Positions 1 to 64,000 of a stretch of DNA of 64,000 nucleotides are shown one piece after another. The stretch is from Gigantopelta aegis (lineage: Eukaryota > Mollusca > Gastropoda > Neomphalida > Peltospiridae): positions 9,962,429-10,026,428 of the forward strand of contig NC_054699.1 in assembly GCF_016097555.1 (NCBI RefSeq), in the 5' to 3' direction. The position numbers were made by a program, and so were the translations under genes. Under the pieces are notes generated by a model, which saw only the letters and a list, made by a program, of their open reading frames with translations, ran no database searches and was not told where the DNA came from. Position 1 is the first letter of the stretch; each line of letters starts with the position of its first letter.

Positions 1-414
1 TTAGGCAATCTTCGACTGTTGAAGGGCTCGAGCCACGACACAGTGACATCGCCCCTGTCTTACATCAAGACTTCAGGTTTAACACACTCGATACAAAATT
101 AACTAAGGGCTATAGATATTTTCGGCTCTTTTTTTTCGTTCTTTTTTATTAATATGTAATGCAAAATACTTTTGTTTGTGATTTTCTTTTTTCATAAATG
201 CATAAATGCATAAATTTATTAAATTTAAAATTATATACAAGCATATGCAGTTAAACAAGCATAAGTATTTTGCACTATGACATCATATGTGAAACACAAT
301 GTCATTATCTGTAAGACATTACAATTTCTGAATTCTGTTGATCAAACTGATAGCTCTTATTGGTCAATGCTAAGGAAATTCCCTGTTTTACACCGGAAAT
401 AGTGCAATATCATG
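1..414. other. Unassigned AT-rich sequence, probably intron
   Basis: No convincing exon, RNA or repeat was recognised. It lies upstream of the first visible exon of the oxidoreductase gene, so it is probably intron of that gene. It holds a short repeat of ATAAATGCATAAATGCATAA near 195. Confidence 0.4.
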
Positions 415-2031
415 ATTTATCGGTTCGTAAAACCACAGAGTAGTGCAATATCATGGTTTATCGGTTCGCAAAACCACAGAGTAGTGCAATATCATGGTTT
501 ATCGGTTCGTTAAACCACAGAGTAGTGCAGTATCATGATTTATCGGTTCGCAAAACCACAGAGTAGTGCAATATCATGATTTATTGGTTTGTTAAACCAC
601 AGAGTAGTGCAATATCATGGTTTATCGGTTCGCAAAACCACAGAGTAGTGCAATATGATTTATCGGTTCATTAAACCACAGAGTAGTGCAATATCATGAT
701 TTATCAGTTCGTTAAACCACAGAGTAGTGCAGTATCATGATTTATTGGTTCACAAAACCACAGAGTAGTGCAATATCATGATTTATCGGTTCGTTAAACC
801 ACAGAGTAGTGCAATATCATGATTTATCGGTTCGTTAAACCACAGAGTAGTGCAATATCATGGTTTATTGGTTCGCTAAACCACAGAGTAGTGCAATATC
901 ATGGTTTATTGGTTTGTTAAACCACAGAGTAGTGCAGTATCATGATTTATCGGTTCGATAAACCACAGAGTAGTGCAATATCATGATTTATTGGTTTGGG
1001 TAAACCACAGAGTAGTGCAATATCATGGTTTATTGGTTCGCTAAACCACAGAGTAGTGCAATATCATGGTTTATTAGTTTGTTAAACCACAGAGTAGTGC
1101 AGTATCATGATTTATCGGTTCGTTAAACCACAGAGTAGTGCAATATCATGATTTATTGGTTCGGTAAACCACAGAGTAGTGCAATATCATGATTTATCGG
1201 TTCACAAAACCACAGAGTAGTGTAATATCATGATTTATCGGTTCACAAAACCACAGAGTAGTGCAATATCATGGTTTATCGGTTCGTTAAACCACAGAGT
1301 AGTGCAATATCATGATTTATCGGTTCGCAAAACCACAGAGTAGTGCAATATCATGGTTTATCGGTTCGTTAAACCACAGAGTAGTGCAATATCATGATTT
1401 ATCGGTTCGCAAAACCACAGAGTAGTGCAATATCATGATTTATTGGTTCGTTAAACCACAGAGTAGTGCAATATCATGATTTATCGGTTCATTAAACCAC
1501 AGAGTAGTGCAGTATCATGATTTATCGGTTCGCAAAACCACAGAGTAGTGCAATATCATGATTTATTGGTTTGTTAAACCACAGAGTAGTGCAATATCAT
1601 GGTTTATCGGTTTGTTAAAGCACAGAGTAGTGCAATATCATGATTTATCAGTTCGTTAAACCACAGAGTAGTGCAATATCATGATTTATCAGTTCGTTAA
1701 ACCACAGAGTAGTGCAATATCATGATTTATCGGTTCGTTAAACCACAGAGTAGTGCAGTATCATGATTTATCGGTTCGCAAAACCACAGAGTAGTGCAAC
1801 ATCATGATTTATCGGTTCGTTAAACCACAGAGTAGTGCAATATCATGGTTTATCGGTTCGTTAAACCACAGAGTAGTGCAACATCATGATTTATCGGTTC
1901 GTTAAACCACAGAGTAGTGCAACATCATGATTTATCGGTTCGTTAAACCACAGAGTAGTGCAACATCATGATTTATCGGTTCGTTAAACCACAGAGTAGT
2001 GCAATATCATGGTTTATCGGTTCGTTAAATC
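415..2031. repeat. Minisatellite, 41-bp unit, about 39 copies
   Basis: The unit reads roughly GTAGTGCAATATCATG followed by RTTTATCGGTTCGTTAAACCACAGA. Copies are directly adjacent with no unique spacers. Variation is confined to a few positions (GATTTA/GGTTTA, CGGTTC/TGGTTT, GTTAAA/GCAAAA). The array probably lies in an intron of the oxidoreductase gene and ends abruptly where a SINE begins at about 2036. Confidence 0.95.
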
Positions 2032-2035
2032 ACAG

Positions 2036-2336
2036 AGAAATAGCCCAATGGGTCCACCGATTAGGATCGATCCCTGTTGGTGGACCCATTGGGCTATTTC
2101 TCATTCCAGCCAGTGCTCCACAACTGGTGTAACAAAGGCCATGGTATGTACTATCCTGTCTGTGGGATGGTGCATATAAAAGATCCCTTGCTGCTAATTG
2201 AAAAGAATAGCCTTGAAGTGGTAACAGCGGGTTTCCTTCCTCAATATCTGTGTGGTCCTTAACCATATGTCCGACGCCATATAACCGTAAATAAAATGTG
2301 TTGAGTGTGTCGTTAAATAAAACATTTCCTTCCTTC
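2036..2336 (+). mobile_element. SINE, head type 1, with snap-back 5' end
   Basis: The conserved core (CTATCCTGTCTGTGGGATGG, then CATATAAAAGATCCCTTGCT) and the 3' tail ending GTCGTTAAATAAAACATTTCC plus CCTT repeats are shared with many copies in this window. Instead of the usual tRNA-like head, the 5' end is an inverted duplication: 2037-2058 is the exact reverse complement of 2079-2100, around a 20-nt loop. It was probably transcribed by RNA polymerase III originally and looks inactive. Confidence 0.85.
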
Positions 2337-2426
2337 CTATAATAGTTTTTTTTATATATATATATACACATCAATAAAATATCCACATGATTATTGCTGA
2401 CATCAGAATAAATAATTTGTGTTGAG

Positions 2427-2650
2427 GTGGTATTCTGAACGATTCGACAATCCATGATCTCGACATGTCTATGTGGATGGTGGGGTCGCGACCCGAAATC
2501 ATCTCCGTCCATGGAAATGCCTTCAACTCCGGCATCCGAGACTGTGGGGACTGCGACCTCGTTGTCGTCACCATTAAGTACCAGAACGGAGTCATCTCCG
2601 TCATCGACAACGGTCGTCAGGCAACCTTCGGCTACATTCAGAATATGGAG
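2427..2650 (+). CDS. Inositol 2-dehydrogenase-like oxidoreductase, exon (antepenultimate)
   Basis: This is an internal exon of a Gfo/Idh/MocA-family NAD-dependent dehydrogenase, closest in my reading to inositol 2-dehydrogenase (IolG), which oxidises myo-inositol to 2-keto-myo-inositol in the cytosol. The exon reads GGILNDSTIHDLDM, then GDCDLVVVTIKYQNGVISVI and DNGRQATFGYIQNME. The D-x3-H of NDSTIH (Asp codon 2441-2443, His codon 2453-2455) matches the catalytic Asp and His of the family, and GxxDLVVVTIKYxNG matches the conserved C-terminal-domain beta strand. The acceptor AG is at 2425-2426, with a codon split after its first base; the donor is GAG|GTAGGT after 2650, phase 0. The N-terminal Rossmann domain must be encoded upstream of the window. 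Exact substrate is inferred from family resemblance only. Confidence 0.82.
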
Positions 2651-3700
2651 GTAGGTTAAAGTTTTAACAGTGACTACATGTACCTTGGGCTACATTCAGA
2701 ATATGGAGGTAGGTTAAAGTTTTAACAGTGACTACCTTGGGCTACATTCTGAATATGGAGGTAGGTTAAAGTTTTAACAGTGACTACATGTACCTTGGGC
2801 TACATTCTGAATATGGAGGTAGGTTAAAGTTTTAACAGTGACTATCCTTGGGCTACATTCTGAATATGGAGGTAGGTTAAAGTTTTAACAGTGACTATCC
2901 TTGGGCTACATTCTGAATATGGAGGTAGGTTAAAGTTTTAACAGTGACTATCCTTGGGCTACATTCTGAATATGGAGGTAGGTTAAAGTTTTAACAGTGA
3001 CTATCCTTGGGCTATATTCTGAATATGGAGGTAGGTTAAAGTTTTAACAGTGACTATCCTTGGGCTATATTCTGAATATGGAGGTAGGTTGGAGGTAGTT
3101 TGAACAGTGACTACCTTGGGCTACATTCTGAATATGGAGGTAGGTTAAAGTTTTAACAGTGACTACCTTGGGCTATATTCTGAATATGGAGGTAGGTTAC
3201 AGTTTGAACAGCGACTACCTTGGGCTATATTCTGAATATGGAGGTAGGTTACAGTTTGAACAGCGACTACCTTGGGCTATATTCTGAATATGGAGGTAGG
3301 TTACAGTTTCAACAGCGACTACCTTGGGCTATATTCTGAATATGGAGGTAGGTTACAGTTTCAACAGCGACTACCTTGGGCTATATTCTGAATATGGAGG
3401 TAGGTTACAGTTTCAACAGCCACTACCTTGGGCTACATTCTGAATATGGAGGTAGGTTACAGTTTTAACAGGGACTACCTTGGGCTATATTCTGAATATG
3501 AAGGTAGGTTACAGTTTCAACAGCAACTACCTTGGGCTACATTCAGAATATGGAGGTAGGTTAAAGTTTTAACAGTGACTACCTTGGGCTATATTCTGAA
3601 TATGGAGGTATGTTACATTTTAACAGTGACTACCTTCGGCTATATTCTGAATATGGAGGTATGTTACATTTTAACAGTGACTACCTTTGGCTATATTCAA
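2621..3700 (+). repeat. Minisatellite made of the exon's 5' splice junction, about 20 copies
   Basis: The unit is 51-58 bp: the last 20 or so exonic bases (GGCTACATTCWGAATATGGAG), the donor GTAGGTT, then AAAGTTTTAACAGTGACTACCTTG. The first copy is the real exon end at 2650. Later copies carry substitutions such as CTACAT to CTATAT, and the last ones change GTAGG to GTATG. Almost every copy keeps a good donor (GAG|GTAGGT). Using an inner donor would read GAG GTA GGT TAA, a stop. Confidence 0.93.
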
Positions 3701-3815
3701 AATACGTAGCCCAGTGGTAAAGCTCTTGTCTGATGTGCAGATGGTTCGATCCCCTTCTGTAGGCCCATTGGGCTATTTCTCATTTCAGCCAGTGCTCCAC
3801 AACTGGTGTGAGAAA
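3701..3815 (+). mobile_element. SINE fragment, head type 1 (tRNA-like 5' part)
   Basis: It carries the tRNA-like head with A-box-like TAGCCCAGTGGTAAAGC and B-box-like GGTTCGATCC, followed by GGCCCATTGGGCTATTTCTC. It is truncated after AACTGGTGTGA and runs directly into the acceptor-site array. It marks the boundary between the donor array and the acceptor array inside one intron. Confidence 0.8.
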
Positions 3816-4640
3816 GGGTGTTTAAAAGTGTATTATTGTCTTGCAGGCAGTGTGTGACAAAGGTAATTATTGTCTTGCAGGCAGTGTGTGAGAAAGGGTG
3901 TTTAAAGTGTATTATTGTCTTGCAGGTAGTGTGTGACAGAGGGTGTTTAAAAGTGTGTTATTGTCTTGCAGGCAGTGTGTGACAAAGGGTGTTTAAAAGT
4001 GTATTATTGTCTTGCAGGTAGTGTGTGACAAAGGTAATTATTGTCTTGCAGGCAATGTGTGAGAAAGGGTGTTTAAAGTATTATTGTATTGCAGGCAGTG
4101 TGTGACAGAGTGTTTAAAAGTGTATTATTGTCTTGCAGGCAGTGTGTGACAGAGTGTTTAAAAGTGTATTATTGTCTTGCAGGCAGTGTGTGACAGAGGG
4201 TGTTTAAAAGTGTATTATTGCCTTGCAGGCAGTGTGTGACAGAGGGTGTTTAAAAGTGTGTTATTGCCTTGCAGGCAGTGTGTGACAGAGGGTGTTTAAA
4301 AGTGTATTATTGCCTTGCAGGCAGTGTGTGACAGAGTGTGTTTAAAAGTGTATTATTGCCTTGCAGGCAGTGTGTGAGAAAGGGTGTTTAAAAGTGTATT
4401 ATTGTCTTGCAGGCAGTGTGTGACAGAGAGTGTTTAAAAGTGTATTATTGTCTTGCAGGCAGTGTGTGACAAAGGGTGTTTAAAAGTGTATTATTGCCTT
4501 GCAGGCAGTGTGTGACAGAGAGTGTTTAAAAGTGTATTATTGTCTTGCAGGCAGTGTGTGACAAAGGGTGTTTAAAAGTGTGTTATTGTCTTGCAGGCAG
4601 TGTGTGACAGGGTGTTTAAAAGTGTATTATTGTCTTGCAG
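3816..4640 (+). repeat. Minisatellite made of the next exon's 3' splice junction, about 19 copies
   Basis: The unit is about 44-47 bp: GTGTATTATTGTCTTGCAG, which is a pyrimidine-containing acceptor, then exonic GCAGTGTGTGACAAAGGGTG and TTTAAAA. The last copy is the true start of the exon at 4641. Shorter copies near 3860 and 4030 contain AAAG|GTAATT, a donor-like site, so they could act as micro-exons. Using an upstream acceptor shifts the frame into TGA within one unit, so only the last acceptor gives an intact protein. Confidence 0.93.
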
Positions 4641-4806
4641 GCAGTGTGTGATAAAGGGTGTTTAAAAGTGACGAACAGAGAGACGTCGTACCTTCATAAA
4701 TACAGCCTGGATATGCTAAAGTCTCCCAACATCGACTATGACTTTGTGACTCGATACCCAGAGGCCTACCACAATGAGATGGAGCACTTCCTCAATGTGT
4801 TGCAGG
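4641..4806 (+). CDS. Inositol 2-dehydrogenase-like oxidoreductase, penultimate exon
   Basis: It continues the frame in phase 0 from 2650. The join gives QNME-AVCDKGCLKVTNRETSYL, which fits the IolG-type pattern Q-R-V-E-V-F-G-S-K-G-M-L-x-V, then ITR-like RYPEAYHNEMEHFLNVLQG, the conserved helix containing RYxEAYxxEMxxF. The acceptor is TTGTCTTGCAG|GCAGTG and the donor is TTGCAGG|GTGAGT after 4806, phase 1. The exon start is itself the last unit of the acceptor array. Confidence 0.82.
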
Positions 4807-4978
4807 GTGAGTGTTTATCATACAACACACACAGGGCGTGGTCATGGGTTCAAACCCCCTCGGTGGAACCGCTCACTGTTTAGATGTGTTGTGGGGTGAG
4901 TGTTTATTATATGACACACACAGGGCATAGTCATGGGTTCAAACCCCCTCAGTGGAACCATTCACTGCTTAGATGTGA
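4807..4978 (+). repeat. Two tandem copies of about 87 bp carrying the following intron's donor
   Basis: TGTTGCAGGGTGAGTGTTTA at the true donor is repeated as TGTTGTGGGGTGAGTGTTTA at about 4887, each followed by an ACACACAGGGC...GGGTTCAAACCCCCTC segment. The second copy keeps GGTGAGT. The GGGTTCAAACCCC part resembles a tRNA B-box and may come from a SINE head. Confidence 0.8.
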
Positions 4979-6595
4979 CTACCATGTTGGATGGGTGGTG
5001 GTGAGGTGGGAAGGAGACACATCCAAAGATTCCACCATGACCACCATGTTGGATGGGAGGTGGTGGGGTGGGAAGCAAACACATCCAAAGATTCCACCAT
5101 GACTGCCATGTTGGATGGGTGGTGGTGAGGTGGGAAGGAGACACATCCAAAGATTCCACCATGACCGCCATGTTGGATGGGTGGTGGTGAGGTGGGAAGG
5201 AGACACATCCAAAGATTCCACCATGACCGCCATGTTGGATGGGTGGTGGTGAGGTGGGAAACAAACACATCCAAAGATTCCACCATGACTACCATGTTGG
5301 ATGGGTGGTGGTGGGAAGGAGACACATCCAAAGATTCCACTATGACCACCATGTTGGATGGGTGGTGGTGAGGTTGGAAGGAGACACATCCAAAGATTCC
5401 ACCATGACTACCATGTTGGATGGGTGGTGGTGGGAAGGAGACAAATCCAAAGATTCCACCATGACTACCATGTTGGATGGGTGGTGGTGGGAAGGAGACA
5501 CATCCAAAGATTCCACTATGACCACCATGTTGGATGGATGGTGGTGAGGTGGGAAGGAGACACATCCAAAGATTCCACCATGACTACCATGTTGGATGGG
5601 TGGTGGTGAGGTGGGAAGGAGACACATCCAAAGATTCCACCATGACTTCCATGTTGGATGGGTGGTGGTGGGAAGGAGACACATCCAAAGATTTCACCAT
5701 GACTACCATGTTGGATGGGTGGTGGTGGGGTGAGAAGCAGACACATCCAAAGATTCCACCATGACCACCATGTTGGATGGGTGGTGGTGGGAAGGAGACA
5801 CATCCAAAGATTCCACCATGACTACCATGTTGGATGGGTGGTGGTGGGAAGGAGACACATCCAAAGATTCCACTATGACCACCATGTTAGATGGATGGTG
5901 GTGAGGTGGGAAGGAGACACATCCAAAGATTCCACCATGACTACCATGTTGGATGGGTGGTGGTGAGGTGGGAAGGAGACACATCCAAAGATTCCACCAT
6001 GACTACCATGTTGGATGGGTGGTGGTGGGAAGGAGACACATCCAAAGATTTCACCATGACTACCATGTTGGATGGGTGGTGGTGGGGTGAGAAGCAGACA
6101 CATCCAAAGATTCCACCATGACCACCATGTTGGATGGGTGGTGGTGAGGTGGGAAGGAGACACATCCAAAGATTCCACCATGACTACCATGTTGGATGGG
6201 TGGTGGTGAGGTGGGAAGGAGACACATCCAAAGATTCCACCATGACTACCATGTTGGATGGGTGGTGGTGGGAAGGAGACACATCCAAAGATTTCACCAT
6301 GACTACCATGTTGGATGGGTGGTGGTGGGGTGAGAAGCAGACACATCCAAAGATTCCACCATGACCACCATGTTGGATGGGTGGTGGTGGGAAGGAGACA
6401 CATCCAAAGATTCCACCATGACTACCATGTTGGATGGGTGGTGTTGGGAAGGAGACACATCCAAAGATTTCACCATGACTACCATGTTGGATGGGTGGTG
6501 GTGGGGTGAGAAGCAGACACATCCAAAGATTTCACCATGACTACCATGTTGGATGGGAGGTGGTGGGGTGGGAAGGAGACACATCCAAAGATTCA
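4979..6595. repeat. Minisatellite, 45-60-bp unit, about 30 copies
   Basis: The unit is based on ACCATGTTGGATGGGTGGTG, a variable GTGGGG/GAGGTGGGAAGGAG stretch, then ACACATCCAAAGATTCCACC. Length variants differ by presence of the TGAGGTG block. It lies inside the last intron of the oxidoreductase gene. Long open frames on both strands are by-products of the repeat and are not genes. Confidence 0.94.
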
Positions 6596-6599
6596 CAAG

Positions 6600-7115
6600 T
6601 GTTGGGCCTTTTAGATGATAAATATGTCGAGAAACATATTCTTTCTTCTGTGATATATATATAATTATTATACGAGCTTGTGTGTTGTACTGATTTTATG
6701 AAACGAGTGTGAGGATTTTTGTATTGCCCAAGCGAGATAGAGGGTAATACATGAATCCTGACATGAGTTTTCGTAAAATCAGTATGATTCACACACAAAT
6801 GTAATAATTTCTTTATCATACATATTATCCATGATATTATTTCATGAATAACAAGCTAGGATCATGTCAAAATGTTTCAAACGTAACTAGAAGAAGATGA
6901 CAAAACGATGTCATTTTCCAAAATGACTTGGTTTTGGTAAGCATTTACACATAGCTAAGACTGAGGAAGGTGCATCAAGTTATGTCGTCGCTTCCCAAAA
7001 TTACGTCATTCGTTGTGCACGTGAAATTATGACACACACGTGTCATACTGGTTATATTTCCCTGAATATCTTGAACTATGCTATGTGGATAATATATTTT
7101 TGTTTTCACATGCAG
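6600..7115 (+). other. Non-repetitive 3' part of the last intron
   Basis: No element was recognised apart from a short TA-rich tract near 6650. It ends in the acceptor TTTGTTTTCACATGCAG at 7115. Confidence 0.6.
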
Positions 7116-7237
7116 GAAAAGCTCAACTGGGAATAACGGAGGAGGACACTCTGAGGGCCATGGCTTTGGTTGAGGCCGGCAACGCGTCACTGAAATCGGG
7201 AAAACCGGTCATTGTTGATGAGTACGACAGAGCTTAA
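7116..7237 (+). CDS. Inositol 2-dehydrogenase-like oxidoreductase, last exon
   Basis: Joined in phase 1 to the previous exon, it reads GKAQLGITEEDTLRAMALVE, AGNASLKSGKPVIVDEYDRA and a TAA stop. This is the C-terminal helix of Gfo/Idh/MocA enzymes, where D(T/A)xxAxxLVExxxxSLKxGKPV is typical of the inositol dehydrogenase group. No coiled coil, membrane segment or targeting signal is seen. Confidence 0.82.
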
Positions 7238-7379
7238 CTTTTACACTGTTGTAGTGTTACTTTGTTTTATGATGCTTTATTTAGTATTGTATTTCTGCAC
7301 TGTTACTGTTGTATTATTATCGTGTTACTTTATTGATGAACTACAGCATAATGGAATCACCATTTGCACGTAAATGGTT

Positions 7380-8365
7380 GATTTAGAAATGATATCTTCA
7401 AGTTACTACATAAAATATTGATGACTGGTTTTCTGTAGCAAAGTACATGTTTGTGACTAGTACACATGTCTAACTTTCTTCAAGTTCCTACGTGAAATAT
7501 TGATAACATTCTGTGATTCTCGGTAACAAAGTATGTGACTTGTATAACTATTTTCAAGTTAATTCATGAAATATTGATAAACTTCTGTGATTATCGGTAA
7601 TGAAGTATGTGAGTAGTATAACTATTTTCAAGTTACTTCATGAAATATTGATAATAACATTCTGTGATTTTTGGTAACTATTTTCAAGTTACTATGTGAA
7701 ATATTGATAATAAAGTTTTGTGATTATCAGTAATGAAGTACAAATGTATGTGACTAGTATAACTATTTTCAAGTTACTACACAAAATATTAATAAAGTTC
7801 TGTGATTTTTGGTAACGAAGTACGTGACAAGTATAACTATTTTCAAGTTACTTCATAAAATATTGATAATAACATTCTGTGATTTTTGGTAACAAAGTAT
7901 TTGACTAGTATAACTATTTTCAAGTTACTTCATGAAATATTGATAATAACATTCTGTGATTTTTTTAACGGAGTATGTGACTTGTATAACTATTTTCAAG
8001 TTACTTCATGAAATATTGATAATAACATTCTGTGATTTTTTTAACGGAGTATGTGACTTGTATAACTATTTTCAAGTTACTTCATGAAATATTAATAAAG
8101 TTCTGTGATTTTTGGTAACGAAGTACGTGACAAGTATAACTATTTTCAAGTTACTTCATGAAATATTAATAAAGTTCTGTGATTTTTGGTAACGAAGTAT
8201 GTGACAAGTATAACTATTTTCAAGTTACTTCATGAAATATTAATAAAGTTCTGTGATTTTTGGTAACGAAGTACGTGACAAGTATAACTATTTTCAAGTT
8301 ACTACACAAAATAGTGATAAAGTTCTCAAATTTTCTGCAACAAAGTATGTGACATGTATAACAAT
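7380..8365 (+). repeat. Minisatellite in the 3' flank, about 70-80-bp unit, about 13 copies, with repeated AATAAA
   Basis: The unit is built on ATTTTCAAGTTACTTCATGA, AATATTGATAATAAC/AATATTAATAAAG and TTCTGTGATTTTTGGTAACG. It starts about 145 bp after the stop codon, so it is probably 3' UTR or downstream flank. Copies with AATAAA occur at 7709, 7791, 8094, 8168 and 8242, so the array offers several candidate poly(A) signals. Confidence 0.88.
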
Positions 8366-8502
8366 TTATCATCCACATTCACTTTAACTGCTCACAATAT
8401 TTTTGGCAATTACCAGTAGATATGACAGAATTGCTCTGTATTGGACAGTAATTTGAGAAATTATTAGTTAGTGGGAGGTAGGGATTCATGTTCAGGCACC
8501 GG

Positions 8503-8503
8503 T

Positions 8504-8549
<46 letters not shown>
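8503..8549. repeat. Poly(G) tract, about 46 bases
   Basis: This is a nearly uninterrupted G run in an AT-rich setting. Its exact length may be affected by assembly. Confidence 0.9.
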
Positions 8550-8827
8550 GGTGTTGGATAGACAACCACATCCAAATAATTACTAATGTAATACTGTAAA
8601 ACTGTAGTGATATTACTGGTGTGATACTAGTGTATAATTGTAATACTGCTTCATACATTTTATATTTATAATATTTAACGATTATTTTGCTTAAAAAGTA
8701 TTAAAAGATGTTTCATATCAAATTGCAGTTTTTGTTTCTCTGTGTTTCCATGGACAAATACAGGGTACAGGATGTGCATCACCTTTTTTGAGTATTTGGC
8801 AGAAATTTAAGGTCAATGGCCTCTTTG

Positions 8828-9508
8828 TTCTGCACACACACGCTCGCATATGAATCGACATACACACTATTTGCACACGCATGCACGCACGCATATGAAT
8901 CGACATACACACTATTTGCACACACACACACGCATGCTCGCATATGAATCGACATACACACTATTTGCACACGCACGCATATGAATCGACATACACACTA
9001 TTTGCACACGCACGCATATGAATCGACATACACACTATTTGCACACGCACGCATATGAATCGACATACACACTATTTGCGCACGCACGCACGCATATGAA
9101 TTGACATGCACGCACACACGCACATGAATCGACATACACACTATTTGCGCACGCACGCATATGAATCGACATACACACTATTTACACGCACGCACGCATA
9201 TGAATCGACATACTTTGCACACGCACGCACGCACGCATATGAATCGACATACACACTATTTGCACACACGCACGCTCGCATATGAATCGACATACACACT
9301 ATTTGCACGCACGCACGCACATGAATCGACATGCGCACGCACGCACGCATATGAATCGACATACACACTATTTGCACACACACGCACGCATATGAATCGA
9401 CATACACACTATTTGCACACACACGCACGCATATGAATCGACATACACACTATTTGCACGCACAGACCACATATGAATCGACATGCACACTATTTGCACA
9501 CACAGACC
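8828..9508. repeat. Minisatellite, about 40-45-bp unit, about 17 copies
   Basis: The unit is GCATATGAATCGACATACAC followed by ACTATTTGCACACGCACGCA, with a variable CA/CG dinucleotide spacer. The alternating purine-pyrimidine spacers are the type that can adopt Z-DNA. Open frames over it are not genes. Confidence 0.92.
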
Positions 9509-9513
9509 AGTCC

Positions 9514-9876
9514 TTAAAGGGACATACCCTAGTTTTTAAACACTAAGGCATAGTTTTTACTACTAAAGCCGTTTTTGATAACTGAAATCATACTTTACTT
9601 TGATTTTATTGTTTAGATTAGCCATTTCCGTACATTCTAAGTGTTTTTGGTCATCCTGGTGTTTTTAATATCACAAAATGCATTTCTTATATTTTTAAAA
9701 ACACACGTGCGTCTGAAAGGTAATAGTTATGAAGTCAAGTTTGAGTCTATTTTTAGAGGGTATTTCACCATTTCAAAGTCACAGACTCGTGTTTCACTCA
9801 ATTGTAACTTTATTCAAATTTGTAGATTAACTAATGTGTTAATTTTCATGGGCTGAAACTAGGGTATGTCCCTTTG
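9514..9876 (+). mobile_element. TTAA-type MITE, family A, copy 1
   Basis: The terminal inverted repeat starts AAAGGGACATACCCTAGTTT and ends AAACTAGGGTATGTCCCTTT. The left flank is TTAA; on the right this has drifted to TTTG. It is about 360 bp with no coding capacity, a non-autonomous DNA element. Relatives lie at 30670, 31478 and 37169. Confidence 0.88.
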
Positions 9877-10037
9877 TCATATGAGATGCGAGATTGCGCT
9901 TTTGTGTCCTTGCACACTTGAATTCATCTGGGAAATATTTATTTATTATCCACCTAAAAATATGTGATAACATGGGATGGGGGTTGGGATTTCCACAAGC
10001 AGATTACATGAGCGGGGCACACAGAAAATTTTGAAAA

Positions 10038-10514
10038 GTGAACAGCCATGAATGCTTATGTGGCCATGGCAACGTTGGGCCAACCATGGTGTGCTATCTG
10101 GGACGTCTTGTCAACATTAGACATGCTTGCACCCTCAGCCTACTCGAGACGGCACACAATGTAGTTGTGTTTATCAAACGTCGGTGTTTCTCTCCCCTTC
10201 CCCCTCCCCCCACCCTCGAGGCTGTGCTGCACGAGCTTGGCCGCTTGGCCAAGTATCGTGATGAACACAATGGGAGCACGGCTATTGTCACCTTGTATTA
10301 TGGTGACAATAAACAGAAGAGATCGGGAAGTAGGAGGAGACGGCGTCCCACGGCAGCTCAAGGGGGACCAAACCGGGCGGCTCAACCGCCAGGGGTGGTC
10401 CCTCCTGCTTCACAGAAGAAGACGAGACCGGCAAAGGGGGGGGGGGGGTCAAAACCGGCGGCGGCCTCTTCTGCGTCACTCCCCCTCCCCCCCCCCCCCC
10501 CGGCCCGGACCTGA
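10038..10514 (+). other. Unassigned ORF, 158 codons, Arg- and Pro-rich C-terminus
   Basis: An open frame reads ACTLSLLETAHNVVVFIKRR, then LEAVLHELGRLAKYRDEHNG and STAIVTLYYGDNKQKRSGSR, followed by an Arg cluster and Pro/Gly tracts coded by G and C homopolymers. The first 100 residues look protein-like, but no splice sites, promoter or family could be named. It could be a fragment of a mobile-element protein or an artefact of G/C-rich sequence. I assign no function. Confidence 0.25.
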
Positions 10515-10812
10515 TAGATCGGACTTTAAACTTTTAGACCTTCGTTCAAAATTTTATGTCGATTTGTTTTTGTTTAAATATTATTAAATAGTCCGATCCT
10601 CTTCTTTCTCTTATTTATTTTTGGACTGTCCTTCTAAAATGCTCCAAATTATATAAATATTCGGCCGAGCAGTCAATTCAATTATTTTTGGCTTGTAACT
10701 TTTTTCTTTCTAATTTTAATCCTACTAATTTCTTTTACTAATTTCCAACCCAAACCCCCCCCCCCCCCCTCCAAAATCAGGCGTGTTATTATCTATCTAT
10801 CTAAAAAAAAAA
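10515..10812. other. Unassigned AT-rich stretch with C-run
   Basis: The sequence following the unassigned ORF has C15 near 10757 and a short TCTA repeat near 10790. Possibly the 3' part of the same element. No gene is seen. Confidence 0.3.
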
Positions 10813-10824
10813 TTGACCGTCCGA

Positions 10825-11209
10825 CCGGCCTCGTTGGCGTCGTGGTAAGGCCATCGGTCAACAGGCTGGCAGGTACTGGGTTCGGATCCCAGTCGAGGCA
10901 TGGCATTTTTAATCCAAATACCGACTCCAAACCCTGAGTGAGTGCTCCGCAAGGCTCAATGGGTAGGTGTAAACAACTTGCACCGACCAGTGATCCATAA
11001 CTGGTTCAACAAAGGCCATGGTTTGTGCTATCCTGCCTGCGGGAAGCGCAAATAAAAGATCCCTTGCTGCTAATCGGAAAGAGTAGCCCATGAAGTGGCG
11101 ACAGCGGGTTTCCTCTCAAAATCTGTGTGGTCCGTAACCATATGTCTGACGCCATATAACCGTAATTAAAATGTGTTAAGTGCGTCGTTAAATAAAACAT
11201 TTTTTTCTT
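10825..11209 (+). mobile_element. SINE, head type 2, full length with target-site duplication
   Basis: The tRNA-like head has GCCTCG at the 5' side pairing with CGAGGC, and a T-arm CTGGGTTCGGATCCCAG. A spacer (TGAGTGCTCCGCAAGGCTCA) follows, then the same core and tail as the type 1 SINE. The 12-bp flanks TTGACCGTCCGA (10813-10824) and TTGACCGCCCGA (11210-11221) are a target-site duplication with one mismatch. Confidence 0.9.
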
Positions 11210-11221
11210 TTGACCGCCCGA

Positions 11222-11839
11222 TTTAATCTAGCGACCAAATTTAATGAGTAGAATTTTCTTTATTAATTATATTAATTAGAGATGCGCATCAAAATTTTAA
11301 AGGCCCACTACTTAATTTTTGGATGTAAATTTCAAAATTATCCCCTTATTTTTGTTCTGTCCCGGAGCAAGTCACTGGCTATTCAGAGACAGGCCCCGGG
11401 ACGGACATGCTCGAAACTCTAGTGGTATATGAGCATGTTAAAATGATTCGCACTCGCACTTAAACCCTCATGTAACGCTAGACAACACACACACACACAC
11501 ACACACACACATTAAAAAAAAAAGTAACACTTGAAGACCCCCCCCCCCCCATTCACAAACAAGTTATCCGATGGGTGTAATATAATTTTAACAAATTTAT
11601 AATCATTGTGTATATACGTCTAGCTATAACTACCTACGTAGCTGTGATAGAGGGTTTATGAAAAAGAAGAAGAAAAAAAGCCCAAATAAACAATGTCTCC
11701 AAAAGCCCAACAACTACAAACATTAAAATAATTTTAAAAGGTGTTACGTTATGCTGTTCAGTACACCTACACACCCCTGTAATGCTACATGTTTATATCT
11801 ACACCCACTCAACCCCTCAATCATTAATATACGTAATAC
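11222..11839. other. Unassigned intergenic sequence
   Basis: It contains an AC microsatellite near 11490, a C-run near 11541 and a GTCCCGGAGC...CCCCGGGAC inverted motif near 11360-11402. No gene was recognised. Confidence 0.4.
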
Positions 11840-12260
11840 TTGAAGGGGCGGGACATAGCCCAGTGATAAAGCACTCACGTACTTGATGCAAGGTAACTTT
11901 GGGATCGATCCCCGTTGGTAGGCCCATTGGGCTATTTCACAACTCAGCCAATGCACCACGATTGGTATATCAAAGGCCGTGGCATGTGCTATCCTGTCTG
12001 TGGGATGGTGCATATAAAAGATCCCTTGCTACTAATGGAAAAATGTACGGAGGAGCTGGCCGAGGCCGGCACCTGTGCCAGGACATGCGTGCGCTACAAC
12101 AGCTTGTTTTGAATGTGCACGTTAAACACTCTGATCTGATCTTACCTGACCTAATGGAAAAATATCGGGTTTTTTCTCTCTAAGACTACATGTCAAAATT
12201 ACCAAATGTTTGACATCCAACAGCCGATGATTAATAAATCAATGTGCCCTAGTGGTGTCG
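11840..12260 (+). mobile_element. SINE, head type 1, second tail type, interrupted by a retroposed fragment
   Basis: The head (GACATAGCCCAGTGATAAAG) and core continue to TACTAATGGAAAAAT, resume at 12151, and finish with CAACAGCCGATGATTAATAA and CTAGTGGTGTCGTTAA. This second tail differs from the TAAATAAAACATTTCC tail. The interruption is the separate insertion at 12045-12150. Confidence 0.86.
12045..12150 (+). mobile_element. 5'-truncated retroposon fragment nested in a SINE
   Basis: The 106-bp insert (GAGGAGCTGGCCGAGGCCGG, then CTACAACAGCTTGTTTTGAA) is flanked by perfect 13-bp repeats CTAATGGAAAAAT at 12032-12044 and 12151-12163. Longer relatives are at 19200-19656 and about 58985-59365. 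The tail is a pentamer-like TGATCTGATC...ACCTGACC, a LINE-type 3' end. Confidence 0.88.
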
Positions 12261-12540
12261 TTAACGTAAACAAACTTGAATTTTTTAATATTTAAATAAT
12301 AATTATAATAACATGATTTACCATTACGTAAACCATACAAATGATAAAACAATAACAAAATAAGACAAAAAAGAAAAACAACAAAACAAATGAAGACCCC
12401 CCCCCCCCCCCCCACACACACACAACAAGCAGATATTTATATAATACAAAATTCAGCATAGGTTTCATTTTTGTCCCATACAACCTTCCATAGAAATACA
12501 AACAATATAGAGTTTTCTCCCTTTAACCGCAAAGCACATA
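12261..12540. other. Intergenic, C-run and CA repeat, upstream of MSL2
   Basis: It carries C16-17 at about 12397 followed by CACACACA. No gene is seen. Confidence 0.5.
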
Positions 12541-12547
12541 TTTGGTT

Positions 12548-12647
12548 TACTCTGACGTCAGCATTGCCACCGGAAACCGATATATGCGGAAGCGGCGTAA
12601 TAGATTTTGCTTTGATCTTTTTAGAGCGTAAAACGATCTAAGTCAAA
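12548..12647 (+). promoter_or_regulatory. Probable MSL2 promoter and 5' UTR with CRE and ETS-like sites
   Basis: A perfect TGACGTCA (CRE/ATF type) lies at 12553-12560. CCGGAA (about 12570) and GCGGAAG (about 12587) resemble ETS-factor sites. No TATA box is apparent. This TATA-less CRE/ETS arrangement is common for housekeeping genes; function is inferred. Confidence 0.5.
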
Positions 12648-13814
12648 ATGACAACCAGATCAAGTGCTATGGAACTTTACTTTTCCACCTGTAGATGTGT
12701 AATGCAGGCAGACCCGCTCGATCGCGAGTCTTGGACGGATCTATACCGATATTTGCCACTGATGAGGCAGGCCATTTCGTGCAGTGTTTGCGGGAATATT
12801 CTGTTAAAACCTTTGCGACCACCGCACACGATTTGCCAACACAATATTTGCGCCGGGTGTGTCGGCGGGAAGTTCCGATTGAAGCCGACATGCAGTTGGT
12901 GCAAAACTCACACGAATTTTGTCGAAAATAGCCAGATGAGATTATTGATTTTGTGTTTCAAGAAACTGTGCACTTACATCTATGGATCGCCGATTGGGAC
13001 AGAAATATCGGCGAGTACGACGAACGGCGAGACCAACAGTTTGGAGCTGTTGTTGAAAGAGGTTATCAAGTTTGAAGATAAAGAATATACTGTGGGGACG
13101 ACGGTTTCACGTCTGACTATGCCCGTGTTGACTCCTGTTACAGTAAAGAATCAGAAACCTGGCAGGCGAAAATTAAAATATATTGGATCCAATGTCGCAA
13201 ACGAAAATTCTCGAAGCGATCCACCAACATTGCATCCTATTCACATGACGTCTGATGATGCCATTACGTCGTCCAGTGACTTTGCAAATACAACCAATAA
13301 CTATGTTTCTAGTACAGATCATTGTGACCAGTCGTCTGAGGCCATTCCAAGATCAAGCACCAATCACAGGCGAGTTCACAGCAGAGTTCGTTCACAAAGC
13401 TTGAACCTTGGATTACCGAAGAAAGTCCAGTTTCACCGAAAATCATATGATGACAAACATCATTTTTTCAGACGACAGCAGAAGCTTAAGCAGCTCAAAT
13501 CGCAGCGGATTTCGTACGAGGAGAAATTCCTGTCTCAGCTACCCACCAAACGACTTCGTACGGAAACGACAGAATCCGAGCCGAAGAGGAAGATCTGCAA
13601 GTGTGCGCGCAACAATCTGCCCAACATCCTCACGTGCATGGGCCAGCGGTGTCCGTGTTACAGCAACTTCATGCCGTGTGTTGGCTGTCTGTGCCGAGGC
13701 TGTCGGAACAATCGGAAAGGCACGAGCGATAAAGCATTTGTGCCCATCAGTCCGTCAGGCCTGCGGTCACAAGGTCAGTTTGGTTTCCTGAACTCGTCCA
13801 GTGACTCGCTGTGA
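12648..13814 (+). CDS. msl2: MSL2 homologue, RING-type E3 ubiquitin ligase of the MSL complex
   Basis: This 388-residue protein is encoded in one exon. MSL2 is the E3 ligase subunit of the nuclear male-specific-lethal complex, which acetylates histone H4 K16 through MOF. The N-terminus has the MSL2 RING: C45-x2-C48, C63-x-H65, C68-x2-C71, C82-x2-C85, followed by FVENSQ...LILCFKKLCTYI as in vertebrate MSL2. The C-terminal CXC domain (about residues 316-355: CKCARNN, CMGQRCPCYSN, CVGCLCRGCRNN) is the DNA-binding module of the family. Between them lies a Ser/Thr/Lys-rich disordered linker, shorter than in the roughly 570-residue human protein. The ATG at 12648 was chosen because it precedes the conserved region by the usual distance; Met8 is an alternative. 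No damage is seen. Confidence 0.93.
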   Translation: MTTRSSAMELYFSTCRCVMQADPLDRESWTDLYRYLPLMRQAISCSVCGNILLKPLRPPHTICQHNICAGCVGGKFRLKPTCSWCKTHTNFVENSQMRLLILCFKKLCTYIYGSPIGTEISASTTNGETNSLELLLKEVIKFEDKEYTVGTTVSRLTMPVLTPVTVKNQKPGRRKLKYIGSNVANENSRSDPPTLHPIHMTSDDAITSSSDFANTTNNYVSSTDHCDQSSEAIPRSSTNHRRVHSRVRSQSLNLGLPKKVQFHRKSYDDKHHFFRRQQKLKQLKSQRISYEEKFLSQLPTKRLRTETTESEPKRKICKCARNNLPNILTCMGQRCPCYSNFMPCVGCLCRGCRNNRKGTSDKAFVPISPSGLRSQGQFGFLNSSSDSL

Positions 13815-14416
13815 TGAAGGCAGCATGTATTCCAGGTCCCTGAGAAGTGAACATTTGTGTACACGTTTTATCGATTACGCATTTTTTTTTCTCCAGATAA
13901 CCCCTTTCATTTTTTACATAACCCATTATGACCGGGTAAATGATGTCATAAATTCAGTGCACGAACAAAAAATGGGTTACGCAAAACTATATTTACACAA
14001 GTGATGCGCGAACAAAACTATCGTTCTCTCAGATTTTCAGAGGTCTTTATTGATAAATTTGTACCCACTGAATGATAAACGTCAAGTGCCAGGATCTCAC
14101 AGTTTATAATGTACTCCCACCCCGACTCCCTGACTCCTAGACTCCCACCCTGACTCCCACCCACACACAGACTTTTTTCTTTAAAATCTTGATTAGTGCT
14201 ATTTCTAGTCAATTGAAAATTGAATAGCACTATACTGTTTAATGTAAAATTGTGTAGCGATCTCTGAAACTTGCGTAGCGAATTGCGATGTGATACTAAA
14301 CAAAATGTTTCCTGACAACCGTCCAAAAAATTAAGCAATTTATTATCACTATGTATGTATGAGCATCAAATATGGGAGTGATTTAATTTCTTGCCTACCT
14401 TATGTTATGGGGCAGC
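13815..14416 (+). other. MSL2 3' flank, probable 3' UTR
   Basis: It contains a CGACTCCC/GACTCCCAC short repeat near 14115-14165. No clear AATAAA was found just after the stop, so the transcript end is not located. No other gene is seen. Confidence 0.4.
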
Positions 14417-14648
14417 GTTTCTGCCAATTTTTGGGTATGGCGCTTTGGAATTGAATGCAACCACAGTCATCAGGGGGTATGGGGGGGCCTCCCCCAGAAA
14501 GAAAATGGGTTAACTTTTGGGTTAGGGTTAAGAAAATCCTACAGTAAAAATAAGAGCAGTTAATTTTGTCAAAAGGTTAACTTTAAAAACAAAATCTGCA
14601 AAACATTTTGGGTATGGCGCCATACCCGTTTTACCCTCTGGCAGAAAC
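14417..14648. mobile_element. MITE family F, copy 1
   Basis: The ends are GTTTCTGCCA...TGGCAGAAAC. The interior has GGGTATGGCGC twice, once as the palindrome GGGTATGGCGCCATACCC. Relatives are at 17776-18139 and 32007-32240. It has no coding capacity. Confidence 0.78.
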
Positions 14649-14879
14649 CTTGTGGGGTACCACTTAAGACGTTACCATACTGATACATAGATATAAATTC
14701 GCATGCTAAAGGAGTTTAAAATGACTCTCCATGAACTAGTCTCAGGGGAGTGATGGGGAGCGAGGTGATATATAGCTCCTCTTGAATGGTAAGGGCTGAT
14801 TCATATTGTTATTTAAAGTAAGTCGACATACAGTTGGAAAATCTAGAACAAAAAAAACCTTAAGTTGCTTAATTTTTTT

Positions 14880-14960
14880 AACCTCTTGAAGGTGAAGTCA
14901 GATTGGCGTTTGACCTTCAAAACGGCCCAACAAGAGTGTTAACTGAAGAGGAATGTACCA
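14880..14960 (+). other. Possible isolated exon
   Basis: An open stretch reading LAFDLQNGPTRVLTEEECTM sits between a pyrimidine-rich acceptor (TTTTTTTAACCTCTTGAAG) and a donor (CCATG|GTGAGC). I cannot name a family and no neighbouring exons were found, so this may be chance. Confidence 0.22.
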
Positions 14961-15157
14961 TGGTGAGCAGAAAATGTCTGCCAAATTATCAGTTAAAACG
15001 TCAAACGTTGCCGAAACCCAGTTGTTTTCCAACAAATTATTACATGCAATTATTTCGCCAAATTAAAATAAAATTTGCGAATTTTAAAAAAAATCACTAC
15101 TGGCGAATTTGGTTCGTACCAGAGCTATTCCAGCATACACACAGTGTACATTTCAAG

Positions 15158-15325
15158 TCAATAAAAAATCCTTTGCTTCTAATCGAAAAGAGTAGCCCAT
15201 TAAGTGGTGACAGCGGGTTTCCTCTCTCAATATCTGTGTGGTCGTTAACCATATGTCTGATGCCATATAACCGTCAATAAAATGTGTTGAGTGTGTCATT
15301 AAATAAAACATATCCTTCCTTCCTT
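15158..15325 (+). mobile_element. SINE 3' half (type 1 tail)
   Basis: It starts inside the core (AAAATCCTTTGCTTCTAATC) and ends GTGTCATTAAATAAAACATA plus a CCTT microsatellite. The 5' part is missing. Confidence 0.85.
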
Positions 15326-16190
15326 CCTTCCTTCCTTCCATCCAACCATGTCATTATATACAGGACTAGCTCTGGGTTCACGAACAGAAGTTTCAGCAAA
15401 TTATTAAACTTCCAAAGTTGCAGTGCAGAAACCCAATTAATTTCTAACAAAATATCAATCATTACATTAAATTATTTCACCAAATTGAAATAAAATTTGC
15501 AATGGGTGAATTATCAATATATGAGTGTCGCAGCTAATGCTGTTATTGGGTATCTGCCTTGTTACCCTGCCTTTTAAAATCATGGTGGCTAAATAAATAG
15601 ATTGTTTCTGGACTTTATTACATTAAATAGTCGTCAGAATGGAGGAGCTCGTTTGTTACATAAAAAATCTAATGGATGAGTTGATATGTTGCATTTTAAT
15701 TTCTTTTTGGTCATCCGATGGACTACATAACATGTATGTGTATCTTTGTAAAATTTGTAAATGCCCTTAATCTGTAAAGATTGCGTTGGGTGATTGGGTA
15801 ACTGACAACCTTGTAAGTAAATGTATATTATAGTATGAAGGCATATGACAAAATAATTTGGCATCTGGCAAATTTAATTCGCTGTTGCATCGTTTTTACA
15901 GTGAAATGTCCTGATTGTTTACAGTGAAATGTTCTGATTGTGATGAAGATGAATGACATTGTTTTTGGGAGGTGCACAACACAGCTGTCTACTTGAACGA
16001 GGAGTCTCGTGCTGTATAACACAAACACACAGTGTGTCACATGTTCTGCCGTAATATAGGTATTGAAGGGGACCATTTTCTATGATCATGGATAAATGGA
16101 TGGAACCTAAGGAATTCCTTCATTAACTAAAACAAAATTTCAGATTTTTACAGATCGAAATGTCTATTTTTAGTGGGGTTTTTTTTAAAG
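15326..16190. other. Unassigned intergenic sequence
   Basis: Around 15363-15510 (and 14985-15130) it carries degenerate relatives of the CTAGCTCTG element seen at 23003. No gene was recognised. Confidence 0.4.
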
Positions 16191-16191
16191 A

Positions 16192-16606
16192 TTTCCCTCC
16201 CACTCTTTGGTCATTACAGGGGCGTCGGAAGCGGTAGGGCCATGGCCGTACCACTCTTTGGTCATTACAGGGGCGTCGGAAGCCGTAGGGCCATGGCCGT
16301 ACCACTCTTTGGTCATTACAGGGGCGTCGGAAGCCGTAGGGCCATGGCCGTACCACTCTTTGGTCATTACAGGGGCGTAGGACCATGGCCGTACCACTCT
16401 GGTCATTACAGGGGTGTCGGAAGCCGTAGGGCCATGGCCGTACCACTCTTTGGTCATTACAGGGGCGTCGGAAGCGGTAGGACCATGGCCGTACCACTCT
16501 TTGGTCATTACAGGGGCGTCGGAAGCGGTAGGGCCATGGCCGTACCACTCTTTGGTCATTACAGGGGCGTCGGAAGCGGTAGGGCCATGGCCGTACCACT
16601 CTTTGA
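16192..16606. repeat. Minisatellite, about 54-bp unit, 8 copies
   Basis: The unit is CCACTCTTTGGTCATTACAG, GGGCGTCGGAAGCSGTAGGG and CCATGGCCGTA. It is much more GC-rich than its surroundings and highly homogeneous, with one shortened copy near 16375. Because the unit is a multiple of three, open frames run through it on both strands; they are not genes. Confidence 0.93.
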
Positions 16607-16974
16607 GCCAGGAACATTTGTTTTCTCTTCTCGTGGCACTCACATAGTATAGATCTCAATATATACATTGCTTTTATGTCTGTACCAACTTTTAATTGCT
16701 TCCGATGCTCCTGCATTAACATAACTGAATCATGTGACTCATTCATCTAATAACGTAATTCAACTTTGTAAAACTCTGGGTGTACATACATGTATATGTA
16801 TCCATTAATTTGTATGGGAGAAGTTCACATTATTTGTAGCAAAAACTAAAATGATCTCAACACATTAATTAGAAATGGTAAAAAATGGAATATGCTGAAA
16901 TGGGAAACAGAATTGACCAAACTCTGAAACAGAAAATCATCCTCTGTAATACATACACTGTGACATTAATGTGT

Positions 16975-17525
16975 ACGATGGTGTAGTACACACTTGTTAC
17001 ATATTTAATGTGTATGTGATGTATATTACATGTATATTACACACTTGTTACATATATGTATTTAATGTGTATGTGATATATATTACATGTATATTACACA
17101 CTTGTTACATATGGATTTAATGTGTATGTGATGTATATTGTACACTTATTACATATGTATTTAATGTGTACATGATGTATATTACACACTTGTTACATAT
17201 GGATTTAATGTGTATGTGATGTATATTACATGTATATTGCACACTTGTTACATATGTATGTAATGTGTATGTGATGTATATTACATGTATATTACACACT
17301 TGTTACATATGGATTTAATGTGTATGTGATGTATATTACATGTATATTGCACACTTGTTACATATGTATGTAATGTGTACATAATATATATTACACACTT
17401 GTTACATATGTATGTAATGTGTACATGATATATATTACACACCTGTTACATATGTATTTAATGTGTATGTTGTGTATATTACACACCTGTTACATATGTA
17501 TTTAATGTGCACATGATGTATATAA
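16975..17525. repeat. Minisatellite, about 54-bp unit, about 11 copies
   Basis: The unit is TTACACACTTGTTACATATG, GATTTAATGTGTATGTGATG and TATATTACATGTATA, with length variants lacking ACATGTATATT. Confidence 0.92.
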
Positions 17526-17639
17526 GTTTCTTGATTTATACGTTTCTTGTATTACAATGCTAAAACCGGTCACACGGATGGCCAAATATACATACATGTA
17601 CTAGTCATTCAAGGTACTTGTTCCTTTTTGTGGGTGCTG

Positions 17640-18315
17640 GTGAGGGATGTAACCCACTTGTAAAGCGCTCGCCTGATGCGCCATCAGTTTAGGATTGATC
17701 CCTTTTGGTGGGACCTTTGGGCCATTTATCATTCCAGCCAGTGTACCACGATTGGTATATCAAAGACTCTGCAAGGTTTCTGCCAGAGGGTAAAACGGCT
17801 AAAATGCCATCCCCAAAATTGTTTACAGATTAAAAGTTTTTTTTTTTAGATAACCTTTTGACAAAATTAATGACTCTTATCATTACAGTATGATTAATGT
17901 TGGTTTTAAATGATGATAAAACTATTCTTATGTTCAGCAGGATGTCACATTATGGAAGGAATATATTTAAAGCAAGGTGAATAGAGATAGGAAAATGCAT
18001 CTGAGGGATCCTAAATTCCATTTTCTTTGGCACCCGCATTCTAAAAACTCAATTCCTTAGTTTTTTGTGTGTTTTTTTCTTGTTTTTTTTCCTTTCAATT
18101 CCTTAGTGCCATACCCAAATATTTTTTTGTGGCAGAAACCCTGCCGTGGTATGTGCAGTCCTCTCTGTGGAATGGAACATATAAGATCTGTTGCTACTAA
18201 TGGAAAATGCAACATGTTTCCTCTCTTAAGACTATATATAAAAATTACCACGTCTCACATCCAATAGCTGATGATTAATAAATCATTGTGCTCTAGTGGT
18301 GGTGTTAAACAAAAC
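17640..18315 (+). mobile_element. SINE, head type 1, second tail type, split by a MITE
   Basis: The head and core run from 17640 to about 17772. They are interrupted by the family F MITE and resume at about 18143 (CGTGGTATGTGCAGTCCTCT) through the GCTGATGATTAATAAATC tail. Confidence 0.83.
17776..18139. mobile_element. MITE family F, copy 3, nested in a SINE
   Basis: The ends are GTTTCTGCCAGAGGGTAAAA...CCATACCC...TGGCAGAAAC. It lies inside the SINE, so it inserted after the SINE. The short repeat CTGC is present on both sides and may be target duplication. Confidence 0.78.
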
Positions 18316-18319
18316 CAAC

Positions 18320-18748
18320 TTTAATTACTTGTTCCTCTTTGCACAAATTACCCTAATGTCTTAATTTAGGTAGTTTTCCCTTCTTCAGTAAATGGTGTGC
18401 TTAACATCATGATAAAATTATGTTTGCGTCCTTTAAATATCAATAACTGTAAGTTTTAAAAATTGTGTGCCACAGATGTCATTTTTTAAAAGTTTGGGGA
18501 AAAAGTCCTTGTACCATCAGGGGTTAAAATACTGCCATCCCGACTAGTTTTAGCTCATCAACATGATCACCACAGGCTGGGAGATTTTTTATACCTGTCG
18601 GACTGGAAATCATTTTACATTTATATTTACACATGAGTTTCAGTCAGTCATATTTGGTGTAGCACATTTTGATTTCAGCCGGCAGAATTGTTTTGATCTT
18701 ACCACACCGAATATCTTGTAGAAATGTCAGCCATCTTCAACCCTTTGC

Positions 18749-18783
<35 letters not shown>

Positions 18784-19135
18784 ATTGCATGTATGTAAGG
18801 CTTGAAATATATTTTGTGGAGAAGGAAGCCATATTTGCCACTACAATTGTTAATCTTTAATTTTAATGTTAGAAATTGAGGAGTGGTTCTAAAATTAATC
18901 TCAAAATGAGACTTCAAATTGGAGTAATAGGTAAGTTTTTAACAATGTACAAACACACATAAACAATTATTAATTGTATTATCACTTCTAAAATGAGCAA
19001 TTTTCTATATAACTGGAATAATGTAAAATATAAAGATTTCTGCCAGTGAAATAATGTACCATACCCTAAAATCTTGGAAATTAATGGATGTATTTTTGTA
19101 ATTTTCAGACATTCTATTAGTAATAGAACTGCTGT
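18320..19135. other. Unassigned intergenic sequence with TA microsatellite
   Basis: A (TA)n tract is at about 18749-18777. No gene was recognised. Confidence 0.5.
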
Positions 19136-19957
19136 TTAAAGGCATATTGTCACACACCACTGACCTATTTAATGGCCAAACAAAGTATTACCTGAACAAT
19201 GCCTCGACCAGAAGCGGTCAGGCCCTTTATAACGGCCCTATGGGCAACCTAGGAGACACCACAGCATCGTAAAGGTCTAAAATGAACGAGCTGCTCTCGA
19301 TTCACTAATATCAAAACCTATATTAGCTTGGCCATTTACTTTTCGACCGACTGTTCAAAATTGCACCAAATTCCCTCAATCAAAATTGCGCACCCTTTTC
19401 TCTTTGGCATTTAACTGCTCCATTCAAATTCCATAGCACCACCACCACCCTCACCCGCCTGCTACCGATTTGATCGGGCTGCTGGTGCTCCCTTGCACCT
19501 GCCAGTGCAGGCGGTCCCTCCTCCCCCCTCCCCCCACCTTTCCTGTCATGGACGGAGGAGCCGGCCAAGGCCGTCTCTTGTGCCTACGACAGGCGTGCAC
19601 TACAACAGCTTGTTCTGAATGTGCATGTAAAACCCTATGACATGACATGACATGACATTACCTGAACAAACCTAATTCGATTTGTCCCTAAATGTGCTTT
19701 ATTCAGCCATCTTCATAACCACCATACTCCATTTATTAATGATATTTTGTGAGAAAAAAAACAAAAATGGAATTATGGCAATGGTCCATAATTCAAAAAC
19801 TAAAATTGCCGAGAGTGTTGGCATGGATTTCACTCCATCATGGTTCAGTTGAGGTGATGCGATAGCTAGATTTGGATTCTAACAATTAATGTAATTTTTA
19901 TTTATTATCCATTTTTAGAGAAATAAGGTCCTTAAATCTGTGACAGTATGCCTTTAA
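19136..19957. mobile_element. TTAA-type MITE, family D, carrying a nested retroposon
   Basis: The inverted ends are TTAA-AGGCATATTGTCACA and TGTGACAGTATGCCT-TTAA. Without the 457-bp insertion and its duplication it would be about 350 bp. A MITE-free relative of its insertion site occurs at about 22530-22610, defining the target as TTAA. Confidence 0.88.
19200..19656 (+). mobile_element. 5'-truncated LINE-type retroposon with ACATG tail, nested in MITE D
   Basis: It is flanked by perfect 13-bp target duplications ATTACCTGAACAA (19187-19199 and 19657-19669). The 3' part has CTACAACAGCTTGTTCTGAA and a (CATGA)n tail. Relatives are at 12045 and about 58985. No reverse-transcriptase frame is present in this fragment. 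Confidence 0.88.
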
Positions 19958-21925
19958 CATTTGTCAAAGTACATGAAATATAGTGTCTAATTTCAAAATA
20001 TTTCAAACTTATAACCTCCTAGTAAGGACACTTATGATCTGTTTTGTTTTTATTGCGTGCCCTCAAATTATTTTCTAACAGAAAGCCTGAACATGGAAAG
20101 CAGAAATACTTGTGAAACTGATAATTGAAAGCATATTGTACATTTTGAACAGCATTTGCTGACTTCCTGTTGTAAATTTCAAGCCATGATATGGTACATG
20201 TTTTAAAGTGTGTTGAGCCGAAAGCCTTTAATATGTACTTTACATCATATTTCCTAGTTATGACTTAAGGCAGCCTTATATGTATTAAAACAGAGATCTA
20301 TATTTTTGTAATTTGGATATGTACAGATTAGTTTTCGTTTTTCAAAATACAGACATGAGGTATTAATTGAGAAATATTTTTTATTCACTTGATAGTCAGT
20401 GATATTTCATTCTGTTATTTTATTCAGTTGATAGTCAGTGATATTTCATTCTGTTATTTTATTCACTGCAAGTTACTGACATCATTGGTTATTAATAATC
20501 AGCTGGTTTGTGTAGCTGTGTAAATATCATGGCCATGTTATAGGAGCACAAATGATCAACAACATGATTTCTTTCATTTTAAGTGCTGTTATTTCAGACA
20601 TTTATTTTTAAACATTTTGCTGATATGTGACAAGCATTGCATTATTTTAATTCCTTAGTTCATTCAGACCATTTACATAGTATATGAGGTAAATACCATA
20701 CTCTGCGAACAACTAGTGCTATATAGAGGATACTCCCCTAGTGTCGTGTGATATTATAAAATTATGAAATCCGAGGCTTGCTGAGGATTTTTATACTTTT
20801 ATCAATGAGTGCTGATAAATTATGATATCACAAGATACGAGGGGTGGGGGGTATTATTTTTATCATCCATTATTATTCTTTTCATTTGCGACGGTTGTAA
20901 GCAGTGTCACACAGTCAGTAATGTGGGTTGAATATCACTATATTTGGCAACGGTAGACTTACTAACTAGCAGAAGGACTAGCGTGACATCACTTATGATA
21001 GGTTTAGCACTGAAACATACACAGTGATGTAACAAAAGAAGCGATATCTCCTGTAGAGAATATCACAGGATATATTGCAAATGATAGTGCCAGCAATATC
21101 TCCTACAAAAGTCTTTAATGGATGATAAATTAACATTTGTAAATGCACAAATCTGAGAGATCCAATATCTTTATTCTTAACTTTGTGCAGAGTATTTGTT
21201 AAAATGTCTGTCATGTAAAGATGACTTGACTGTGACACTCTAGAGCCATGCTTATTGATAGACTAAATGAAAATCTCAGTTGGTGAGAGGTCAGTTCAGT
21301 TCTTTGCATTACCGTAAGCATTTGCTTATTGCAGACCTGTCAACTTTTAGTCAAGAGAAAGCAGGAGGTGTGTGTTGAAAAAGCAGGAGATTTTTTAAAT
21401 ACACACGATTTAACACAAGTTTTTAAAAAGTATTACAATAAGTTAAATAAACACTACATAATGTCATGTATACTCGTCAACCTTAGGTGTTGGCATTAAA
21501 AAAAAAATTAATAATAAAAATAAAATAATTAATTTTTTTTTTTTTATTAAATATATATATGTTTAAATATGATTTAGTACATATTTTTAAAAATAACTCT
21601 TTTATCCAAAAAAGTTAATAATAATAATAATATTGGTGCAAACAGTAAATAACACACAGAACAATTGTGACAAAAGAATGGCTAGTGGAGAATATAAATA
21701 AATAATTGAAGTAGGACATTTAAATATCCAGTTTTTAAATTTCTGTACTTAAAAGCTTTAACCAAATATTTTCCAAGATTACAAAGCATTTTTACATTTG
21801 AGTTAAACATCTTTGTTAATTATGTTATGTATAACAACCCAACGTTTTGGCAGCATCCAGCCACTTTCATCAGTTGAATATAATTCTTAATTAACAATCT
21901 ATGTGATATCCATCTTGACTTAACA
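19958..21925. other. Long unassigned intergenic stretch
   Basis: Contains a two-copy repeat of TGATAGTCAGTGATATTTCA near 20390-20455, and a weak inverted pair near 20728 (ACTCCCCTAGTGTCGTGTGA) and 20835 (TCACAAGATACGAGGGGTGG) that may be a decayed DNA element. No gene was recognised. Confidence 0.4.
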
Positions 21926-21929
21926 ATTG

Positions 21930-22165
21930 CTCCATTGGGCTATTTCTTGTTCTGACCAGTGCACCACGGCTGGTATATCAAAGGCTGTGGTATGTGCTAT
22001 CCTGTCTGTGGGATGGTGCATATAAAAGATCCCTTACTACTAATGGAAAAATGTAATGGGTTTCTTCTCCAGAACTATATATCAAAATTACCACATTTGA
22101 CATCAAACAGCCGATGATTAATAAATCAATATACTCTAATGTTGTTTAACACAACAAACTGTTTT
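21930..22165 (+). mobile_element. SINE, head truncated, second tail type
   Basis: It runs from CATTGGGCTATTTCTTGTTC through the core to CAGCCGATGATTAATAAATC and a TTGTTTAACACAACAAAC end. The tRNA-like head is lost. Confidence 0.85.
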
Positions 22166-22169
22166 TTAT

Positions 22170-22995
22170 TTTAAACAAATGTAACATGCAGGGATGTGAA
22201 ATAAAAACCAAAATGTAGGTTTTATAAAAACTGTTATGCTATACTAAGAAATCTGAAAACTAACATTGATGAAGCTTTACTCTCCTTACTATAACATTAT
22301 TCAAATTGTCTTAAAAGCCTAATGTGTCAATGTGTACAAATGTCACCACAGCCTGAGTCGACATCTTGTAGAAATGGTCTACAGAAGACTGAGGAAAAGA
22401 CTTGAAGGCTGTATTGACCTGTACTTGTATTTACATTGTATAAAGTGCTATATTGATACATGTATGTTAGATTTTTATTTATTAGATGGACATGTGTTCC
22501 CGTAAGGCCCTTCCTCCTTTTTTAAAATTTTTATTAATAGAACTACTGTTTAACATTGATCAAAGTACATGAAATGCAGTGTATAATAGTTTAAAGTTAT
22601 AACCTCCTAAACAAAATCCAAAAACCTACCCAAAATAGGCCTATTTTAGATTAAAACTGGCCATTTTTGTCTTGTCGGAAAAGACCCTCTATTACTGTGC
22701 ACAGATTTAAATATTTTTTTAATATATATATATATATATATACCTCCCCCCTCCCCCCCCAAACCCTTGGTTAATTTAGGTTAGGTAGGGCTCTGCAAGG
22801 GAAGATAACATAAAAAAATGTATTCTAAATTGTAATTCTCCCTCTGCCCCCCCCCCCCCCACCTCCGATATACTAAAGGTAAGCACTGTACATATAATTA
22901 GTCATATGTGTACATGTAAATAGAAACTTGTAGATACATGTAAAGTTCTGTGTATAATTTATGTAGGCTTTAATTAGGGCAGACCCGTAAGAAAC
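22170..22995. other. Unassigned, includes the MITE D-free paralogous site
   Basis: At 22530-22610, AATAGAACTACTGTTTAACA then CAAAGTACATGAAATGCAGT match the two sides of MITE D (19115-19139 and 19954-20027) with a single TTAA. A (TA)n tract at about 22722 is followed by C-rich runs. Confidence 0.75.
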
Positions 22996-23002
22996 TAGGG
23001 GA

Positions 23003-23177
23003 AGGGCTAGCTCTGCCACTCACCAAATTCACCAATTACGAATTTTAAAAATAATTGGCTGATTTTATTTCAATTTGGCGGGGGCAAAAATCATGACATT
23101 ATTGATATTTTATTGGAAAATAAAATGTATTTTTTGCCATTTTTGGCAAAATTTTCCGCTTGCCCAGAGCTAGCCCT
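23003..23177. mobile_element. Short MITE with 13-bp perfect inverted repeats
   Basis: AGGGCTAGCTCTG at the left end is the exact reverse complement of CAGAGCTAGCCCT at the right end. It is 175 bp and has no coding capacity. Confidence 0.75.
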
Positions 23178-23598
23178 GGGGGGTGGGGGGGGGGGTGGAG
23201 GGACCTGTGTCCCCTACTTAAGGATCAAAATGATTGTAGGTTTTGTTGCCCACCCTATATAATTAATGATAAAAATCAGACTTGTGTTTATCCCCTCCCC
23301 CACGAGATATTGTGCCCCTCCACTTCAGATATTAGTCATACAGGCCTGTTGGCACTTTCATGTTGGTTATTTCCATCCTGGTTAAATCATTTTAGCTATA
23401 TTGGACAAAATGTCTCATTTAAAAATAAACTTGCAGTTTTGTACTGTGTACAAATGTTTAAGTTAAGTAGTGTTCATTTCATTCACATTATTTGCTTGTT
23501 CACAATAACAGTTATGTGCTTTTATCATGCCAGTGGCAGATCTAGAGGGGTGTTCTTTGAGGCCAGATACATGTATGCCCTTGCATCAGTCGTTTCGT

Positions 23599-23987
23599 AC
23601 CGGCCTCGGTGGCGTCGTGGCAGGCCATCGGTCTACAGGCTGGTAGGTACTGGGTTCGGATCCCAGTTGAGGCATGGAATTTTAATCCAGATACCGACTC
23701 CAAACCCTGAGTGAGTGCTCCGCAAGGCTCATTGGGTAGGTGTAAACCACTTGCACCGACCAGTGATCCATAACTGGTTGAACAAAGGCCATGGTTTGTG
23801 CTATCCTGCCTGTGGGAAGCGCAAATAAAAGATCCCTTGCTGCCTGTCATAAAAGAGTAGCCTATGTGGCGACAGCGGGTTTCCTCTAAAATAAATCTGT
23901 GTGGTCCTTAACCATATATCTGACGCCATATAACCGTAAATAAAATGTGTTGAGTGCGTCGTTAAATAAAACACTTCTTTCTTTCTT
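23599..23987 (+). mobile_element. SINE, head type 2, intact, perfect target duplication
   Basis: The tRNA-like head has GCCTCGG...TTGAGGC and T-arm CTGGGTTCGGATCCCAG. The shared core and tail end in (CTTT)n. Perfect 13-bp flanks TCAGTCGTTTCGT at 23586-23598 and 23988-24000 suggest a fairly recent insertion. Confidence 0.92.
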
Positions 23988-24000
23988 TCAGTCGTTTCGT

Positions 24001-24368
24001 GTTTAAGTAATGTTCTTGAATCATTTCTGGGCATCTCAGTTTCTGTTTTTATGTCATGAAGACCCCTTTACTGTCGGTCACCCCCTCTAGATCTGTTACT
24101 TTTGTTTTTAAAGGGACAGGTTCATGTTTTTGTATTGTATTGTTTAACTTCTGTTTTGTTTGGCTATTGTAATATACATGTATATATGTACAATTTCAAT
24201 GCTTTGTTTTGTTTTATGTATATCTATATAAATAGAGACAGCAAAAGGAAGAGTTTTATGTACATAAAATATGGATAGATATCCGCAGAAATTGGAATCC
24301 GAGTGATATTTAGTGAGATTATTTTTAAAATTGATGTTTGATACTTTTGTCACAATTTGAACACACAA
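24001..24368. other. Unassigned intergenic sequence
   Basis: No gene or recognisable element was seen. Confidence 0.4.
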
Positions 24369-24652
24369 TGTACACCTTGTATAACGACCACCTGTCTATT
24401 AAAGACATGATAAGTTATTGTTAGTTTTGCAGACAGATGTGAGATTTTCACCATGTATAACAACCACCTGTCTATTAAGGACATTGTATGTGGGTGTTGC
24501 TGACAGATGTGAGGTTTTACCTTGTATAACAACCACCTGTCTATTAAAGAACACCATGTATTAGTGTTGTAGACACCTGTGATGTTTTACCCTGTATAAT
24601 CACCACTTGTCTATTTAGGACATCATAATATGTTAGTGTTGAATTTTGTAGA
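24369..24652. repeat. Imperfect tandem repeat, about 75-80 bp, 4 copies
   Basis: Each copy contains TTGTATAACAACCACCTGTC, TATTAAAGACAT and a GTAGACAGATGTGAGGTTTT segment. Confidence 0.82.
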
Positions 24653-25323
24653 CTGTTGGTGGCTTTTATATATATAGGTCGATTGGTTCTCAGTTATAAA
24701 GAAGGAAAACAAAAAGGAAGAGAAATAACAAAAAGTGCTTGCATGTAGTATATTTGAAAGGTTTTCCCCCAATTTGTTTTTTAAAAAGAAGAAATGAAAT
24801 GAAAACAATACATTTGTATTAGGTTTATCTGTGGCTATTTGGTGTTTAAAGTAAGTTTATTTTGACAACTGATTGAAAGAGAGAGAAAAGTGAAACCCAC
24901 AAACTACACATATATGTACTTTTACCGAGTGGTGAAACGTTATCGTCTACAGTTTTACTCATGCACAGACTTTCATTCATTTTGTATGTAAGTTTTACAA
25001 GTTGCATATACATGTGTGACATATATTTCATTATAAATTAAAATAAAGCTCTTTAAAGGGACTTTGCCTCGTCTTATAACATAACATGATATTTGTGGTT
25101 AAAAGTATTGTTTTTACATGAAGTTATAATTTCATCACAAGTGAAACAAACTCTGGCACATTCCAAACATTTGCTTCAGTACCCTGTTATTAACTTCTGT
25201 ACACACTGAGACAACCAGGATCCAGATGCACGTAAAATGAATGAATATTCTGAAATTCTAAACAAGATATTACGTGCCAGATTTACAAAGATTGTTTTCA
25301 TCATGCACCAGTGCATCTCTATA
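24653..25323. other. Unassigned intergenic sequence
   Basis: A TTTAAAGGGACTTTGCCTCG motif at about 25053 resembles one end of a TTAA-type MITE, but no matching partner end was located. No gene was recognised. Confidence 0.35.
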
Positions 25324-25325
25324 TA

Positions 25326-25499
25326 CAGTGGAACTCCTCTAAACCAGACACCCTCATACCAAGTAAAATGTCCAGTTTTTAGAGGTATCCAGTTTAGAGA
25401 GGTTCTCTTCTGTACCAATATTTAATAGGGGGCCGTAACAATTTCTGGTTTTGAGGGAATTCCGGTTTACAGAGGGTCCGGTTTTGAGAGGTTTCACTA
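25326..25499. mobile_element. Pogo/Tigger-like MITE
   Basis: The ends CAGTGGAACTCCTCTAAACC and GGTTTTGAGAGGTTTCACTA are imperfect inverted repeats of about 25 bp, flanked by TA. The CAGTGGAACCTCT start is typical of pogo-type Tc1/mariner derivatives. There is no transposase. Confidence 0.72.
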
Positions 25500-26550
25500 T
25501 ATGTATTACCCAAATGGTTAACACTATTTTGGTTCATATCAAAGTGTTGCGTCCCACTATCATGTAAAGTGGGATGTAACACTTCGATGTCATACTTTTG
25601 GCACACTACAACCTTAACGGAATGTCAGTCAAATGAATTCAGTGATATAAATTACAGGGATGTGAGAGCTATGCGGAAATGCATAAATGTGCTTTTCCAT
25701 TTCATCTAGAAAAACAAAAACATGATTTTCAATACTGTTGACCACACGAGGTTCATTTGCATGTTTTCACGGTTTCAAGTTTATGATGTGTGTCTTATAT
25801 TATAAGTTATAACCAGTTTAGATTTCTTAACACTGAATGCAATTTTTGGCAGTTCCAGGGGTTGCAAACAACAATTTTCCTTCAGGGTCCCTTGAGCGGC
25901 CCCTGGACACCAGCCACATTAAGTTTTTTTGTTCCAGCCCCTCTCACATCCCAGAAATTAAAATAGATTATGGGTAATAAATAGGATTGATTAAAAACAT
26001 TTTATTGTACAAAGAACAAAAAACAATTGGGTACAAGTTAATGTCCTAAATAGGATAGCATACTCGCTACCATTTCATATCATGTTTATGTCACTCATGA
26101 AATAATTTTTATTTCACTAACTATTTTAGCTTGTAACAATTAAACATTATTTCACTCTGGACATAAATATGATATGAAATGGAAACTCATTTAATATCCT
26201 ATAAATATGGCAACAATTGATTTTAACAAAAACCGGCTTCATAAACTTGGCCCTATATGTTTCGACACAGAACAACAACACGGTAGTTTTCGAGGTCCAG
26301 GTCCCAGTTAATCAGCTTTAGTTACTGTTTGTTTCGTTTGTTTTAAAATTCAGATTTTTATCAACCGCTGGCAGGTCATATTGTGTTGTCAGACTGCTCC
26401 TTTCCAATAGTCTGTAGCTCTGTTATTAATAGACTGGGAAAATCCTGCCAAGGTACAACAAATCAAAATTTACATTTTTAGTTCCACTATATGATTTTCG
26501 TTAGCGAAGATTTTCTAATACTGATTTGTCAGTTTATCCGTCTGTCCGTC
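25500..26550. other. Unassigned intergenic sequence
   Basis: The segment about 26085-26210 (ACATTATTTCACTCTGGACA) is related to 57565-57620, so an interspersed repeat is present. No gene was recognised. Confidence 0.4.
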
Positions 26551-26554
26551 CATC

Positions 26555-27175
26555 TGTGAACCTTTCATTTGAAGTCTATCTCCTACAGTTTTGGTTGGAC
26601 TGATCTGCATCTTGATACAAAGATCTTCTGGGGCACCCTCCACAAATTAGTTTAGAGATATTTTGGAAATTTAAAACGTTTGAATTTCTATAAAATATTT
26701 TTTAAATTTAAATTGAAAATTTGAAAGTCTATCTTCTCATAGAGTTTTGATTAAGTTATTCTAACACTTGGTACAATGATTATCTGGGGCACCCTCCACA
26801 AATAGGAGATATTTTTGGAAATTTGGAAATTTGGAAATTTTTATCAAATGTTTTCAAAAGTTGAATTGAAAATTTGATAGTCTATTTTCTTCTAGAGTTT
26901 TAATTGGATAGTTCTGCAACTTGGTACTATAATTCTCTGTGGCAGTCTTCACTTGAATCTTTTTAACATGCCCCTATATCACTACGGTTTCAGGCATGGC
27001 AGTATTCACTAACTAATGTTTTGAAAACTTAGAATTTTTTTTTTTTTATTAAACTTAAACAGAAATGTAACATTGAAAATTTAGATTTTATCTCCTTCTA
27101 GAATTTTTATGAAATAGATCTGAGGTACTGTAGTCTTCATAAACTAATAGATATTTTTGAATTTTTATTAAATTT
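26555..27175. repeat. Degenerate tandem repeat, about 170-bp unit, about 4 copies
   Basis: Each copy carries a TCTATCTTCT...AGAGTTTTGATT segment, a CTTGGTACAATGATTATCTG segment, often GGGGCACCCTCCACAAAT, then AT-rich sequence. Copies are diverged, so the array is old. Confidence 0.72.
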
Positions 27176-27472
27176 AAAAACAATTAAAAAATTAAACATT
27201 GAAAATTTTTCGAAGTCCATTTCCTAAATTAAATAGCAGAGCTGTATATGCTGGTAGATCTTGTTAAAAATATTTCTTATCTGTAGTATGTTGTACAACT
27301 GAAAAAATATCATTTCTAACTTTGTCTTAGCAAAATTAGGATTACTAATTAATTATTGTTATAACTACAAATAAACATGTTTTATATCTTTTAGAACAAT
27401 TTGTAGCACTCATATCTTTTGCAAGCAGAAAGTAATGATATTGTTTTGTATTATTTACTTAATTAAAAAACA

Positions 27473-27642
27473 GAGGCGAGACATAGCCCCGTGATAAAGC
27501 GCTCGCTTGATGCATGGTCGATTTGGGATTGATCCCTGTCAGTGGGCTCATTGGGCTATTTCTCGCTCCAGCCAGTGCATCACGACTGATACATCAAAGG
27601 CTGTGGTATGTTAAATAAACCATTTCCTTCCTTCCTTCCTAA
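27473..27642 (+). mobile_element. SINE, head type 1, internally deleted
   Basis: The head (GACATAGCCCCGTGATAAAG) and part of the core (AAAGGCTGTGGTATG) are joined directly to the tail (TTAAATAAACCATTTCCTTC). Confidence 0.82.
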
Positions 27643-27644
27643 TT

Positions 27645-28460
27645 TAAAAAATAATTGACTATTTTTGTGTTAATTGCTTAAAATAATATTAAGCATGAAT
27701 TATTTTGTTGGCTTTGGCATACTAGTAATTGTCCCATAGACATATACTAAACGACAAAACCCCAAACATGTCAGGGTTATGTATGTTTAGTTTGTTATTA
27801 TATGTAGAATAGGTTTACTTGGTTACAAATGTACAATTCTGTCCATTGGGGTATGAACAAAACAAAAATCATTCGCAAATTGTGTGAATGACTTCACCAA
27901 TAAGTTTATGGATGAATTTTGTTTGTTCATACCCAGATGAATGTAAAAGTCAACAACAGACAATTCTTTTAATTAAATTTGAAACTCACCGGTACTAATA
28001 ACAACACTTAAAGTTCATATTGAATTTTTTATTTTTTTTTATTCTAATCAATAACACTCAGTAAAATATAGTGTCTCCATGAGTACTCGAATACTCGGGC
28101 ACGGGGTGAGTCTAGCAAGACTCGAGTCCATTCACAGGATTCCGAGTACCCTAGATGCGATAACGTAGGCGAAAGTTTCTGTTACAATACCGTAACTATG
28201 AGTACCCGTACATGGTGGAATACAGTGATCAACTATAACATAATGGACAATAATTTCAGCAGAAGATAATCATTGATATAAGTTGCACAATAATTATATG
28301 ATCATGCGCTGATTTCTCTTTTTAAACTGGCAGTCCGTCTGTCCATCATAAAACTGAACACATCAAATGGTTTCTAAATGCAAAACAATGGCATTATTTG
28401 GCATCCACGTTCAGCACTGGAATTAAGATGCATAATGCTATTTGACTTTATTCCTTAGTT
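27645..28460. other. Unassigned intergenic sequence
   Basis: A GAGTACTCGAATACTCGGGC segment near 28079 resembles the repeat at 28466. No gene was recognised. Confidence 0.4.
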
Positions 28461-28465
28461 TCATC

Positions 28466-28672
28466 ATCATCTAGTGTAAGTGTTGGGTACTCGGGTCTGG
28501 GTCGAGTTTGACCCTCGAATATCGGAGTTCAGTATTTTGGACTCGTGGAGTAAAACAATGTACCAATATAAAGTGTAAGTGTTGGGTACTCGGGTCCGGG
28601 TCGAGTTTGACCCTCGAGTATCCGAGTTCAGTATTTTGGACTCGTGGAGTAAAACAATGTACCAATATAAAG
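28466..28672. repeat. Tandem duplication, two 97-bp units
   Basis: AGTGTAAGTGTTGGGTACTC through TAAAACAATGTACCAATATA is present twice with three or four differences. A TGACGTCA lies immediately after it at about 28673. Confidence 0.9.
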
Positions 28673-28679
28673 TGACGTC

Positions 28680-29830
28680 ATCAGATATGACGTTCTCTGA
28701 CAATTTTATTTTTATGTTCCTCAATTCATCCTGAAAATTAAACTTCATAGTTTGAGGTTTGGAGATACATACTATGAAGCTGAGATGCAATATGTCGTAG
28801 GATAATTTCCCAGCAGTGGACATATTGATTTTTTTTTTAACCCATTATGAACATTTTGAGCTTCATTACTGGTACATGAAAATCAAAAGTTGTGAAAAAA
28901 ATACAGTGCTTATATTTTGAAAATTGACAGTGAGCAACTGCTCACAGTGTCAAATTCACAGTGAGCAATAAACTACTCTATTTTAGGAGAGCAACTGCTC
29001 ACTGTGTCAAATTCACAGTGCTTTTGAGAAAAATAAATTAGTGATATCATCTTATGATGAGGCGATGTGTGTTTCGCCCACACAGAAATTGTTTTGTGAT
29101 TGCACACACACGAACTAGACGAATTACTCAAGACAAACCACAAAGACTGGAAAATATGCAATTATTGTTTTGAAAAACAACAAAACAATTTGTTGTTAGG
29201 TTTCTTCTCTAACTCACTGCACAGACTTCAGGTAGTGATTACATAATGTCCTCTTGAAGTAATGTTAAATAAACATTTCTCTCCCGTTGTATTAGAAGAA
29301 TATTTTTGTTTTGTTTTGTATGATTTTTCTGGATTTTTAAAATTTTATAAAACAAAATGTTTTGTGTGGGGGTGAGGGGAGGGATTGGAGGAAAAAACAG
29401 TCTGTATATGAAGAGTTTATTCCAAAAAGCGATATATTCATTTATGTTATTTTGAGAGAAAAAACCCCCATGATTTTTCTGCAACATTAATTAGTGTATA
29501 TCACATGAAGCACAATGTTTAATTGACATAAACCCAGTTCACACGCACACATTTGCATACAAGAGTATTTGTTTGAATAAATTTGGTCATTTGCATACAT
29601 GAGTAAATATATACGTGTAATTTTTAATAATTTGCATCTAGTGGAGACCATGTGCAAATTAACATTTACATATAAGTAAAAGTATTGCCTGAGTATTTCA
29701 GACTATTTTTAGTCATGTGTACACACAGCAAAACGTGTACGTCGTCGGAACCTTATCAGTCCATCCATTTTGGTTGAAATGAGATTATACTCGGGGCATA
29801 TCTTTCTTTTACACAGTAGTCATGTAAACA
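28680..29830. other. Unassigned intergenic sequence
   Basis: A short direct repeat, GAGCAACTGCTCAC plus GTGTCAAATTCACAGTG, occurs near 28932 and 28988. No gene was recognised. Confidence 0.4.
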
Positions 29831-29833
29831 CTA

Positions 29834-29941
29834 CGGGCTGAAGTTACGAAGTTTTTCTTAATTGCAGGTGTTTAAGCATAGTAAATGTATGTAGTTACAT
29901 GCATGTAAGACATAAACAGGTTTTGTAAATTCGACCCTAAG
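29834..29941. mobile_element. MITE family B, short copy without insert
   Basis: The ends GGGCTGAAGTTACGAAG and GTAAATTCGACCCT match those of the 37109-37574 element in inverted orientation. Its interior (reverse complement CTATGCTTAAACACCTGC) holds one TTAA where the other copy carries MITE A. Confidence 0.75.
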
Positions 29942-29944
29942 CAA

Positions 29945-30580
29945 ATATAGTTTTGCACACATGGGTAAAATATGCATTAATGCATATTTACTTATGCGTG
30001 TAAATTTTTGTCGTGAACAGGGCTTTAGATTGCATTTTGACAGATACGGTTGTCGTAATAACAGTAGAATACCTTCACTTTACAATTTGAAAAGTGGTGT
30101 ATATCGTGTTTCGGAAATGATCTCTTCATATGTACGCACATATATATACATATATACGTGTATATAATTCTACCTTTGTTGTAATTGTGACAGTAATAGA
30201 GATATCTTACATGGCATTGTACTTCCGTCGTAACTTTGGTTACAGGAGATTTTAGTTCATCGATGTACAGGGTTTCCTATAACAAACCATTCACCAAATA
30301 TGAATTCAACTGGATAATATGGTGAAATATATTTCCTAATTAATTCACCTAAAGGCTAATTTAATATGATTAGCACATTTAATGTGGTGAATATGTATGA
30401 TAATTAATTTTCAGGAAAGATAATATTAAAATTGGCATGTTTAATGATATTTTAAGTTGATATATTTTGCTTGGCTAAAGTTTAATTTAGTTAAATATTT
30501 TAATAGACATTTACTCAATTTCAGTACCATACTTTTGTCCAGCTTCAGCACTTAAGTATCAGGGAAAGTTTGGACCTGGC
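29945..30580. other. Unassigned intergenic sequence
   Basis: A short TA-rich tract lies near 30140. No gene was recognised. Confidence 0.4.
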
Positions 30581-30586
30581 ACTGAC

Positions 30587-30614
30587 CCCCCCCCCCCCCC
30601 CCCCCCCCCCCCCC

Positions 30615-30648
<34 letters not shown>

Positions 30649-30649
30649 A
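30587..30649. repeat. Poly(C) tract, about 60 bases
   Basis: Two long C runs are separated by one A and end before ACCTTC. Confidence 0.9.
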
Positions 30650-30669
30650 CCTTCTTTTGCTTGTAATCA

Positions 30670-31051
30670 TTAAAGAGACATACCCTAGTTTTTAAACACT
30701 AAAGCATATTTTTGACTATTGGAGCCATATTTTGATAACTGAAATCATACTTTACTTAGAGTTTATTGTTTAGATTATCCATTTCCGTACATTCAAAGTG
30801 TTTTTGGTCATCCTTGTGTTTTTAATATCACAAAATGTATTTCTCATATTTTTAAAAATGCACGTGCATCTGAGAAGTAACAGTTATGGAGTCGGGTTTT
30901 TAGTCTATTTTTAGAGGGTATTTCACCATTTCACAGTCACAGACTCATGTTTCACTCAGTTGTAACTTTATCCAAATGTGTTACATGTTTATAGATCTAA
31001 GTAAACTTAGTGTTAATTTTCACGGGTTGAAACTAGGGTCTGTCCCTTTAA
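30670..31051 (+). mobile_element. TTAA-type MITE, family A, copy 2
   Basis: It runs from TTAAAGAGACATACCCTAGT to GTTGAAACTAGGGTCTGTCC and CTTTAA. Its right-hand 51 bp are the founder of the adjacent tandem array. Confidence 0.87.
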
Positions 31052-31256
31052 CTAAACTTAGTGTTAATTTTCACGGGTTGAAACTAGGGTCTGTCCCTTT
31101 AACTAAACTTAGTGTTAATTTTCACGGGTTGAAACTAGGGTCTGTCCCTTTAACTAAACTTAGTGTTAATTTTCACGGGTTGAAACTAGGGTCTGTCCCT
31201 TTAACTAAACTTAGTGTTAATTTTCACGGGTTGAAACTAGGGTCTGTCCCTTTAAG
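31001..31256 (+). repeat. 51-bp tandem array derived from the MITE A terminus, 5 copies
   Basis: The unit is ACTAAACTTAGTGTTAATTT, TCACGGGTTGAAACTAGGGT and CTGTCCCTTTA, starting at 31011, 31062, 31113, 31164 and 31215 with perfect 51-bp spacing and almost no divergence. Each unit ends in the MITE terminus and TTAA. Because 51 is divisible by three, a 17-residue repeat frame appears; it is not a gene. Confidence 0.93.
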
Positions 31257-31477
31257 TGTACATCAAGTATTCATCTAATACCTAGGGCAGACGTAGGTCA
31301 TAGCCCAGTGATAAAGCACTTGACTGATGCATGGTCAGTCTAGGGTCGATCCCCATTGGTGGGACCATTGGGCTATTTCTCATTCCAACCAATGCTCCAC
31401 AACTGGTGTAACATAGGCTGTGGTATGTACTATCCTGTCTGTGGGATGAGGCATGTAAAATATTCCTTGCTGCTAGT

Positions 31478-31925
31478 TTGGTTAATTCACAAACCTGTAA
31501 CAAATAGGAATACAACAAAGTGAAACAAAAGAGTCTGCGACCTTGAAATACGCTTAAAAAATCGACTACAATGTGATAATCAATAATCATTACTTCACAG
31601 ACGCAATCAATAATCGTTACTTCACAGACGCAATCAATAATCGTTACTTCACAGACGCAATCAATAATCATTACTTCACAGACGCAATCAATAATCATTA
31701 CTTCACAGACGCAATCAATCATTACTTCACAGACGCACTTGCATTTTTAAAAATATGAAAAATGCATTATGTGGTATTATAAACACCAGGATGACCAAAA
31801 ACACTTCGGTTGTACGGAAATGGATAATCTAAATAATAAAATATAAGTAATGTTTCATTTCAGTAATGGCTCTAATAGTGAAAAATATGCCTTGGTGTTT
31901 AAAAACTAGGGTCTACCCCTTTAAC
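31478..31925 (-). mobile_element. TTAA-type MITE, family A, copy 3, inside a SINE
   Basis: It is in reverse orientation to copy 2 (ends with AAAAACTAGGGTCTACCCCT then TTAA). It contains an internal 27-bp tandem array and lacks its left terminus. Confidence 0.8.
31575..31737. repeat. 27-bp tandem array inside MITE A, 6 copies
   Basis: The unit is AATCATTACTTCACAGACGC plus AATCAAT. It corresponds to a segment that is single-copy in the 37169 element (ACTGTTACTTCTCAGACGCT). Confidence 0.88.
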
Positions 31926-32006
31926 CGTATTATGTCCGATGCCATACATCCGTAATTAAAATGTGTTGAGTGCATCATTAAATAAAACATTCCTTCCTTC
32001 TACAGT

Positions 32007-32240
32007 GTTTCTGCCAGAAAGAAATTTTTGGGTATGGCGCTATGGAATTGAATGCAACCACAGTCAACAAGGGTTATGGGGGGCCTACCCCCAGAAATAA
32101 AATGGGTTAAGTTTAGGGTTAAGAAAATCATACAGTCATAATAAGAGTTATTAATTTTGTCAAAAGGTTAACTTAAAAAAATAAAATCTGCAAAAACATT
32201 TGGGTATGGTGCCATACCCGTTTAACCCTCTGGCAGAAAC
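32007..32240. mobile_element. MITE family F, copy 2
   Basis: The ends GTTTCTGCCAGAAAG and CTCTGGCAGAAAC and interior GGGTATGGCGC match the copy at 14417 closely over the whole length. Confidence 0.8.
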
Positions 32241-32880
32241 CCTGTGAATCTAATATCAGGGTGATTCCACCTAATTCAACGGGTTTCTGTCCAGTTTTGT
32301 CAGTGGTAGATGGAGGGGTATTCTCGGGATGTGCACCCCCTTTTGTACACACTGCACTTACCCTTCTTGGCCATGTTTATGATCACTTTACTTAACCGTA
32401 AATTGATTGCCTGAAATGTACCATTGTGAATTAGATTTACCCCCTCCCCTACACACACCCCCCCCCCCCCCCCCCCCCCAAAGAAGACTGGATGCACTCT
32501 GTTCACCTTAGCCAGTAAACACATTCATTCATACATTTCAAGTCACATATTATCTAAGAAATACAGTTTTGGTTACCATGGTTACATGTTGTACATTACA
32601 TACATACATACATACATTGTTGAGTTTTATTTGTATGTTATGTTACGTCTTGAATTGTTACAGTTTCATATTACAGATACGTGAAAAAGGGGTCTGCTTT
32701 TTACTTTAAAAAATTTTATGAAAATAAATTTTACTTTTTGAATTATTATTTATTATTATTATTTATTATTATTATTGTTTCATTCAGGCAAATACACTAA
32801 TTAACCTGAGCCATGTCATTTTATAATTTGTACTACCGGGTAGGTAATAATTTGTCGTAATACTGATAATGTAAAGTGCT
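32241..32880. other. Unassigned intergenic with C-run and TTA repeats
   Basis: C20 lies at about 32458 and TTATTATTATT-type repeats near 32745. No gene was recognised. Confidence 0.4.
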
Positions 32881-32883
32881 GAG

Positions 32884-33110
32884 TTTTATACATAGCCTAT
32901 GGTTTGTGCTATCCTGCCTGTGGGAAGTGCAAATAAAAGATCCCTTGCTGCCTGTCGTAAAAGAGTAGCCTATGTAGCGACAGCGGGTTTCCTCTAAAAA
33001 ATAATAATCTGTGTGGTCCTTAACCATATGTCTGACGCCATATAACCGTAAATAAAATGTGTTGAGTGCGTCGTTAAATAAAACACTTCTTTCTTTCTTT
33101 CATTATTATG
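32884..33110 (+). mobile_element. SINE, type 2, 3' half
   Basis: It starts in the core (GCCTATGGTTTGTGCTATCC, GGGAAGTGCAAATAAAAGAT) and ends GTCGTTAAATAAAACACTTC plus (TTTC)n. The tRNA-like head is missing. Confidence 0.87.
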
Positions 33111-33826
33111 ATTATGATTACTATTATTTAGGAAACAAAGTTCTCAGAATCTGATGGGTTCACGGCACATTGCAATATTTAAAAAATAAATTTATGTGTT
33201 TTAAATATTGTTTTATATAGGTTTTATTTGTAGTAACATGCTTTGTTAGATGTCTTGAGTGTATTTTTTGGCTCTTTGACAATAACATTTTATTTCTGTC
33301 AGTAGGGGTAAAATGTAGTAAAAAAAAATTAGATTTTTTTTCAAAGCTAGCCTATCCTCTCTAATTTGGTTTTGCATATCATACACATTTTTAGGCCTTG
33401 TTAAACAAGTGGAATGCATTTTCACACATCAAGATAAAATCAAGTTGAGTTTACTGTGTTATGTTTATTTTTAAAGGGTGGGGATTTTTTCATTATTGTT
33501 TAATAAAGTTGGATTATCTTAAAGCTGTTTCATAACAGATAATATGATGGGGGGGGGGGGGGGGGTGAGATGTGGATGGATGGTTGAAAGTCCATTATCC
33601 ATTACCCTAAAAAAAAAAACCCCACCCAAAATCCAAAACAACAACAACAACAACAAAACAAAAACAAAACAAACAATATTAATTAAAATAATTATGTTAT
33701 TGGTATTATTGAATAAAGAAATTCTTTGTCATTGTCTCTTGCAATTTGCACTGAAGAAATATTTTGTTTTACAGTTTGCTTTGCTAGATGACTAAAATAT
33801 TCAAGGTTTATGTTAACAGATTTTAA

Positions 33827-33857
<31 letters not shown>

Positions 33858-33967
33858 TAAGACAATAATTAAAATTTAATTTCACTGTAAAATATATGCT
33901 TTTGTCAGCTACTTATAATATTTCCTTTTGAACATTAATATCATCACGTCATATTACGGTTCGTTCA

Positions 33968-34020
<53 letters not shown>

Positions 34021-34464
34021 AGCAAACGCTTTATGAATAACCCGAGTGTTGCATTTTAAAACATTATTCTACACCATAAGTAGAATAATCATTGTTATTC
34101 TCCACAAGTTTAAATATTTAACTTTCTTATATAAAAATGGTCCAAGTATGCTCCATATGGACACAACCACTGGTTTTATATGGATGAGGGTGTATATATT
34201 AACATCTGAACAAGTAGCTTTAAACAAAATATCGGCTTATTACTAAGGTAATCATTATGTTGTGTTTCAATTCATTATTGTTCTTCAAATATGTTGATTG
34301 TGTTGTTTATAATGTTCAGTCATATTTTATTGATGTGAAAGTCATCTGTTAATCTGTAAGTAAATGTTTTGGAAAAGCGATGCGTGTTTTGTTTTATTTT
34401 CCTTTTTTTTAAGAAAAAGAAGAAAATTATTATTATTATTATAATTATTATTATTATTATTATA

Positions 34465-34496
<32 letters not shown>

Positions 34497-34530
34497 ACCA
34501 AAAATAAACACAGATAAACAAGGTATATTG
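33111..34530. other. Unassigned intergenic with several microsatellites
   Basis: Holds a G-run at about 33547, a CAA tract near 33640, (AAT)n near 33825, (TA)n at about 33970-34012 and (ATT)n at about 34428-34493. No gene was recognised. Confidence 0.6.
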
Positions 34531-34536
34531 TACATG

Positions 34537-34717
34537 ATCTTCGGAACTCCTCGGTCGATTTTACAAGTCGTCTAATCCGCCGAGGAATTCCGAATGCTTT
34601 TACCGACGTTACGAAGATAAATGACGTACCTGACTCCAAACGAAGTACATCGTCGTGACGTCATTTTATTGTCCTTCCAGTGTAATGTGTTTCAGCCGAC
34701 AGGGTGGTTGCGATAAG
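34537..34717 (+). promoter_or_regulatory. Candidate promoter and noncoding first exon
   Basis: TGACGTCA is at 34656-34663. An imperfect 15-bp inverted repeat (TTCGGAACTCCTCGG and CCGAGGAATTCCGAA) lies just upstream. The stretch ends in a strong donor, GATAAG|GTAAGT, at 34718. It could be the first exon of the giant gene (acceptor at 44068), giving a 9.35-kb intron. No coding potential is seen; this is a weak inference. Confidence 0.28.
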
Positions 34718-34974
34718 GTAAGTTAAAATTATGTTGGTCTTTATAATTTTTAAGAGCCCATCAACACTGGATGCGATGCGTGCTTGCGTTCCGGTTTTTG
34801 CATCAGTAGCGTTCGCGGCTTGCGTTCAGAATATCTTTATCGACTGCCCATCAGCCACAACCGACTACACATAATATTAAACGTATTAAAACATAACTCA
34901 TGAGTTGTATTTTAAATACATTTATAAGAATTATGCATTTCTCTGTTTTTAATAATAGGTGGACCCACTGACCC

Positions 34975-35460
34975 CCCCCCCCCCCCTCGTCCAAACCAGT
35001 TGCCCACGAAGGAAGGAAATGTTTTATTTAACGACGCACTCAACACATTTTATTTACGGTTATATGGCGTCGGACGTGATTGAGGACCACACACATATTT
35101 AGGGTGGAAACCCGCTGTCGCCACTTCATGGGCTACTCTTTTTCGATTAGCAGCGAGGGATCTTTTATGTGCACCATCCCACAGACAGGATAACATATAC
35201 CACGGCCTTTAATATACCAGTCGTGGTGCACTGGCCGGAGCGACAAATAGCCCAATGGGCCCACCGACGGGGATCGATCCCAGACCGACCGCGCATCAAG
35301 CGAACGCTTTACCACTGGACTACGTCCCGCCCCAATTTCCCACGTCTGGTATATCAAAGGCCATTGTATGTGCTGTCCTGTCTGTGATAAAGGGGCATAT
35401 AAAGATCCCTTGCTGCTGATGGAAAACGTAGCGGGTTTCCTCTTTAAAACTGCATGTCAG
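34975..35460 (+). mobile_element. SINE remnant hosting a second SINE
   Basis: Left of the insert, CTCGTCCAAACCAGTTGCCC resembles the SINE core CTCGTTCCAGCCAGTGCACC; right of it, CGTCTGGTATATCAAAGGCC continues the same core. Confidence 0.65.
35009..35338 (-). mobile_element. SINE, head type 1, nearly full length, nested
   Basis: Read on the minus strand it has the head (GGGACGTAGTCCAGTGGTAA), B-box-like GGGATCGATCC, core and tail with CCTT repeats. It is bordered by CCCACG on both sides (35003-35008 and 35339-35344). Confidence 0.9.
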
Positions 35461-36504
35461 TGTAGTAATGTTCCAATAATCGATTATAATCGAAAATTTA
35501 TCGGTTCGGCTCTTGCGATGTGATGATCGATTGTAAAAGTTCATAATCGCTTGTCGAAAAATATTAACTAATTGTACCTACAGTTTAGATCATGTAAATG
35601 TGCTTGAGTTTCAGTTTGTTTTCGTATGTACATAACAGAGAAAACCTATAATAAACGGGTATTAAAGGTACAATTAATGGAATAAAGGTTCCATCCCTGT
35701 GAACACAATAGTCGCATGGCCCTCATAATCCAAATCCTTTTAAAATTAACAATTCTAACCGATTGTGTAATCGAAAATTTATCGGTGGCAGGAGCGTGTG
35801 AGGAGGGTTTCGGAAGTCAAAAACCCTCCCTGCTCAAGCAAATGTTCATTATATTTTTGTTCAGTATATTTTCCCGGGGAGCTTGACTCGACCAAAAGCT
35901 ACTCCCCCCCCCCCCCCCCCCCCCCAAACACACACTTTAAATTTCGCTAACCAGTCTAGACCCCTTCCTGCTAAAATTCCTGCACACTAGCTTGAGTGGA
36001 GTCGTTTAAAAGAAAAGAGAAGAAAATGCGCCGCATTCAGTGTTATTAACCGAGTGGTTAGACAAGACAATACTTATCAGGTGTGTGTGTGGGGGGGGGG
36101 GGGGGGGGTGTCACACACACACCAGCTCAAGCTAATTTCTCCCCCCCCCCCCATATATTTTCCGGGGAAGCATGACTGGACCCTCTAACAACTTAGTTTA
36201 TCACGATCTAGATCCACTCTGCTAAACTTGCAGAACACGCACCTGGTTTTGCGAATACAGTTCCGAATTGGGGCATAAACAGACCGTTAGGAGCAGAAGT
36301 CCCCCCCCCCCCCCCAACAAAAAATTCAAAAAAAAATCAGAGCAGTCGAGACTATCGCATTGAAATCCTTTTTACCGCACTCAGCCTTGTTCAGCATTGT
36401 GTATTATCGCAATCGCCACCTTTTATATTTGCAATGCCTGTTGCCCCATATCACGACTCATAGTGGTTAGTGCCCCCCCCCCCCCCATCTTTCTGTTTGT
36501 CTGT

Positions 36505-36570
<66 letters not shown>

Positions 36571-37105
36571 TGTGTGTGTGTGTGTGTGTGTGTTTTAAAC
36601 ATGTGTTTGTTTTAAACGTTAATATAATCTATTTCGGTAACGTTAATAAACATGGCATCTCATAGTCAAGTCCATCACCCTAAATCCACCACAATAATTG
36701 ATTGACCAAAACTAGTGGTTAACACCTTTACGCCCCTGTTTAATCCCGCGTCTTGTTTTAAACGCAGTTGTGATTTCCTCACGATTCGAAGCCTATTTAT
36801 TTAAAAACAAACTTTAACCGAAAAGAAAACAAAAACTATAATGTCGGATGTGATTTAAGTCTTTGTAAATCTGGCCTTTTATTTCGGTTGTTTTGAAGGT
36901 TTCGCGCATGTCCTTTGGATCTATGCAAAGTCATACAAGACGGCTCAACAATTATTATTCAAGGTGGGTATAACTGAACTGAATTCAATTTTTATATATA
37001 CTGAACTCCATTGCAAACGCCATACCCAGTTTTCAGTTATTATTACTTCAAAACACACACTAACGCTAACTCTTGTATATAATTCAGGAGCCCATTTCAC
37101 AAAAC
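35461..37105. other. Unassigned intergenic, many homopolymers
   Basis: Holds ATCGAAAATTTATCGGT twice (about 35488 and 35770, possible ends of a decayed element), C/G runs near 35905, 36090, 36140, 36301 and 36473, (CT)n at about 36508-36566 and (GT)n at about 36567-36593. No gene was recognised. Confidence 0.5.
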
Positions 37106-37108
37106 ACC

Positions 37109-37574
37109 GTGGGCCGAACTTACGAAGCCTGCATTAGACTTACACGCGTGTAACTACATATACTATACTTAAAGGGACAGACCCTAGTTTCAACCCGTGA
37201 AAATTAACACTAAGTTTAGTTAATCTACAAACCTGTAACACATTTGGATACAGTTACAATTCAGTGAAATACGAGTCGTTGACTTTGAAATGGTGAAATA
37301 CCCTCTAAAAATAGATTAAAATGTGACTCCATAACTGTTACTTCTCAGACGCTCGTTTTAAAAATATGACAAATGCATTTTGTGATAATAAAAATACACG
37401 GATGACCAAAAACACTTCGAATGTACGGAAATTGATAATCTAAACCGTAAAGTATTATTTCAGTTATCAAAAACGGTTATAATAGTCAAAAATATGCCTT
37501 AGTGTTTAAAAACTAGGGTATGTTCCTTTAAACACCCGCGTTTAAGAAAAACAGGCTTCGTAAAGTTGGCCCCG
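37109..37574. mobile_element. MITE family B, filled with MITE A
   Basis: The ends are GTGGGCCGAACTTACGAAGC and GCTTCGTAAAGTTGGCCCC. The interior is interrupted at TTAA by the family A element. The uninterrupted relative is at 29834-29941. Confidence 0.84.
37169..37531 (-). mobile_element. TTAA-type MITE, family A, copy 4, nested in MITE B
   Basis: It is TTAA-flanked: CTATAC-TTAA-AGGGACAGACCC on the left and GTATGTTCCT-TTAA-ACACCC on the right. It is the most complete copy on the minus orientation. Confidence 0.9.
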
Positions 37575-38185
37575 TAATTTTTTTCTACTACTAGCAGTTA
37601 TACCGGTTGTACGTTTACACGTGTTTGACATCTATTTTATGCACAAAATTACACCATTAAGGCCAAAAGAAAATGAAATATGTGTTCTTCTAACTGTATT
37701 TATTGTACTATAATTGTAATAAGAATTGTGGTTTTGTCGTACATTTACGTTTACGTATAAAACTTGGCTTACGATGTTTTGTGAAATTGGGCCCTGGAGT
37801 TATGTGTTGCCTACTAGAATATATTCAGTTATACACACATTATTAAAAAATTTAATGTATAATTTTTTGTATTTTTTTTTTTGTATCCTTTTTACAACTG
37901 AAATGGTGTGTTTTCAAAGGAGTTCAGTATCAACGCCACCGAAATGCATTATATTAGTGTTAGCACGCATCCACCCCGTTATGATGATTGTACAAATAAT
38001 ACAGCCCTAGATCCGCGCCCGTAATAACAAACTGAGAGTTCTGCTAAAGCAATACATGTCCTCTGTTGGGCGTCACAAAGTTCAAGGGCAATAACTCTGT
38101 CAAACATGAATAAATTACATTTTAACAGTGTTATGTTTCTTGAATAAAATTCACATGAAGGTCAAACTTGATCTAGCCAACAGTC
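37575..38185. other. Unassigned intergenic sequence
   Basis: No gene or known repeat was recognised. Confidence 0.4.
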
Positions 38186-38187
38186 CT

Positions 38188-38299
38188 GGGGCCCGTTCCA
38201 CGAAGCGATCTTAGCCCTAGAATTACCTTAAGCGCATAGCTAACCTATGCACTTAAGTTGATGTTAGGGCTAAGATTGCTTCGTGGAACGGGGCCCTGG
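38188..38299. mobile_element. Palindromic MITE, family G
   Basis: Two arms of about 50 bp (GGGGCCCGTTCCACGAAGCG, ATCTTAGCCCTA and its inverse) meet around CTATGC. Three related palindromes lie in tandem at about 43672-43962. Confidence 0.82.
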
Positions 38300-38394
38300 A
38301 CCGGATAGCTGAGATGTTTCAGAGGCGGATATGGGGGGGGGGGGGGGGGGGTGTCTAATTTTTGCGATAGTTCTAATTTTATTATATATATATA

Positions 38395-39994
38395 CTACTC
38401 AAAAGAATTTAAGGGTCAGACGATATTTTCGACATTATTTTCTGAATGTCAATTATATTAGCTAGACCATAATGTCACGCATGGTATTGTTCCATTTTGA
38501 CGAAAGTGGGTCTCAGCAACCCATAAATGAATTAAAATCCACTGTCATTGACACTGTCGACTAGTTCTAATGGCGAAAACATGCTTACATTTGCACGTAA
38601 ATTATGGCGAAAGCGAAAGGTCTGCTAAGTGCCCATAACTTGCTTTTTCACAAAGCGCTTCATTTGCACGCTTTGCATGTGTATTCCATGTTCCCAATGC
38701 TGAATTTCCGTATAATTGGAGCTTGCGTTCGTGTACGGTGCACACTCCAAATTCGACAATGGTACGACATCAACTGACTATCGAAGATCGAGGAAGGGCT
38801 ATTGCTTGGCTTCAGGATGGCAATACGCAAAGAAATGTTGCTCTGAGACTTGGTGTCAGTCAGAGTGTCGTTGGCCGACTGTGGCAACGGTACCAAGCAA
38901 CGAATTCTGTTCGAAATCGTCCACGTTCGGGAAAACCCCGAAGCACTACAAATAGAGAGGACCGCTACATCACCAATATGACTCTACGTCAACGCACAAC
39001 CACTGCACGCCGATTACGTGACAATCTGCGGACTGCGACTGGAACTCGAGTGTCTGATCAAACCATACGCAATCGTCTGAGAGCCAATAATCTACGCTGC
39101 CGTCGCCAGGCTGTTCGACCACCACTCCTACCACGTCACAGAACGGCCAGACGTCACTGGCGCACACTTCATCTGCGGTGGCAACGTGTTCAGTGGGGTC
39201 GAGTGATGTTCCCTGATGAGTCCAGGTTTAGTCTCCAGTTCAACGACGGTCGGGTTGGTGTCTACAGACGTCCTGGGGAGTGCTTCGCTGACGTTAACGT
39301 TAGACAACGTCACCGGTTCGGTGGTGGCAGCGTCTTGGTGTGGGGCGGCATCTCTATCCACCACAGGACACCCCTCTATGTGGTGGATGGCAATCTGATG
39401 GAATCCGCTATCTGAATGAGATTATCCGGCCGTTGGTTCTCCCAGGCCTTCAGCAGATTGGCGGCGGGGCAGTTCTGCAGGATGACAATGCCAGACCCCA
39501 CCGCGCCAGGGTGGTAACGGACTTTCTCAGACAACAAGGTATCGCCAGGATGGATTGGCCAGCATATTCGCCTGACTTGGCCCCAATAGAGCACGCCTGG
39601 GACGAATTAGGCAGGAGAGTTCGGGATAACCATGCCCCTCCGGCCAACCTTCATGATCTGGGTCAACTTCTTATGGCAGAGTGGCAGGCCATTCCCCAAG
39701 AGTTCTTCAGACGTCTGATCAACAGCATGAGGCAACGATGTGTCGAGTGTATTCGCGCCAGGGGTGGATTCACACACTATTAAACGAATGTTCTAATGTG
39801 TAAAATCCATGTTTGACAACCTTCAACTTTGACAGCATGTCATGTGACTTTCTTGTATACAGTGACGTTTATTTGTGGGTTTTTGTAAATATGGAACAAT
39901 AAATTAAATTTTTAGTTTAGTTTACATCATCAATCTAATACACTCTGAAACGTATTTGGTTATACATTTTTGACCCTTAAATTCTTTTGAGTAG
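38395..39994 (+). mobile_element. Tc1-type transposon, near-complete
   Basis: TIRs CTACTCAAAAGAATTTAAGG plus GTCA and their exact inverse are flanked by TA. The element is about 1600 bp with one transposase gene carrying a single frameshift. Matching ends suggest a relatively recent insertion. Confidence 0.93.
38759..39783 (+). pseudogene. Tc1-family DD34E transposase with one frameshift
   Basis: The N-terminal part is a paired-type helix-turn-helix DNA-binding region (LTIEDRGRAIAWLQDG, SQSVVGRLWQRY) with a GRPR-like NRPRSGKPRS. The catalytic residues are D in FPDESRFSL, D in LQDDNARPH and E in APIEHAWDELG; the last two are separated by 34 residues, the DD34E spacing of Tc1. A one-base deletion near 39398 (within CAATCTGATGGAATCC) breaks the frame between two otherwise intact parts, 38759-39412 and about 39397-39783. 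The total length of about 341 codons equals the family norm. The product would cut and paste the element at TA sites; this copy is probably not autonomous. Confidence 0.92.
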
Positions 39995-40014
39995 TATATA
40001 TATTAATTTTCATT

Positions 40015-40135
40015 TGTTTACGCTCCCCCTCCAAACCTCCCCCAAAGTTCCCTTGGCATTCCGCCTCATATTATTGCCCCCTCCCCCCCCCCCAATGTAT
40101 TTTCTGGATCCCCCACTGTGTGTGCCCATGACAAC
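40015..40135 (-). mobile_element. GTGGCGGATCC-type repeat fragment with C-run
   Basis: It is the reverse complement of the left part of the 42852-43025 repeat (GGATCCAGAAAATACATTGG, GGAACTTTGGGGGAGG). Confidence 0.65.
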
Positions 40136-40261
40136 GTACTTGAACCGTAATTGGATAATTGGATCGCGCGAGCCATCGCAACTCTCCCGCTGAAGTGCAA
40201 GGGTTGTCATGTAAGGTTAGAGACCATATAATTATGGTAATATGGTGAGATAATCTGTGTC

Positions 40262-41490
40262 CACACTTACACAAGTTAAACTGGTGTAACTGTACTGGTT
40301 TAGCTCAAACATTTTGTTGGAAATGACGAGCGTTCACACACGTAATAGCTATACCGGAATAAGGCGGAAATGTAGTTATCCGAACTTGCGCAAGACATCA
40401 AAACAACAATGGACTACATATCTGTTAGGCCGTTCGTAGCGCATGTACTGCTTATTTTGACTGTGACGTAACTTTCACCTTAGCCTTCTACTATAGTTCA
40501 ATTAAAACGGTTTGCGTTCACACATGCATTTAAACTTTTTAAAGTTATACCAGTTTAACTAAATCGCATACTGAAGTGTTTTAGCTAAACTGGGCTGTGT
40601 CCAATCAGACCGAGCAGATAAACGTCCGCCAGACTGTCAATCTAATTAAAATTAGCTCCACTATTACATGTGGATCTAACACCAGCCAGTTGGAGCTCAT
40701 GTCCACCAATCAAAACCTTACTTGCAGAATCCTGCCAGTGATTTAAAACTAACAACACTGCGTAGTCCCCAATGTCCAGGTAACATTTCGTCTGTAAATA
40801 ATAATTTAAATATTGACCAATCAGACTTCGCCTTTTATAACGTTATTTGGGAGCATACAAATTCTAAAAATATCGGGCGAGTCTATTTTAGTGGCCGCAG
40901 TACAGCGAACCATACCAATACGTACAGGGTGGGTTATCAGTCTTCAATTTTACATTAAAAATTATTTATTTATTTATAAAAAAACCCCAACTAAATCAGT
41001 CATCAGTTTTACATTACAAATTATTTATTTTATAAAATAAAACATGTTTTAAGGCATTCGTAATTCACACGAAACATGTCGTATACCCTCAGGATAATTC
41101 GGAATGTTTTTAAATTATTTTTAAATCACTGGCAGGATTCTGCAAGTAAGGTTTTGATTGGTGGACATGAGCTCCAACTGGCTGGTGTTAGATCCACATG
41201 TAATAGTGGAGCTAATTTTAATTAGATTGCCAGACTGGTTTATGCGCTTCACTGTAAACAAAATGACAATGTCAGGAACCAATCAAATAGTTCGCAGGGC
41301 AGGTTTAGCTATACCGGTATAGTGAAAAGACCGCGTTAACACATTCATTTTAAACTGGTTTAGTTTTACCAGTTTAGCTACACCAAATACCGAAGTGTTT
41401 TAGCTACACCGGTTTACCTAAACCGGTATGGTGAAAAGATCGCGTTAACACAAACATTTTAAACTGGTTTAGCCAGCGTAGTGAAACCAA
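40262..41490. mobile_element. Outer repeat with AACTGGTTTAGCTA motifs, hosting a hAT-like MITE
   Basis: TAAACTGGT...TTTAGCT and ACCGGTATAGTGAAAAGACC-type segments lie on both sides of the inner element. The boundaries of the outer element are not certain. Confidence 0.45.
40638..41229. mobile_element. hAT-like MITE with 111-bp inverted repeats
   Basis: Arms 40638-40748 and 41119-41229 are essentially exact reverse complements (starting CAATCTAATTAAAATTAGCT). They are flanked by the 8-bp repeat CCAGACTG (40629-40636 and 41230-41237), the duplication length of hAT elements. The interior of about 370 bp is noncoding. Confidence 0.82.
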
Positions 41491-41547
41491 TGCGGAGTGC
41501 GGCGTCTTATATGCACCAAACGTAATTGGATTAGCTGTTCTAAATGC

Positions 41548-41939
41548 TTAAAGGGACATTTCTAAGTTTGCTGCAATTTTAAAGATGTTATCGACTAGAA
41601 GAGATTTTTTAACGACTGTAATTATATATCAAATATATTTTTCTGCACAAAATATTAGTGACTGTATATTAAACATGTTTCTGAATCGTTGTAATATTTG
41701 TATTAGGTTAAATTTCATTTTATTTCCTAAAATATATTTTGTTCGTACGTACGAAATTATCTGAAGACAAAATCCAGTTTGGGCTTCTTACAAATATTAA
41801 GACGACCAGAAACACATTGAATATATAGGCACTGATATTTTAAACAAGAACTTGTATTTAATATGTAAGTTTAATCGTAGAAATATTTCATTAGTCGGAA
41901 ACATCTTACAATGCAGCAAACTCAGGAATGTCCCTTTAA
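41548..41939. mobile_element. TTAA-type MITE, family C, copy 1
   Basis: The ends TTAAAGGGACATTTCTAAGT plus TTGCTGCA and TGCAGCAAACTCAGGAATGT plus CCCTTTAA form an inverted repeat of about 35 bp with TTAA at both sides. Confidence 0.9.
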
Positions 41940-41944
41940 ATAAT

Positions 41945-42380
41945 AATAATAAAAGATTCCAGGCACTGCAGCTTTAAATGTGTTTAAACTGTAAACGTGA
42001 ACGCAGCAGCGACGGGCCGTCATGAAAGGTTAAACATCAAATAATCGTTACACAGGCGTCGGAATGGGGCTTGTTATTTATTAATTCGCCTTTCAGCTGA
42101 GGGGTGTGTGTGTGTGTGTTGGGGGGGGGGGGTGCATAATCATCCCAGTTAGGATACGTCAAGTAGCGACACAGGCCTCCCTCACCCCCACCCACATACA
42201 CACACGCACGCGCGCTTCCGACGCCTGTGAGATAGTGAGATAGCGTTGTTTCGTAAAGTTAGAGGTATAACAATGACAGTATGGCGAGATACAGTACCAA
42301 AGATATATGGTCGCCATGAAAGGTTAGCAGGGGCAATTGGCAGGATCTGTTCCAGCAGAACAAAAAAAAAAGCTCTTCTA
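41945..42380. other. Unassigned, GT and G runs
   Basis: An ACAGGCGTCGGAA...TTCCGACGCCTGT inverted pair (about 42052 and 42216) brackets a (GT)n/G-run region and may be a further MITE. Confidence 0.45.
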
Positions 42381-42381
42381 A

Positions 42382-42774
42382 TTAAAGGAACATTCCTGAG
42401 TTTGCTGCATTGTAAGATGTTTTCGACTACTAAAATATTTCTACGATTAAACTTACATATTAAATATATTTTCCTGTTTAGAATATCATTGTCTGTATAT
42501 TCAATGTGTTTCTGGTCGTCGTAATATTTGCAAGAAGCCCAAACTGGATTTTGTCTTCAAATAATTTGGTACGTACGAATTTTTAATTTTTTTTAGGAAA
42601 TAAAATGAAATTTAAGCTGGTACAAATATTAGATCGATCAGAAACACGTTTAATATACAGCCACTAATATTATATGCAGATAAATATATTTGATATGTAA
42701 TTACAATCGTTAAAAAGTCTCTGTTAATCGATAACATCTTAAAAATTGCAGCAAACTCAGGAATGTCCCTTTAA
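42382..42774. mobile_element. TTAA-type MITE, family C, copy 2
   Basis: The same ends as copy 1 (TTAAAGGAACATTCCTGAGT, AACTCAGGAATGTCCCTTTA) are in opposite internal orientation. Confidence 0.9.
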
Positions 42775-42851
42775 ACAAGTCACAATTTTGTATTGTGCGG
42801 GGCAGTGGGGTGCAGCTGATCCTACCCAACTCTAGGTATGGATCTGTGAAC

Positions 42852-43025
42852 AGTGGCGGATCCAGAAAATACATTGGGGGGGGGGGGAGTGACGTGAGGT
42901 AGAATGTCAAGGGAACTTTAGGGGAGTTTTGGAGGGGGATCGTAAAAAAGAAAGAAAAGTAATATATAATAAAATTACAACTATCGCCCATGCCCCCCCC
43001 CCCCCCCCCCCGATCCGCCTCTGGT
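42852..43025 (+). mobile_element. GTGGCGGATCC-type repeat containing G and C runs
   Basis: It starts AGTGGCGGATCCAGAAAATA, then a G-run, and ends with a C-run followed by GATCCGCCTCTGG. G-runs elsewhere in the window sit in similar AGGCGGAT contexts (for example 38322), so this element may seed them. Confidence 0.65.
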
Positions 43026-43670
43026 GAATAGAAAAGGTATTATTTTATATCTGTTGTCAACATCTTCACAAATAAATGTTCTAGCAATTAAACGTTTGCC
43101 TATTCAAAAGGCTACACAAGGTTATGATATTTTGTGCCACCTTTGTTTTAATTCTAGTCCAAAACTGGCCGTAATAGACTAACATTTACACTAGACATCT
43201 AGAATACTACATGAGTGGCCTTTAAAAAACACTTATCTTACGAATTGTTTCAAAATGTATCTAACGAACAAAATCGAGTTGACGAGTTGTAAAGTAAATG
43301 ATATCTAACGGGCATGAATATATAGCATTCTAATTCTTTCTTATTCTAAAAAAGAAAGAAAAAGGCTTAAAACAAATTTAAACTGGAACGTAGTTACGGC
43401 GCTTGCGCTTGCAGTTAACGTATATGCGTCACAGGGAAATCAGGTCCTGGATAACTTATGTGTCAAAATGCATTAAGTTTCGATCGTGCTTAATTGATTG
43501 GTTAGTATGGCTGTGGCGACCGGGTCATCACCGTGGAACAACCAATCATAAGTCTTAAAAGTAATCTCCAACGTATGATGGAGAGGATGATCTCTCACAC
43601 GGGTGTGTAAGAAATTGATCCATTACGGCCAGTTTTGAAGGAATGTTATTCATGTTCTGGGTTCTCTTTT
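43026..43670. other. Unassigned sequence upstream of the giant gene
   Basis: No element was recognised. It could include promoter sequence for the gene starting at 44069 if that exon is close to the transcription start. Confidence 0.35.
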
Positions 43671-43671
43671 A

Positions 43672-43962
43672 GAAAGCGATTTTAGCGCTATGATCACATT
43701 AAGTGCATAACAAGACTACCTTATGCACTTACGGTGATCTTAGCGCTAAGATCGCTTCGTTAAACGGGGTCCACGAAGCAATCTTAGCACTAAGATGACC
43801 ACAAGTGCATGACTACCTAATGCACTTAAGGTGATCTTAGCGCTAAGATCACTTTGTAAAACGGGGTCCACGAAGCAGTCTTAGCACTAAGATCACCCTA
43901 AGTGCGTGCATAACTACCTAATGTACTTAAGGTGATCTTAACGCTAAAATCGATTTGTGGCC
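43672..43962. repeat. Three tandem palindromic MITE G units
   Basis: Each unit of about 90-100 bp reads CACGAAGCAATCTTAGCACT...GTGCAT...ATGCACTTAAGGTGATCTTA, then GCGCTAAGATCGCTTCG, i.e. a hairpin; three follow each other directly. The array ends about 105 bp upstream of the giant gene's exon. Confidence 0.86.
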
Positions 43963-44068
43963 ATGAACAATAATGTACATCTATTTTATATATATTTTAT
44001 TGTTGTGCTGTTATAACCTTCTTCATAAATCAGACTCAATGTTGTTTTCCATTTCTGCTTTCTTTCAG

Positions 44069-44119
44069 AATACATGAAGGATACCATTCCAACGAAAGAC
44101 TTGTTTTATCACCCTGACA
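44069..44119 (+). promoter_or_regulatory. 5' leader of the giant gene's exon with overlapping upstream ORF
   Basis: The acceptor CTGCTTTCTTTCAG ends at 44068. An upstream ATG at 44074 opens a 25-codon frame (MKDTIPTKDLFYHPDNDVSK...) that ends at TGA 44149-44151, overlapping the main ATG at 44120 in another frame. This arrangement would normally reduce translation of the main frame, unless the upstream ATG is skipped. Confidence 0.5.
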
Positions 44120-47100
44120 ATGACGTATCCAAGATCAGGGCGCGAACTTGAAGACACGTTTGTTCAGTTGTTTGGTCAGCCAAACGAACAAGACCCAAGA
44201 GGATGCGAAAAAGAAAATAATTATGCAATAAGTCCGTTAAATTATATCCAGAAAGAAGATAATTATGCAACAAGTCCGCAAAATTATTGCCAAAGAGAAA
44301 ATTCAGTTACGAATCGGCCAGATTCTCCTTCATTTTCAGTCAATTTAGATTCTTCCACACCAGAGCTGTGCCCCCAGCAGCAAATATGGGAACCCAGTTG
44401 CGTACTCGTTCAAACGAGCGTTCCGGGAGATCTTTTCGGCAGTCGCTTTCCCACACACGTCGCTTATCCCAGTATAAAGAACATTGCTAATCTAGTGAAT
44501 GCGTGTGCTACAACGCCGCGTGAAGATTCTGCGATGTTCGGCTCCTATAATCTTGATTCACCGACACCTCCCCCAGAAGATCCGGGGACCAGACCCATTG
44601 CTGATCTAATATCGCCAAGTAGCAGGATGGGCATGCAACAGGCGTTTAGAAGAAACCTTGATTACTTTGCCGATCACGAAAAATCAGTTTCCAGAGGCAG
44701 TTCACGTGATACACAAGGCGACAACAGAAGTATATGTCATAGAAACAAGTCCAGTTCACATTCTGATTTAACTGATCACAGAGTCAGGTCCACTTCATGT
44801 GATGTTTTAACAGATTGTAAAAACCAGTCCAGCTCAGGAGAAGTTACTGATTATATAGACAAATTCAGTTCACGTGGAGTTGTAACTGATTATAGAAACA
44901 CGCCCAGTTCAAGTGGAGTTGTAACTGAGTCTAGAAACACGTCCAGTCCACGTGGAGTTGTAACTGATTATAGAAACAAGCTCAGTCCACATGGAGTTGT
45001 AACTGAGTCTAGAAACACGCCCAGTCCACGTGAAGTTGTAACTGATTATAGAAACAAGCTCAGTCCACATGGAGTTGTAACTGAGTCTAGAAACAAGCTC
45101 AGTCCACATGGAGTTGTAACTGAGTCTAGAAACACGCCCAGTTCAAGTGGAGTTGTAGCTGATTATAGAAACACGCCCAGCTCAAATGGAGTTGTAACTA
45201 ATTATAGAAACACGCCCAGTTCAAGTGGAGTTGTAACTGATTTTAGAAACACGTCCACTTTAGGTGGAGGTGTCACTGGTTATAGAAACAAGCTCAGTCC
45301 ATGTGGAGTTGTAACTGATTATAGAAACACGCCCAGTTCAAGTGGAGTTGTAACTGATTATAGAAACACGCCCAGTTCAGGTGGAGTTGTAACTGATTAT
45401 AGAAACACGCCCAGTTCAAGTGGAGTTGTAACTGATTATAGAAACATGTCCAGTTCAGGTGGAGTTGTAACTGATTATAAAGAAAGGCCAGTCTTGCGCG
45501 ATGCACCTGATTATAGAAATACACCCAAATCAGGTGTTGTAATGGATCACAGAACCAAGTCCAGCCCATGTCATACTTTAACTGGTTGTAGAAAAAAATC
45601 TGCATCGCGTTCTGTTGGAACCAAGTGTAGAAACTCATCCATCTCAAGCGATGTAACTGAAAATACAAAGATGTCTACTTCACGTGATGTTGTCTCAGAT
45701 TACAGAAATAAATGTAGTGCAGGTGATATTGTAACTGATCATAGAAACAAGTCCACTTCTAGTGATGTAACTGATTTTACAAATGCGCCAAGTTCACGTG
45801 GTGATGTTTCTGATTATAGAAACAAGTTCAGTTCAGGTGTTATTGTAACTGATGACAGAAACAAGTCCACTTCTAGTGATGTAACTGATTTTACAAATGC
45901 GCCAAGTTCACGCGGTGATGTTTCTGATTATAGAAACAAGTTCAGTTCAGGTGTTATTGTAACTGATCACAGAAACATGTCCACTTCACATGGTACAACT
46001 CGTCATAGATCAATATTCGGTTTACACGATGTAACTGATCATAGAAATAAGTCTACTTCACTTGATACAACTGATTGTAAAAACGTGTCCAGTTTACATG
46101 TTGTAATTGATCACAGAAAAAGGTCCACTTCACGTGATACAACTGATTGCAGATACATGTCCTGTCCACGTAATTTCACTGATTATAAAAAAAAAATCAA
46201 TTCATATGATACATCTGTTTTCAAAGACATGTTGTCTGCTTCACACAATTTAACTGACCACAGAAGCAATTTCAGTTCAGGTGATGTGGTGACTGATCAC
46301 AGCAACAAGTCCCCTTCCAGTTATACATCTGGTTGTAAAGACTACGTCGTGTCTGCTTCACGTCATTTTACTGATCATAGAAACAACTTCAATTCAGGTT
46401 ATGTTGTAACTGATCATAAAAACAAGTCTACGTCGCATGATACAACTGATTGTAGAAATGTGTCTGGTTCGCGGAATGTAACTGATTATAGAAACAAATC
46501 CAGCCTGTGTGATGGTCTAAGTGGTTATGAAAAACAGTTCATATCAAGTGATGTTGTAACTGATTGCACATACCACGTGTCCAGTTTGGGTGATGCAACT
46601 GATTACAGAAACAAGTCCATATCCAGCAGTAACTTCAGTGAAAGAACTTTTGATGAAGAAATATTTTCAGATCTCAAATCTCCGAACAGATATGTGGAAT
46701 GTCAAAGCATGTTCACCTCAAGTGATGTTGCAACTGATGGTAGATACAAATCCAGCTCAGGTGATGTAACTGATCGTAGAAGCAAGTCCATATCCAGCAA
46801 TAATTTCAGTGAAAGAACGTTTGATGAAGAAACATATTTAAACCTTAAATCTCCTAACACATACTTGGACATTTGGGAAGGAAATTTGTTGCCTCTTAAC
46901 ACAAGTATTAATGCTAGTGAATATGACACGCCAACACAGGGAAGTAATAATGGGGGTACATTTTCTGAATGCAAAAAGATATTGTCTGACAAAACCGCTG
47001 ACACCAATTTCACTGATTGCGAGACGCCATTGTTTAATAGCAGCAGCACAGAGACATTCATTGATTGTGCAACGTCATTCACTAATATCAACGCTGGTGG

Positions 47101-50100
47101 CAACGTCAGTGTTTGTAGAACCCCATCAAACAATAGTGATTTTATCGATTGTGAAACATCGGCATCTTGGTCCAACAATGTTCGTAAGTCCACTGCTCGT
47201 AGAACACCATCGTGCACTAGCACCGCTGGGGAACATTTCAGTGATGCTACATTTGTTGCCTGTAGAACTCCTTCATTTAACAGTCAAGTTGGGGAGAACT
47301 TCACAGACTGTGACACGTGGTCGTCATCGAGTGACACAAATGAAAGTATTGTTACATGCAAATTGTTGCAGTCACCGGGAGCAGTCAAAGCTGGTAACGG
47401 TTATAACATTTATAGAACGACTTCCTGTACTAACAACCTGGATGAAAGCTTCATCGATTGTGAATGCTTTTCACCTTTGGACAGCACTGTTGATGATTTT
47501 ACTGTGAGTAGTCGATCACCTAGCAATAATGGAGATGACATTAGTGCTGACAGTAGAGTACACAGAAACACTGATAATAATGATATTGATTGCAACAGAA
47601 CACCCACAAACATTGGTGATAACTTTATTACAGCTTTCTGTATTACACCTAGCAACACTGGTGATGAGTTCACTGTTTATGACGTAACAGCTGGCAACAC
47701 TGGTGATGAGTTCACTGTTCATGACGTAACACCTAGCAACACTGATGGTGATTTGTCTATTCAAAGCATAACGCCCAGCAAAATTGGTGATACCTTTTCT
47801 GTTCATAGCATAACACCTAATAATTCTGGTGATGGATTTACAGGTCGTAGAAGAAAACCCAGCAACTCTGCTGGTAACTTCACACCACATAGTTACGACA
47901 ATGATGATGTTTTTGGTAGCATAATGTCATCTTTGGATAGCAGTTATGGCAATGCTGGTATTTCTCCTGAAACCTTTGTATTCAGCTGTACAGAAAGTGT
48001 TTTGTCTTGTAACCTGTCACCATATGGCAGCGTGGATGTTGATCAGGCAAAGTCTCCAGTCACTAAAGAAAACAGCAATGTGTTCAAGCCTACTGTCCCA
48101 GTATCACCAGCATATGACTCTGGTCAAGTAAATGGTTTTGTAATGCCAATGTCTGATTGTTTTGAGAAGGATACCAGAGATGAAGGAGACGAAGGAGTTA
48201 AAGCAGCTGGAAGTAACAACAAGACTAGTGATAAAGCCATTGAATGTAAATCATTGCTACCAAGTCACCAGATCACAAACGTTAATATAGATGATATAAC
48301 AGATGATACGACCAAGGACACATGTCTATTCACTGTCTCAACATCAAGTCCTGCTGGTTTAAGTGCTGTGACCTTGGCACACATGGCTGGTGATGTCAAA
48401 GATGTGGAATGTGAGTCACCAAAGTCAGTAAAAGTACAGAGGTCAGATACAAATGTCTTAGTCACTGCACAACATATACCAGATAAAACTATTTTAGTAA
48501 CTGCACAAGATATGCCAGATAAAACTGTTTTAGTACCTGCACAAGATATGCCAGATAAAACAGAGTTCGACAACATACAAGATACATCAGATACAACTGT
48601 GTTAGTCACTGCACTAGATATATCAGATGCACCTATAGTGGTCACTGCACAAGATATATCAGATGAAACTGTGTTAGTTGATGAAAAAGACATATCAGAT
48701 GAAACTGTGTTAGTCAATGCAGAAGAAATATCAGATGAAACTGTGTCATCCACTGCACAAGATACACAAGATAAAACTATGTTGATCAATGCACAGGATA
48801 TACCAGATACAACTGTGTCAGTCAATGCTCAAAACATACCAGAATCCTCAGCACATGGACAATCAAAGAGAGATACAGAAGATGCATGTGAAACATCTGC
48901 AGACAGGCGACTGCCGCAGTCATCACACGATTCCACAGCTTGTGCTCACGTAGCAGCATGTAATATGGATAATATGTCACTGGAGATATGTTCGGCTGGA
49001 GACGACTATCCCAATCCAGAATATACAACAGTTTTGGAATCGCTGTGTAGTAGTAGTAGTAGTATTACCACGAAGGACCCTATTCAAGCTGTGTCAGCCA
49101 GTGATGTGTCTGATATTGTAATGCAAAAAGAAAGTAACATTTCGAATGACAATAGGCCAGTTCCCGATATGCAGAATCAAGCCACCAAATTGGTCAGCCT
49201 TGATTACGGAAGCGCACATTCCTTGATGCACAATGAACAGAAGGAAACACCAAGTGTGGAGATGTCAGCATCAGAAGAATTAACCAGCCCAAATACTTCT
49301 GATACATCAAAGTGTGATTTAGGAGATTTCACAGGAGGTGATGTTACATTGATAAAAGAACTTACTATAAATGATTCACTTGTTGATGGTTCACAGAGCA
49401 AACAAGATGAACTATCGAACCAAATAGTTCAACAAAACGAATGTGGGGATGGTGACCAAACAGTGCTTGGTTATAAACATGAAGATACGGGTGCTGATTC
49501 ATGCCCTGGTGTTGATGAAAACCCTCTTTGTTTGATACAAAAGATAAATAAAAGCAATGCTGGTGGTAAACAAGATGCCTTAGAGTTCATAACATCACCT
49601 GGAAAAGACTCTTCTCCCAAATGCCAGTTGGAACATGTAGGAAATAAGAATTCATTAACAGATATAGGATCACCCAAAACGTCAAGAAACCAGCTGGTAC
49701 TGAACCGTTCATCCACAAGGATGCATTCTCCAAGAATGTCCAGGACCCGGCTACTAAATAGGAATTCATCAGCTTGGATCTACTCGCCCAAGATATCCAG
49801 GACCCAGCTAGCAAAGAAAAATTCATCAACTGGGTTATGCTCTCCCAAACTGTCCAGGACCCGGCTCCTGAATAGAAATTCATCAGCTGGAATAAACTCT
49901 CCAAGAATGTCCAGAACCCAGCTAACAAATACAAATTCATCAGCTGGCACACGCTCTCCCAAGATCTTAAGAATCAATTTAGGAAATAAGAATTCATCAT
50001 CTGGGCTCTGCTCTTCTAGGATGTCTAGAACCCAGCTTTCTCCCAAAATGTGTAGAAGACGAGTAGGAAATAGAAACGCAAATGGCATAACATTTGGTGT

Positions 50101-53100
50101 CATGCCAGCAGAGTACAGCACCTCATCACTTGATCCTACTGACAGTGCACACTCTTCGTTTTTGTCCTGTGCATCGTTTCACACATTTAGCAACCCATTA
50201 CCAGAATGTAATAGCTTCACGGAAATGCCACTGTGCAGTGAACTAGGACCAAAGATTACAAACATCAATACGAAATCAGACTCTGTAAGAATTGCTATTC
50301 CCAATACATCAATGGTGCTTGATATTAAAGTACAAAAAAGTGATTCAGTTTCAATGGGGTCCGGATGTTGTAGTCGCAGTGCCTCAAAGGTAATAATCGA
50401 GGTTTTTGGAGCTAACATGACTGTCGGTAAAAGCAGAAGTAGAAATGAAATAATTTGTTCACCTTGCCCAGTGGATGATGGGGTCGTGGATCAGGTTCTT
50501 GTTGAGTGTATTTCAAATGCTGTAGACATCTGTTCAGCCAGAAAGGACAGAGCATGTCAAGCTAATTGGATAACACCTGAAACGGTCAGCAACATAGTTT
50601 GTGATGACTTAAACAATGTCGTCCAGTCGTGGGTAGTCACAACAAGTGATGGAAACCAATTTCAAACTGATACCATAGAAATCAGTCCTGGACCCTCAGC
50701 CGTGATCTGCATGGACACTGCCCAGCCAAGTGAGTTCACGCTACAGAGTGGACAAGAGATGTATAGATCATCTGTGGAAAGCAACCAGCTACAGTTTGGT
50801 GGTCTGAAAAACAAAGGGTGGCAGAGTGAGGAATCTGTGATTGTTGAGCAACCAAAGGGACCCGGCTTATCTCGATATACTTACAAAAGTGTGGAGGAAA
50901 GGTCTCAAGATTCAAGCTGTGGGTCAAGGTCACCGAAACCAGGTTGCTTCAGGATATGTTTCAAAAAGCGCGCAAAGTCGCCAGGTAGACAAGAGCTCGT
51001 TCTACAGACTGTGTCACGGGGATCACAGAAAAGTGAATATGAGTACCAGTGGACAGCCATGGACGATAACCAGGATGAATGTGGAACATTGAGATCCCCC
51101 AATGATTCTGTTCACGAAAGAAGAAGTTTATTCTCAAGGTCGAGTAGTGGTAAGTCTCCAGAGTGTGTGGAATCCGTGACGAAAGTTCGTGAAATAAGCG
51201 TGCATTCGTCATCACCTGGAAGTCGTTGCAGATCACCTCACCGCACTGAGTCAGTAACTAAAATTCATGAAGTGTCTGTTCATTCATCACCAAGATGCAG
51301 CAGAAAATGCTCACCGAGTGTTGAGTCTATCACGAAGGTCAGTGTGCATTCATCGCCTGGAGTTAGCAAAAGGTCCTCTTCTAGAAGTGTAAGCATATCC
51401 CCTCAACGGGTTGAGTCAGTCACAAAGATTAAGGAAGTCACTGTTGTTTCGTCGCCTCGAAGTAGTAGAAGATCCTCACTTGAAGGTAGTAGAAAATGCT
51501 CACCTAGAATTAGTAGAAGATGTTCACCTGAAGTTAGTAGAAGATCCCAGTCGGTCACAGAAATTAATGAAGTGTGTGTGCACGAATCATCACCTAAATC
51601 TATTATCAATAATGACACATGCACAAAGGTTTACATCGCGAGGGAGTGTTCAGAATCATCTGAAGACTACTGTGATGATGAAGATGACTCCTTCGGCAAT
51701 GCTCGTGGAGTACTTATACATTCGAAATCACCTGGCTTTGGATGTCCAGAAGAATGTGAATCTTATACAAAGATCACTAAAATAAATGTATGTTCAACCG
51801 ACAGCTCATTGTCCCTTGACGAATGTGATTCTCTGACAAACGTTCACTCAATAAGAGTTCATTCTCGAAGTCCTAGAAATAGATGTCGAGATGAGGGTGA
51901 GAATGTTAGACAACTCTTTCGTCAGATGTCTGCAGTGAACTTAAAAGATGTTGAGGATGATATATTGGACATGCCGTGTCCTAGGCGTAGAGCAAAAAGT
52001 ACCTCTTCTGTGAGGAGAAGTATCAACAAATTCTTCTCCCACACATCCACCATCTCACTATGCGAATACAGAAGCGTGGAAGAAGAAATATATCCAAAAG
52101 AAGTACTAAAAAAACTAAAACACCTGGAGTATGCGATATATATGATTCGCGTGCCTGTACAACCAACAGTGAAAATTTACAAAGCTCATATGCTCAGCGA
52201 TTCATTTTGTGACAAAGCGGAAAGAGGTTCCATCAGGTTTAGATCATCTTCAACAACGCAGTGCTCAGAATTGAATACTTCATTCGATACAAACACTCAG
52301 GTTTTTTCACAAGGCAGTGATCATGGAAAGAATGTAACAGTCAGTAAGACACACATACTGCATACTATTGAATCAAGAATTAAAGGCACTGTATCTCACC
52401 TGGAGTCTTTTGTCAACGAAAATGTGCACCCAATCATCGCACATTCCTTGAATGCTGCTATCTTAGATATAAGACGACAAATAAATGCATTGCCAGACAA
52501 CGTCTGCTGCCGTGTCCAAGCCATATGCGCCCCAATTGCCTGTCAAAGTGTGTGTCGTAGTGTTTGTGGACAGCCTGTCAGCGAAACTGTGTGCCAAACT
52601 GTGTGTCAGCCAGTTGTATGCCAAACTGTGTGTCCGCCAGTTGTATGCCAAACTGTGTGTCCGCCAGCTCTGAGTCACAGTGTTGATAGGGTAACGAAAA
52701 CCAAATTCATTGACGATGGGAAAGCTTCAATGTATCAGCGGATTTCTAGAAATACAGACGTCTGTAAACCCTCATCTTCGGCTGGTTCCACGATAATTAT
52801 TCCCCAGCACACTTCAATATCAAATCCAAACACTTCAACAGTAATCATTCCCCAGCGTACCTCAGGGTCCCATACACGACAGGTTCACATTGAAGTTGCT
52901 GGTGCACCATGCCGTTCGAGGTGGAAACAGTGTAATAGCCTCTCACAGACAGCAGGTTGTGTAGCTAAATGGGCTATAGAATCGTCCCAAAAGGAACTGC
53001 ACTTCATACTGGAGAGAGAACAAGGGGACTCTGGTTTACAGGATATTACAGTAATAACGAAAGAGAGGCTTGCAAACGAAGTCGTCCTATCTGGAAGCAT

Positions 53101-54499
53101 GGAAGATCAGTCCAAGAGTCTGTGCGGGGATGCATACAGACAACGTTGTGAGGGCGAAAGGCAATGTGCAGGAGAAACGCATGAAACAGAAGCACAAAAA
53201 CTTACATCTCTATTCCTGGATGCAGTGGTTTGCGAAATTAAAGCGAGGCTTGACCAAAAGGAATGTAACTCTGCTATGAACAAAGGAAGCAGCATGGACA
53301 GTGTTATTGCTGCACATGCTATTTGGTTGGTCGAGGAGGTAATGGACAAAGTAGTGTGCGATGTGCAGAACCAGTTAATCACCTCACAGCAAGATCCACG
53401 GACACCTCGTTGTTTGGTCGATGTTTTTGGCTGTTTGTTTGGTATTGAAGTCATCGATACCCTTAAAGAAGCAGTGTATAATGCTATGTACGAAACTGAG
53501 CTTGACAATCCTAATAGCTGTCACAATGTACGGTGGCCAGGGGATTCAAGATCGAACACCTCCTGTAAAGTAATTTATGGACCCGATGGTTCACCACACT
53601 CCATTCGCAGATCCGTCAATGATTTTACTATTTCCATAACGAAAGGTTTAAGTGAAGAAGCTAGGAGAGCAGAAGAACTGCGGAGAGCAGAAGATGCGAG
53701 AAGACTTGAAGAGGCTCTACTAGCTGAAGAACTTAGAAGAGCCGAGGATGATAGACGAGCAGAAGAATTTGCCTTGCAGACGGCAAGGCTCGAAGAACTG
53801 GAGAGGCAAGCAGCTGAAGACATGGAAAGGGCAAAGCTTACAGCTCTTGAAAAAGAGAGGCTTGGTGTACTTAACGCAGAGGAAAGGTCAAGGTTTGAAG
53901 ATGCTGAACGGGCAAGGCTTGAAGCTCTTGACAGATCCAAACGTGATGCGATTGATAGGGCGCGGCTCGAGAAAGAGCTTGCAAGGTTAAAAGCTCAGTT
54001 AGAAGACGATAAGGATGAGCTGTTGAAACAACGTTTTTCGAAAGAAGAAAAGTTCATGAGGAAAACGTTAGCTCATACAAAAACAGGTGATTCAGAGGCA
54101 GAGAGAATATTTGAGAAACATTTGAACATGGCATTAAGTCGTCAAGCATCTATGGTAGCGAAGAAGGCTTTGGTTTCTGCTTTGTTGGTGGCAAATCTAG
54201 AGAAGAAAATACATTATGGTCTTTTGGTACTTAACATTGAATATGCACTGAATGTGAAGATGACGTCTAAAAAACTAGACTCAAAGAAGATGTCCAAAGA
54301 CACCAAAAAGTTGATCAAAGACTTTGTGCATGATAAGGATGACAATGAGGTCCGACTGCTTAGTGTAAAAGGACAAAGGATCAGGGGATATGACGTGAAG
54401 CTTAATCTGGAAAACCGAGATTTAAGTGTATACTCGCGTCCGTCCCAAGGCTCCATTCCATCTTACGTCAGCTCCGATATACGCATGAGTAAAAAATGA
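44120..54499 (+). CDS. Giant repeat-rich AKAP-like protein, 3459 residues, one exon
   Basis: I do not recognise a named gene. The frame is closed by a stop just upstream, so ATG 44120 is the first in frame. Visible layout: residues about 240-470, near-identical 13-residue repeats (VVTDYRNTPSSSG type); 470-905, diverged relatives; 960-1260, Asn/Ser/Asp repeats (TPSNTGDEFTVHD type); 1450-1575, DISDETVLVTAQ-type repeats; 1850-1975, SPKxSRTQLxNxNSSAG-type repeats; 2340-2595, ESVTKIxEVSVHSSPR repeats with many SP/RS pairs; 2795-2855, Cys-rich VCQTVCPPV repeats; 3175-3300, charged Glu/Arg/Ala helix. Helices at 2769-2788 and 3067-3086 (AIWLVEEVMDKVVCDVQNQL) fit the AKAP pattern for binding PKA regulatory subunits; residues 2946-3125 are shared with the next gene. 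No signal peptide or membrane segment is seen. Scaffold role is inferred. Confidence 0.9.
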   Translation: MTYPRSGRELEDTFVQLFGQPNEQDPRGCEKENNYAISPLNYIQKEDNYATSPQNYCQRENSVTNRPDSPSFSVNLDSSTPELCPQQQIWEPSCVLVQTSVPGDLFGSRFPTHVAYPSIKNIANLVNACATTPREDSAMFGSYNLDSPTPPPEDPGTRPIADLISPSSRMGMQQAFRRNLDYFADHEKSVSRGSSRDTQGDNRSICHRNKSSSHSDLTDHRVRSTSCDVLTDCKNQSSSGEVTDYIDKFSSRGVVTDYRNTPSSSGVVTESRNTSSPRGVVTDYRNKLSPHGVVTESRNTPSPREVVTDYRNKLSPHGVVTESRNKLSPHGVVTESRNTPSSSGVVADYRNTPSSNGVVTNYRNTPSSSGVVTDFRNTSTLGGGVTGYRNKLSPCGVVTDYRNTPSSSGVVTDYRNTPSSGGVVTDYRNTPSSSGVVTDYRNMSSSGGVVTDYKERPVLRDAPDYRNTPKSGVVMDHRTKSSPCHTLTGCRKKSASRSVGTKCRNSSISSDVTENTKMSTSRDVVSDYRNKCSAGDIVTDHRNKSTSSDVTDFTNAPSSRGDVSDYRNKFSSGVIVTDDRNKSTSSDVTDFTNAPSSRGDVSDYRNKFSSGVIVTDHRNMSTSHGTTRHRSIFGLHDVTDHRNKSTSLDTTDCKNVSSLHVVIDHRKRSTSRDTTDCRYMSCPRNFTDYKKKINSYDTSVFKDMLSASHNLTDHRSNFSSGDVVTDHSNKSPSSYTSGCKDYVVSASRHFTDHRNNFNSGYVVTDHKNKSTSHDTTDCRNVSGSRNVTDYRNKSSLCDGLSGYEKQFISSDVVTDCTYHVSSLGDATDYRNKSISSSNFSERTFDEEIFSDLKSPNRYVECQSMFTSSDVATDGRYKSSSGDVTDRRSKSISSNNFSERTFDEETYLNLKSPNTYLDIWEGNLLPLNTSINASEYDTPTQGSNNGGTFSECKKILSDKTADTNFTDCETPLFNSSSTETFIDCATSFTNINAGGNVSVCRTPSNNSDFIDCETSASWSNNVRKSTARRTPSCTSTAGEHFSDATFVACRTPSFNSQVGENFTDCDTWSSSSDTNESIVTCKLLQSPGAVKAGNGYNIYRTTSCTNNLDESFIDCECFSPLDSTVDDFTVSSRSPSNNGDDISADSRVHRNTDNNDIDCNRTPTNIGDNFITAFCITPSNTGDEFTVYDVTAGNTGDEFTVHDVTPSNTDGDLSIQSITPSKIGDTFSVHSITPNNSGDGFTGRRRKPSNSAGNFTPHSYDNDDVFGSIMSSLDSSYGNAGISPETFVFSCTESVLSCNLSPYGSVDVDQAKSPVTKENSNVFKPTVPVSPAYDSGQVNGFVMPMSDCFEKDTRDEGDEGVKAAGSNNKTSDKAIECKSLLPSHQITNVNIDDITDDTTKDTCLFTVSTSSPAGLSAVTLAHMAGDVKDVECESPKSVKVQRSDTNVLVTAQHIPDKTILVTAQDMPDKTVLVPAQDMPDKTEFDNIQDTSDTTVLVTALDISDAPIVVTAQDISDETVLVDEKDISDETVLVNAEEISDETVSSTAQDTQDKTMLINAQDIPDTTVSVNAQNIPESSAHGQSKRDTEDACETSADRRLPQSSHDSTACAHVAACNMDNMSLEICSAGDDYPNPEYTTVLESLCSSSSSITTKDPIQAVSASDVSDIVMQKESNISNDNRPVPDMQNQATKLVSLDYGSAHSLMHNEQKETPSVEMSASEELTSPNTSDTSKCDLGDFTGGDVTLIKELTINDSLVDGSQSKQDELSNQIVQQNECGDGDQTVLGYKHEDTGADSCPGVDENPLCLIQKINKSNAGGKQDALEFITSPGKDSSPKCQLEHVGNKNSLTDIGSPKTSRNQLVLNRSSTRMHSPRMSRTRLLNRNSSAWIYSPKISRTQLAKKNSSTGLCSPKLSRTRLLNRNSSAGINSPRMSRTQLTNTNSSAGTRSPKILRINLGNKNSSSGLCSSRMSRTQLSPKMCRRRVGNRNANGITFGVMPAEYSTSSLDPTDSAHSSFLSCASFHTFSNPLPECNSFTEMPLCSELGPKITNINTKSDSVRIAIPNTSMVLDIKVQKSDSVSMGSGCCSRSASKVIIEVFGANMTVGKSRSRNEIICSPCPVDDGVVDQVLVECISNAVDICSARKDRACQANWITPETVSNIVCDDLNNVVQSWVVTTSDGNQFQTDTIEISPGPSAVICMDTAQPSEFTLQSGQEMYRSSVESNQLQFGGLKNKGWQSEESVIVEQPKGPGLSRYTYKSVEERSQDSSCGSRSPKPGCFRICFKKRAKSPGRQELVLQTVSRGSQKSEYEYQWTAMDDNQDECGTLRSPNDSVHERRSLFSRSSSGKSPECVESVTKVREISVHSSSPGSRCRSPHRTESVTKIHEVSVHSSPRCSRKCSPSVESITKVSVHSSPGVSKRSSSRSVSISPQRVESVTKIKEVTVVSSPRSSRRSSLEGSRKCSPRISRRCSPEVSRRSQSVTEINEVCVHESSPKSIINNDTCTKVYIARECSESSEDYCDDEDDSFGNARGVLIHSKSPGFGCPEECESYTKITKINVCSTDSSLSLDECDSLTNVHSIRVHSRSPRNRCRDEGENVRQLFRQMSAVNLKDVEDDILDMPCPRRRAKSTSSVRRSINKFFSHTSTISLCEYRSVEEEIYPKEVLKKLKHLEYAIYMIRVPVQPTVKIYKAHMLSDSFCDKAERGSIRFRSSSTTQCSELNTSFDTNTQVFSQGSDHGKNVTVSKTHILHTIESRIKGTVSHLESFVNENVHPIIAHSLNAAILDIRRQINALPDNVCCRVQAICAPIACQSVCRSVCGQPVSETVCQTVCQPVVCQTVCPPVVCQTVCPPALSHSVDRVTKTKFIDDGKASMYQRISRNTDVCKPSSSAGSTIIIPQHTSISNPNTSTVIIPQRTSGSHTRQVHIEVAGAPCRSRWKQCNSLSQTAGCVAKWAIESSQKELHFILEREQGDSGLQDITVITKERLANEVVLSGSMEDQSKSLCGDAYRQRCEGERQCAGETHETEAQKLTSLFLDAVVCEIKARLDQKECNSAMNKGSSMDSVIAAHAIWLVEEVMDKVVCDVQNQLITSQQDPRTPRCLVDVFGCLFGIEVIDTLKEAVYNAMYETELDNPNSCHNVRWPGDSRSNTSCKVIYGPDGSPHSIRRSVNDFTISITKGLSEEARRAEELRRAEDARRLEEALLAEELRRAEDDRRAEEFALQTARLEELERQAAEDMERAKLTALEKERLGVLNAEERSRFEDAERARLEALDRSKRDAIDRARLEKELARLKAQLEDDKDELLKQRFSKEEKFMRKTLAHTKTGDSEAERIFEKHLNMALSRQASMVAKKALVSALLVANLEKKIHYGLLVLNIEYALNVKMTSKKLDSKKMSKDTKKLIKDFVHDKDDNEVRLLSVKGQRIRGYDVKLNLENRDLSVYSRPSQGSIPSYVSSDIRMSKK
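44850..45480 (+). repeat. 39-bp coding minisatellite in the giant gene
   Basis: About 15 copies of a unit encoding VVTDYRNTPSSSG are present, with near-identical DNA (GTTGTAACTGATTATAGAAA, CACGCCCAGTTCAAGTGGA). Diverged copies continue to about 46830. Copies all keep frame. Confidence 0.92.
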
Positions 54500-55255
54500 G
54501 TACATTAACGACTCAGAAGGATAGTAGTTACCTCCTTAGTGAAAAAGATAACTGGCATTTTCCTTTTAAATAGGATAGTGGTTATCTCCCTTACAATACT
54601 TACACTATATTGAACCGTGTTTGAAGAGACACTTATATGACAGTCACTTGTACTTAGAGTATGATTCTCAAATAAGCTGGCACTGTGCTAATGTTTTGGG
54701 TTCTTTTCTTTATTATATACAGTCGAACCTGTCCATAACGAACATTATAGTTCCTGAGTACAATAAATAAGCTGTTATTTGCTCTTTATTGTACAGTGAT
54801 ATATGGTATAAGATACGTTATGATACATCTGTTCATAGAGGGTAGATGGTATTCTGTTTCCCCAAAATAAGTCGATTATGATATCTTTCATATATTGCAA
54901 AGTGTACTTGGTTTAAAGAAAATCATGTGAACAAGCACCTGTTTAAAGGACAGTTCAGTCTAAACGTAGGATAAATGAGTTAGCTAATGATTCGTTATCA
55001 CTATAACAATAGTCGAACGTAGTATTCGACACACCTGTGTTTAAAAATATAAAAGGCATGTAGAAACCAGGGTGGGTAAAAACCGGGGTGGGGTGGGGTG
55101 TGAGTGGTGGAGCAAGACCACAATCTACATTGGAGGTCCATAATTTTCTTTTTGTCTTCTTATACACATATAGTAGAAATAAACTATTTCTCCAAATGCT
55201 AGAAAACCACATTTTAGTCGGGGAGAGGGTAGTTGACAAAACGGGGGCATACCTA

Positions 55256-55320
<65 letters not shown>

Positions 55321-56030
55321 TTTGTCCAGCTAAACTGACATGGTAATTATAAACTAAAAGGGAATTTTATGAAGAATTTTGGAAATAACCGCTAGGAATA
55401 AAATGCAATGTCGTGACCATTATGACAGATGTTTTTACAATCGTGGTAGTGCTACAGACTCTCTTCATAGCCTATAACAACAGCCACGTGTGCAGGAATT
55501 TTATCAGGGCCGAGTAATGCTCCTCCAGAAAATAATATGTTAAGAAGAAATAAAATTTGCATGAACAGTGAGAGGTTTCGACCCCCGAAATCCTCCCCCT
55601 AAAACACGCCTGACTAATGGGTGGGGAAAATAAGGAATCGTGGGTCTGGGTGTGGGGAGATGAGTCACTAAAAGAAAATATTCTCATTGAAATATTCTGT
55701 AATGTATTCATTTAGTGCAATTTTGTTCATTTGTTATTCAACGATGTGGTGGGGAATTTCCGCCCCGAAATTTGTTTAGTTTAAAACGTTCTGTTTGGCT
55801 GGATATCATCATAGATTACTGTGTCCCTGTTTTAAAATTTAATTTTATTCATTTATTTTTTATTAAAAACCCCAATTTACCTGAAAATAAGTTTTCATTT
55901 AAAAATGAAAATACAATATAGAAATATCTTTACAAATTGTTCATTAAAAAGTGCAAGTACATTGGCCCTTATAGTGTTTACATTATAACCCAGTGTTTTC
56001 AAAATATGTTACCCATTGTTCGTTCCATCC
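54500..56030 (+). other. 3' flank of the giant gene
   Basis: Candidate AATAAA poly(A) signals are at 54762 and near 55396. A (TA)n tract of about 58 bp lies at 55259-55317. No further gene was recognised. Confidence 0.5.
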
Positions 56031-56235
56031 AGTGCACTATGACTGGTATATCAACCGTGGCGTGTGCTATCTGTGGGATGGTGCATATAAAAGGTCCTTT
56101 GCAACTAATGGAAAAATGTATATTGAGTTCCCCCTCTAAGACAAAATGTGAACATTGCTAAATGTTTGACACCCAATAGCCGATGATTAATACATCAAGG
56201 TATTCTAGTAGTGTCGTTAAACAAAACTCCCCACC
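56030..56235 (+). mobile_element. SINE, head truncated, second tail type
   Basis: Core (CTGTGGGATGGTGCATATAA) and tail (AATAGCCGATGATTAATACA, GTGTCGTTAAACAAAAC) are present; the tRNA-like head is missing. Confidence 0.82.
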
Positions 56236-56399
56236 TATTTGAAGATATTTGTTATTTGTATTAACAAATAACAATGGTGCATATGGTATGCGTTAAGTTA
56301 GCAAAATGAGTAGGTGCTGACATTGTTATTATTTCGTGTGTTTTTCTGTTATTTTAATGTGTTTTATTGTTGTGTTTGGGTCATTTTAATAAGTGTTGT

Positions 56400-56562
56400 T
56401 ATTACTCATTTTGGAATGCGTGTTATTGTATTTAGGTCATTCCAATGCGTGTTATTGAATTTAGGTCATTCCAATGCGTGTTATTGAATTTAGGTCATTC
56501 CAATGCGTGTTATTGAATTTAGGTCATTCCAATGCGTGTTATTGTATTTAGGTCATTTTAAG
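56400..56562. repeat. 29-bp tandem repeat, about 5-6 copies
   Basis: The unit is TCATTCCAATGCGTGTTATT plus GAATTTAGG, with diverged end copies. Confidence 0.9.
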
Positions 56563-56847
56563 ACATACGTTATGATACGTGTTAGTCGTTTATGTAATAT
56601 GAAATGTATGTTATTGTCTGTATGTCTTTTTATTATGTATTTGTCGTTTGTATGTGTGTACTGTTGCATCTTTTTTAACATAAAGAAAATAGTTATGTTC
56701 TAGTTGTATAAAGACTTGGTGAAATAAAATATATGTATGACTAATGATAAAGTTGATTTTTATGTCATATATTATTTCTAGTTACAGTAATTAGTCAGTG
56801 ATGTATACATAGCCATAATAGCCATAACGCTAATTAAATTTTGCGGC

Positions 56848-56931
<84 letters not shown>

Positions 56932-58150
56932 TGGGAGAGAGGGTGGGGGGGGGAGAGAGGGGGGTGGGGGAGTGGGACAGAGAGAGAGGTGATGGCAGCG
57001 GGGGTTAGCGTTCAGAATATTTATGGTAATAGTAGTAAGTGTTGAGACAAAAACAATGATGTGACACATTGTCATTAAATGTTTATGCGCGGATAGAGAC
57101 TGCCCCAGATACGAGTCATATCATGTGTTGTATATATTTTTATTACCCCAGCTGTCACTCATAACAGGGAAAATATTTTCCATATTTTCTCAGTGAGAAA
57201 TATTCTGCATTGGTCTAACGAACAATACTATTGGACAATTTGACGCTTACAAACCCATAACCTTGTCGGTACTAAATATGACGTCATCACGATTTGACAA
57301 ACACACAAAATGACGTCATGTAGGTTAAAGAGTTTGCGTTTACGGCTGTCTGTTTTTGGTGTTAAATTTATAACAAAATGTCATTTTAATGCAATTCATT
57401 ATAGATTTTGTAGCAGAATAAAGAGAACTTTGTTTTTGAAAATTATCTATGAAAGTGATTAAATTACAAAGCTATAGTAATTCTCAGAACAGTGCGTAAA
57501 GTGGTTTACATCGTTTCTATACAGGTTGGCCTTCGTGCATGTGCTAAAGCTCGTGACAACTGAACATTATTTCACTCGGGACATAAATTTGATAATAACT
57601 GGTAACTCGTTTATTATCCTCGATATACAATTATTATATATCTATACGACAACACTAGGTGTGACTCCTTCAGTCGAGTGGTACTAATTAAACACCCAGG
57701 GCTGGGCTTCTAGACTCTTTTTTTTTAATGTATATATAAAATCCACCAGCCATGGGATCAGTGATTTTGAATACGTATTTACTAGCCACGATTAAAAATT
57801 CACTAGCCCTACTTTACTTTAAGTTAATACAATTTTACTAATAGTAATAATGTCGCCTAAAGAGGGAAAAGGAGCTTAAAAACACTAAGGATGGGGGATG
57901 GGGGTGGGGACAGGATATCCATATTTACAAAATATACTTAAATGCAGCATTTGACAACTTTTTTTTTTCACTAGCCGACGGGCATGGCAATGGTAGTTAT
58001 TTACCAGCCCATCATTGAATATCACTAGCCATGGTAGTGGGGCTACCATAATCTAGACGTCCTGCACACGTAAGCTCCAACAAGGATCCGAACGCCCGAT
58101 GTCCCAGGTAGCCAACAGCGGTAGAACTCATAACATTCAACTTAATGCTT
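56563..58150. other. Unassigned intergenic with (GA)n
   Basis: (GA)n occupies about 56858-56928. Two TGACGTCA-containing segments lie near 57280 and 57310. Segments at 57565-57620 relate to about 26140-26200. Repeated CACTAGCC motifs between 57740 and 58040 suggest a decayed element. No gene was recognised. Confidence 0.45.
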
Positions 58151-58895
58151 TTAAAGGAACTGTCTTTAGTTTGCAGCCATTGTAATATATAAGTTTTTCC
58201 AAATAATAAATCATTTTTAACAAGTAAAAGTTACATTTTAATACAGCTTATTGCTCATAATATCAGTTTCTGTGTATCGAATGTCGTCCTAATGTTTCTA
58301 GTAGCTCAAATTTAATTTTATTTCTTAACATAATAAAAAAAAATTGAAATTATTTGTAGGTAAAATACGGTTTGGGCTATTATAAACATTAGAATAACAA
58401 GAAGCATATTATATATACAGATGTTGATATTTTATTTAAGGAAATGTATTTAATACATGTGTATGTTGTTTTAATTGTTAAAAATGCTATGTGTTAAAGG
58501 GACATTCCTGAGTTTGCTGCAATTTTTAAGATGTTATCGACTAACAGAAACTTTTTATTGAAATATATTTTTCTGCATAAAATATTAGTGGCTTTATATT
58601 AAACGTGTTTCTGGTCGTTGTAATATTTATACTAGGTTAAATTTCATTTTATTTCCTAAAATAATGTTTTTTCGTTCGTACAAAATTATTTGAAGACAAA
58701 ATCCAGTTTGGGCTTCTTACAAATATTTAGACGACCAGAAACACATTGAATATATAGACACTGATATTCAAAACAAGAAAATAGATTTAATATGTAAGTT
58801 TAATCGTAGAGATATTTTATTAGTCGGAAACTCAGGAATGTCCCTTTAACTGAAAACACGTTTCAATGACAGCTAACTCAGAGTAACCTCTTTAA
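58151..58895. mobile_element. TTAA-type MITE, family H, with family C nested inside
   Basis: The left end is TTAAAGGAACTGTCTTTAGT plus TTGCAGC; the right end is AGCTAACTCAGAGTAACCTC plus TTTAA. It is interrupted at a TTAA by the element at 58494. Confidence 0.75.
58494..58849. mobile_element. TTAA-type MITE, family C, copy 3, nested in family H
   Basis: It starts TTAAAGGGACATTCCTGAGT and ends ACTCAGGAATGTCCCTTTAA. A short piece next to the right end (TGCAGC side) is missing compared with copies 1 and 2. Confidence 0.87.
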
Positions 58896-58984
58896 AGGTA
58901 CATTCTCACTCAAAGTTGCAAGTATCACATTTCGCTATTTGTACATGTATATTTTATAGTAACTACAAATTAACTGACAGAACA

Positions 58985-59365
58985 GAACAGATCTTTATTT
59001 CGCTCAAGGCCACCATCCGGTAGCATCAGAGGAGTCACTATATACATATAACAAAAACAAAATATACCGACCGCTTTCGGCGGACCGTTCAAAATTGCGC
59101 CTAATTTCTTTCATACAAACTGCGCACCCTTTCCATTTGGCTTTAATCCTACGGGACATTCCAAATTCCATAACACCCATAACCCACCCTCCGCTTGTTA
59201 CTGACCCCGGTCGGGCTGCCGGTGCAGGCGGTCGCCCTCTCCACCCCACCCCCTGTCCTGGGCAGAAGAGCCAGCCGAGGCCGGCACCTGTATCCAAGAC
59301 AGGCGTGCGCTACAACAGCTTGTTCTGAAGGTGCACGTTAAACACTGACCTGACCTGACCTGACC
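58985..59365 (+). mobile_element. LINE-type retroposon 3' end with (CTGAC)n tail
   Basis: GCCGAGGCCGGCACCTGTAT, GCGTGCGCTACAACAGCTTG and TGCACGTTAAACACTGACCT lead into a CTGAC pentamer tail. It is related to 19200-19656. No reverse-transcriptase frame is visible in the fragment. Confidence 0.78.
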
Positions 59366-59645
59366 TGCCTCGGTGGTGTCATGGTTAAGTCATCGGACAT
59401 AAGGCTGGTAGATACAGGGTTCGCAGCCTGGTACCGGCTCCCACCCAGAGCGAGTTCTTAAGAGCTCAGTGGGTAGGTGTAAGGCCACTACACCCTCTTC
59501 TCCCTCACTAACCACTAACCAACTAACAACTAATCCACTGCCCTGAACAGACAGCCCAGATAGCTGAGGTGTGTGCCCAGGACAGCGTGCTTGAACCTTA
59601 ATTGGATATAAGTACGAAAATAAGTTGAAATAAAATGAAATTAGT
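59366..59645 (+). mobile_element. SINE, third type, with type 2-like head
   Basis: CCTCGGTGGTGTCATGGTTA, GGCTGGTAGATACAGGGTTC and GAGTTCTTAAGAGCTCAGTG resemble the type 2 head and spacer, but the 3' body (CCAGGACAGCGTGCTTGAAC, then CTTAATTGGATATAAGTACG) is different. Confidence 0.72.
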
Positions 59646-59706
59646 AAATTAGTAAATTAAACATGGATGTAATTCAGTGAGTAACGGCTCATGTAGACTG
59701 GATGCG

Positions 59707-59707
<1 letters not shown>

Positions 59708-59782
<75 letters not shown>
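59708..59782. repeat. (GA)n microsatellite
   Basis: About 37 uninterrupted GA units. Confidence 0.95.
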
Positions 59783-59960
59783 ATGGGGTTTGCTTCCTTC
59801 TGACAGGGTACTCCTTTCAAACAATTCCTAAAATGATTTGGCTACAAGTGGAAAGTTAACAAAAATATGTCATATTGTCTGCTTGATTCCATTGTGATAT
59901 TCTCGAATTAAGTGTCACAATAATGCACCTTTAATGTCCGAGTCTTAATTTTCTTTTCAG

Positions 59961-60105
59961 AGCTGCACAAGATCTTCCACGTGGAACCTCTGTACCAGAT
60001 CTTCTAATTTAAATCACTCTGCACGCTGGAGACACGATTAACAGCAACAGACAGACGCAACACATGGGCTACAGAGAACCTCTCGTCTTCAGATGCTCCT
60101 AAACG
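59961..60105 (+). promoter_or_regulatory. 5' leader of the second AKAP-like gene's exon
   Basis: The acceptor AATTTTCTTTTCAG ends at 59960. The leader contains a 14-codon open stretch from the acceptor (LHKIFHVEPLYQIF, then TAA at 60005-60007), which could be the end of an upstream frame. An in-frame TAA at 60100-60102 directly precedes the main ATG. Confidence 0.5.
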
Positions 60106-63100
60106 ATGCCTCACAGGACTGGCTGTTCTGTATACACACGCAAGAAAAAACGTAGATTTCAGAACATCCTCAAGCACACTGCTAAGAGCATCGTAGCCTA
60201 CGCCTTTGATTCTGCAATCATGCAGGCGGAGGATGAAGACGGGCAGAGTTCATACGTGAACGCAGACGAATACATGTACATATCTCCACACGCTTACATC
60301 ATACGGAAGCCAGCTGCAGCTCGCAGGAGTGGGAAGAAAAAAACATCCAGAGCCACTCGTAATATTGACGTTCGTCACGAACGTGCCACGGGAGACGGGA
60401 AATCATGTGTAGACGAAGAAGAAAAGCATCTTGAATCGATTTATTACGATGCGTCGAATCAGGACAATACGTCCGAGATTATCGACGCTGCAAATATGCT
60501 TTCTAAATGGGCTATTGAAACATCACAGGAAGAGTTGCGAATCGTTCTAGAAATGGAATGCAAAGAAAAGCATATGGAGGAGATATCCAGAGGAACAAAG
60601 AAAAGACTGAAACAGGAGGTCGTCAAAAGCGAGAACCGAGCTAAGAGAAGGACGAGACGGGACAGAGACAAGGATAGCTATGAGAGACGGTGTGAGGATT
60701 CTAACCCGTATGAAGCGGAGTCTCAAAGACTGGTACAGATCGTTACTGACACTGTTCTAACCGATATGGAATCCGAATTCAGGAAGAAGGAACTGGATGA
60801 TCTTGAGAGAAGCATCAAAGGTTACGAGAGTGTTGTGGCTGCAAAGGCTCTATGGCTGGCAGAGGAAGTGATGGGTACGGCCGTCTCTGAAATACAGAAA
60901 GAGCTGGCTTGCCTGCAGGACAAGATAAGCAGATGTCAACGAATATGCGCAGTAGACGAAGCAATGTTGTCCGGAGTGATTGGAGACATCGTTAACAGGA
61001 CCATCACAAATGCTATGCAAGATATAGAGAGTAAAAAACTTAATTTAGAATTTACAGAATTAGGAGGGGAATCGCGAACAATCCCTACAGAAGTCTACGA
61101 GACTGCTGTAGATTTAGCCAAACGAGCCATTTGTGACTCAGTTGAAGATATTGCTGAAGCAGTTAGAAAATCCTCACTGCAAGACACACACGAAAAATCC
61201 AGTAACTATAAATACACTTCTGAAATAAAACACGATGGCGAGAAGACAGTAGTATCCAAGCTTGATGTCAGGCCAAATGTAAATGTTAAACACATAGACA
61301 CAAGAATTACAGTTCCCGTGAAACGAACAAAATCTGTTTCTGGTGGAACAAAACCAATGTATTCTTCAACAAAATATGTACCAATCAGCAAGTATGAAGA
61401 GCCAATACAAGAAACAGAACCAACATCACCTGTACGTGACAGAGTGATATCAAGAAAATATATAACACTGACAGGCAACCATGGAAGAACCTTCTCAAAG
61501 GAATATCCTCCTGTAAATAGACCTTCAGAAAGTCTTGATACAATTACTTCTGCAGACGAATCACAGGAAGCTTTGACCGAAGAAACTTTGACACCACCTC
61601 CCTTTGAAAGAGACACGAGTATAATATCTAGAAGACAGGACTCGCTCTCAGACTCTCGTAATAGAATGCTGAATGAATACAGACGTGTAAGTAGGCCTGC
61701 AGAAGGTAGTCACACAGCCAGCCATTTTCGAGGATCAGAAGAAGCAGTCAGACATCTTGGAGACTCTGAAGAAGAAGCGGTCAGCCATGTAGGAGACTCG
61801 GAAGAGGAAGAGACTACCCATGGTGACAGATCACAATATGAAGTCAGTCAAATTGGGGACTCAAAAGAAATCATTCCAATGCATTCTAATCTAACAGGCA
61901 AGACGATGTCATTTAAGCAACACATTACGTTGAAACGTGATCACAAAAGAATTACAAAACAGTACATACCTGAGTGTATGCCTTTTGATGATGATGACAC
62001 AGGCGAATACACTGAGGAGGAAGAAATAGAGGAGTCAGTGCCTTGCCCCTCACTTGGGGACAGAAATATAATATCAAGAAGAGATATTACATTGACAAAC
62101 GATCACAGAAGATGTGCGAAAGGGCCTGTAAGCAGTCGAGTTAGACAGTTTGAAGGATCACGGGTAATAGGTTCAACAGCTTCCTCTCCAGGAAACAGGA
62201 GTATGAGGTCTACACAAGACAGTACATTTGATGATACTTGTGAAGGAATTATTCATTCCTCAAGCAATTTTTGTAAAAATATTTGCCGTTTTGAAGAATC
62301 TCAAAGGCCTAAACGCAGACCTGTTGGTGAAGGAATTCGCCATTTTGAAGAATCACAAAGGTCAAAAATCAGCCCTGAATCAGTCCGCCGTTTTGAAGGA
62401 TCACAACGAACGGTGTCATACTCTCCGATTATCATAACAAAACCACAAGATAGTCGTGGCACACTGGCAACAGATCAGCGATATGCAATAGGGTATGAAG
62501 ATAGTTTTGAAACACTCTGTCCTGTTGATGAAAACATTCGCAGTTTTGAAGGATCACAACGAGCAGTGTCTTACTCTCCAAGTATCATAGCAAGATCACA
62601 AGATAGTCGTGGTACACTGGCAACAGATCAGCGATATGCAATGGGGTATGATGATAGTATTCAAACACTCTATCCTGTTGATGAAAACATTCGCAGTTTT
62701 GAGGACTCTCAAAGACCAAAACTCAGCCCTGAATCAATCCGCCGTTTTGAAGGATCACAACGAACGGTGTCTTACTCTCCAAGCATCATAACAAGACCAC
62801 AAGAAACAGAATCAAGACTTTCTTCACCTCAAAGAGACACAAGTATAATATCGAGAAAAAATATTACGCGATCTGTAAGTGGGCATGAAGGAAGTTTTGA
62901 AACACTCTACCCTGTTGGTGAAAATGTTCGTCATTTTGAAGACTTGCAAAGGCCAAAACGCAGACCTGTTGGTGAAGGAATTCGCCAGTTTGAAGACTCT
63001 CAAAGGCAAAAAATCAGTCCTGAATCAATTATCCATTTTGAAGGAACGCCAAGGTCAAGTGCGTCCTCTGCAAGAGGAGGGAGTGTGATATCTCGTACAA

Positions 63101-64000
63101 ATACTGCAGTAAGAGCACCCTCAAATGGCTTTGATGAAAGCATCCGCCGTTTTGAAGGATCAAATCGATCGACAGCAAGATCTCTCTCTCCAAGTATTAA
63201 AACAAAATCACAAAATAGTCGTGGCACACTGGCAACAAATCAAAGACATGCAAGAGAGCACGAAGAAATTATTGAAACACTCTACCCTGTTAGTGAAAAC
63301 ATAGTTCGTTTTGAAGACTCGACAATGCCAAAACGCAGACCTGTTGGTGAAGGAATTCGCCAGTTTGAAGACTCTCAAAGGCCAAAAATCAGCCCTGAAT
63401 CAATTATTCATTTTGAAGGAACGCCAAGGTCAAGGGCGTCCTCTGCAAGAGGAGGGAGTGTGATATCTCGTACAGATACTGCAGTAAGAGCACCCTCTGG
63501 TAGCTTTGGTGAAAACATCAGCCGTTTTGAAGGTTCACAACGATCGACGTCAAGATCTCTTTCTCCAAGTATTAAAATAAGATCACAAGGTAGTCGTGGT
63601 ACACTAGTAACAAATCAGCGATATGAAGATAATACTGAAACAATCCGTCCTGTTGATGAAAACATTCGCCGTTTTGAAGGAGCTCAAAGGTCCATGACGT
63701 CCTCGGCTGGAGACAGGAGTATAATATCTAAAATAGATACTACATTAAGAGAATCGCCGGCTGAAGGGAGTGTGCAAGACGAAAGATTAGCTGAAGGTTC
63801 TGTGTTGGGAAGCCATCTCGCAGAATCCATCCAGGAGATGGACTATCCGTCAGATGATATTCGTAGCCACATCGACACCATTATTGAAGAAACAACGACT
63901 GATGATGAGTGTGAAAGTGTTGCACATACGCATGGTATCAGTTTATCTCAGAGAGACACAACTTCTGAAGGCAGAAGCACTATTGACAAGGACTACAGAT
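60106..64000 (+). CDS. Second AKAP-like repeat protein, partial, open at the window edge
   Basis: An uninterrupted frame of at least 1298 codons starts MPHRTGCSVYTRKKRRFQNI; a stop lies just upstream of the ATG. No family name is assigned. Residues 26-41 (AKSIVAYAFDSAIMQA) and 248-267 (ALWLAEEVMGTAVSEIQKEL) fit the AKAP pattern [AVLISE]xx[hydrophobic pair]xx[pair]xx[pair]xx[AVLISE]. Residues about 129-310 are homologous to 2946-3125 of the upstream giant protein (SKWAIETSQEEL against AKWAIESSQKEL; SVVAAKALWLAEEVM against SVIAAHAIWLVEEVM). Further helices are at 288-307 and 331-353. From about residue 510 the protein is disordered, with about 16 copies of an IRxFEGSQR motif and repeats of SIISRRDITL and DSRGTLATDQRYA. 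The gene lies downstream in tandem, same strand. Cellular role is inferred only. Confidence 0.88.
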   Translation, partial: MPHRTGCSVYTRKKKRRFQNILKHTAKSIVAYAFDSAIMQAEDEDGQSSYVNADEYMYISPHAYIIRKPAAARRSGKKKTSRATRNIDVRHERATGDGKSCVDEEEKHLESIYYDASNQDNTSEIIDAANMLSKWAIETSQEELRIVLEMECKEKHMEEISRGTKKRLKQEVVKSENRAKRRTRRDRDKDSYERRCEDSNPYEAESQRLVQIVTDTVLTDMESEFRKKELDDLERSIKGYESVVAAKALWLAEEVMGTAVSEIQKELACLQDKISRCQRICAVDEAMLSGVIGDIVNRTITNAMQDIESKKLNLEFTELGGESRTIPTEVYETAVDLAKRAICDSVEDIAEAVRKSSLQDTHEKSSNYKYTSEIKHDGEKTVVSKLDVRPNVNVKHIDTRITVPVKRTKSVSGGTKPMYSSTKYVPISKYEEPIQETEPTSPVRDRVISRKYITLTGNHGRTFSKEYPPVNRPSESLDTITSADESQEALTEETLTPPPFERDTSIISRRQDSLSDSRNRMLNEYRRVSRPAEGSHTASHFRGSEEAVRHLGDSEEEAVSHVGDSEEEETTHGDRSQYEVSQIGDSKEIIPMHSNLTGKTMSFKQHITLKRDHKRITKQYIPECMPFDDDDTGEYTEEEEIEESVPCPSLGDRNIISRRDITLTNDHRRCAKGPVSSRVRQFEGSRVIGSTASSPGNRSMRSTQDSTFDDTCEGIIHSSSNFCKNICRFEESQRPKRRPVGEGIRHFEESQRSKISPESVRRFEGSQRTVSYSPIIITKPQDSRGTLATDQRYAIGYEDSFETLCPVDENIRSFEGSQRAVSYSPSIIARSQDSRGTLATDQRYAMGYDDSIQTLYPVDENIRSFEDSQRPKLSPESIRRFEGSQRTVSYSPSIITRPQETESRLSSPQRDTSIISRKNITRSVSGHEGSFETLYPVGENVRHFEDLQRPKRRPVGEGIRQFEDSQRQKISPESIIHFEGTPRSSASSARGGSVISRTNTAVRAPSNGFDESIRRFEGSNRSTARSLSPSIKTKSQNSRGTLATNQRHAREHEEIIETLYPVSENIVRFEDSTMPKRRPVGEGIRQFEDSQRPKISPESIIHFEGTPRSRASSARGGSVISRTDTAVRAPSGSFGENISRFEGSQRSTSRSLSPSIKIRSQGSRGTLVTNQRYEDNTETIRPVDENIRRFEGAQRSMTSSAGDRSIISKIDTTLRESPAEGSVQDERLAEGSVLGSHLAESIQEMDYPSDDIRSHIDTIIEETTTDDECESVAHTHGISLSQRDTTSEGRSTIDKDYR
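62150..63700 (+). repeat. Coding repeats in the second AKAP-like gene
   Basis: A composite unit of roughly 65-130 codons is repeated with insertions: RRFEGSQR, SYSPSII, QDSRGTLATDQRYA, ETLYPVDENIR, FEDSQRPKISPES. Copies near 62940-63120 and 63320-63490 are almost identical at DNA level, indicating recent duplication. Confidence 0.85.

Follow-up and report, generated by a model that had tools for sequence, protein, structure and literature searches.

Tandem arrays over both splice junctions of a single intron in a Gigantopelta oxidoreductase gene: a probable case of junction minisatellites expanding within an old intron

Introduction

An intron that begins with many copies of its own 5' splice junction and ends with many copies of its own 3' splice junction raises two questions: how such an intron came about, and how one pair of splice sites may be chosen among so many near-identical competitors. 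We analysed such an intron in a 64-kb stretch of DNA of the gastropod Gigantopelta aegis (64,000 nucleotides, here called the window), for which an earlier note, made from the sequence, had proposed separate amplification of the two junctions as well as growth of the intron by junction duplication.

Tandem repeats that span exon-intron boundaries are known from amphioxus, where they are called mirages and may cover either boundary; the accessible parts of the two reports (PMC3087553, PMC3902484) place them in the genes for Adh3, the globins BflGb6 and BflGb9, TnC, and PGBD5. In BflGb6 the mirage is on the acceptor side, with 6 and 3 units in two haplotypes, BflGb9 has a donor-side mirage with one duplicate, the PGBD5 mirages have 2-7 and 3-6 copies, and RT-PCR suggests undisturbed splicing in the globin genes that carry mirages (PMC3087553, PMC3902484). 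As described in those parts, amphioxus mirages have few copies and affect one boundary at a time, whereas the intron studied here carries 20 donor and 19 acceptor copies and a second Gigantopelta gene carries 10 of each. Three other phenomena share features with this intron, as judged from the accessible parts of the papers concerned. Minisatellites that alter introns in human paralogs (PMC2812944) likewise change exon-intron structure through tandem expansion; those cases involve recent segmental duplicates, elongation of exons or introns, and new introns, with no two-ended junction array described in the part consulted. Intron gain by tandem duplication, in a potato RdRp gene (PMC4974935) and in Drosophila (PMC2891723), likewise involves duplicated splice-signal sequence but makes a new intron, whereas the present case is one of lengthening of an intron already there. 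Stwintrons and other stepwise-spliced introns (PMC8469720, PMC7138796) have nested sites that permit consecutive excision; at our locus a possible AG/GT (slash, splice cut) at acceptor copies 3 and 5 might conceivably serve in this way. The view that nothing similar has been described is thus too broad, given the amphioxus mirages; the earlier note's narrower remark, on both junctions of one intron, may hold, as a search of open-licence literature, in the parts accessible, found no report of an intron arrayed at both ends or of any such array in molluscs.

Results and Discussion

The intron lies in an intact-looking oxidoreductase gene

The visible exons (Table 1) encode the C-terminal part of a Gfo/Idh/MocA oxidoreductase resembling myo-inositol dehydrogenase. 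When joined, the three exons A, B, and C match the NCBIfam myo-inositol dehydrogenase model TIGR04380 at 4.8e-35, the partial protein scoring below the cut-off of that model (121 vs 355 bits); Pfam PF22725 is matched at 5.3e-13 and PDB entry 4hkt at 5.6e-19, the latter in an alignment that is gapless across the exon A/B junction. The exons are open and match one family across that join, and the limits that had been proposed for exons A and B (2427, 2650, 4641, and 4806) fit. The end of the preceding exon was located by tblastn with a 43-residue peptide from the paralog L013 (E 0.053), and its frame allows for a one-base overlap between L021 and the window.

Table 1. Exons, arrays, and other junction-array loci
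Feature	Position	Strand	Description
3' end of exon before exon A	1..76	+	..KLGNLRLLKGSSHDTVTSPLSYIKTS, phase 1
Exon A	2427..2650	+	224 nt; ends ..FGYIQNME at first donor
Donor-junction array	2624..3698	+	20 copies of 51-58 bp; 26-27 nt exon-derived, rest intron-derived
Dispersed-repeat fragment	3704..3817	+	between the two arrays; tRNA-SINE-like by eye
Acceptor-junction array	3832..4670	+	19 copies of 34-46 bp; real junction is last copy
Exon B	4641..4806	+	166 nt; starts AVCDKGCLKVTN
Exon B donor junction, duplicated	4795..4977	+	89 bp x 2.1; 12 nt exon-derived
62/119-bp array	4976..6594	+	most of next intron; not a junction array
Exon C	7116..7237	+	last exon, with stop codon
L018, RSF1-like gene	L018:2385-3870 = G000:C1:9924814-9926299		about 38 kb upstream of window; two-ended
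L064	L064:1473-3000 = G000:C1:1173773-1175300		open 59-codon exon between acceptor and donor arrays
L068, myosin exon	L068:558-1001		donor, 80 bp x 5.5
L085, myosin exon	L085:283-482	-	donor, 98 bp x 2
L093, myosin exon	L093:1-437		acceptor, several diverged copies

Elsewhere, the window contains a large open exon of an MSL2-like gene (12642-13814; RING of MSL2 1.2e-25, CXC 3.5e-11), a Tc1/mariner-type transposase in two overlapping open frames (38639-39780), and two long open frames with internal repeats (44078-54496, 3473 codons; 60103-63999, 1299 codons), neither of which matched Pfam at E 0.001. Upstream of the window start, at a distance of 5-9 kb, lies an array with 47 copies of a 90-bp unit (L021:919-5169).

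Two arrays and a repeat fragment make up the intron

The copy numbers of about 20 and about 19 given by the earlier note were confirmed by counting, and both arrays were recovered with TRF, the donor array with a period of 52 and 20.3 copies and the acceptor array as rows of period 34 and 46. An acceptor unit consists of about 16 nt of intron end (TATTATTGTCTTGCAG) followed by up to 30 nt of exon start; donor and acceptor units alike therefore span an exon-intron boundary, as the tandem units of a mirage do by definition. The donor core is GTAGGTT in 18 of the 20 copies and GTATGTT in copies 19 and 20, copy 17 has AAG rather than GAG ahead of the GT, and a decayed partial copy follows copy 20, while TTGCAG/G is kept in 19 acceptor copies. 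Counting 27 nt per donor copy, exon-derived sequence accounts for about half (51%) of the 1990 nt of the intron. These observations support the view that the two junctions were amplified separately, leaving dozens of near-identical decoys.

Two further kinds of potential splice site lie within the acceptor array. Copies 3 and 5 continue GTAGTG past the cut (CAG/GTAGTG, at 3926 and 4018), and could thus be back-to-back acceptors and donors, that is, candidate recursive splice points. The short 34-nt units create AAG/GTAATT after 16-17 nt (3847-3865, 4018-4036), a possible decoy microexon. On the far side of exon B, use of the second donor copy would lead to a frameshift and a stop.

The fragment between the arrays had been taken for a truncated SINE. 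That it is a dispersed repeat was borne out: of 3083 first-look candidates 40 were scored, every one of them a match, and 39 of these lie elsewhere in the genome at 81-84% identity; its likeness to a tRNA-SINE was judged by eye, and tRNA and Rfam scans of the 64-kb window at gathering thresholds gave no hits. The end of the fragment has a GTGTGAGAAAGG-like stretch in common with the acceptor unit.

The intron position is older than the arrays

Six paralogous places (L012 to L017) were found in the genome. In four (L013, L014, L015, and L016) the exon terminates at the same codon and is followed by GT, and L017 appears similar at its exon end; none of the six has a junction-spanning copy. Since paralogs share the position and lack the arrays, the intron position is older than the arrays, and since conserved coding sequence makes up the exon-derived part of the units, the junctions gave rise to the arrays. 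Intron gain by tandem duplication was rejected, because the intron is present at the same codon in four paralogs without arrays. The intron that precedes the L013 exon contains acceptor-like repeats, which were rejected as a junction array because they lie away from the exon edge. Growth of an existing intron by junction duplication, as the earlier note had suggested, is thus supported, the arrays and the repeat fragment now constituting the whole intron.

All 17 matches to a donor-unit query fell inside this array, with no donor unit found elsewhere in the genome, and all 9 matches to a spliced-junction query fell at this locus, so that a retrocopy or second copy of the spliced junction was discarded; no contig representing this junction in a second haplotype was found. 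Among the donor copies, TTCGGC of the exon is present in copy 20 and absent from copies 2-19, copies 2 and 18 are identical, and copies 3-7 and 10 are identical over 52 compared columns. This pattern fits unequal exchange that homogenised the centre of the array and left older copies at its edges. Assembly of tandem arrays is difficult, and the identical donor copies could be read as a sign of an assembly artefact; the copies nevertheless carry ordered variants, the array sits in a 47 Mb contig, and the same anatomy recurs in unrelated genes, which makes such an artefact extremely improbable.

One open pair among 380, and a need for outward bias

It had been claimed that only the first donor joined to the last acceptor preserves the frame. 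With regard to stop-free reading this proved right, as donor 1 with acceptor 19 is the single open combination among 380; with regard to length phase it did not, since phase is kept in 126 of the 380. Among 100 letter-shuffled introns, exactly one open pair was left in 83, two in 13, three in 3, and five in 1; because 83 of 100 shuffles also give one, the single open pair is no sign of selection, and selection for a closed frame was ruled out. With 379 of 380 pairs closed, modest mis-splicing would already be costly, which could mean that the gene is decaying, its arrays already spoiling splicing and little correct mRNA being made. We consider this quite improbable, given that no stops or frameshifts were seen in the visible exons, that these when joined still match the myo-inositol dehydrogenase model as well as they do, and that myosin and PHD exons carry similar arrays.

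U1 pairing energy is -10.4 in 17 donors, -10.3 in one, and -6.9 in copies 19 and 20; as only the last two donors pair more weakly, nothing in the sites themselves marks the first donor. Across the copies, splice cores showed no more conservation than the remainder of the unit, either in donors (-3..+6, P 0.55) or in acceptors (-15..+1, P 0.23; -4..+1, P 0.21), and hence nothing indicates use of the copies. Pairing between the RNAs of the two arrays was likewise not detected (z +1.15).

A toy model with uniform choice among sites yields the correct product in 0.26% of cases in one step. Under an alternative scheme of intron removal, inner pairs would be used freely first and the outermost pair last, the intron thus being removed in steps. 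Splicing at a strictly inner pair does not remove the donors and acceptors outside it, and such nested re-splicing raises the correct product in the model to 20%; joining to acceptor copy 3 or 5 would, in addition, restore a donor (CAG/GUAGUG, U1 energy -10.0). Only nested errors can be mended in this way, however, and 80% of model transcripts end wrong if there is no outward bias. We therefore regard stepwise removal as unlikely, while noting that it concerns how the intron is removed and is compatible with an origin by expansion of both junctions. In the model, high accuracy would need a strong outward bias with or without nested re-splicing. Exon definition favours the outermost sites, which bound short exons, and may be the simplest source of such a bias; each inner copy would lengthen the exon by roughly 50 nt. 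As exon definition favours sites that bound exons of 224 and 166 nt, we infer that the outermost pair is the one used.

A branch site probably supplied by copied exon sequence

Upstream of the acceptor presumed to be used lie about 16 nt of intron-derived sequence and then a 28-nt copy of the exon start, an arrangement that is repeated through the array. Because only about 16 nt before each AG are intron-derived, the branch site of the used acceptor, if placed at the usual distance, would fall in an exon copy, and branch sites of this intron thus probably consist of copied exon sequence. Candidates of the form YTNAN, a motif that is common by chance, occur about 19-23 nt upstream in 17 of the 19 acceptors, the candidate A being followed by an AG within a few nt. 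The acceptors of the two-ended intron in L018 have 6-13 nt of intron-derived sequence with CTAAT, CTAAC, or GTAAC just upstream. In L064 the intron-derived part is mostly 29-34 nt, which may be long enough to hold a branch site of its own.

Junction arrays recur in the genome

The intron is not unique, since the same genome contains a second two-ended intron, and one-ended cases are present on three chromosome-scale contigs (C1, C5, and C8). The second two-ended intron, in L018, has 10 donor cores and 10 acceptors, with 1 of 100 pairs open, and the donor of the next exon is also arrayed (24 bp x 12.8, 6 exact cores); neither Pfam nor PDB gave a hit for the joined L018 peptide. In L029, a PHD exon (PF00628, 1.2e-10) is followed by a 25/33-bp donor array, the inner copies of which hold mostly 3 and at most 16 exon-derived nt, making this the weakest case. 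The order of PHD and then GIGRGKD presumably recalls human RSF1, and the PHD stretch of L029 and the L018 stretch probably belong to one gene. The exon in L064 has a 20-copy acceptor array on one side and, on the other, a donor array with at least 5 copies; it matched nothing in Pfam or PDB, for which reason its coding status is less sure. An array at C1:719699-722733 (CCAG/GTGAGT) was rejected as a junction array, as neither edge shows evident coding.

To place these cases, 47 exons with 94 edges were sampled blind, comprising 34 of 80 myosin-head matches, chosen before their flanks were seen (large contigs, no stops, no very long open frames), and 13 oxidoreductase-family exons. The detector flagged 4 of the 94 edges, and by eye 3 of 94 span the junction, all in myosin genes; L075 was counted by the detector and not by eye because its copy stops at the AG, and L095, a weak 31-nt partial seen with a laxer detector only, was not counted. 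Of the exon edges sampled in this genome, a few per cent thus carry junction arrays, a rate that is a lower bound because matched ends are not always exon ends. Control intron positions 150, 250, and 330 nt away lay in tandem repeats in 7, 14, and 11 of 94 cases (32/282 in total, the three positions per edge not being independent), and exon middles in 1 of 47. Edges were thus covered more rarely than intronic controls (4/94 vs 32/282, Fisher p 0.044, or 0.022 with 3/94, a depletion that rests on small counts).

Given this lower coverage of edges, splice sites do not appear to be a target. This bears on the idea that a process aimed at splice sites, for instance one linked to transcription or RNA, duplicates junctions specifically. 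Three of the six visible junctions of this gene are arrayed, compared with 3 of 94 sampled (p 0.0023 in a post hoc comparison), and a CAG/GTRAG triple pattern has 3760 matches against 797 for the reversed control, 4.7 times as many. The acceptor pattern, on the other hand, gave 595 vs 423, and long arrays, one of them without coding at either edge, inflate the pattern counts. Use of these counts as a genome-wide census was set aside because single long arrays dominate them and places were given for the first matches only. The excess of arrayed junctions in this gene fits its array-rich surroundings: in positions 1-10000, 67% of the remaining noncoding sequence consists of arrays, as against about 7% of the rough noncoding remainder of the window. 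A splice-site-directed process is therefore very improbable.

Conclusions

The intron is probably a two-ended mirage, an old intron in which minisatellites over both junctions expanded and the outermost pair of sites is still spliced. In a genome that forms tandem arrays freely, some of which can cross exon edges, two minisatellites may have been seeded separately over the two splice junctions and expanded until, with the repeat fragment, they made up the whole intron. The outermost copy at each end, attached to the real exon, would keep working and the inner copies would become intronic ballast, with the spliceosome picking the outermost pair through exon definition and the branch point of the used acceptor falling in copied exon sequence. 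The sequence shows the array anatomy, the exon origin of the units, the older intron position, the recurrence of such arrays, and the absence of a preference for junctions. Junction arrays appear to be tolerated because the outermost sites survive, and the best interpretation is that tandem amplification produces them as a by-product.

The two-ended arrangement, the copy number, and the branch sites in exon copies look new, and mirage-type repeats are extended beyond the amphioxus genes described in the accessible parts of the earlier reports. Laboratory tests of splice-site choice have used few duplicated sites. Here 20 near-identical donors compete with 19 near-identical acceptors in a natural contest, as do 10 with 10 in another intron. 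The arrays also offer a concrete mechanism by which introns lengthen and coding sequence becomes a branch site. We suggest, tentatively and as somewhat less than an even prospect, that in this genome junction arrays may be a continuing way in which introns of intact genes grow, with exon recognition keeping splicing accurate. If this is true, whole introns would become copies of their own ends, coding sequence would be turned into branch sites, and the arrays would constitute a natural, genome-wide test of exon definition.
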